Shown in pieces: positions 1 to 33,829 of a stretch of 33,829 nt of DNA. The number at the start of each line of letters is the position of its first letter. The first letter of the stretch is position 1. The stretch is taken from NCBI GenBank assembly GCA_028291365.1, contig JAQGIE010000055.1:1-33829 (forward strand), in the 5' to 3' direction. Source of the DNA: Rhodospirillales bacterium. GTDB lineage: Bacteria; Pseudomonadota; Alphaproteobacteria; BOG-932; Roseiterribacteraceae. The position numbers and the translations under genes were made by a program. The notes under the pieces are model-generated. The model saw only the letters and a list, made by a program, of their open reading frames with translations, made no database searches and was not told the origin of the DNA.

Positions 1-707
1 CTCGCCGCCTTGGCCAGGTTGGCTGCGTTGGTGATCTGCCCCTGATCGTCGGTCGCGTTCTGGTACAGCGTCGAATTCGCCGCGAGCGAACTCTGGAGCG
101 TGCTGAGGTTCAGGCGCTGCGTCAGGATCGAGGCTTGCTGCGTGATGTCGAGCATGCCGAAACCGTCCGGCAGCTGCAGCGCATGGGTCGTCACGTCGCG
201 AAGCACGGTGTCGCTGAGAATCTGGTAGACGTCGGTGACGTTGCCGATATTGCGCATGAAATACGCCGCTTCGCGCAGCGCCGGGTCCTGGGTGCCGAGA
301 TTCTTCTCGAACACGGTGGTGGCATAGGTCTGCGCGAATTTGGCCTGAAACGTCGGATCCTTCAGCGCGGCTGGCGGACCGTTCGCAAAGCTCAGGTCGG
401 CGACGAGCTTGGTAAATCTCGGGTCAACAAGCTGGTTGACCAGTGAACTCTGGTTGCTCGGATCCTGCGTCAGCAGCGTGCGAAGCCGCGCCGGATACTG
501 CATCTCGCTTTCGAGCCCGTAGCTCGTGAGAACGATGTTGAGAAGCTTCTGGTCGCGGAACAGCTGATCGACCGAGGTGATCTGCGGCGCCTTCTGATTG
601 AAGTAATCCAGCGCCTGCGTCACGCTCGGCGACTTGGCGTTGCGCGCCAGCTGGCTCTGCTGGTTGGCGAGAAGTCCCTGCCAGCTGGAAATCGCGAGGG
701 AAGACAT
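1..707 (-). CDS. DUF1217 family protein, partial (3' end outside window)
   Basis: This is an open frame of 235 codons reading off the left edge. It begins at ATG 707-705 with MSSLAISSWQGLLANQQ. It aligns without large gaps to the first ~230 residues of the next gene upstream (877-3651): shared blocks include LLTQDPS, LREAAYF/VREAAYF, VYQILSD/VYQILAD and a leucine- and glutamine-rich helix (ILTQRLNL/LLSQRLNL). It is therefore a tandem paralogue. DUF1217 proteins are common in alphaproteobacteria and, as I recall, often lie near flagellar genes; the biochemical role is not established. The predicted structure is mostly helical, with no signal peptide or membrane segment in the visible part. Whether it carries the same C-terminal flagellin-like segments as its neighbour cannot be seen. 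The family call is fairly safe; the function is inferred. Confidence 0.8.
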   Translation of the reverse strand, partial: MSSLAISSWQGLLANQQSQLARNAKSPSVTQALDYFNQKAPQITSVDQLFRDQKLLNIVLTSYGLESEMQYPARLRTLLTQDPSNQSSLVNQLVDPRFTKLVADLSFANGPPAALKDPTFQAKFAQTYATTVFEKNLGTQDPALREAAYFMRNIGNVTDVYQILSDTVLRDVTTHALQLPDGFGMLDITQQASILTQRLNLSTLQSSLAANSTLYQNATDDQGQITNAANLAKAA

Positions 708-755
708 CGGACACTCCCGGCACGCCGCGCAAATGCGGAGCGGCCCGGGATATCA

Positions 756-774
756 TCGGCGCGCAGCGCGCCGA
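756..774. repeat. Perfect GC-rich inverted repeat between the DUF1217 genes
   Basis: TCGGCGCGC and its exact reverse complement face each other across a single A. The repeat lies in the 169-bp gap between the two DUF1217 genes. No T-run follows on either strand, so it is only a weak terminator candidate for the 924-aa gene. It could instead be an mRNA-stabilising or leader hairpin of the downstream gene. Nothing else convincing, and no clear promoter for the downstream paralogue, was seen in 708-876. Confidence 0.4.
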
Positions 775-876
775 AGCCGTGACTTGTTGCAGTGTGCCCG
801 AAACGCCGCCTTTGAAAACGACCGTTACGTTACGGAATCAAACCGCGTGTAACCGGCCGCGCGTACCCGGAAGGGC

Positions 877-3651
877 TCAGGCGAGCAGGTTCAGAATGCC
901 GCTCGCGCCGGTCGTGTTGCCTGACATGATGTCGGCAAGCGTGAGCTGCGCGGTGTCTGATTGCGCGACACTGAGATATTGCAGGGCCAGGCTCTGCGCC
1001 TTCTTGGTCCCCTGATACGGCTTGGCCGCGAGCGCGGACTCGAATTGTCCCTTGTCGGTCACCAGCTGGTCGATTTCCGCCGTCCCGAACTTGACCCGGC
1101 TGATGTCGCCGCGGAGATCCGCGCTGATACCCAGCGCGGCGGTCAACGCCTGGTCAAGCAGCGTCGTCGGCGCCGCGGCGGTGGTGCGCAGCGACGCGAT
1201 CGCGGCGCGGATCTGCGCCGCCACCTGCGTGTCGAACTCGCCATGACCCGAGATATCGTAACTGCCGGGCCGGCTCTTGGTGAAGATCAGCGTGTCGGCA
1301 ACTGAGGTCAGCAGGTTGCCGGAACCGACGCTCGCGCCGTTGAGGATGCTCGGCAGCAGCTGGCTGAAGCGGGTCAGCCGGTCGTCGATCGCGGTGCGCG
1401 GATCGAAGGTGGCGCGCCCCTTGTCGAGCGTCGCGGCGTCGCTGGTGAGCGTGGCGCTCCCGTCCGCGACGTTGGGCAGGATGGTGTTGTTGATGGTCGA
1501 AAGCGCCGTCGTCGCATTGCCGACCGTGTCGAGATGCAGACCGGCGAGCGCGCTGTTCACCATGGTCGCGAAATCAGGTCCGCGAAGCTTGATCTGGGTG
1601 CCGTTGACGAAGCCGTAGGTCTTCGGGCCGAGCAGCAGATTGTCGAGACCGGCGGTGCCCGGCGTGTTGATCAAGGTCTGGATGTTGGTCTTGATCTGGG
1701 TCGCCTGCGTGTCGAGCGCCGCACTGGCGCTACCGCTGGCTGCACTGGAGGCCAAGATCTGAAGCTGCCCCAGCAGCGTGCTGACCTGAACCGCGCGCGA
1801 CAGCGCATCCACCGCCGACTGGCTGGCCAGCGTGAGCTGCTGCGTTGGGGCTGTGGTCGCGAAGGCGCCGCTCGCTGCGATCCCCTGCACATAGCCGGCT
1901 TCGTTGGTGATCTGCTGCTGTGCGCGCGACAACGCGTCCGAAACCGATCCCTTCAGAAGATTGCTGGCGCCGAGCGCGTTCGCCGCGGTCTTGACGTTGG
2001 TGTCTTTGAGCGCGTCGCGGATCGAGGTGAGCAGGTCGGCGCCGTGGATCTCCAGCAGCGTTCCCGAAATCAATCCATAGGAGTTCGTGCCGGCGACCAG
2101 CAGATTCTCCTTGCCGCCATTCGGCGTCTGGATGATCCGCTCGATGTCGCCCTTGATCTGCTGAACCTGCGCGTCCAACGCCGTGCGGTCGCCGGTGAAG
2201 GTCGATTGGGCACCGGTCGAGACCAGCGCCCCGAGATCGGCGAATTTCGACCGGATCTGGTTCATCCGGCCAAGCGCCTCTTGCGAGGAATTATCGGCGC
2301 GAATGACGAGGCCGAGCTGGGCGGTCGAAATCGTCGGATCGCTCGCGACGATGGCGCGATTATAAAGCTGCGTCTGCTGCGCGACCGCGGTGACGGCGTT
2401 GGCTGCGCCGGTCCGCGCGTTGGCGAGATCGGTGGCGATCGAGCCGGGCACGGCAGGCGGGTAGGTCAGGCCTGCAAACGCCGACTGGGCCGACTGCAGC
2501 TGGGCGCGGACGGTCGGCGTCAGATCCGTGCCGCTGAAGGTAAAGCTGCCGCCAGCGGTGTTCACCGTGATCGACAGGCTGGATTCGAGCAGGTTCTTCT
2601 GCGTCGCGTCCGACGGGTCGACATAGGTTGCCGAATCGAGATTGCGGATCAGCCGGGTCGAGGTGGCAGCGAACTCGGTTTGATAGGCACTGAGGGTGGT
2701 CGAGTCCGGCGCCGAGCTGGCCAGCGTCGCGAGCTGGCTCAGGCGCGCGATGTCGGTATCGGACCCGCTCAACCGCGCTTGCGCCGCATCGATCAGACCG
2801 CGCACGCCCGCGAGCTGCGGTGCGGTGGTGTTCTGGGTCGCGATCTTCGCGCCGTTGATGCCGGTCGGATCCTGACGCGGGACGAGATTGGCGTAGGCGT
2901 TCTGGATCGCCTGCAACTCGCCGACGACGCTCGTCATGGCGGTGCTGGCCGCGCCCACCAGCTTGGTCGCGTTCTGGACGTTGATCTGGTCCGCGGCAGC
3001 TTTGCCGTACAGATCGGTCTGGCTCGCGAACTGACTCTGCAGGTCTTTCAGGTTCAGACGCTGCGACAGGAGCTTGGCCTGCTTGTCGACATCGAGCATC
3101 GCGAACTGGTCGGGCAGGTGCAACGCCTTGGTCACGACGTCGCGCAGCACGTTGTCGGCGAGGATCTGATAGACGCTGGTGACGCCGCCGATCTTGCGTA
3201 GGAAGTACGCAGCCTCGCGCACCGACGAGTCCTGGTTGCCGAGGTTCTTTTCGAAGACGTTCAGCGCATAGGTCTGCTGTACCTTCGCCTGGTAGGCGGG
3301 ATCGGTGAGCGCCGCCGGCGTTCCCTGGAAGAAACTCAGATCCTTGACGAACTGCAGGTAGCGAGTGTCGACGAGGCGATTGACCAGCGACTTCGGATCG
3401 CTCGGATCCTGGGTCAGCAGTTGCCGGACCTTGCCGATATTGCTGATGTCGCTCTCGAGCCCGTAGGTCGTCAGAACGGTGTTGAGCAGTTTGCGGTCGC
3501 GCAGCAGGTCGTCGACTTTGGTGACCTTGGGCGCCTTGGCGGCAAAATAGTCGACCGCGGCCTTCACGTCGGCCGACTTGGCCGACTTGAGCATCTGGGC
3601 TTGCTGGTTCTTCAGCAGCCCCTGCCAGAGCGGAATGGTTGAGATCGACAT
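877..3651 (-). CDS. DUF1217 protein with flagellin-like segments (924 aa)
   Basis: Residues 1 to ~230 match the neighbouring DUF1217 paralogue. The remainder is long, rich in Ala, Thr, Ser and Gln, and predicted mainly helical. It holds three related segments at about 331-385, 494-548 and 647-702. Each has a helix, then NLL, then a short beta stretch and GxDL/GxDF, for example ENLLVAGTNSYGLISGT and DNLLLGPKTYGFVNGT. That pattern resembles the part of alphaproteobacterial flagellins around GVNLLNG...IKGVD. I infer an extracellular or filament-associated flagellar accessory role, but no signal peptide is present and export would have to be flagellar-type or absent. The ATG at 3651 is favoured because the paralogue begins at the same aligned place. 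A sigma-54 promoter match lies 41 bp upstream. The exact function is unknown. Confidence 0.8.
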   Translation of the reverse strand: MSISTIPLWQGLLKNQQAQMLKSAKSADVKAAVDYFAAKAPKVTKVDDLLRDRKLLNTVLTTYGLESDISNIGKVRQLLTQDPSDPKSLVNRLVDTRYLQFVKDLSFFQGTPAALTDPAYQAKVQQTYALNVFEKNLGNQDSSVREAAYFLRKIGGVTSVYQILADNVLRDVVTKALHLPDQFAMLDVDKQAKLLSQRLNLKDLQSQFASQTDLYGKAAADQINVQNATKLVGAASTAMTSVVGELQAIQNAYANLVPRQDPTGINGAKIATQNTTAPQLAGVRGLIDAAQARLSGSDTDIARLSQLATLASSAPDSTTLSAYQTEFAATSTRLIRNLDSATYVDPSDATQKNLLESSLSITVNTAGGSFTFSGTDLTPTVRAQLQSAQSAFAGLTYPPAVPGSIATDLANARTGAANAVTAVAQQTQLYNRAIVASDPTISTAQLGLVIRADNSSQEALGRMNQIRSKFADLGALVSTGAQSTFTGDRTALDAQVQQIKGDIERIIQTPNGGKENLLVAGTNSYGLISGTLLEIHGADLLTSIRDALKDTNVKTAANALGASNLLKGSVSDALSRAQQQITNEAGYVQGIAASGAFATTAPTQQLTLASQSAVDALSRAVQVSTLLGQLQILASSAASGSASAALDTQATQIKTNIQTLINTPGTAGLDNLLLGPKTYGFVNGTQIKLRGPDFATMVNSALAGLHLDTVGNATTALSTINNTILPNVADGSATLTSDAATLDKGRATFDPRTAIDDRLTRFSQLLPSILNGASVGSGNLLTSVADTLIFTKSRPGSYDISGHGEFDTQVAAQIRAAIASLRTTAAAPTTLLDQALTAALGISADLRGDISRVKFGTAEIDQLVTDKGQFESALAAKPYQGTKKAQSLALQYLSVAQSDTAQLTLADIMSGNTTGASGILNLLA

Positions 3652-3691
3652 GGGCGTTCTGTCTGTCGTTCAGCGAGCTTCTCCTCGCCAA

Positions 3692-3707
3692 CGCAAGAAT
3701 AACGCCA
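3692..3707 (-). promoter_or_regulatory. Sigma-54 (-24/-12) promoter candidate
   Basis: On the minus strand TGGCGTTATTCTTGCG has the invariant GG and GC exactly 10 bases apart, with TGGC and TTGC both intact. It lies 41 bp before the ATG at 3651, giving a predicted leader of about 30 nt. Sigma-54 control is usual for many flagellar genes in alphaproteobacteria, which fits the flagellin-like segments of the gene. The activator sites are not identified. Confidence 0.55.
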
Positions 3708-3763
3708 GTTACATGCCGAATGAAAGCAATCCCTTGTTACCAGCGCCTATCGGTAAGCTGGCC

Positions 3764-3788
3764 TGACCCGGCGGATCTTGCCGGGTCA
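3764..3788 (-). terminator. Hairpin over the rnr stop codon
   Basis: TGACCCGGC and GCCGGGTCA form a perfect 9-bp stem with a 7-base loop; the first three stem bases are the rnr stop codon. There is no U-tract after it, so it is either a weak intrinsic terminator or a 3'-end stabiliser. It separates the housekeeping operon from the DUF1217 genes, which have their own promoter candidate. Confidence 0.5.
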
Positions 3789-6032
3789 GCGGCGGCGATT
3801 GCCGGGTCGGGACGGGCGGTCCGGCTGCTCGCGGCTCGCCGGCTTCTCGGATCGGGGGGCGTCGGGGTCGTCGACCAGCCGGAACAGGGTCGAACCCGCG
3901 ATCGGGTCGGCCTCGACCACCCGGGCCAGGACCCGGTCGCCGAGCCGGAAGACCCGGCCCGAGCGCCGTCCGACCAGCCGGTGGTGGGGCTCGTCATGGA
4001 TCCAGAGGTCGTTGGGCTCGAGGGTCCGGATCGGCACCAGCCCGTCGGCGCCGCTCTGGTCGAGGGTCACGAACAGACCGAACCGGGTCACGCCGTTGAT
4101 GCGGCCGGGGAACGTGGCCCCGACATGGTCGGACAGGAACGAGGCGACGTAGCGGTCGATCGCGTCGCGCTCGGCTGAGGCGGCGGTGCGCTCGGTGGCG
4201 GAAATATGGGTCGCGATCTCTTCGAGCTTCTCGCGTTCATTCTCCGACAGCCCGCCGGGCCCGAGCCCATAGGCCTTCACCAGCGATCGATGCACCAGCA
4301 GATCGGCATAGCGCCGGATCGGCGAGGTGAAATGCGCGTAGCGCGGCAGCGCCAGGCCGAAATGCCCGATATTGGCCGGGCTGTACGCAGCCTGCGCCTG
4401 GCTGCGCAGCACCAGCGAGTTGATCAGTTCGGCTTCGGGCCGTTCGGCGGCGCGCTGCAGCAGCTGCGTCAGGTGTTTGGGGCGGATCACTTGCCCCTTC
4501 GACAATTTCAGGTCGGCGCCGATGCCGGCCAGGAACTGGCGCAGCGCGTCGAGCTTGGCGGCGTCGGGCGCGTCGTGCACGCGATAGACGCAGGGCGCGT
4601 GCTTGGCTTCGAGCGCTTCCGCCGCGGCGACGTTGGCGGTGATCATGAATTCTTCGATCAGCTTGTGGCTGTCGAGCCGTTCGCGCGGCGCGATCTCGGC
4701 AACGCGCCCGTCTTCGCCCAGCACGACTTTGCGTTCGGGGAGTTCGAGCTCGAGCGTGCCGCGCTTGGCACGTGCGTCCGACAGCGCGCGATAGGCGCCG
4801 TAGAGCGGCTCGATCACCGGCTTCAGCAGCGGACCCGTCACGTCGTCGCTGCGTCCGTCGCGCGCCGCCTGGACCTGCTCGTAGGTGAGGCGCGCGGCTG
4901 AGCGCATCAGGCCGCGGAACAGCCGGTGCCCGCGCAGATTTCCGTGCGCGTCGATCCACAGATGAAAGCCGAGACAGCCGCGCGGTTCGCCCGGTACCAG
5001 CGAGCACAGCCCGTTCGACAGACGCTCGGGCAGCATCGGCACGACGCGATCGGGAAAGTAGACCGAGTTGCCGCGCTCACTCGCGTCGCGATCGAGCGGC
5101 GAGCCCGGCTGCACATAGTGGGACACGTCGGCGATCGCGACGATCAGATGCCACCCGCCCGGATTCTTCGGATCCGGATCGGGTTCCGCCCACACCGCGT
5201 CATCGAAGTCGCGCGCATCGGCGCCGTCGATCGTGACCAGCGGAATGTCACGCACATCTTCACGACCGCTGAGGTCGGGCACTTCCGCCGCCTTCGCCTG
5301 GGCCAACGAAGCTTCCGAGAAGACGGTTGGAATCTGCTTGCTGTGAATGACGATCAGGCTGATGGCGCGGGCGTCCGACGCTTCGCCGACACGCTCGATC
5401 ACTTTGCCCTGGCGCAGGCCCAGTCGCGTCGCGGGCAGGATTTCGGCGACGACGATGTCGCCGTTCTGCGCGCCGCCGGTATTCGCGGGCAACACGGCCA
5501 GATCGTGTCGCGCGCGCTTGTCGGTCGGCCGGATCCGCGCGCCCCTGGGCGTGGTTTCGAACACGCCGACCATGCGGGTCGATTCCTCGCGGTCGATCTT
5601 GCGCAGGATCTTCGCCGACCAACGATGTCCGTCGATCCGCTTCAACTCGGCCAGCGCGCGATCGCCGACGCCAAGGGCCGGCAGCCCGTGCCGCCGGTCA
5701 GTGGCGACGCGCGCGAGGGGCGCGGGGCCGTCGCCGTTCCATTCGATCGGACGCGCGCGCAGCCCGCCTTCATCGTCGAGCTTCACGATCTCGACGATGC
5801 CGACGGTCTGGATCGCGCCTTTGTCGCCGACGCGTTTGCCGCGACCCCGGTCGATCGCGCCTTCGCGCTCGAGCTGCGCCAGCAGCGCTTTCAGCTCGAC
5901 GCGCTGTTCGCCTTTGATGTCGAAGGCGCGCGCGATTTCGCGGCGGCCGACATGGCCTTCATGATCGCGCAGAAAGGCGAGGATCGCCTCGCGCGTGGGA
6001 AACGGAGCTTCGCGCTTGGGCCCGCGCGTCAA
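3786..6032 (-). CDS. rnr: Ribonuclease R
   Basis: This is a processive 3'-5' exoribonuclease of the RNB/RNase II family acting on structured RNA in the cytoplasm. At 748 aa it has the usual RNase R length. It has an N-terminal winged-helix region (about 10-60), cold-shock-like RNA-binding domains, then the RNB catalytic domain with DARDFDDAV at 272-280 holding the metal-binding aspartates. The family signature TSPIRRYADLLVHR is near 567-582 and an S1 domain near 655-730 (PGRINGVTRFGLFV). The tail is short and basic. The start codon is TTG at 6032, which overlaps the topA stop as TTGA, so it is probably translated by coupling to topA. The alternative, RNase II, is less likely because of the N-terminal helix-turn-helix extension and basic tail. 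Confidence 0.95.
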   Translation of the reverse strand: MTRGPKREAPFPTREAILAFLRDHEGHVGRREIARAFDIKGEQRVELKALLAQLEREGAIDRGRGKRVGDKGAIQTVGIVEIVKLDDEGGLRARPIEWNGDGPAPLARVATDRRHGLPALGVGDRALAELKRIDGHRWSAKILRKIDREESTRMVGVFETTPRGARIRPTDKRARHDLAVLPANTGGAQNGDIVVAEILPATRLGLRQGKVIERVGEASDARAISLIVIHSKQIPTVFSEASLAQAKAAEVPDLSGREDVRDIPLVTIDGADARDFDDAVWAEPDPDPKNPGGWHLIVAIADVSHYVQPGSPLDRDASERGNSVYFPDRVVPMLPERLSNGLCSLVPGEPRGCLGFHLWIDAHGNLRGHRLFRGLMRSAARLTYEQVQAARDGRSDDVTGPLLKPVIEPLYGAYRALSDARAKRGTLELELPERKVVLGEDGRVAEIAPRERLDSHKLIEEFMITANVAAAEALEAKHAPCVYRVHDAPDAAKLDALRQFLAGIGADLKLSKGQVIRPKHLTQLLQRAAERPEAELINSLVLRSQAQAAYSPANIGHFGLALPRYAHFTSPIRRYADLLVHRSLVKAYGLGPGGLSENEREKLEEIATHISATERTAASAERDAIDRYVASFLSDHVGATFPGRINGVTRFGLFVTLDQSGADGLVPIRTLEPNDLWIHDEPHHRLVGRRSGRVFRLGDRVLARVVEADPIAGSTLFRLVDDPDAPRSEKPASREQPDRPSRPGNRRR

Positions 6033-8740
6033 CGCTTGGCCTTCTTGGCAGCCGCCTTCTTGGCGGCAGTCTTTTGCGTTGAACTCTTTTTGGCGGCGCT
6101 CTTCTTCGCCGCGCTTTTCTTGGCTGGCGCGGTCTTTTTGGTCGCGGCTTCTTTCGGTGCCGCTTCCTTGTTGGCTTCCGTCTTCTTCGCCGCCGCCTTG
6201 CCCTTGGCGGGCTTGGCTTTGGCGGCGAGCAGCGGCAGCGCCTGTTCCAGCGTCGCGTCCTCGGTCGACGCGCCGCGCGGCAGCGACGCCATGGTGCGTC
6301 CGTGCTTCACGTACGGGCCGTAGCGGCCGCTATGCAGCGTCACCGGCACCTGGTCGCTGGGATGCAGGCCCAACTCGCGCAGCTGGCCGCGACCGCCGCC
6401 CTTGGCGACGGCGCCAGCAAGCAGCTCGATGGCGCGGTTCATGCCCACCGTCAGCACGTCGTCGCCGGCCGTCAGCGACTTGTAGACCGGACCGCGCTTC
6501 ACATACGGGCCAAAGCGGCCGATGCCGGCGGTGATCTCTTCGTTGGTGTTTGGATCGACCCCGACCGGACGCGGCAGCGCCAACAGCGACAGCGCTTTTG
6601 CAAGATCGACATCGGCGGCGGGAAGGCCTTTGGGCAGCGACGCGCGCTTGGGCTTCGGCGCTTTCTTGTCTTCCTTGTTGGCTTCACCGAGCTGCACGTA
6701 CGAGCCGTACGGGCCACGGCGCAGCGTGACCATCAGGTTCGTTGTCGGATCGAGCCCCAATTCGCGGCTCGCCGGTTGGTCGGCGTCGCCATTGCTGCCG
6801 TCGCCGTTCGGCACCACCAGCGGACGCGTGAAGTTGCACTCGGGATAATTCGAGCAACCGACGAAGGCGCCGAACTTGCCGAGTTTCAGCGACAGGCGGC
6901 CGGTACCGCAAGTCGGGCAGACGCGCGGATCGCGCGCCGCGCCGTCGACCTGCGGGAAGAGATGCGGACCCAACTCCTGATCGAGCGCCGAGATGACGTC
7001 GCTGATCTTGAGGTCCTTGGTCTCACCGATGGCCGCCGAGAAGGCGGTCCAGAATTCGCGCAGCAGCTTCTTCCAGTCGAGTTCGCCGGCCGAGATCGAA
7101 TCGAGCTTGGATTCGAGATCGGCGGTGAAGTCGTAGGCGACATAGGTCGGGAAGAAATTTTCCAGGAACGCGGTGACGAGCCGGCCGCGATCGGTCGGCT
7201 GGAAGCGTTTCTTGTCGAGCGTGACATATTGCCGATCCTGCAGCACCTGCATGATCGAGGCGTAGGTCGACGGCCGGCCGATGCCGAGTTCTTCCAGGCG
7301 CTTCACCAGCGAAGCTTCGCTGAAGCGCGGCGGCGGCTGGGTGAAATGCTGGTCTTGTTTGACCTCGCCGCGCTTGACCGCATCGCCCTTTTCCATCGGC
7401 GGCAGACGGCGGCTTTCTTCTTCCTCGCCGGCTTCGATCGGATCGTCGCGATCTTCGCGATAGAGCGCGAGGAAGCCATCGAACACCATGGTCTGGCCGG
7501 TGGCGCGCAGGCCGACCTTGCCGTCGGCCGACGGAATCTCGACCGCGACCTGATCGAACACGGCGCTTTCCATCTGCGACGCGACGGTGCGCTTCCAGAT
7601 CAGCTCGTAGAGACGCGCGGCGTCGGCATCGAGATAGCGCGCCACGTCCTGCGGGCGGCGCGACAGGTCGGTCGGACGGATCGCTTCGTGCGCTTCCTGC
7701 GCGTTCTTGGCTGCACTCTTATAAACGCGCGGCTGCGCCGGGACGTATTTGTCGCCGTGCTCCTTGCCGATCAGCGCGCGCGCCTGGGTGATCGCTTCGC
7801 CCGACAGGGTCACGCCGTCGGTACGCATATAGGTGATCAGGCCGACCGTCTCGCCGCCGATCTCGACACCTTCATACAGACCCTGCGCGACGCGCATCGT
7901 CTTGGTGGCGCCGAGGCCGAGCTTGCGCGACGCCTCCATCTGCAGGCTCGAGGTGATGAAAGGCGGGTAGGGGTTGCGGCGCTGCTGTTTGCGCTCGACC
8001 GAACCGACTTTGAAATTGCCGGCTTCGATGCGACGCGCCGCGTCGCGCGCGGCCGCTTCGTTGGGCAGCGCGAACTTGTCGAGCTTCTTGCCATCGAGTT
8101 CGACCAGGCGGGCGACGAACGTGCCCTTGTCGGTCGAAGCCTCGATTTCGATCGTCCAATATTCCTGCGGCTTGAACGCCTCGATTTCCTGCTCGCGCTG
8201 GCACACCAGGCGCAGCGCGACCGACTGCACGCGGCCGGCCGACTTCGAGCCCGGCAGCTTGCGCCACAGAACCGGCGACAGGGTGAAGCCGACGAGATAG
8301 TCGAGCGCGCGTCGCGCCAGGTAGGCGTCGATCAGCGGACGGTCGAGCTGACGCGGATTCGCGAACGCATCCTGCACCGCGCGCTTGGTGATCTCGTTGA
8401 AGGTGACGCGTTGGACGTCGCGCGAATCGAGCAGCTTCTTCTGCCGCAGGATCTCCTGCACGTGCCACGAGATCGCTTCGCCTTCGCGATCCGGATCGGT
8501 CGCGAGGAAGATGTGGTCGGCGGCTTTGACCGCCTTGGTGATGGCGTCGATGTTGCGGCCGGCGCGATCGCCGAGCTCCCAATCCATCGCGAAGTCTTCG
8601 TCGGGACGCACCGATCCGTCGCGCGCGGGTAGGTCGCGCACGTGGCCATAGCTGGCCAGCACGATGTATTCGTCACCTAGGTATTTGTTGATCGTCTTCG
8701 CTTTGGCGGGCGACTCGACGATGACGACATTCTTGCTCAA
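6029..8740 (-). CDS. topA: DNA topoisomerase I
   Basis: This is a type IA topoisomerase that relaxes negative supercoils; 903 aa. The Toprim domain begins at once (VIVESPAKAKT, residues 5-15, and ATDPDREGEAISWH near 79-93). The catalytic tyrosine sits in LITYMRTDG near residue 304. One four-cysteine zinc ribbon (CPTCG...GCSNYPEC) lies near 607-635. Three C-terminal Toprim_C repeats follow, each with a GPYGSYV/GRFGPYV/GRYGPYV core, then a tail of about 60 residues rich in Lys and Ala. The frame stays open further upstream through dprA, but TTG 8740 is chosen because the conserved protein starts at SKNVVIVES and AGGGA lies a few bases before it. It lies 37 bp after dprA and overlaps rnr by four bases. 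Confidence 0.96.
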   Translation of the reverse strand: MSKNVVIVESPAKAKTINKYLGDEYIVLASYGHVRDLPARDGSVRPDEDFAMDWELGDRAGRNIDAITKAVKAADHIFLATDPDREGEAISWHVQEILRQKKLLDSRDVQRVTFNEITKRAVQDAFANPRQLDRPLIDAYLARRALDYLVGFTLSPVLWRKLPGSKSAGRVQSVALRLVCQREQEIEAFKPQEYWTIEIEASTDKGTFVARLVELDGKKLDKFALPNEAAARDAARRIEAGNFKVGSVERKQQRRNPYPPFITSSLQMEASRKLGLGATKTMRVAQGLYEGVEIGGETVGLITYMRTDGVTLSGEAITQARALIGKEHGDKYVPAQPRVYKSAAKNAQEAHEAIRPTDLSRRPQDVARYLDADAARLYELIWKRTVASQMESAVFDQVAVEIPSADGKVGLRATGQTMVFDGFLALYREDRDDPIEAGEEEESRRLPPMEKGDAVKRGEVKQDQHFTQPPPRFSEASLVKRLEELGIGRPSTYASIMQVLQDRQYVTLDKKRFQPTDRGRLVTAFLENFFPTYVAYDFTADLESKLDSISAGELDWKKLLREFWTAFSAAIGETKDLKISDVISALDQELGPHLFPQVDGAARDPRVCPTCGTGRLSLKLGKFGAFVGCSNYPECNFTRPLVVPNGDGSNGDADQPASRELGLDPTTNLMVTLRRGPYGSYVQLGEANKEDKKAPKPKRASLPKGLPAADVDLAKALSLLALPRPVGVDPNTNEEITAGIGRFGPYVKRGPVYKSLTAGDDVLTVGMNRAIELLAGAVAKGGGRGQLRELGLHPSDQVPVTLHSGRYGPYVKHGRTMASLPRGASTEDATLEQALPLLAAKAKPAKGKAAAKKTEANKEAAPKEAATKKTAPAKKSAAKKSAAKKSSTQKTAAKKAAAKKAKR

Positions 8741-8777
8741 GCGCGTCCCTATCTGGTCTCCGGGCGGTCGCCCGTCG

Positions 8778-9893
8778 TCAGATGAGTGCGACGCGGTGCC
8801 CAGCTTGCCGCTCGATCCGGCCGGCCAGCTCGAGTTCGAGCAGGACGATCCTGACCAGCGGGGCGGACAATTGGCAATCGCGGACCAGTTCGTCAACCGC
8901 GACCGGTGAAGATGACAAGCGTGCGGACACAATCTCGCGTGCATGCGCGAGCGCGCGTGAGTCGGAGGCCTCTTCAGCCTCCAAACCCCAGGGTTCCTGC
9001 GGAGGTTCCGCCAATTCCGCGGCCAAGGGCCCCAGCTCGCGGACGATATCCTCGGCGCTTTCCGTGAGATGGGCACCCTGACGAATCAGATCGTTGGTGC
9101 CCCTGGCACGGGCGTCCAGGGGCGAGCCGGGGACCGCAAAGACCTCGCGCCCCTGCTCCAGCGCGAAGCGGGCCGAGATCAATGAACCCGAATGGAGCGC
9201 CGCTTCGACCACGACCAGGCCGCGGACCAGACCGGCCACAATCCGGTTCCGCCGTGGGAAATGCCGCGCATGCGGTTCGATTCCGGGGCGCATTTCCGCG
9301 GCGATGCAGCCGCGGGTGAAGATATCGACGTGCAGCTGTGCATTCTCGGGCGGATAGGCGACGTCGATTCCGCCTGCCACCACCGCGACGGTGCCGCCAT
9401 CGAGCGCGGCTTCGTGCGCCGCCGAGTCGATCCCGCGCGCGAGGCCTGACACGACCACCCACCCGGCGCGGGTGAGATCGCGCGCCAGCCTGTCGGCGAT
9501 GCGCCGGCCGTTGGTCGAGGCGTTGCGCGCACCGACGATGGCGACGGCGGGACGCAGCAGCAGCTCGGTGTTGCGTCCGGCCGTCAGGACCGGCGGCGGA
9601 TCGTGGATGGCGGCAAGGCTGCGCGGGTAGCTCGGCTCACAGGCGCAGATGGCGGTTGCGCCGAGACGCTGCAAAGCCTCGATCTCGCGCGCTGCCTCGG
9701 CGCGCGTCGGGATGCGCAGCGAGCCGTTGCGTCCGCCGCGCTGCGCCAGTTCGGGCAGCAGCTCCAGCGCGCCGTTGATGTCGCCTTGCGCGCGCCGCAA
9801 CAGCTGGAAGAACGCGACCGGGCCGACATTTTCGCTGCGTGCGAGCCGTATCCAGTCGAGACGTTCGTCGTCGCCCAAGGTGCGTAGCGTCAT
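8778..9893 (-). CDS. dprA: DNA-processing protein DprA
   Basis: DprA binds single-stranded DNA entering during natural transformation and loads RecA; it is also kept in many bacteria not known to be competent. At 371 aa this one has an N-terminal helical (SAM-like) region, the extended Rossmann fold with [14 protein letters not shown] near residue 116, [27 protein letters not shown] and [11 protein letters not shown], and a C-terminal winged-helix domain ([12 protein letters not shown] ... [12 protein letters not shown]) like that of DML1-type DprA. ATG 9893 overlaps the plsY stop as ATGA. A longer in-frame start exists upstream but would lie inside plsY. A plsY-dprA-topA order is common in alphaproteobacteria. 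Confidence 0.95.
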
Positions 9894-10483
9894 GCGCGCT
9901 TGCCACCGATCTTGGGCTCGGTGCCGGCGGCGAGCCGTTGCAGATTCGCTGCATGCTTGCCCCACACAACCGCGGCGACCGCGATCGCGAACCAGGTCAG
10001 CGCGCGGTCACCGAGTCCCCAGGCCGCGAGCGGCAGGATCAGCATCGCCACCAAAGCCGCCAGCGATGAGATCCGGAACAACAGCGCCGTGACCAGCCAG
10101 GCGACGCACGCGGCGACGCCGATGCGCCATTCGAGCGCCAGCATCGTGCCGAGCGTCGTCGCGACGCCCTTGCCGCCGCGAAAGCGCAGCCACACCGGAT
10201 AAAGATGTCCCGCCAGCGCGCCCGCGGCGGCCGCGATCGCGATGCTGGGCTCGTCGGGCGCGAGCGTGCGGGCGAGCAGGACCGCGATCGCACCTTTGCC
10301 CGCGTCGAGGATCAAGGTCGCGGCGGCCAGCGGCTTGTTGCCGGTGCGCAGCACGTTGGTCGCGCCGATATTGCCGCTGCCGATGGTGCGCAGATCGCCG
10401 TAGCCGGCGATGCGCGTCAGCACCAGGCCGAACGGAATCGAACCCAGCAGATAGCCGGCGATGACGGCGAGGGCGAGCGTCAT
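9890..10483 (-). CDS. plsY: Glycerol-3-phosphate acyltransferase PlsY
   Basis: PlsY is an inner-membrane enzyme that moves an acyl group from acyl-phosphate to glycerol 3-phosphate, the first step of phospholipid synthesis. At 197 aa it has the usual length. The N-terminus is a membrane segment ([20 protein letters not shown]), and the three conserved loops are present: [32 protein letters not shown] and [20 protein letters not shown]. About five further hydrophobic stretches fit the family topology. ATG 10483 is preferred over an in-frame start 36 bp upstream that lies in a palindromic repeat. The stop overlaps the start of dprA. Confidence 0.96.
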
Positions 10484-10492
10484 GCGCTGAAT

Positions 10493-10515
10493 GCCCTCTC
10501 CCCGAGGGCGAGGGG
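10493..10515. repeat. Short dispersed-type palindrome between the DsbA-like gene and plsY
   Basis: CCCTCTCCCC followed by GAGGGCGAGGGG has an imperfect dyad with the C-rich and G-rich halves typical of small palindromic intergenic repeats seen in many alphaproteobacterial genomes. It fills much of the 55-bp gap before plsY. A second copy was not seen in this window. Confidence 0.4.
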
Positions 10516-10538
10516 ACACGAATGAGCGCGTGCCAGCG

Positions 10539-11144
10539 TCACCAGCCGCCCGTCTTCAGCCACTTTTCGACCTGGTCGAGCCGGTCGGCGCCCCAGAACG
10601 GTTCGCCATCGACGATGACATAGGGCGAACCGAACACGCCGCGCGCCATGGCCTCGTCGACTTCGCTTTTCAGCCGGTCCTTGACCGGCTGGCTCGACAG
10701 CGCCGCTTCCAGCTCGGCTTCGTCATGGCCCAGCGAACCTGCGATCGCGAGCACGGTCGAGATCGCTGCAATGTCGCGATCTTCGACCCACACCGCATGC
10801 AGGATCGCCTGGGTGAAGCGCACCGCAGCGCGCGGATCGTGATCGCTGAGCCAGTAATGCGCGCGGGCCGCAGCGACGCTGGAGAAGGGGAAGCTCGACG
10901 GGAAGCGCATCTCGACGCCGTTGAGGCGCGCGGTGCGCATGAAATCGTGTTTGGCGTATTTGCCTTTGAGCGGAACGCTCAGCAGCGGCGCCGAGCCGGT
11001 CACTTTGAAGATCGGGCCCAGCAGGACCGGACGCCAGGTGACGCCGCGCCCATAGGCGGCCGCGATCGCGTCGATGCGGGTCGAGGCGACGTACCCGGCC
11101 GGTGAGGAATAGTCGAAATAGAAATCCAGCGGTTCAGCACTCAT
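10539..11144 (-). CDS. DsbA-fold protein, 2-hydroxychromene-2-carboxylate isomerase family
   Basis: At 201 aa it begins [15 protein letters not shown], the typical first strand and helix of the kappa-class GST/HCCA isomerase branch of the thioredoxin fold. There Ser replaces the CxxC of true DsbA (DYSSP at about 11-15). A helical insert follows and the fold closes with [21 protein letters not shown] near the C-terminus, the cis-Pro region and last strands of the family. No signal peptide, so it is cytoplasmic. Characterised members isomerise 2-hydroxychromene-2-carboxylate with glutathione during naphthalene breakdown, but most relatives have no known substrate. It lies 13 bp after pyrC in the operon. 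ATG 11144 is chosen because the conserved domain starts directly after it. Confidence 0.85.
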
Positions 11145-11157
11145 CTGGGCGATCTTG

Positions 11158-12441
11158 TCAGGTAGGGGCATGAAAGACGGTACGGCCGTCGACGATGGTA
11201 CGCAAAACCCGGCCCCGCACCGCATAGCCGTCAAACGGCGAATTTTTCGACTTGGAGTGGAAGGAATCCGCGTCGATCGTCCAGCGCAGATCGGGATCGA
11301 ACAGGACGAGGTCGGCAGGACCGCCGACTGCGAGCCGTCCGAGCTCCTTCAGGCCGAGAATGTCGGCGGGCGCCTGGGTCAGTCGGCGCAGCGCTTCCAG
11401 CAGCGGCAGCACCTTGTCATGCACCAGCGCCAGCGACAGCGGCAGCAGCGTGTCGAGCCCGGCCGCGCCCGGCGCCGCCTGCGCGAAGGGCAGGCGCTTC
11501 CAGTCCTGCGACTGCGGCTGATGATCGGACGCGATGGCGTCGATGGTGCCGTCGGCAATGCCGGCGGCTACGGCCTTGCGGTCCTCGTCGCTGCGCAGGG
11601 GCGGCGACAATTTCGCGAAGGTGCGCCAGTCGCCGATGTCGCGCTCGGTCAGCAGGAAGTAGGGCGGTGCGGTGTCGGCGGTGACGTCGAGACCGCGGCG
11701 CTTGGCGTCGCGCAACAGCGCCACGCCCTCGGCGGTCGAGACGTGCGCGGCGTGATAGCGGCCGCGGGTCAGCTCGACGAGGCGCAGATCGCGCGCCAGC
11801 AGGATCGATTCGGCGCAGGCCGGAATGCCGGCGAGGCCGAGCCGCGTCGCGATCTCGCCTTCATTCACCTGCCCGCCTTCGGCGAGGCGCGGCTCTTCCG
11901 GATGCTGCACGATCGGGCGGCCGAAAGGCCGCGCATAGGCGAGCGCGCGGCGCATCAACTGCGCATCGGCGATGCACCGCGAACCATCGGTGAAGGCGAC
12001 CGCGCCGGCTTCCGCAAGCAGGCCCAGATCGGCGAGTTCGTTGCCGGCGCAATCGCGCGTCGCGGCGCCGTAGGCGAACATCTTGACCTGTTTCACTTCG
12101 CGCGCACGGCGCGCGACGAATTCCAGGCCGGCCACGTCGTCGATGACCGGGTCGGTGTTGGGCAGCATTGCCATCGCGGTGACGCCGCCGGCAGCAGCGG
12201 CGCGCGAGGCGCTGGCGATGGTTTCCTTTTCCTCGAAACCCGGCTCGCCGATCGTGACGCGCAGATCGACCAGGCCGGGCGCGAGACAGGCGCCGTTGCA
12301 GTCGATGATGTCGGCGCCGTCCGGGACCCGCGCGTCGGGCCCGAACGCGACGATGGTCTCGCCGTGAATGACGATCGTGCCGACCGCGTCGAGATTGCTC
12401 GCCGGATCGAGGATGCGGGCGTTGGTGAAAGCGAGCGTCAT
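11158..12441 (-). CDS. pyrC: Dihydroorotase-like protein, probably non-catalytic (PyrC')
   Basis: This 427-aa amidohydrolase-fold protein has the overall shape of a class I dihydroorotase: an APGLVD opening, an HPEEP motif near 180, HVSTAEG near 230, SDH near 302 and a SKSKNSPFDG tail. Key metal and substrate residues are missing. The usual HxH after PGLxD is R61-V62-T63 (DLRVTIGEPG), PHH is replaced by PPY near 257, and DHAPH by DHQPQ. The same pattern is known in proteins such as Pseudomonas PyrC', which have no dihydroorotase activity and serve as structural partners of PyrB. It lies directly downstream of pyrB (52-bp gap), which supports that role. An active dihydroorotase should then be encoded elsewhere in the genome. 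Confidence 0.9.
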   Translation of the reverse strand: MTLAFTNARILDPASNLDAVGTIVIHGETIVAFGPDARVPDGADIIDCNGACLAPGLVDLRVTIGEPGFEEKETIASASRAAAAGGVTAMAMLPNTDPVIDDVAGLEFVARRAREVKQVKMFAYGAATRDCAGNELADLGLLAEAGAVAFTDGSRCIADAQLMRRALAYARPFGRPIVQHPEEPRLAEGGQVNEGEIATRLGLAGIPACAESILLARDLRLVELTRGRYHAAHVSTAEGVALLRDAKRRGLDVTADTAPPYFLLTERDIGDWRTFAKLSPPLRSDEDRKAVAAGIADGTIDAIASDHQPQSQDWKRLPFAQAAPGAAGLDTLLPLSLALVHDKVLPLLEALRRLTQAPADILGLKELGRLAVGGPADLVLFDPDLRWTIDADSFHSKSKNSPFDGYAVRGRVLRTIVDGRTVFHAPT

Positions 12442-12493
12442 TCGGCGTTCCGAGCGTTGGAGCCATTCACCGGCGGTAACCGCACCAACTGCA

Positions 12494-13450
12494 TCAGTTG
12501 CCACCCGTAATCGGCGGGCACAGCAGGTCGAGCACCGCCATGCGCACCGCAACGCCCATTTCGACCTGGTCGAGGATCATCGAGCGGCCGACATCGTCGG
12601 CGACTTCGCTGTCGATCTCGACGCCGCGATTCATCGGTCCCGGGTGCATGATCAGCGCGTCGGGGCTGGCCATCGCCAGCGCTTCGCGCGTCAGACCGAA
12701 GAAGCGGAAATATTCGCGTGGGCTGGGCACGAAGCGTCCCGACATGCGCTCGACCTGCAGCCGCAGCATCATGACGATGTCGACTCCGTCGAGCCCCGAT
12801 CGCATGTCGTGGAAGACCGACGCGCCGAGCTTCTCGATCCCCGAAGGAACCAAGGTCGGCGGCCCGACCACGCGAACTTTTGCGCCCATCGTGGTCAGCA
12901 GCAGGATGTTCGAGCGTGCGACCCTGCTGTGCAGGATGTCGCCGCAGATCGCGACGGTGAGGCCTTCGAGCCGCCCCTTGCGCCGGCGGATGGTCAAGGC
13001 GTCGAGCAGCGCCTGGGTCGGATGTTCGTGGGTGCCGTCGCCGGCATTGATCACCGCCGCGTCGACCTTGGTCGACAACAGCATGGCGGCCCCCGATTCC
13101 TGATGGCGCACGATCAGCACGTCGGGATGCATCGCGTTCAGCGTCATCGCCGTGTCGATCAGCGTCTCGCCCTTCTTCACGCTCGACGTCGCCACCGACA
13201 TGTTGATGACGTCGCCGCCGAGCCGCTTGCCCGCCAGCTCGAACGAGGTGCGGGTGCGCGTCGAATCCTCGAAGAACAGATTGACGATGGTGCGGCCGCG
13301 CAGATGCGCCGAACGTTTGTCAGCGCGGCGGTTCTGCTCGACATACGAATCGGCGACGTCGAGAACGGCGGTGACGTCCGCCGCCGAGAGGCCTTCGATG
13401 CCGAGCAGATGCCGATGCGGAAAAGCGCGGCGTAGCGGCGCGTCGTTCAC
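12494..13450 (-). CDS. pyrB: Aspartate carbamoyltransferase catalytic chain
   Basis: This enzyme joins carbamoyl phosphate and aspartate to N-carbamoylaspartate, the committed step of pyrimidine synthesis. At 318 aa it has all family motifs: [12 protein letters not shown] at 59-70 for carbamoyl phosphate, VKKGETL near 91-97, HPTQALLD at 143-150 and [11 protein letters not shown] near 270. The start is GTG 13450, overlapping the stop of the upstream oxidoreductase as GTGA, so translation is probably coupled. No pyrI regulatory chain is adjacent. The downstream inactive dihydroorotase-like gene is expected to form the holoenzyme with it. Confidence 0.97.
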
Positions 13451-14382
13451 GGGATCAGGATCAGCTTGCCGCGCACGTGACCGCTCTCGCTCATCGCCTG
13501 GGCGCGCGCCGCGTCGCCGAGCCGAAGGATCTCGGCCACGTTCGGGCGCAGGATCTGGAATTCCGCCAGCGACGTCGCCTGGATGAGCTGGAACGCGTCG
13601 GACTTGCCGCGATGCATGAAGCCGGTCGCCTTGCGTGCGGCAAGCTTTGCCTCATCCGGCGGCGCCACGATCGAGACGAACCGGCCGCCTTCCTTCAGCG
13701 CCGCGTATCCCGCCTCGGCGGCAGCACCGCCAACCGCGTCGAACACGACGTCGACGCCTTCCTCGACTCCGAATTTGGTCGCTGCGGCAATGTCGTCTTT
13801 TTCGTAATCGAGCGCTCTGTTCGCGCCGATCTCGAGCAGGAACTCCTGATTGCGTCCCGACGCGGTCGCATAGACCCAGGCGGACATGTTGCGCGCCACC
13901 TGGATGGCGAGCGAACCGATGCTGCCGGCGCCGCCGATCACCAGCACGCGCTCTGCCGCCTGCAGATTGGCGCGCTCGAAGGCCTCTCGCGCCGTCACCG
14001 CGCCGACCGGCATCGACGCTGCCTGCGCATCGTCGAGCTTGGGCGGCGCGATCGAGATGTTGTCGACCGGCATGACGACTTCTTCGGCGTACCAGCCCGA
14101 GCGCGTCACATCCGCGAAGCCCCAGACGCGCTGGCCGAGCTGATAATCTTTCACGCCGTCGCCCAGCGCGCTGATCGTGCCGACGCCTTCACAGCCGGGC
14201 GTGAAAGGCAGCGTCACGTTCAGGCCGGGGATCGACCCCTTGCGGATCTTCCAGTCGATCGGATTGACCGCAGCCGCGCCGACTTTGATTCGGACTTCGC
14301 CCGGACCGGGCGCGGGGACAGGGACGTCGTCCAGCTTGAGCTGGTCGACGCCGCCGAAACCATGAAGACGAATAGCACGCAT
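13447..14382 (-). CDS. Zinc-independent NADPH:quinone reductase-type MDR protein
   Basis: This 311-aa medium-chain dehydrogenase/reductase begins [20 protein letters not shown], the standard opening of quinone oxidoreductase/QorA relatives. The N-terminal GroES-like domain has [12 protein letters not shown] and PGCEGVG. The nucleotide-binding motif is [15 protein letters not shown] near 149-163, followed by [10 protein letters not shown]. The structural four-Cys zinc site of alcohol dehydrogenases is absent. A general cytoplasmic NADPH-dependent reductase of quinones or enones is likely; the substrate is unknown. It starts 3 bp after the upstream hydrolase gene and its stop overlaps the pyrB start. 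Its place in the pyrimidine/housekeeping operon does not reveal the role. Confidence 0.88.
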
Positions 14383-14385
14383 CAG

Positions 14386-15273
14386 CTAGACACCATTTTG
14401 TTTGAACCAGGCGAGCATCTTCGCCCACGCATCCTTCGCCTGCTCCGGCCGGTAGCTCGGACGGTAGTCGGCGTTGAAGCCGTGTGGCGTATCCGGATAG
14501 ACCTCGATCTTCGTCTTGGTGTCACCGGCCTTCTTCAGCGCTTCGCGCATGGCTTCCACGCTGCTTTGCGGAATGCCCTGGTCGGCAGCGCCATAGAATC
14601 CGATCACGCGACCTTTGATCTTGTCGGCGACGTCGACCGGATTGACGATTCCGGCGGGCGGCGGACGGTCGCCGCTCGGCGCGAGCTGGCCGTACCAGGC
14701 GGCGCCCGCTTTCACCGCCGGATTATGCGCGGTGTAGAGCCAGACCTGGCGACCACCCCAGCAAAAGCCGGTGATGCCGAGCTTGGCCGTGTCGGCCTTC
14801 TCGGATTTGGCGAAGGCGACGGCGCGATCGAGATCCGACACGACCTGGCCGTCCGGCACTTTCGAGACGACTTCCTGATAGAGCGTCGGAATGTCGGTGT
14901 ATTTCGATGCGTCGCCCTGGCGCGCATAGAGTTCCGGCGCGATGGCGTAGTAGCCCGCCTTGGCCAGTCGCCGGGTCAGATCCTTGATGTGCTCGTGCAC
15001 GCCGAAGATTTCCTGGACCACCAGGATGGTGGGCCAGTTCGAGCCGGTCGCAGGGTGCGACCGATAGGCGGGGATGGTGCCGTCGGCGACCGGAACCTTC
15101 ACCTCGCCCGCGACGAGGCCGGTCGCGTCGGTGGTGATGGTCTGGGCCGAAACCGGCCGAACGGCCATGGCGAATCCGGTGGCGAGCGAGGCGACGGCAA
15201 AGCCGCGCCGCGTCATGTCGGGGTCGCGCATCAGGCTGCGGAGCTGTGACTCCGCCAAATCCACATCATTCAT
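14386..15273 (-). CDS. Dienelactone hydrolase family protein with Tat-type leader
   Basis: This 295-aa alpha/beta-hydrolase has the dienelactone hydrolase arrangement: E88 in VVQEIFGVHEH, nucleophile C171 in GFCWGG, D231 in YGAADQGI and H264 in DTPHGF. Near the N-terminus TRRGFAV (residues 21-27) followed by a hydrophobic stretch and VSAQ looks like a twin-arginine signal. The leader is unusually set back by some 20 residues, so an internal start at M20 is possible. ATG 15273 overlaps the ruvX stop as ATGA, which supports the longer form. The natural substrate is unknown; family members open lactones or cleave esters. Confidence 0.88.
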   Translation of the reverse strand: MNDVDLAESQLRSLMRDPDMTRRGFAVASLATGFAMAVRPVSAQTITTDATGLVAGEVKVPVADGTIPAYRSHPATGSNWPTILVVQEIFGVHEHIKDLTRRLAKAGYYAIAPELYARQGDASKYTDIPTLYQEVVSKVPDGQVVSDLDRAVAFAKSEKADTAKLGITGFCWGGRQVWLYTAHNPAVKAGAAWYGQLAPSGDRPPPAGIVNPVDVADKIKGRVIGFYGAADQGIPQSSVEAMREALKKAGDTKTKIEVYPDTPHGFNADYRPSYRPEQAKDAWAKMLAWFKQNGV

Positions 15274-15758
15274 GGGGTCAGGTCCCTCTTGCTTGCTGTC
15301 AGCCAGTCGAGAGCGCCCTGGAGAATATAGGCGGCGGCCATCTTGTCCACGGACCTCGCCCGCTTGGCCCGGCTGAGGTCGGCCTGCGTGATCAGAAAGC
15401 GCTGCACCGCCTGCGTCGACATGCGCTCATCCCACAGCACGATGGGCAGGTTCGGCGACCGTTTGGCCATCGCGTCCGCAAAATGCCGCACCGACTGCGC
15501 GCGCGGCCCCTGGGTTCCGTCCATGTTCAACGGGAATCCGACCACCAGCCCGCCGGCGCCGCGGGATTTGACGACTTTATCCAGCGCTTCCATGTCGGCG
15601 GCGAATTTGGTGCGGCGGATCGTGTCGACCGGCGTCGCGAGCTTGAGATCGGGATCCGATACGGCGAGCCCGATGGTGGTTTCACCGACATCCAGCCCGA
15701 GCAGGCGCCCGCGCGGGGGCAAATGCGGGAGGAGGTCGGCCAGGTTGCGGAGGATCAT
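15270..15758 (-). CDS. ruvX: Putative pre-16S rRNA nuclease / Holliday junction resolvase YqgF
   Basis: This 162-aa RNase H-fold protein is of the YqgF family, tied to 5' maturation of 16S rRNA and earlier proposed as a Holliday-junction resolvase. Visible motifs are GRLLGLDVGETTIGLAVSDP (18-37) with the first catalytic Asp, GFPLNMDGTQGPRA, WDERMSTQAVQRFL and the C-terminal VDKMAAAYILQGALD with the last acidic residue. ATG 15758 places the family N-terminus correctly; the frame is open further but would run into gatC on the opposite strand. It is the first gene of the long minus-strand operon and is divergent from gatC with 49 bp between starts, so both promoters must be packed there. Confidence 0.94.
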   Translation of the reverse strand: MILRNLADLLPHLPPRGRLLGLDVGETTIGLAVSDPDLKLATPVDTIRRTKFAADMEALDKVVKSRGAGGLVVGFPLNMDGTQGPRAQSVRHFADAMAKRSPNLPIVLWDERMSTQAVQRFLITQADLSRAKRARSVDKMAAAYILQGALDWLTASKRDLTP

Positions 15759-15807
15759 CGCTCCTGATACCAAGCCGGCTTCCCTTTTCCGACATGCGTT
15801 TTTCATC
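15759..15807. promoter_or_regulatory. Divergent ruvX/gatC promoter region
   Basis: This 49-bp gap separates the start codons of two divergent operons and must contain or overlap both promoters. Neither a clear -35/-10 pair nor a good ribosome-binding site before gatC could be picked out; a short T-rich stretch (CGTTTTTCATC) directly precedes the gatC ATG. Confidence 0.45.
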
Positions 15808-16095
15808 ATGTCCCTCGACACATCCACGGTCGCCAAGATCGCGCGTCTCGCGCGGATCCGGGTCGGCGCCGACGAACAGACCCATCTGGCCCAGGAGCTC
15901 AACCATGTGCTCGGCTGGATCGAGCAACTTGGGGAGGTCGATACCAAGGGCGTCGAGCCGATGACCAGCGTCGCGCCGATGACGCAGCGTCTGCGGCCCG
16001 ATGTGGTCGTGCTCGAGAATACGCGCGAGGACGTGCTGGCGAACGCGCCGGAATCCGTCGCCGGTTTCTATGTCGTGCCGAAGGTGGTCGAGTGA
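15808..16095 (+). CDS. gatC: Asp-tRNA(Asn)/Glu-tRNA(Gln) amidotransferase subunit C
   Basis: This small 95-aa subunit wraps around and stabilises GatA in the GatCAB complex. It has the family features: [13 protein letters not shown] at the N-terminus, a central helix ending in [18 protein letters not shown], then TQRLRPDVV and a C-terminal [12 protein letters not shown]. The ATG at 15808 has no strong ribosome-binding site, but the conserved sequence starts here. The stop overlaps the GTG start of gatA. Confidence 0.95.
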
Positions 16096-17564
16096 GCGCT
16101 GTTGACCTGACTCTTGCCGACGCGCTCGACCGCCTCGCCAGGAAAGACATTTCCGCCGTCGAGCTGACCGAAGCGCATCTCGAACAGATGGCGCGGCATC
16201 GTTCGCTGAACGCCTATCTGGTCGAGACGCCCGAACGCGCGCTCGGCGAAGCGCGCGCCAGCGATGCGCGCCGTGCCCAAGGCCAGGCGGGCCCGCTCGA
16301 CGGCATTCCGCTCGGCATCAAGGATCTGTTCTGCACCAAGGGCGTCGAAACGACGGCGGGTTCGAGGATGCTCGAAAACTTCGTGCCCACCTATGAATCC
16401 ACCGTCACTGCCAATCTGTGGCGCGACGGCGCGGTGATGCTGGGCAAGTTGAACATGGACGAGTTCGCGATGGGCTCATCCAACATGACCAGCGCCTATG
16501 GCCCGGTCGAAAATCCGTGGCGCCGCCCGGGTTCGAACGCGAAGCTGGTGCCGGGCGGTTCGTCGGGTGGTTCGGCGTCCGCCGTGGCTGCGCGCATGGC
16601 GCTCGGTGCGACCGGTACCGACACCGGCGGCTCGATCCGCCAGCCCGCCGCGTTCTGCGGCATCGTCGGCATCAAGCCGACGTACGGGCGCTGCTCGCGC
16701 TGGGGCACGATCGCGTTCGCCTCGTCGCTCGATCAGGCGGGTCCGTTCGCGCGCACCGTCAAGGACACGGCCATCCTGCTGCGTTCGATGTCGGGCTTCG
16801 ATCGCAAGGATTCGACCTCGGTCGACATGCCGGTGCCGGATTGGGTCAAGGACTGCGTCGGCAATGTACGCGGCATGCGCATCGGCATTCCGCGCCAGTA
16901 CCGCATCGACGGCATGCCGGCGGAAATCGAGCGCGTGTGGAACCAGGGCGCGCAGTGGCTGCGCGATGCCGGTGCCGAGATCGTCGAAATCGACCTGCCG
17001 CACACGAAATACGCGCTGCCGACTTATTACGTCGTGGCACCGGCCGAATGTTCGTCGAATCTCGCGCGCTATGACGGCGTGCGCTACGGCCATCGCGGCG
17101 AAGGCGCCACCCTGACCGAGCTGTACGAGAATTCGCGCGCCGAAGGCTTCGGGGCCGAGGTCAAGCGCCGCATCATGATCGGCACCTACGTGCTCTCGGC
17201 CGGCTATTACGACGCTTACTATCTGAAGGCGCAGCAGGTGCGCGCGCTGATCGCGCGCGACTTCACGCTGGCGTTCGAAAAATGCGACGCCATCCTGACG
17301 CCGACCGCGCCGTCGAGCGCGTTCGCGATCGGCGAGAAGATGGATGATCCGATCGCGATGTATCTGAACGACGTGTTCACGGTGCCCGCGTCGCTCGCGG
17401 GCCTGCCGGGCATTTCGGTGCCGGCGGGGCTGGGCGACGACGGCTTGCCGTTGGGCCTGCAGATCCTGGGCAAGCCGTTCGACGAATCCGGCGTGTTCCG
17501 TGTCGCCCAGGCGATCGAAGACGCGGCCGGCTTCACGGCGAAACCGGCGCTTTTGGCTTCTTGA
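16092..17564 (+). CDS. gatA: Asp-tRNA(Asn)/Glu-tRNA(Gln) amidotransferase subunit A
   Basis: This is the glutaminase subunit that releases ammonia from glutamine for amidation of misacylated Glu-tRNA(Gln)/Asp-tRNA(Asn). The 490-aa amidase-signature protein has the full catalytic triad: K77 in [10 protein letters not shown], cis-Ser in [10 protein letters not shown] (157/158) and nucleophile S181 in [12 protein letters not shown]. The start is GTG 16092, overlapping gatC as GTGA. gatB follows after 32 bp. Presence of gatCAB suggests that Gln-tRNA and/or Asn-tRNA is made by the indirect route. Confidence 0.97.
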
Positions 17565-17596
17565 GGTAACCTGATTTCTTTGAACGGATCCGAACG

Positions 17597-19051
17597 ATGG
17601 CTGAATTGATCCGCGGCACGACCGGCGACTGGGAAATGGTGATCGGGCTCGAGGTGCACGCGCAGGTGACCTCGAAGTCGAAACTGTTTTCCGGTGCGCC
17701 GACTGATTTCGGTGCCGAGCCGAACACCCAGGTGTCGCTCGTCGACGCTGCCATGCCGGGCATGCTGCCGGTGCTGAACGGCTTCGTCGTCGAACAGGCG
17801 GTCAAGACCGGCCTCGGTCTCAACGCGCAGGTCAACAAGCGCTCGGTGTTCGAGCGCAAGAACTACTTCTATCCCGATCTGCCGCAGGGCTATCAGATCT
17901 CGCAGTTCCAGCACCCGATCGTGGGCAAGGGCGAGGTCGAAATCGATCTGCCCGACGGCACCACCAAGTCGATCGGCGTCACGCGCCTGCATCTCGAACA
18001 GGATGCGGGCAAGTCGCTGCACGACCAGGATCCGCGCAAGACCTTCGTCGATTTGAATCGCTCGGGCGTGGCGCTGATGGAAATCGTCAGCGAACCCGAC
18101 ATGCGCTCGGCCGACGAAGCCGCCGCCTATGTGCGCAAGCTGCGCGCGATCCTGCGCTATCTCGGCACCTGCGACGGCAACATGGACGAAGGCTCCATGC
18201 GCTGTGACGTCAATCTCTCGATGCGCAAGCCGGGTGCGCCGCTGGGCACGCGCTGCGAGATCAAGAACGTCAATTCGATCCGCTTCGTCATGGCGGCGAT
18301 CGAATACGAGGCGCGCCGCCAGGTCGAAATTCTCGAAGACGGCGGCAAGATCGATCAGGAAACCCGCCTCTGGGACACGCGCCAGGGCATCACGCGTTCG
18401 ATGCGCTCGAAAGAAGAAGCGCACGACTATCGCTACTTCCCCGATCCCGATCTGCTGCCGCTGGTGCTCGAAGACGGGCTGATCGAACGCATGCAGGCGA
18501 CGCTGCCCGAACTGCCCGACGCCAAGAAGCATCGCTTCATGGGCGAGTGGGGCCTGTCGGCCTATGATTCGGGCGTGCTCGTCGCCGAGCAGGAACGCGC
18601 CGCCTTCTACGAAGAAGTCGCCAAGGGTCGCGATCCCAAACTGGCCGCGAATTGGACCATCACAGAACTGCTCGGCGCGCTCAATCGCGAGGGCAAGGAC
18701 CTCGCCGACTCGCCGGTCAGCGCGTCGAAGCTGGGCGGGTTGATCGACCTGATCCAGGACAACACGATCTCGGGGCGGATCGCCAAGGAAGTGTTCGCCG
18801 AGATGGTCGAGAGCGGCAAAGACGCCGCCTCGATCGTCGAAGCAAAGGGCCTGCGTCAGGTCGTCGATACCGGCGCGATCGACAAGCTGGTCGACGAGGT
18901 GATGGCGGCGAACCCCGACAAAGTTGCCGAGTATCGAAGCGGCAAGGACAAGCTGTTCGGCTTCTTCGTCGGCCAGGCGATGAAAGCATCGGGCGGCAAG
19001 GCCAATCCGGCGCTGCTCAACGAGACGCTGAAGAAGAAGCTGGCCCCCTGA
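17597..19051 (+). CDS. gatB: Asp-tRNA(Asn)/Glu-tRNA(Gln) amidotransferase subunit B
   Basis: This is the kinase/transamidase subunit that activates the misacylated tRNA and transfers ammonia. The 484-aa protein opens with [13 protein letters not shown], then has [47 protein letters not shown] and [14 protein letters not shown], all family signatures. The C-terminal tail domain (YqeY-like) ends in [18 protein letters not shown]. The final 29 codons are present a second time, exactly, at 19150-19236, where the copy ends KKKLA and a TAA stop. The annotated gene therefore probably has a slightly altered end created by a duplication or insertion. The protein length is normal, so function should be intact. 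Confidence 0.97.
18958..19044 (+). repeat. 87-bp direct repeat, copy 1 (inside gatB)
   Basis: The last 87 bp of gatB coding for [13 protein letters not shown]...KKKLA are identical to 19150-19236. The start-to-start distance is 192 bp, a multiple of three, so both copies are in the same reading frame. No mismatch was found on reading the two copies side by side. Confidence 0.95.
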
Positions 19052-19061
19052 GTGTTTCGTC

Positions 19062-19143
19062 ATCCCCGCGAAAGCGGGGATCCAGGTGGTGCGAGTGTCT
19101 CGTTGTTCGGTGCCGAAGCTGGATCCCCGCTTTTCGCGGGGAT
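19062..19143. repeat. Pair of inverted REP-like palindromes between the gatB tail copies
   Basis: ATCCCCGC-GAAA-GCGGGGAT (19062-19081) and ATCCCCGC-TTTTC-GCGGGGAT (19123-19143) are perfect 8-bp-stem hairpins facing opposite ways about 40 bp apart. Together they make a BIME-like unit. Their flanks (TCATCCCCGCGAAAGCGGGG, then ATCCAG) match the dispersed palindromic sequence that gives RHPRESGDP-type spurious peptides in many proteobacterial genomes. Confidence 0.85.
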
Positions 19144-19149
19144 GGGTAC

Positions 19150-19236
19150 CGGCTTCTTCGTCGGCCAGGCGATGAAAGCATCGGGCGGCAAGGCCAATCC
19201 GGCGCTGCTCAACGAGACGCTGAAGAAGAAGCTGGC
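19150..19236 (+). pseudogene. Duplicated gatB 3' end, copy 2
   Basis: This is an exact second copy of the final 87 bp of gatB, followed by a TAA stop (KKKLA*). It probably shows the older end of the gene. It has no start codon or ribosome-binding site of its own; the in-frame open stretch from the gatB stop (19052-19240) reads through the REP-like unit and would give a 62-residue peptide, which I do not regard as a gene. Confidence 0.85.
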
Positions 19237-19241
19237 ATAAC

Positions 19242-19312
19242 TCCCCGCGAATGCGGGGATCCACTGGATCCCCGCCCCCGGCTCGGGGGCCGGGACAGGC
19301 TTCGCGGGGGAT
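19242..19312. repeat. Second, diverged REP-like pair after the gatB tail copy
   Basis: TCCCCGC-GAAT-GCGGGGA (19242-19259) is followed by a longer composite beginning ATCCCCGC at 19268 and ending GCGGGGGAT at 19312, with an internal CCCCGG/CCGGG-rich section. It has the same family sequence as the pair at 19062-19143 but is diverged. It lies between the convergent gatB and the 77-aa gene, where it could act as a bidirectional terminator. Confidence 0.75.
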
Positions 19313-19318
19313 TTGGCT

Positions 19319-19552
19319 TCAGCAGCTCGCCATCGTGCGCACTTTCGGCGGACGGCCGCGGCGGCGGATTTCCGGGACGAGCGCGGCAGCAGCGACTTGA
19401 CCCGGCGTGCCGCGCGAGGAGCGAAGCTCGGCCAGACAGCGCTGCAGGCCGACGAATTCCCGCGCATCTTCGCGGTCGGCGATCTCCAGCGAAGTCATCT
19501 TGTTCTCGACCAGATCGACCAGCAGACCCAGCGTACGTTCTGTTAGCGCCAT
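19319..19552 (-). CDS. Small conserved-looking protein with AT-hook-like tail
   Basis: This 77-aa protein is not recognised as a named family. It starts MALTERTLGLLVDLVENK, continues as an acidic amphipathic helix (SLEIADREDAREFVGLQRCL) and ends with a basic segment RRRGRPPKVR (63-72). The GRP core flanked by Arg and Lys resembles an AT-hook, the minor-groove binding motif. A strong ribosome-binding site (GGGGAGAA) lies just before ATG 19552; the longer in-frame start at 19732 lacks such support. It is divergent from the LysR gene and convergent with gatB. A small DNA-associated or regulatory protein is possible; function unknown. Confidence 0.65.
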   Translation of the reverse strand: MALTERTLGLLVDLVENKMTSLEIADREDAREFVGLQRCLAELRSSRGTPGQVAAAALVPEIRRRGRPPKVRTMASC

Positions 19553-19581
19553 CGGGCTTCTCCCCTGTCGTATGTTTTGCT

Positions 19582-19599
19582 GTCCGCCCGTGAGCGGAC
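19582..19599. repeat. Small inverted repeat upstream of the 77-aa gene
   Basis: GTCCGC and GCGGAC flank six bases, 30 bp before the ATG of the 77-aa gene. It could be a 5'-leader hairpin of that gene or a regulator site. The stem is only 6 bp, so this is weak. Confidence 0.3.
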
Positions 19600-19627
19600 C
19601 GTACGAGGCAGTTGTGCAGTCTCCGCC

Positions 19628-19696
19628 GTTAACGAAGGTTAAAACTACCTGGGAGTTTTGGAAACGGCAGAATGGCTTAATTTTTGGCCCGTTAAC
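19628..19696. promoter_or_regulatory. AT-rich divergent control region with inverted repeat, possible LysR operator
   Basis: This is the most AT-rich part of the area. It holds GTTAAC at 19628 and 19691, GTTAA at 19638 and a perfect inverted repeat AAAACT-N7-AGTTTT at 19641-19659. LysR-type regulators usually bind short interrupted dyads in the region divergent from their own gene, so this is a reasonable operator candidate. The assignment is inference; no clear -35/-10 was picked. Confidence 0.4.
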
Positions 19697-19746
19697 CAGT
19701 CTTCCCACCACAACTGCCGGGTGAGGGAGCAAGGGGATACTCGCTC

Positions 19747-20631
19747 TTGATCGATCGATTGGAGTTCCTGCTGGCGCTGGCGCGCGAGCGTCACTTCGGA
19801 CGCGCGGCTGAATCCTGTGGCATCACGCAGCCGACCTTTTCGGCGGGGATCAAGCAGCTCGAGAACCAGTTCGGCCTGCTGCTGGTCCAGCGCGGCTCGC
19901 GCTTCGGCGGCTTTACCCCCGAAGGCGAGCGCGTGCTGGAATGGGCCCGCCGCATCGTCGGCGACACCCGCGCCATGCGGCAGGACATCGACTCGCTGAA
20001 GCGCGGTCTGGTCGGCCAGCTGCGCATCGCGGTCGTTCCCAGCGCCCTGCCGATGGTGGCGCAACTCACGACGCCCTACCGGGCCCGTCATGCCAATGTG
20101 CGCTTCACCGTGCTGTCACGGACCTCGATCGAGATCCTGCAGATGCTCGACGACCTCGAGATCGATGCCGGCATCTCCTATCTCGACAACGAGCCGCTCG
20201 GCCGCGTCACCACGGTTCCGCTCTTCCGCGAGCAATATCGCCTGGTGACGTCGAAGAACGAACGCTACGGCGATCGCGCCGCGGTGACCTGGTCCGAGGT
20301 GGGCGAGCTGCCGCTCTGCCTGCTGACGCCCGACATGCAGAACCGGCGCATCATCGACCGCATGCTGCGGTCGGTCGGCGCCAACCCGGCGCCGACGCTC
20401 GAATCCAATTCGATGATCGTGCTGTTCGCGCATGTGCGCACCGGGCGGTGGTCGAGCATCATGTCGGCCAACATCGCCGAGACGCTGGGCCTGTCCGATG
20501 AGATTCGCCTGATTCCGATCGTCGACCCCGAGATTTCTCCCATGATCGGGCTGATCGTCCCGCCGCGCGAACCGAGCACGCCGCTGGTCACCGCCTTGCT
20601 CGCCGAGGCGAGGCGATTCGCGGCGGCTTGA
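19747..20631 (+). CDS. LysR family transcriptional regulator
   Basis: This 294-aa protein has an N-terminal winged helix-turn-helix (residues 1-60: FLLALARERHFGRAAESCGI, TQPTFSAGIKQLE) and a substrate-binding co-inducer domain (~90-290: LRIAVVPSALPMVAQLTTPY, LPLCLLTPDMQNRRIIDRML). The sequence, especially RHFGRAAESCGITQPTFSAG and LCLLTPDMQNRRIID, recalls the LysR proteins usually found beside NAD-dependent formate dehydrogenase (fds) operons. No such operon is next to it here. The start is TTG 19747; GAGGGAGCAAGGGG upstream is a purine-rich ribosome-binding region. The target may be itself, the 77-aa gene or genes elsewhere. Confidence 0.92.
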   Translation: MIDRLEFLLALARERHFGRAAESCGITQPTFSAGIKQLENQFGLLLVQRGSRFGGFTPEGERVLEWARRIVGDTRAMRQDIDSLKRGLVGQLRIAVVPSALPMVAQLTTPYRARHANVRFTVLSRTSIEILQMLDDLEIDAGISYLDNEPLGRVTTVPLFREQYRLVTSKNERYGDRAAVTWSEVGELPLCLLTPDMQNRRIIDRMLRSVGANPAPTLESNSMIVLFAHVRTGRWSSIMSANIAETLGLSDEIRLIPIVDPEISPMIGLIVPPREPSTPLVTALLAEARRFAAA

Positions 20632-20731
20632 TCGACGTCGCGCAGCGGCACGCTCGATCTGGCAAGGCGCCGGCCGCTTTGTTTTGTGCAGCACGCCTTG
20701 TAGCCTCCGCGGGACACGAGCGGAGAAGACG

Positions 20732-22438
20732 ATGCGTTTCCAAGTCATGCCCCTGGCGGCGCTGCTGTTGTTCGCGAGCGCCGTTGCGTCGGCCGAGGAA
20801 GGCGACGCGGCGCGAGGCGCGACGCTGTACAAGCAGCGCTGCGCGGTGTGCCACGGCGCCGATGGCGGCGGCGGGCAGGGACCGGCCTTGCAAGGCGTGG
20901 TCGGTCGCAAGGCGGGCGAGGCGCAATTCGGCTACACGCGCGCGCTGCGCCAATCGGGCCTGACCTGGGACGCGGCGACGCTCGACCGCTTTCTCGCCAG
21001 GCCGCCGGCCACCGTGCCGGGCACGACGATGGTGGTCGCGACCTCGAATCCGAAAGAACGCGCCGACATCATCGCGTTTCTCGCGACGCTGAAGCCAGCT
21101 GCCGTGGCCGCGCCGACTGCGCCGCGCGCAGCGACGAGCGCCGCGCCGGCACCGGCCGGCAGCGTGCTTGAGGGCCGTGCCGCGTTCGGCGATTACCGTG
21201 CCGATGCGCCCGGCGTTCGCCGCCACATTACGCTGGCCGCGCTGCCGGCGCCCAACGAGACGCCGTCAGCGCGCAATTCATCGCGCGTGGTCGATCCCGC
21301 ACCGGATGCGCTGCCCAACGTGCCGGCCGGATTCAAGGTCGAGAAATTCGCCGAGAACCTCGCGGCGCCGCGCATCGTGCGCGTCGCGCCCAATGGCGAC
21401 GTGTTCGCCGCCGAAACCGCGGCGGGTCGCATCAAGGTGATGCGCGCGGCGGCGGGCGCAGGCCGGGCGGAAAAGACCGAGGTGTTCGCTTCGGGACTCG
21501 ACGGCCCGTTCGGCATCGCCTTCTACCCCGCCAGCAATCCGCGCTTCGTCTATGTCGCCGAAGTGAATCGCGTCGTTCGCTTTGCTTACAAGGAAGGCGA
21601 CCTCAAAGCGTCGGCCAAGCCCGAAATGGTCGTGCCGCGTCTGGCGCCGACAGCCGGCGGCCACACGACTCGCGACCTCGTTTTCTCGAACGACGGCGCG
21701 CGCATGTTCGTGTCGGTCGGTTCGGAATCGAACGTGTCGCCGGGCGGCGCGGCCAAGCACGGCGACGAGCTGCGCGCCTGGGAGGCCTCGCATGCGGTGG
21801 GCGCCACGTGGGGTGACGAAGAAAATCGTGCCGACGTGCTGGTGTTCGATGCGGAAGGAAAGGGCGGAAAGATCTTCGCCACCGGCATCCGCAACTGCGT
21901 CGGACTCGCCGTGCATCCGAGCTCGGGTGACGTCTGGTGTTCGACCAACGAGCGCGACGGTCTCGGCGACGATCTCGTGCCCGATTATGTGACGCGCGTG
22001 AAACAAGGCGGCTTTTATGGCTGGCCGTGGCTGTATCTGGGCGCGCACGAAGATCCTCGCCATGCCGGCGCGAGACCGGACCTGAAGGACAAGGTCACCG
22101 TGCCCGACGTGCTGCTGCAGGCGCATTCGGCGTCGCTCGGCATGACCTTCTATGACGGGGCGAGTTTCCCGGCCGAGTATCGCGGCGACGGATTTGCCGC
22201 GCTGCACGGAAGTTGGAATCGCGCGCTGCGCACCGGATATAAAGTCGTGCGCATCCGGCTGCGCGACGGTGTGCCGACCGGGGAATACGAGGATTTTCTG
22301 ACCGGACTTGTTCTAAATGACCGCGACGTCTGGGCCCGTCCGGTCGGCGTCGCCGTTGCGAAGGACGGTTCACTCCTGGTCAGCGAAGACGGCAACGGCA
22401 CGATCTGGCGCGTGAGTTATCGCGGCGCGGCACGCTGA
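20732..22438 (+). CDS. Cytochrome c / sorbosone dehydrogenase-type beta-propeller fusion
   Basis: This 568-aa periplasmic protein has a signal peptide (1-21, VASA cleavage). Residues ~22-120 form a class I cytochrome c with CAVCH (C37, C40, H41) and distal Met in VPGTTM (M100). An Ala/Pro linker (~120-150) leads to a propeller domain of the glucose/sorbosone dehydrogenase type (about 190-568). Visible repeats there include ANGDVFAAETAAGRIKV, LVFSNDGARMFVSVGS, GIRNCVGLAVHPSSGDVW and HGSWNR. Such domains are PQQ-dependent or PQQ-like sugar or aldose dehydrogenases, so the heme may take electrons from the active site in the same chain. The substrate is unknown. ATG 20732 follows GGAG at a normal distance. 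It lies 100 bp after the LysR gene. Confidence 0.88.
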   Translation: MRFQVMPLAALLLFASAVASAEEGDAARGATLYKQRCAVCHGADGGGGQGPALQGVVGRKAGEAQFGYTRALRQSGLTWDAATLDRFLARPPATVPGTTMVVATSNPKERADIIAFLATLKPAAVAAPTAPRAATSAAPAPAGSVLEGRAAFGDYRADAPGVRRHITLAALPAPNETPSARNSSRVVDPAPDALPNVPAGFKVEKFAENLAAPRIVRVAPNGDVFAAETAAGRIKVMRAAAGAGRAEKTEVFASGLDGPFGIAFYPASNPRFVYVAEVNRVVRFAYKEGDLKASAKPEMVVPRLAPTAGGHTTRDLVFSNDGARMFVSVGSESNVSPGGAAKHGDELRAWEASHAVGATWGDEENRADVLVFDAEGKGGKIFATGIRNCVGLAVHPSSGDVWCSTNERDGLGDDLVPDYVTRVKQGGFYGWPWLYLGAHEDPRHAGARPDLKDKVTVPDVLLQAHSASLGMTFYDGASFPAEYRGDGFAALHGSWNRALRTGYKVVRIRLRDGVPTGEYEDFLTGLVLNDRDVWARPVGVAVAKDGSLLVSEDGNGTIWRVSYRGAAR

Positions 22439-22542
22439 AATCCCGGATTCCCAATCCGCGCAGTGAACCGCCCGGAGATTTTTTCAACCGCGGCGCGGGT
22501 CTGCGGTAGAAAAAGCAACTGGACGGTGCCTATGCTTGGCCC

Positions 22543-22938
22543 ATGGCACGCATCCTCATCGTTGACGACGACCGACACACATGCGAGCTGCTGCGGCACA
22601 TTCTGGAGACGGCCGCGCACGAGATCGTGACCGCCTATGATGGAACCGATGCCGCGCAACTCCTGCGCACGCGCACGTTCGATCTCGTGATGACCGACAT
22701 CTATATGCCCGACCGCGACGGGTTCGATGTCATGCGTGACGTGCGCAGCCAGCAACCCGACGTGCCGATCGTGATCTTCACCGGCCAGCGCGATCTGCAT
22801 TTCGATCCGCTCAAGATGGCGGAGCGGTTGGGCGCCACGCTCGTCATGCGCAAACCGATCGTACCGGCGACGGTGCTGTCGGCAGTCGAACTGGCGCTTC
22901 ACGGCCCCCGCCCGATCGCCGAGAACGGGATCGGCTGA
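22543..22938 (+). CDS. Stand-alone response regulator receiver protein
   Basis: This 131-aa CheY-like receiver has no output domain. All phosphorylation residues are present: D8-D9-D10 in LIVDDD, phosphoacceptor D52 in LVMTDIYMPDRDGF, T80 in VIFTGQ and K104 in VMRKPI. It probably passes phosphate or acts by protein binding with a histidine kinase encoded elsewhere, since no kinase gene is near. It starts 104 bp after the fusion dehydrogenase. The short C-terminal extension (HGPRPIAENGIG) looks disordered. Confidence 0.9.
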   Translation: MARILIVDDDRHTCELLRHILETAAHEIVTAYDGTDAAQLLRTRTFDLVMTDIYMPDRDGFDVMRDVRSQQPDVPIVIFTGQRDLHFDPLKMAERLGATLVMRKPIVPATVLSAVELALHGPRPIAENGIG

Positions 22939-23022
22939 TCAGCCTCCGTGGGCGATCTGTCGATCGCCGCGAAGCGCGCATGGCGGGCAGGGACAAGGTT
23001 GCCGGCATGCTGCCTCGCCGAC

Positions 23023-23041
23023 CTACCCGATCCTACTCTTC
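23023..23041 (+). promoter_or_regulatory. CTACCC / CTACTCTTC boxes before the permease operon
   Basis: CTACCC (23023-23028) and CTACTCTTC (23033-23041) start 10 bp apart, about 90 bp before the permease ATG. The same 9-mer and a CTACCCC box occur before the TonB receptor gene at 31061-31091, starts 22 bp apart. One shared activator, probably the LuxR/MalT-type regulator of this locus, is inferred. Confidence 0.45.
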
Positions 23042-23069
23042 TTAGCGCCGGGCCCACTCGCCGCTGACA

Positions 23070-23097
23070 TTGGCAATGCACGCGCCTCTTGTATCGA
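23070..23097 (+). promoter_or_regulatory. Promoter candidate for the permease operon
   Basis: TTGGCA (23070-23075) and TATCGA (23092-23097) are separated by 16 bp and lie downstream of the CTACCC/CTACTCTTC boxes. Both hexamers are imperfect, as expected for an activator-dependent promoter. The leader would be about 25 nt and includes AGGGGG just before the ATG. Otherwise 22939-23128 shows nothing coding. Confidence 0.35.
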
Positions 23098-23128
23098 TGA
23101 GGCCGAGGTTTGCCGTGCAGGGGGATGG

Positions 23129-24481
23129 ATGATGCGAACCGACGCAACTGGTCGGGAGGGCGACGATGCGCGCATCGTTGCGGACGCGCCGGGCGCGAGC
23201 CCGGCCCTTGCCGGCGGCGACGAGTTCACGCTCAGCGCCGTTCCTTCCGCTGCCACCACCGCCGCCTACAAGATCGGGATCCTGTTGCTGGCGGCGAACA
23301 TCTCGCTGCCGGCTTTGATCATGGGCGGTGAGCTGGGCATTGGCCTCGGCTTCCGCGCGACCGCAATGGCCTGTCTCTGGGGCGGCCTGATTTTGGCCGC
23401 GCTGGCGGGGCTCTGCGCCTATGCCGGCGCGCGCTCGCGGATGACGACCTATGTCCTGATCATCCGCGCATTCGGCCGCCGCGGCGGCGAATTCATCAAC
23501 CTGCTTCTCTCGCTTTCGGCGATCGGCTGGTTCGGTGTCGTCGTCATGCTGTTCGCGCACACGATCGTCCGAATGGTCCATGCTGCGACACCGATCGGCA
23601 GCGCATCGCTTTGGGCCGTCGCGGGAAGCGTGCTGATGGCGATCACGACCATCAAGGGATTCCGCGCCCTCAATCTGCTGTCGAACTTCATGCTGCCGCT
23701 CAAGACAGGACTCCTCATCTGGGCGCTGGCCGCGGCGATCGAAACCTATGGCATGGGCTTTTCGGGGCCGGTGACCGGCCCCGTCACGCTCGATAGCCGC
23801 ACCGCGATTTCGTTCGTGGTTGGCGGCTGGGTCGTGGGCGCGGTGGTCGCGCCCGACTTCGCGCGCTACGCGCGGTCACGGATCGGTGGTGCATTCGCAT
23901 GCGCCTTTGCGCTGGGCGTCGGCTATCCGCTCGTCCTGCTCGCCTCCTCGGTTCCGGCGATCCTCACCGGCGAGAAGGACATGCTGGCCACGATGGAGAC
24001 GCTCGGGATGGGGCTCTCCGCGCTCGCCATCGTGCTGCTGGCGTCCTGGACCAACGGCGCCTCGAATCTCTACAGCGGGTCGCTGATGCTCGCGACCGTG
24101 TTTCGGCGCCGCTCGCGCGCCACGCTGGTGTGGAGCGCGGGCGCGCTGGGGCTGTTGCTCGGCCTGCTCGGCGTCACCGACGTGATCATTCCGTATCTGG
24201 TCGTGCTGAGCGCCGTCGTGCCGCCGATCGCGGGCGTCTATCTGCCGCGCTTCTTCATCGACCAGCGCGCGGGCGCGGCGCAGCTGACCGAGCGGAACTG
24301 GCGGCCGGAAGCGCTCGTCGCCTTGGCCAGTGGCGTCGCCGCCGCGGCGATCGGTGATCAGAGCGGGTATGCGCTCACGGGCATCGTGGCAATCGACTCG
24401 CTGCTCGTCAGCGCCACCGTCTATGTCGGCTTCGAACTGTTGCGCGGCCGTCGCACGAAGCACAACGAAGCCCGACTGTAA
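23129..24481 (+). CDS. NCS1-type nucleobase/hydantoin:cation symporter (CodB-like)
   Basis: This 450-aa integral inner-membrane protein has about 12 hydrophobic segments after a ~40-residue hydrophilic N-terminus. The first segment IGILLLAANISLPALIMGGELG and the later GGWVVGAVVAPDFARYAR and LLASWTNGASNLYSGSL resemble cytosine permease CodB and other nucleobase:cation symporter-1 members, the family that also includes the hydantoin transporter Mhp1. These take up small N-heterocycles with Na+ or H+. The neighbouring hydantoinase-like genes suggest that the substrate is a related ring compound. Two ATGs in a row (23129, 23132) follow the AGGGGG ribosome-binding site; either may start translation. 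A 76-bp gap separates it from the HyuA-like gene. Confidence 0.88.
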   Translation: MMRTDATGREGDDARIVADAPGASPALAGGDEFTLSAVPSAATTAAYKIGILLLAANISLPALIMGGELGIGLGFRATAMACLWGGLILAALAGLCAYAGARSRMTTYVLIIRAFGRRGGEFINLLLSLSAIGWFGVVVMLFAHTIVRMVHAATPIGSASLWAVAGSVLMAITTIKGFRALNLLSNFMLPLKTGLLIWALAAAIETYGMGFSGPVTGPVTLDSRTAISFVVGGWVVGAVVAPDFARYARSRIGGAFACAFALGVGYPLVLLASSVPAILTGEKDMLATMETLGMGLSALAIVLLASWTNGASNLYSGSLMLATVFRRRSRATLVWSAGALGLLLGLLGVTDVIIPYLVVLSAVVPPIAGVYLPRFFIDQRAGAAQLTERNWRPEALVALASGVAAAAIGDQSGYALTGIVAIDSLLVSATVYVGFELLRGRRTKHNEARL

Positions 24482-24557
24482 CCAACGACATCTGGTTTGC
24501 GCCCGCGATGGGCATGACATCGCATTTCAACATGATCGTGGCCTTGGGAGACGGAGC

Positions 24558-26114
24558 TTGCTGAAAATCGGAGTTGACGTCGGCGGAACAAACACCGACG
24601 CGGTCCTGCTGGACGACAACCGCCTGGTTGCTTCTTTCAAAACCACCACGACGGCGGACGTCGAGACGGGCGTGCGCGACGCGATCACGACGCTCCTCCG
24701 CGCCCAGGCGCTGGATGTCGATGCAGTCGACGCGGTGATGATCGGCACCACGCAATTCACCAATGCGTTCATCGAGCGAAGCCGCCTGACGCCGGTCGGC
24801 GTGATCCGCATCGGCGCACCTGCCACGACCGGCATTCCGCCGCTCTACGGCTGGCCTCGCGAGCTGCTGGACGTGGTCGGTGCAAACCGGATCATCGTCG
24901 GCGGCGGCTATGAATTCGACGGTCGCGAGCTGGCGCCGTTGGACGAAGCGGCGGTGGCGAAGGCGGCGCAGGCCTTTCGCCGGCAGGGCATCGGCGCGAT
25001 CGCAATCTCCTGCTGCTTTGCGCCGGTGAACACCGCAATGGAGCATCGCGCCGCCGAGATCGTGCGCAACGAAATTCCCGACGCCAAGCTGTCGCTGTCC
25101 AGCTCCTTTGGCCGCATCGGCCTGATCGAACGCGAAAATGCGGCGACGATGAATGCGAGCCTCAGCGCGCTGGCCGAACGCGTGGTCGGTTCGTTCCGGC
25201 TTGCGATGAAGAAGATCGGCCTCAAGGCGCCGTTCTACATCAGCCAGAACGATGGAACGCTGATGACCGCCGACGACGTCGAGCGGCATCCGGTTCTGAC
25301 CTTCGCGTCGGGCCCGACCAACAGCATGCGCGGCGCTGCGTTCCTGTCGGGGCTGCGCGACGCCATCGTGCTCGATATCGGCGGCACGACCGCCGACGTC
25401 GGTCAGATCGTCAACGCCTTCCCGCGCGAATCCGCGGTCGCGGTCGATATCGGCGGCGTGCGCACCAACTTTCGCATGCCTGATCTCGTTTCGCGGGGCC
25501 TTGGGGGCGGCAGTCTGGTGACCACAGCGGACGGGATTCGTGTCGGGCCGCGGTCGGTCGGCTTCGAGCTGACCAACAAAGCGCTGGTCTTCGGTGGCGA
25601 CGTGTTGACCGCGACGGACATCGCGGTTGCGGCCGGTGCTGCCGATATCGGCGACAAGTCTCGCGTCGCCCATCTGCCCCCGTCGCTGATCGAGGCCGCG
25701 CTGGCCGAGATCCATCGCCTGGCCGACGAAGCGATCGACCAGATCAAGACCAACAGCAAGCAGGTGCCCGTCGTGCTGGTCGGCGGCGGCAGCGTGCTGA
25801 TCTCGCGTGCGCTGGCTTCGGCGCCCGATATTCGGCGGCCCGACAATTACTCGGTGGCGAACGCGGTCGGTGCCGCGATCGCGCAGGTCGGCGGTGAAGT
25901 CGACAGCGTGTTTTCGTACGAGGCGAGGGGGCGAGATGCCGTGCTCAGCGCGGCGAAAGAAGACGCACGCCGGCGCGCGGCGGATGCGGGGGCCGCGCTG
26001 GACACCGTTCGGATCGTCGAGATCGAAGAGGTTCCGCTTGCCTATCTTCCTGGCAGGTCGGTGCGGGTGCGGGTCAAGGCGGTCGGTGATCTCCGCGCCG
26101 CCGGCGGCCGCTGA
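24558..26114 (+). CDS. Hydantoinase/oxoprolinase family protein (HyuA-like, short form)
   Basis: This 518-aa protein has the ATPase-like actin/hexokinase fold of HyuA/oxoprolinase: GVDVGGTNTDAVLLDD at 5-20, GTTQFTNAFIERS near 62-75, a second phosphate loop VLDIGGTTADVGQI near 270-284 and VLVGGGSVLIS near 400-412. Family members open 5-membered cyclic amides (hydantoins, oxoproline, N-methylhydantoin) with ATP. Standard HyuA proteins are about 690 aa; this one belongs to the shorter kind paired with DUF917 rather than with a HyuB subunit. No hyuB is present. The start is TTG 24558, with GGGAGACGGAG just upstream; the frame is open further upstream into the permease but the conserved fold starts here. 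DUF917 follows after 30 bp. Confidence 0.88.
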   Translation: MLKIGVDVGGTNTDAVLLDDNRLVASFKTTTTADVETGVRDAITTLLRAQALDVDAVDAVMIGTTQFTNAFIERSRLTPVGVIRIGAPATTGIPPLYGWPRELLDVVGANRIIVGGGYEFDGRELAPLDEAAVAKAAQAFRRQGIGAIAISCCFAPVNTAMEHRAAEIVRNEIPDAKLSLSSSFGRIGLIERENAATMNASLSALAERVVGSFRLAMKKIGLKAPFYISQNDGTLMTADDVERHPVLTFASGPTNSMRGAAFLSGLRDAIVLDIGGTTADVGQIVNAFPRESAVAVDIGGVRTNFRMPDLVSRGLGGGSLVTTADGIRVGPRSVGFELTNKALVFGGDVLTATDIAVAAGAADIGDKSRVAHLPPSLIEAALAEIHRLADEAIDQIKTNSKQVPVVLVGGGSVLISRALASAPDIRRPDNYSVANAVGAAIAQVGGEVDSVFSYEARGRDAVLSAAKEDARRRAADAGAALDTVRIVEIEEVPLAYLPGRSVRVRVKAVGDLRAAGGR

Positions 26115-26144
26115 CGCCGCCGCAAATCAATCTGGAGAACGAGC

Positions 26145-27266
26145 ATGGATATCACGCTTGCGGACATCGCGCCGTTGAGCCTCGGCGCCGCCATTCTGGG
26201 TACCGGCGGCGGCGGCGATCCCTATATCGGCCATCTCGCGCTACGGCATCTGATCGAGCAGACGGCGCCGCCGACCGTGATCGACGTCGACAGTCTTGCC
26301 GACGATGCGTTCGTCATCACGGTCGGAATGACCGGCTCGCCATCCGTGATGCTCGAGAAGCTTGTCGACAGGAGCTTCGCCGACGCCGCGGTGCGCCGTT
26401 TCGAGCGCCTGGTCGGGCGCCGTGCCGATGCGGTGCTTCCAGTCGAGATCGGCGGCGTAAATTCGCTCGTGCCGCTGATGACCTCCTGCGTGACCGGACT
26501 TCCCGTGCTGGATGCCGACGGCATGGGCCGGGCCTTTCCGACGCTCGACCGCACCAGCTTCGGGATCGCCGGCGTCTCGCCGTTCCCGGTCGTGACGATC
26601 AACGAACGCCACGACACGGTCATCGTCGAAGCGACCAGCCATGAACGCGGCGAGCGAATTTCGCGCGGCGCTCTCGTGCCGATGGGTGCGTCGGGCAGCT
26701 GCGCGCTGTATCCGATGACGGGCCGCGAAGCCAAGGAAACAACCGTCCGCGGGACGATGTCGCTGGCGCTTGCCCTCGGCCGTGCGGTCGAGGCTGCACG
26801 CGCGGCCAAGGCCGATCCGTTTGAGGCCATCCTCGCCACCGTTGCGTCGGCCAAGCCGAAGATCTTTGGGCGTGTGCTGTTCGAGGGAAAGATCACCGAC
26901 ATCACGCGCGAGACGATCGGCGGATACAATATCGGCACCGGCATCCTGTCGAGCGGCGGCGAGGATGACGCCACGTTCGGCTTCCAGAACGAGCTCCTGT
27001 ACCTGAAACAGGGCAGCGAACTGCTCGCCATCGTGCCCGATCTGATCTGTTTCCTCGACAGCGAGACCGCGCAGCCCGCGATGTGCGAAACGTTGCGCTA
27101 TGGCCAGCGCATCACTGCGATGGGCTTCGCCGCCACCTCGCATTTCCGGACAGCGGCGGGGCTCGCGGCGACGGGACCGGCCTCGTTCGGGCTGCGCGAA
27201 TCCTACGTCGAAATCGAGCGGCTCGGTCGGCAGACGCCTGCAGCTGCAACCGCCTCGGCCAGGTAG
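26145..27266 (+). CDS. DUF917 family protein
   Basis: This 373-aa protein opens with the hallmark glycine-rich LGTGGGGDPYIG (18-29). It continues with VLPVEIGGVNSLVPL and VLDADGMGRAFPTL, then a C-terminal domain with GGYNIGTGILSSGGEDDA and a conserved FQNELLYL segment. DUF917 (PF06032), now also called the S-methyl thiohydantoin desulfurase domain, is regularly encoded beside HyuA-like genes, and the two probably form one enzyme. GGAGAACGAGC before the ATG is a good ribosome-binding site. Cytoplasmic. The exact reaction on the substrate of this locus is unknown. Confidence 0.88.
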   Translation: MDITLADIAPLSLGAAILGTGGGGDPYIGHLALRHLIEQTAPPTVIDVDSLADDAFVITVGMTGSPSVMLEKLVDRSFADAAVRRFERLVGRRADAVLPVEIGGVNSLVPLMTSCVTGLPVLDADGMGRAFPTLDRTSFGIAGVSPFPVVTINERHDTVIVEATSHERGERISRGALVPMGASGSCALYPMTGREAKETTVRGTMSLALALGRAVEAARAAKADPFEAILATVASAKPKIFGRVLFEGKITDITRETIGGYNIGTGILSSGGEDDATFGFQNELLYLKQGSELLAIVPDLICFLDSETAQPAMCETLRYGQRITAMGFAATSHFRTAAGLAATGPASFGLRESYVEIERLGRQTPAAATASAR

Positions 27267-27287
27267 CAGCTTCGGAGTTCCCGCGAC

Positions 27288-28241
27288 ATGCACCGCGAAC
27301 ACGACGACACGCTGTTGCCGTGCGCCTTCATCAACCTGGGCGGCACGATCGGCGAAAGATACGACCGCGAGGGGGGCCTGCATCGTGTGCCGGGCGGTGC
27401 CTTGCTCGATGCCGCCGGACTGCCGGCGCACTGGCCGGTTCACGACCTGGCGCAGATCGACAGCGTGGAGTTGACGTTCGGCGTGCTGTTCGCCGCGTCG
27501 GACATCATCGCGGCGGATGCACGAAGCCGTGGCTTCATCCTCTGTTGCGGCACCGACCTGCTGGAAGAGATCGCGTTCGCCGCTTCGCTTCTGCTTCCGC
27601 TCGACCGCGCAATCGTGATCACGGCGGCATCGGTGCCGTTCTCGGAGCCTGGAACGGACGGACCGGCCAATCTTCGGCGGGCAGCGACGCTACTCGCGCA
27701 GGGCGGCGCCGGCAGACTCTACGTGCTGATGGGCGACATGATCTTCGATGCCGCCGGGCTGGTGAAACTCGAGCCGCAAAGCATCGCGCCGTTCGGCGCG
27801 ACGGCAGGTGCTGCCGGGCGTTTCCGCGCCGACGCCGCGATCCTGTCCGGAGGGACGAGGCCGGAAGACGGTTTTCGTGATCTCACCAGCGCGGACTGCA
27901 CGGCGCGGGTCGCAATCGTCACCGAATGTCTGGACGGGTGCGAAGATGCGTTTCCCGATCCCGCGCGCCTGGACGGCCTCGTCGTTGCCGGCGCTGGTCC
28001 CGGCGGCTTGCGTGAGCGCACCCGCACGATGCTGCGCGAACGCTACCTGCCGCGAATGCCGGTCGTGCTGTCGACGCGGTGCCCGTTTGGCTTCACCGTC
28101 AACCCGCATGTGGCCAAACACGCGCAGCGCCAAGCGCGGCAGGACGGCTTCCTGCTCGACGAATATGCCGGGCTCAACGCGCTACAGGCGCGCGTCCGGC
28201 TGATTCTGGAGATCGGACGGCAGCGGAAGATGTCGGCTTGA
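27288..28241 (+). CDS. Asparaginase-fold amidohydrolase
   Basis: This 317-aa protein has the type I/II asparaginase layout with all known catalytic positions: T20 in NLGGTIG, Y25, S59 (DSVELT), T89-D90 in CCGTDLLEEIAFAASLLLP and K160 in DAAGLVKLEP. VITAASVPFSEPGTDGPANL matches the VLTGAMRP...DGxxNL region. The residue before GTD is Cys instead of the usual His, and the overall sequence is distant from housekeeping asparaginases. No signal peptide, so it is cytoplasmic. In this operon it may hydrolyse a side-chain or ring-derived amide of the imported compound rather than asparagine. It lies 21 bp after the DUF917 gene and ends 15 bp from the convergent luxR stop. Confidence 0.8.
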   Translation: MHREHDDTLLPCAFINLGGTIGERYDREGGLHRVPGGALLDAAGLPAHWPVHDLAQIDSVELTFGVLFAASDIIAADARSRGFILCCGTDLLEEIAFAASLLLPLDRAIVITAASVPFSEPGTDGPANLRRAATLLAQGGAGRLYVLMGDMIFDAAGLVKLEPQSIAPFGATAGAAGRFRADAAILSGGTRPEDGFRDLTSADCTARVAIVTECLDGCEDAFPDPARLDGLVVAGAGPGGLRERTRTMLRERYLPRMPVVLSTRCPFGFTVNPHVAKHAQRQARQDGFLLDEYAGLNALQARVRLILEIGRQRKMSA

Positions 28242-28256
28242 AGCGCGGCGCGCGTA

Positions 28257-30959
28257 TCACTCCAAGGTCATGCGCTCGGCGACTGCAGCTGCCATGGTGC
28301 GACTGTCGACGCCGAGTTTGCGGAAGACGTTCTTGAGATGAAACTTGACCGCGTTCTCCGTGAGGCCGAGCGAACGGGCGATCATCTTGTTCGATCCGCC
28401 CTGCCGCAGATGCACCAGGATCTCGCGCTCGCGCGCGGTGAGCTGCTCGCCATTGTCCTTCGCTTTCCCGGTGGCGATGATGCGCAGGATCAGCCCGGAC
28501 ACGAAATTGGCCTGCGGCGGCGCCAGGTTGATCATCTCCGACCGTTGAAAGTCGCGCAGCAGCCGCAGCATACGCGCGTCGAACTCGAAGAAGGGCTGCA
28601 CGATCTCCTCGGTCGTCGCCAGATCGAGCGCGTCGCCCAGCGCGAGCCGCGCACGTTCGGCGTCGCCGAGCGCGGCGCAGGCGAATGCTTTGAGGATGTT
28701 GGCGCGGATCTGCGCCGGCACACGGCTCGCGGTCTGGCAACGCTCGATCATCGCCTGCGCCAGCTCCAGCGCGTCACCGGCGCGGCCTTCGTGCAACGCC
28801 AGAAGGCAATGCACCGGCATCGCAAAATCCTGCTCGAGCCATCCCGCATCCAGCGCGGGACCTGCCGCCGGCTTCGAGCCGGTCACCAGAAGCAGCGCGG
28901 CGTCCCACTGCTCGGCGTCGATGAACAGCCGCGCCTGCAGGCAGTCCAGCAGCCCCTCCACGCGCGTGAGCTCATGGTAGCGGGCGAGCCGTCTGCCACG
29001 CTCGATCGTGCGGATCGCGGCGTCCAGGCCTGAGGTCAAGAAAGCGATCCGTGCCGCGACATAGGTCGAGATGAAATATTGCTCGAAACAGCCCTCGGCG
29101 AGTTCCAGGCCGGCGAGGCCCAGCTGCGCGGCGCGCGCGGCGGCGGAGAGTTCGTTGCGCTCATACAGGAGCAATGCATCCACCGTATGCGCGATCGCCG
29201 CGTAGGCCGGGGCTTCGTCCGGCTGTCGCTTCAGAACGCGGCGCGCCTGTTCGAGACAGCTACCCGCGGCCGACAGCCTGCCCAGGAACAGATGGCAGAT
29301 CGCGAGCTGAACGGTCATGAAGAACCGTCCTTGCGCCGATCCGCCCCGGTCGAAAATCTGATCGGCGCGGTCGAGCGACTGTACTGCTTCGCTCAACTGG
29401 CCGCCGCGCATTTCCAGCCGACCCTGCACATTGTGCATCAGGCCCTCGAGCCACCAATCGGCGCCCGCGAGTCCCTCTTGCACCCGGCGGTGCGCATCCA
29501 GGTCGGCAAGTGTCGGGTTCGCATCGATGAAGCAGTGGCGCAAGCTTTCGACGATCAGCAGATCACGCGCCAGCGCCGTGTCGACGCTGTCGGGATCGAG
29601 CGAAGCCTGCAACTCCGCCAGGGCGCGTCCGGCCTCAGCGATGCTGCCCAGCTTGAGATTGATCGCGGTTTGGGCAGCCCGCAGCCTGGGACGTTGCCAG
29701 ACGATGTCGGACGGCAGGCTGTCGAGGAGCGAGCGCACGGCCGGCGCCCCGGTACGAATGCAGATCTCGACACAGCCTGCGTTCTCGACAAGTTCGATCG
29801 TGCGCGCCTGATCGCCGCTTTGCCTTGCGTGCTCGACCGCCTCGAACGGCAGACCGCTTCGCTCGAACCAGTTTGCCGCGCATGCATGCAGCCGGGCGGT
29901 GCGTTCCGACGGCAGATTGCGACGTTCGGCATCGAGGAACTCGGCGAAGATGCGGTGATGCCGATACCACTGGCCTTCGTCGTCCAGCTTCATGGTGAGG
30001 CCGTGCAACCCCCGCAAGGCTTCGATGAAGCTCGCCGAGTCGGAACGCTCGCGCACGGCATCGGCCAGCTCGGCGTTGAACCGCGCGCAGATCGAACTCT
30101 CGAGCAGGAACTGCTGCAGCTCCGGTGAAAGCCCGGCAAAGACCTCGGCCGCCAGATAGTCGGCCATGCCGTTGATCGAGCCGAGGAACGAGGATTGCAG
30201 CGACGCGAGCATGCCATTTGCCACCAGCCAAAGTCCGGCGAGCTGCAGCGCGATGGCCCATCCCTCGGTGATATCGGCGAGTTGCTCGATGTCGGCGTAG
30301 GGCATGGAAGCAGGCGCCATGAACGCGTGTGTTTCCGCGTGGCTGAAGCGAAGCTCTTCCTTGCCGAGCTCGATCAGCTGGCCTTGCGCGCGCAGCGCGA
30401 TGAGATTCAGCTTGGGGCGGGTCCGGCTGGACAGCGCGACATGCCAGTTCGCCGGCATGCGGCGCACGAGCACGTCGAGAAGCTCGGCCACCGTGCCGTC
30501 TTCGACAAAATGCCAGTCTTCAAAGAACAGCCATGTTTCTTGCGCGCTCTGTTCGCAGTGCGACAGCACTGTTTCGAGCAGCGCACCCGCGTCGTACGCC
30601 CCATCCCGCCGCAACTGTTGCGGGAGGTCGATGCCTGCATGCACGAGTGCCGAGATAATGCCCGCTACGAAGCGCTCGCGCGGGCGGTCGGCTTTCTCCA
30701 GACCGACCCACGCGGCGCGCGCGCCCGTGTCCAGCACAAATTTGCGCCATTGTGCCAGCAGAGTGGTCTTTCCGTAGCCGGCAGGCGCATGAACGATGAG
30801 CAGCCGACGGCGGCGCCTCTGATTGATCGCCGCAAGCAGTTCGGTGCGATCGATGAGCTGCGTCAAACAAGACGGCGGTGCGTGTTTCGCGCTGCTGAAA
30901 TGGCTGGGGATCGAAGCTCCAACAGCTTGCGCCGGCGATTGGACGAAGACTTGATGCAT
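28257..30959 (-). CDS. LuxR family, MalT-type ATP-dependent (STAND) regulator
   Basis: This 900-aa signal-integrating activator resembles MalT. It has a STAND NTPase with Walker A APAGYGKTTLL near 58-68 and Walker B-like WLFFEDWHFVED, a winged-helix segment, a long tetratricopeptide-like helical sensor region (about 350-800) and a C-terminal LuxR helix-turn-helix (LTAREREILVHLRQGGSNKM ... NAVKFHLKNVFRKLGV). Such proteins bind an inducer and ATP, oligomerise and activate neighbouring genes. It sits between the two plus-strand halves of the catabolic locus and is divergent from the TonB receptor. ATG 30959 is chosen; a GTG at 31013 would add 18 mostly unconserved residues. No good ribosome-binding site precedes the ATG, so a leaderless message is possible. 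Confidence 0.93.
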   Translation of the reverse strand: MHQVFVQSPAQAVGASIPSHFSSAKHAPPSCLTQLIDRTELLAAINQRRRRRLLIVHAPAGYGKTTLLAQWRKFVLDTGARAAWVGLEKADRPRERFVAGIISALVHAGIDLPQQLRRDGAYDAGALLETVLSHCEQSAQETWLFFEDWHFVEDGTVAELLDVLVRRMPANWHVALSSRTRPKLNLIALRAQGQLIELGKEELRFSHAETHAFMAPASMPYADIEQLADITEGWAIALQLAGLWLVANGMLASLQSSFLGSINGMADYLAAEVFAGLSPELQQFLLESSICARFNAELADAVRERSDSASFIEALRGLHGLTMKLDDEGQWYRHHRIFAEFLDAERRNLPSERTARLHACAANWFERSGLPFEAVEHARQSGDQARTIELVENAGCVEICIRTGAPAVRSLLDSLPSDIVWQRPRLRAAQTAINLKLGSIAEAGRALAELQASLDPDSVDTALARDLLIVESLRHCFIDANPTLADLDAHRRVQEGLAGADWWLEGLMHNVQGRLEMRGGQLSEAVQSLDRADQIFDRGGSAQGRFFMTVQLAICHLFLGRLSAAGSCLEQARRVLKRQPDEAPAYAAIAHTVDALLLYERNELSAAARAAQLGLAGLELAEGCFEQYFISTYVAARIAFLTSGLDAAIRTIERGRRLARYHELTRVEGLLDCLQARLFIDAEQWDAALLLVTGSKPAAGPALDAGWLEQDFAMPVHCLLALHEGRAGDALELAQAMIERCQTASRVPAQIRANILKAFACAALGDAERARLALGDALDLATTEEIVQPFFEFDARMLRLLRDFQRSEMINLAPPQANFVSGLILRIIATGKAKDNGEQLTAREREILVHLRQGGSNKMIARSLGLTENAVKFHLKNVFRKLGVDSRTMAAAVAERMTLE

Positions 30960-30977
30960 CCCGCAACATGATGCATC
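30952..30977. repeat. Direct repeat of palindromic TGATGCATC over the luxR start
   Basis: TGATGCATC occurs at 30952-30960 and 30969-30977, 17 bp apart. Each contains the perfect 8-bp palindrome GATGCATC. One copy covers the luxR ATG and the other overlaps a possible -10 (CATCAT on the minus strand, 30973-30968). This is a candidate autoregulatory operator. Confidence 0.45.
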
Positions 30978-30996
30978 GCAGTCATGTGCCTCACAA
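30968..30996 (-). promoter_or_regulatory. Possible luxR promoter
   Basis: On the minus strand TTGTGA (30996-30991) and CATCAT (30973-30968) are separated by 17 bp, each 4/6 to consensus. The predicted transcription start is within a few bases of ATG 30959, which would make the mRNA leaderless and agrees with the missing ribosome-binding site. Confidence 0.25.
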
Positions 30997-31060
30997 GATG
31001 GCTGCTGCCGCACCCACGCGCATGCGTGTCAACGTGCCTGCCCACGCGGAGGGTCGCGGG

Positions 31061-31123
31061 CTACCCCAATTCGGCGGCGTCTCTACTCTTCGTCCAGGTC
31101 GCCCATGCGCAAACGGGGGGTAG
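31061..31123 (+). promoter_or_regulatory. Putative activator boxes before the TonB receptor gene
   Basis: CTACCCC (31061-31067) and CTACTCTTC (31083-31091), followed by GGGGTAG (31117-31123), the inverse of the first box. They lie about 30 to 95 bp upstream of the -10 candidate, a usual place for MalT-type activator sites. CTACTCTTC is repeated before the permease operon at 23033. Confidence 0.45.
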
Positions 31124-31154
31124 CGTTCAACCCACAAGAAGCACGGCCGCCCCG

Positions 31155-31160
31155 TATAAA
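31155..31160 (+). promoter_or_regulatory. -10 candidate of the TonB receptor gene
   Basis: TATAAA (in CCCGTATAAAACGG) lies 30 bp before the ATG. No recognisable -35 lies 16-18 bp upstream (CCACAA at the 17-bp position), which fits an activator-dependent promoter served by the CTACCCC/CTACTCTTC boxes. Confidence 0.4.
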
Positions 31161-31189
31161 ACGGTGGCGCAACAACGGGGATCTGAACG

Positions 31190-33370
31190 ATGCGGAACCA
31201 GAAGGCGCGTTCGTCGCGCTGCCGTAATTTCGTGACCGGCGCAGCGTTGGTGGCACTTTCAAGTACTGGCTTCGCACAACCGGCACGCGCAGCAGAGTCC
31301 GAGCAACTCGTCGAGGTCGTCGTCACGGCGCAAAAGCGCGCGGAAAATCTGCAGCGCGTTCCGCTGGCGGTTACGGCATTCTCGGCGACGATGCTCGAGG
31401 ACAAGCAGATCACCAGCGCGTTCGATCTCGCCCAATATACGCCGAACGTGCAGTTCAGCGGTGTCGGTGCGGCGTCGGCGTCGGCGGGCGCCTTCTATAT
31501 CCGCGGCGTCGGGCAGTTCAACATGCACGCCACCTCCGACCCGGCGGTCGGCGTCTATCTCGACGGCGTCTATATCGCGCGCTCGGTCGGATCGAATTTC
31601 GATCTCGGCGATGTTGCCCAGGTCGAAGTGCTCAAAGGTCCGCAAGGCACGCTGTTCGGTCGCAATACGATCACCGGTGCCGTGTCGATCACGACCAAGC
31701 GGCCGACGTTTGAGTCGGGCGGCAGCGCCGACCTGACCGTCGGCAGCATCGACCAGGTGCTGGCGCGCGCCACGGTCAACGCGCCGCTGGTCGACGGCAA
31801 GCTTGCTGCGCGGTTCACGATCATGGGCAACGAGCGCGCCGCCTGGGGTACCGAGATCGACTCGAAAGGCAAGGTCTGGAACCTCGGCGATGCGCAGCGG
31901 ATGGGTGGGCGCGCGCAATTGCTCTGGCAGGTCTCCGACGATCTCGACGTGCTGTTTTCCGGCGACGGAACGCGCTCGCGCGGCCACTCGACGCCGGGTG
32001 GATTGACCGCCTTCACGCCGTCCGCGACCTCGAACGCGTTCAACGCCACGTCGCCGGTCAAGGTCGGCCCGCAATGGCTGGTCCAGGGCTACACGTCGTT
32101 CCTCAACATCGTGCCCAACGACAATGTCGATACGGCCGGCGCTTCGATGACGGTGACCTGGAAGCCGCGCGACGTCACGATCAAGGCGATTTCGGCGTAT
32201 CGCCAACAATACGCGCAGACGGCGCAGGATTTCGGCGGCGTGCCGGTGTCCTGGATCACGCAGCAGATGACGCAGACGCAATGGCAGATCAGCCAGGAAT
32301 TGCAGGCGACCGGCGACCTGCTCAACGGCCGGCTGAAATATACCGGCGGCCTCTATTACTTCGAAGAGAAGTCGCACAACGACACCTGGGCCGGGCTGTT
32401 CGGCTCCGACCTGGTGATCCCGGCGACCAATTCGGTGCGCAGCGCGTCGGCCTACGGCCAGGCGACGTACGACTTGACCGACAAGCTCAGCATCACCGGC
32501 GGTGCCCGCTACACCGAAGAGCGCAAATCCATTCGCGTGCAGACGACGCTGGGCGGCGCGGTCGTGCTGCCGGACAGTTCGGCGAGCGCGAAATTCCACT
32601 CGGTGACCCCGATGGCCAATATCAAGTATCAATGGACCGACGATGTGATGACCTACGCGTCGATCGCGCGCGGCTTCCGCAGCGGCGGCTTCAATGCGCA
32701 GCCGTTTTCGACCACGGACCTGATCCCGACCAATCCGGAAAAGACGACGACCTACGAAGTCGGCGCCAAACTGACCGGCTTCAACAACCGCGTTCGGCTG
32801 AACCTGGCCGCGTTCTATAACGACTATACCGACATCCAGCTCGGTGCGACGACGCTGACCAACGGCGTCTTCGTCTATCGCAACGCCAATGCGGCCACCG
32901 CGACGATCTATGGCGGCGAAATGGAACTCACCGGCGTGATCGCACCCGGACTGGAGGCGTATCTGAACGGCTCCTACCTGCATTCGAAGATCGCGCCGGT
33001 GGCCGGCTTCACCTTCGGCAATACGCAGCTGCCGTCGGCGCCGAAATTCATGGTCCAGGCCGGCGTGAAATATGCGTTCTCGCTGAAAAACCAGGGCACG
33101 CTGACATTGGACGCGGATACCAACTTCCGCACCGGTGCCTGGCCGCAGTTCAACCCGTCCGCCGCGTCGCGCCAGCCGGCTTATGCGCTGTTCAACGCAC
33201 GCAGCATCTTCGAGCCGCTCGGTTCACCGTGGACTTTCAGCATCTGGGCCAAGAACCTCACCGACAAGAAGTACACGAATTTCGGGCAGACCTCGGGCAG
33301 CGGCGACGTCACGGTGGGCTGGTTCGGGCGGCCGCGTGAAGTCGGTGCAACCGCTGCAGTCAAGTTCTAA
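31190..33370 (+). CDS. TonB-dependent outer-membrane receptor
   Basis: This 726-aa protein has a signal peptide (1-34, ending ARA), a TonB box EVVVTAQ at 42-48, a plug domain with VPLAVTAFSA, FYIRGVGQ, VGVYLDGVYIARS and VEVLKGPQGTLFGRNTITGAV, and a 22-strand-type barrel ending in the terminal Phe (GATAAVKF). The barrel signature FRSGGFNAQPF and the NLTDKKYTNFG segment fit the large receptor group found in sphingomonads and caulobacters. These import siderophores, but also sugars, peptides and other nutrients. Position next to the LuxR regulator and the hydantoin-type genes suggests uptake of this locus's substrate, not necessarily iron. No adjacent FecIR-type genes. Confidence 0.94.
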   Translation: MRNQKARSSRCRNFVTGAALVALSSTGFAQPARAAESEQLVEVVVTAQKRAENLQRVPLAVTAFSATMLEDKQITSAFDLAQYTPNVQFSGVGAASASAGAFYIRGVGQFNMHATSDPAVGVYLDGVYIARSVGSNFDLGDVAQVEVLKGPQGTLFGRNTITGAVSITTKRPTFESGGSADLTVGSIDQVLARATVNAPLVDGKLAARFTIMGNERAAWGTEIDSKGKVWNLGDAQRMGGRAQLLWQVSDDLDVLFSGDGTRSRGHSTPGGLTAFTPSATSNAFNATSPVKVGPQWLVQGYTSFLNIVPNDNVDTAGASMTVTWKPRDVTIKAISAYRQQYAQTAQDFGGVPVSWITQQMTQTQWQISQELQATGDLLNGRLKYTGGLYYFEEKSHNDTWAGLFGSDLVIPATNSVRSASAYGQATYDLTDKLSITGGARYTEERKSIRVQTTLGGAVVLPDSSASAKFHSVTPMANIKYQWTDDVMTYASIARGFRSGGFNAQPFSTTDLIPTNPEKTTTYEVGAKLTGFNNRVRLNLAAFYNDYTDIQLGATTLTNGVFVYRNANAATATIYGGEMELTGVIAPGLEAYLNGSYLHSKIAPVAGFTFGNTQLPSAPKFMVQAGVKYAFSLKNQGTLTLDADTNFRTGAWPQFNPSAASRQPAYALFNARSIFEPLGSPWTFSIWAKNLTDKKYTNFGQTSGSGDVTVGWFGRPREVGATAAVKF

Positions 33371-33398
33371 GAAGCCAAGAAGCAGGGAAGCACGATCC

Positions 33399-33829
33399 AT
33401 GGCGCATATTCGTATTCTGGTGCCGATCACGTCGACGGTCCGCAACGTCGACGACCTGCAATCTCTCGCGCAGCCGGGCCTCACCATCTCTGCGGTGGCG
33501 ATCAGCGCCGGACCGTCGTCGGTCGAATCGCGTGTCGACGAGGCGTTCTGCGTGCCCGGTCTGGTGGCGCTGGCGCTGCAGGCGCAACGTGACGGTGCCG
33601 ACGCGCTGGTGATCGATTGCATGGGCGATCCCGGCCTGGGCGCGCTGCGCGAGGCGGTGCAGATCCCGGTGCTGGGCGTGGCGCAGACCTCGATGTCGGT
33701 CGCGTCGATGCTGGCGCAGCGCTTCGGCGTGGTGACGGTGCTCGATCGCGTGACGACGCTGATGAACGAGCTGGCCGATCTGTACGGGTACGACCGGCAA
33801 TCTGTCGGCTGCCACTCCAGCGCGGTGCC
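33399..33829 (+). CDS. Asp/Glu/hydantoin racemase family protein, partial (cut by window end)
   Basis: The open frame from ATG 33399 gives 143 residues and continues past the right edge. MAHIRILVPITSTV, AISAGPSSVESRVDEAFCVPGL, DALVIDCMGDPGLGALREAV and IPVLGVAQTSM match the first half of hydantoin racemase (HyuE) and its Asp/Glu racemase superfamily. The first catalytic cysteine is C74 in DCMGDPGL; the second is beyond the window. Hydantoin racemase interconverts D- and L-5-substituted hydantoins so both can be opened. AGGGAAG lies about 10 bases before the ATG. It is 28 bp after the TonB receptor gene, so probably the same operon. Confidence 0.85.
   Translation, partial: MAHIRILVPITSTVRNVDDLQSLAQPGLTISAVAISAGPSSVESRVDEAFCVPGLVALALQAQRDGADALVIDCMGDPGLGALREAVQIPVLGVAQTSMSVASMLAQRFGVVTVLDRVTTLMNELADLYGYDRQSVGCHSSAV

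Follow-up and report, generated by a model that had tools for sequence, protein, structure and literature searches.

Enzymes of the ATP-dependent hydantoinase, caprolactamase and 5-oxoprolinase type (HyuAB, CapAB) share with the locus described here an ASKHA-type A subunit with the phosphate motifs DxGGTxTD and DxGGT, a ring amide being the presumed target (PMC8453981, PMC6061476). For caprolactamase the proposed mechanism is an ATP-dependent activation of the lactam by the HyuA-type subunits (PMC8453981). The HyuABC hydantoin pathway of Pseudomonas sp. NS671, as far as it is described where it is cited (in PMC8453981), also contains such a ring-opening A subunit. Trios of HyuA, DUF917 and a permease, encoded by genes with consecutive accessions or locus tags, are present in Lactobacillus rhamnosus (PMC7513527) and Clostridioides difficile (PMC12915319); all of them are uncharacterised.

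The window analysed here, one whole contig (C34) of 33,829 nucleotides, encodes the same three families as these trios, together with an asparaginase-fold hydrolase, a MalT-type regulator, a TonB-dependent receptor and a racemase-family protein (Table 1). The Gram-positive trios are without the TonB receptor, and regulator, racemase and asparaginase have not been reported alongside them. An earlier note had described seven tightly spaced genes with intact active-site residues. The genes were confirmed at the positions given: all seven are open, undisrupted and match the expected Pfam families. Within the putative operons the gaps are short, namely between the genes for NCS1 permease and HyuA (~76 bp), HyuA and DUF917 (30 bp), DUF917 and asparaginase (21 bp) and receptor and racemase (28 bp); the regulator gene is transcribed towards the asparaginase gene, in convergent orientation, and away from the receptor gene.

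Table 1. Features of the locus in the window.
Feature	Position	Strand	Evidence
Window part of the inserted block, absent from same-genus genome G004	22929..33829	.	synteny breakpoints
NCS1-family permease, CodB-like	23129..24481	+	PF02133 3e-15
Short HyuA-type ATPase subunit	24558..26114	+	PF05378 + PF01968
DUF917 / S-Me-THD-like protein, presumed to open the ring together with HyuA	26145..27266	+	PF06032 1e-51, PF20906 1e-52
Two-domain asparaginase-fold hydrolase	27288..28241	+	PF00710 4e-22
MalT-type (ATPase-TPR-LuxR) regulator	28257..31013	-	PF17874 + PF00196
TonB-dependent outer-membrane receptor	31190..33370	+	PF00593 + PF07715
Hydantoin/allantoin-racemase family protein, N-terminal part	33399..33829	+	PF01177 1e-23

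Comparison with the same-genus genome G004 showed that these genes belong to a clean insertion of ~14.3 kb between two native genes, which comprises the window from the first position in Table 1 to the contig end and ~3.4 kb of a second contig, C56 (breakpoints: window 22928 = G004 87839; reverse-complemented C56 3434 = G004 87877). The other half of the racemase, which is cut by the contig end, is located on C56 (6863-7207, minus strand). Thus, the locus extends beyond the window, and its completeness, which had been asserted in the earlier note but could not be judged from the window, turned out to be wrong. Further genes of the block on C56 encode a LysR regulator, an aspartate dehydrogenase and a PLP dehydratase similar to 3-hydroxyaspartate ammonia-lyase. 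The aspartate dehydrogenase passes the NCBIfam model NF009828 (238.6 bits, cut-off 177; PF01958, 3e-32; structure 2dc1, 6e-36), and searches of four further genomes from the family did not find it. The PLP enzyme reaches no model cut-off (332 bits in the best case, where 452 are required), and serine racemases are among its nearest solved relatives.

The block forms one unit. Among 80 relatives of the window HyuA and their loci, which served as the comparison set, all 12 loci bearing a TonB receptor also hold the MalT-type regulator, HyuA and DUF917; the regulator is found in 12/12 of these loci versus 8/55 without a receptor (p=2e-8). Two more core loci, both in five-gene form, were found in the genus, at another site of this genome and in G004. 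Sphingomonas colocasiae carries an orthologous six-gene cluster (identities: DUF917 75%, HyuA 71%, NCS1 68%, receptor 58%, racemase 55%, MalT 47%), in which an asparaginase-domain gene of a different, one-domain type lies downstream of DUF917. No aspartate dehydrogenase gene is located near this cluster; two relatives are encoded elsewhere in that genome, in an unrelated cluster. The expectation that the gene set recurs in other genomes therefore held for MalT, receptor, HyuA and DUF917 and failed for the asparaginase, which is encoded in 0/80 of the loci. The discrete insertion and the recurring core support the view that the genes function together, with an outer-membrane receptor and a regulator of their own. 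A mosaic island, in which independent transport and amino-acid genes are neighbours for unrelated reasons, is very unlikely: most relatives are without the asparaginase and aspartate dehydrogenase genes and TonB receptors abound in genomes of this kind, but the single sharp insertion, the conserved core and the tight gene spacing argue against it. A description of the exact gene set was not found in the open literature, where most subscription journals are missing.

The HyuA protein encoded here is short (520 aa) and has neither the C-terminal domain PF19278 nor a HyuB partner. In an alignment of eight sequences both phosphate motifs are kept (DVGGTNTD and DIGGTTAD), and the adenosine motif of CapA, GxxPGP, is missing in this protein and its relatives; no PGP is present, and the region reads VGPxSVG... 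in the relatives. With GxxPGP missing, this HyuA is only presumed to use ATP. HyuB (PF02538) was not found among the scanned proteins of the block and is encoded instead on a further contig, C46. Unlike the A subunits of HyuAB and CapAB, this one is thus paired with DUF917. The DUF917 protein keeps 42/42 columns that are invariant across 19 relatives and matches structure 2o3i (5e-21). A DUF917 search of viral contigs gave no match. The pair of short HyuA and DUF917 spans Alphaproteobacteria, Chloroflexota, actinomycetes and Archaea. DUF917 proteins are widespread and for the most part uncharacterised, and we know of no assayed enzyme from this HyuA/DUF917 branch.

Neither HyuA nor DUF917 reached the cut-off of any model for a characterised hydantoinase or desulfurase. 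The closest named models for DUF917, S-methyl thiohydantoin desulfurase (NF058532) and thiohydantoin desulfurase (NF058529), match over most of its length, and this similarity would fit a DUF917 that takes sulfur or another substituent off a thiohydantoin-like ring with no amide hydrolysis. The scores of 90 and 74 bits are however far below the cut-offs (450 and 440), and it is not obvious what the partner HyuA would contribute, which makes this activity highly improbable.

Contig C46 of the same genome contains a separate, classical HyuA/HyuB/carbamoylase/racemase locus, which also holds a TonB receptor and an MFS transporter; its gene of the M20 hydantoinase/carbamoylase family reaches 439 bits with TIGR01879 (cut-off 204). 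This locus and the HyuABC pathway, as cited for strain NS671, have the ATP-dependent ring-opening A subunit in common with the window, and C46 also the racemase; unlike both, the window is without HyuB and M20 N-carbamoylase. An M20 or nitrilase N-carbamoylase was not found in the window with AllC, YgeY and YbeM queries, the scanned C56 genes belong to other families, and tblastn identified none in the receptor-type relatives. The ordinary use of 5-substituted hydantoins, with racemase and hydantoinase encoded here and the N-carbamoylase supplied in trans from C46, could explain the racemase-family gene and the HyuA homology in the block; the NCS1 family includes Mhp1, and C46 does offer an M20 gene. 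Nevertheless, it is unlikely, as C46 looks self-sufficient because of its own HyuA, HyuB, TonB receptor, MFS transporter and racemase, no carbamoylase was detected in window or receptor-type relatives, and asparaginase and aspartate dehydrogenase would be left unexplained. Among solved NCS1 proteins the permease scores 92 bits with the cytosine permease CodB (7qoa) and 30 bits with Mhp1, and is therefore much closer to the former. Together with the sub-threshold scores of HyuA and DUF917 and the separate locus on C46, this weakens hydantoin as the substrate, the direction in which the earlier note had pointed.

The regulator shows the MalT-type/LAL architecture, with the loop APAGYGKTT in the ATPase, a TPR region and a C-terminal LuxR HTH, and scores 282 bits with the MalT model, below the cut-off of 537. 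The racemase-family protein matches structure 3qvj (3e-22), and both cysteines of the catalytic type are present, C74 in VIDCMGDPG (window) and the second in LLGCTGFLG (C56).

The asparaginase-fold enzyme has the fold and the catalytic T, T-D and K in common with the type I/II L-asparaginases AnsA and AnsB; residues T20, T89, D90 and K160 align with T12, T89, D90 and K162 of E. coli AnsB. Unlike these enzymes, it stays below the type I/II family cut-offs (TIGR00520, 56 against 314 bits), and it has V at the position of AnsB Q59, which is not diagnostic. The idea that loss of Gln59 points to an N-blocked substrate was considered and dropped, because type I asparaginases and GatD are without it as well. 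A single-sequence structure prediction was unusable (mean pLDDT 39). A search of the genome contigs with the single asparaginase query gave no match, and phylum and class searches returned just a 29% relative without a similar cluster. A homologue from Rhizobium tropici (42% identical) adjoins an ornithine-cyclodeaminase-family protein, with the iminosuccinate reductase BhcD as best model, and a PLP enzyme is encoded nearby. These neighbours, aspartate dehydrogenase here and the BhcD-like protein in R. tropici, suggest an asparagine/aspartate-type step. With such neighbours, and no counterpart in the comparison set, the proposal that the asparaginase takes the place of the N-carbamoylase was not borne out.

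The dipeptidases found in related loci make 2,5-diketopiperazines a serious rival, if still a rather unlikely one. HyuA and DUF917 would open one amide, the linear dipeptide so formed would be broken down by dipeptidases acting elsewhere in the cell, and the asparaginase-fold enzyme would deamidate an Asn or Gln residue. M19 membrane dipeptidases are encoded in 7/80 related loci versus 0.36 expected (p ~2e-6 for six independent ones), two of the seven being of the receptor/MalT type, and this genome has three M19 genes. Several related loci contain M24 Xaa-Pro-type peptidases, and many HyuA/DUF917 pairs are flanked by Dpp/Opp-type transporters, as assigned by reading the sequences. In addition, DUF917 proteins and hydantoin racemases are reported to be enriched in the neighbourhoods of cyclodipeptide oxidases (PMC11055893). 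Against this, neither the block nor its S. colocasiae orthologue was seen to encode a dipeptidase or cyclodipeptide oxidase. Nitroreductases near related loci were rejected as cyclodipeptide oxidases, their similarity to AlbA being too weak (E 0.098).

Our preferred model, to which we give a probability of roughly 45%, is a module under MalT control that would take up a cyclic amide and open it at the expense of ATP, in this case probably yielding an aspartate-type product. TonB receptor and NCS1 permease would import a small cyclic amide, whose enantiomers might be interconverted by the racemase-family protein. The short HyuA subunit would activate the amide of the ring with ATP; DUF917, standing in for HyuB, would finish the ring opening. 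In this island version the ring probably opens to an amino acid of the asparagine/aspartate (or 3-hydroxy) type, from which the asparaginase-fold enzyme would strip an amide; aspartate dehydrogenase and/or the PLP dehydratase could then bring the acid to oxaloacetate. The MalT-type ATPase regulator would activate the operon of receptor and racemase and perhaps that of the permease too. We are far less sure of the aspartate part than of the cyclic-amide part, because of the absence of the asparaginase from the 80 loci, the sub-threshold scores of the PLP enzyme and the unrelated location of the aspartate dehydrogenase relatives in S. colocasiae. Only tentatively do we propose the full, undescribed route. 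In it, a ring whose skeleton is that of asparagine/aspartate or 3-hydroxyaspartate (such as aminosuccinimide, a ring of the hydantoin-5-acetate type or an Asn/Asp-containing cyclic dipeptide) would be opened by the short HyuA and DUF917 and passed to the asparaginase-fold amidase and aspartate dehydrogenase, and a TonB receptor and a MalT-type activator would be dedicated to this route.

If this route is real, DUF917 gains a role in ATP-dependent ring opening in the place of HyuB. A compact, bounded island of ~10 genes that brings along import, an activator and downstream enzymes and is absent from the sister species would make both the substrate class and the reaction of HyuA and DUF917 directly testable.

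All seven genes claimed by the earlier note, from the NCS1 permease to the racemase, are present, open and belong to the proposed families. The claimed tight spacing was also found: the permease, HyuA, DUF917 and asparaginase-fold genes are closely packed on the plus strand, and 28 bp separate the TonB receptor and racemase genes. The MalT-type gene converges with the asparaginase gene on one side and diverges from the receptor gene on the other. The locus is, however, not complete as described, because the window is one entire contig (C34) of the source assembly (4.37 Mb, 271 contigs), the racemase gene is cut by its end and more genes follow on contig C56. The C-terminal half of the racemase was located at the end of C56 by searching the source genome with the Sphingomonas colocasiae racemase. 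The ends of C34 and C56 overlap by approximately 34 bp with two mismatches, which makes the junction very likely, short of sequence proof.

Genes of the locus and of its continuation on contig C56.
Gene	Position	Strand	Remarks
NCS1 permease	23129-24481	+	
HyuA	24558-26114	+	both phosphate motifs, without GxxPGP
DUF917	26145-27266	+	
Asparaginase-fold gene	27288-28241	+	catalytic residues kept
MalT-type gene	28257-31013	-	
TonB receptor	31190-33370	+	
Racemase	33399 to contig end	+	N-terminal part
Aspartate dehydrogenase	C56		PF01958; NF009828 238.6 bits, cut-off 177
LysR regulator	C56		divergent
PLP enzyme (dehydratase)	C56		best model threo-3-hydroxy-L-aspartate ammonia-lyase, 332 bits, below cut-off 452
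MarR-type gene	C56		outside block, native
Homogentisate dioxygenase	C56		outside block, native
Fumarylacetoacetase	C56		
Second PLP enzyme	C56		outside block, native

Synteny comparison with a genome of the same genus (G004) showed that window 20669-22928 aligns with G004 85600-87839, and 3434-7209 of reverse-complemented C56 with G004 87877-93994. Between these native flanks lie 37 bp in G004 and about 14.3 kb in the source genome. Thus, the block comprises the genes for NCS1, HyuA, DUF917, asparaginase, MalT, receptor, racemase, aspartate dehydrogenase, LysR and PLP dehydratase, while the MarR, homogentisate and second PLP enzyme genes are native. The difference may reflect gain here or loss in G004; the G+C content of the block does not deviate. 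Neither the aspartate dehydrogenase nor the window-type asparaginase was found in the family genomes G001-G004. At the other end of the window (3-3651, minus strand) two adjoining similar proteins are encoded (MSSLAISSWQGLL..., MSISTIPLWQGLL...), which look like a tandem duplication; G004 contains related sequence.

TonB receptors by themselves are common, and their presence alone is little proof. Among 80 named loci retrieved with the HyuA alignment, 12 carry a receptor gene, and the search for the gene set in other genomes, suggested in the earlier note, found MalT, HyuA and DUF917 together in all 12 (racemase in eight, NCS1 in four). MalT is present in only 8 of the 55 receptor-less loci of at least 12 kb (Fisher p=2e-8, which overstates independence since loci share descent). 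The receptor-bearing loci are spread over Sphingomonadales, Kordiimonas and several MAGs of Gammaproteobacteria. S. colocasiae has an orthologous set (DUF917 75%, HyuA 71%, NCS1 68%, receptor 58%, racemase 55%, MalT 47% identity). A paralogous five-gene version, with MalT divergent from receptor-HyuA-DUF917-NCS1, is located on C31 of the source genome (2287-11186) and on G004:C1 (HyuA 60%, DUF917 42%, NCS1 43-44% relative to the window); both lack the asparaginase and the racemase. DUF917 genes frequently occur in tandem pairs beside a single HyuA (L068-L072, L078, L080 and other loci).

For caprolactamase it has been proposed that the A subunit phosphorylates and activates the lactam and the B subunit hydrolyses the intermediate (PMC8453981). 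The window HyuA shares both phosphate motifs with caprolactamase/HyuAB. It lacks GxxPGP, the adenosine motif, and DUF917 stands where HyuB would be. The asparaginase-fold protein has its catalytic residues intact, and DUF917 retains every invariant column in an alignment of 19. The phosphate motifs, the DUF917 conservation and the caprolactamase mechanism make ATP-dependent ring opening the most likely predicted reaction of the HyuA/DUF917 pair.

The earlier note read the locus as one pathway for an unknown hydantoin-like compound. A bounded, conserved module was indeed found, but several observations speak against hydantoin breakdown of the plain kind. When the window was searched by tblastn with AllC, YgeY and YbeM of E. 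coli, neither an M20 nor a nitrilase carbamoylase came up (the nitrilase query, a pseudogene translation, is a weak probe), and none was among the scanned C56 genes. A separate hydantoin-type locus on C46 of the same genome (514-10944) encodes a TonB receptor, long HyuA, HyuB, an MFS transporter, a racemase and an M20 carbamoylase-family protein (TIGR01879, 439 bits versus 204), and the block's permease is closer to CodB than to Mhp1.

Diketopiperazines are a rival substrate class: M19 dipeptidases occur in 7 of the 80 related loci versus 0.36 expected, and M24 peptidases are found near related loci, as are Dpp-type transporters, the latter assigned by reading translations. It also speaks for them that DUF917 and hydantoin racemases have been reported as enriched in the vicinity of cyclodipeptide oxidases (PMC11055893). 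A dipeptidase was seen neither in the block nor in the S. colocasiae orthologue. A nitroreductase-fold protein of approximately 320-400 aa recurs beside HyuA/DUF917 loci L068-L072 and L077, most of which also have Pot-type ABC transporters; it is possibly a cyclodipeptide-oxidase-like enzyme, with weak similarity to AlbA. A region of C133 in the source genome (L155, 2216-6181) includes a gene for an M19 dipeptidase, whose family match contains a single in-frame stop. Close to it are an MFS transporter gene and a probable gene of MlrC/M81 type, both named by sequence reading alone.

The window-type asparaginase is present in none of the 80 HyuA-related loci. Its closest outside relative, with 42% identity, is encoded on a megaplasmid of Rhizobium tropici. 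The adjoining protein has iminosuccinate reductase BhcD as its best NCBIfam model, although at 202 bits it stays under the cut-off of 500; a PLP enzyme is encoded close by. Since a candidate aspartate/iminosuccinate enzyme lies near both asparaginase copies, the gene neighbours point to an asparagine/aspartate-type product. The closest solved structure to the C56 PLP enzyme is S. pombe C320.14, with threonine deaminases and serine racemases also among the closest. Downstream of DUF917, and separated from it by an esterase-like gene, S. colocasiae encodes a one-domain protein of another asparaginase type (169 aa, PF00710 3e-25).

HyuA/DUF917/permease trios occur in annotation (PMC7513527, PMC12915319), and the parts of the module are known in kind. 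Literature coverage is partial, and novelty is therefore provisional. Altogether, the block is a real, bounded and conserved module, in which the receptor/MalT/racemase form and the extension by asparaginase and aspartate dehydrogenase are provisionally new.
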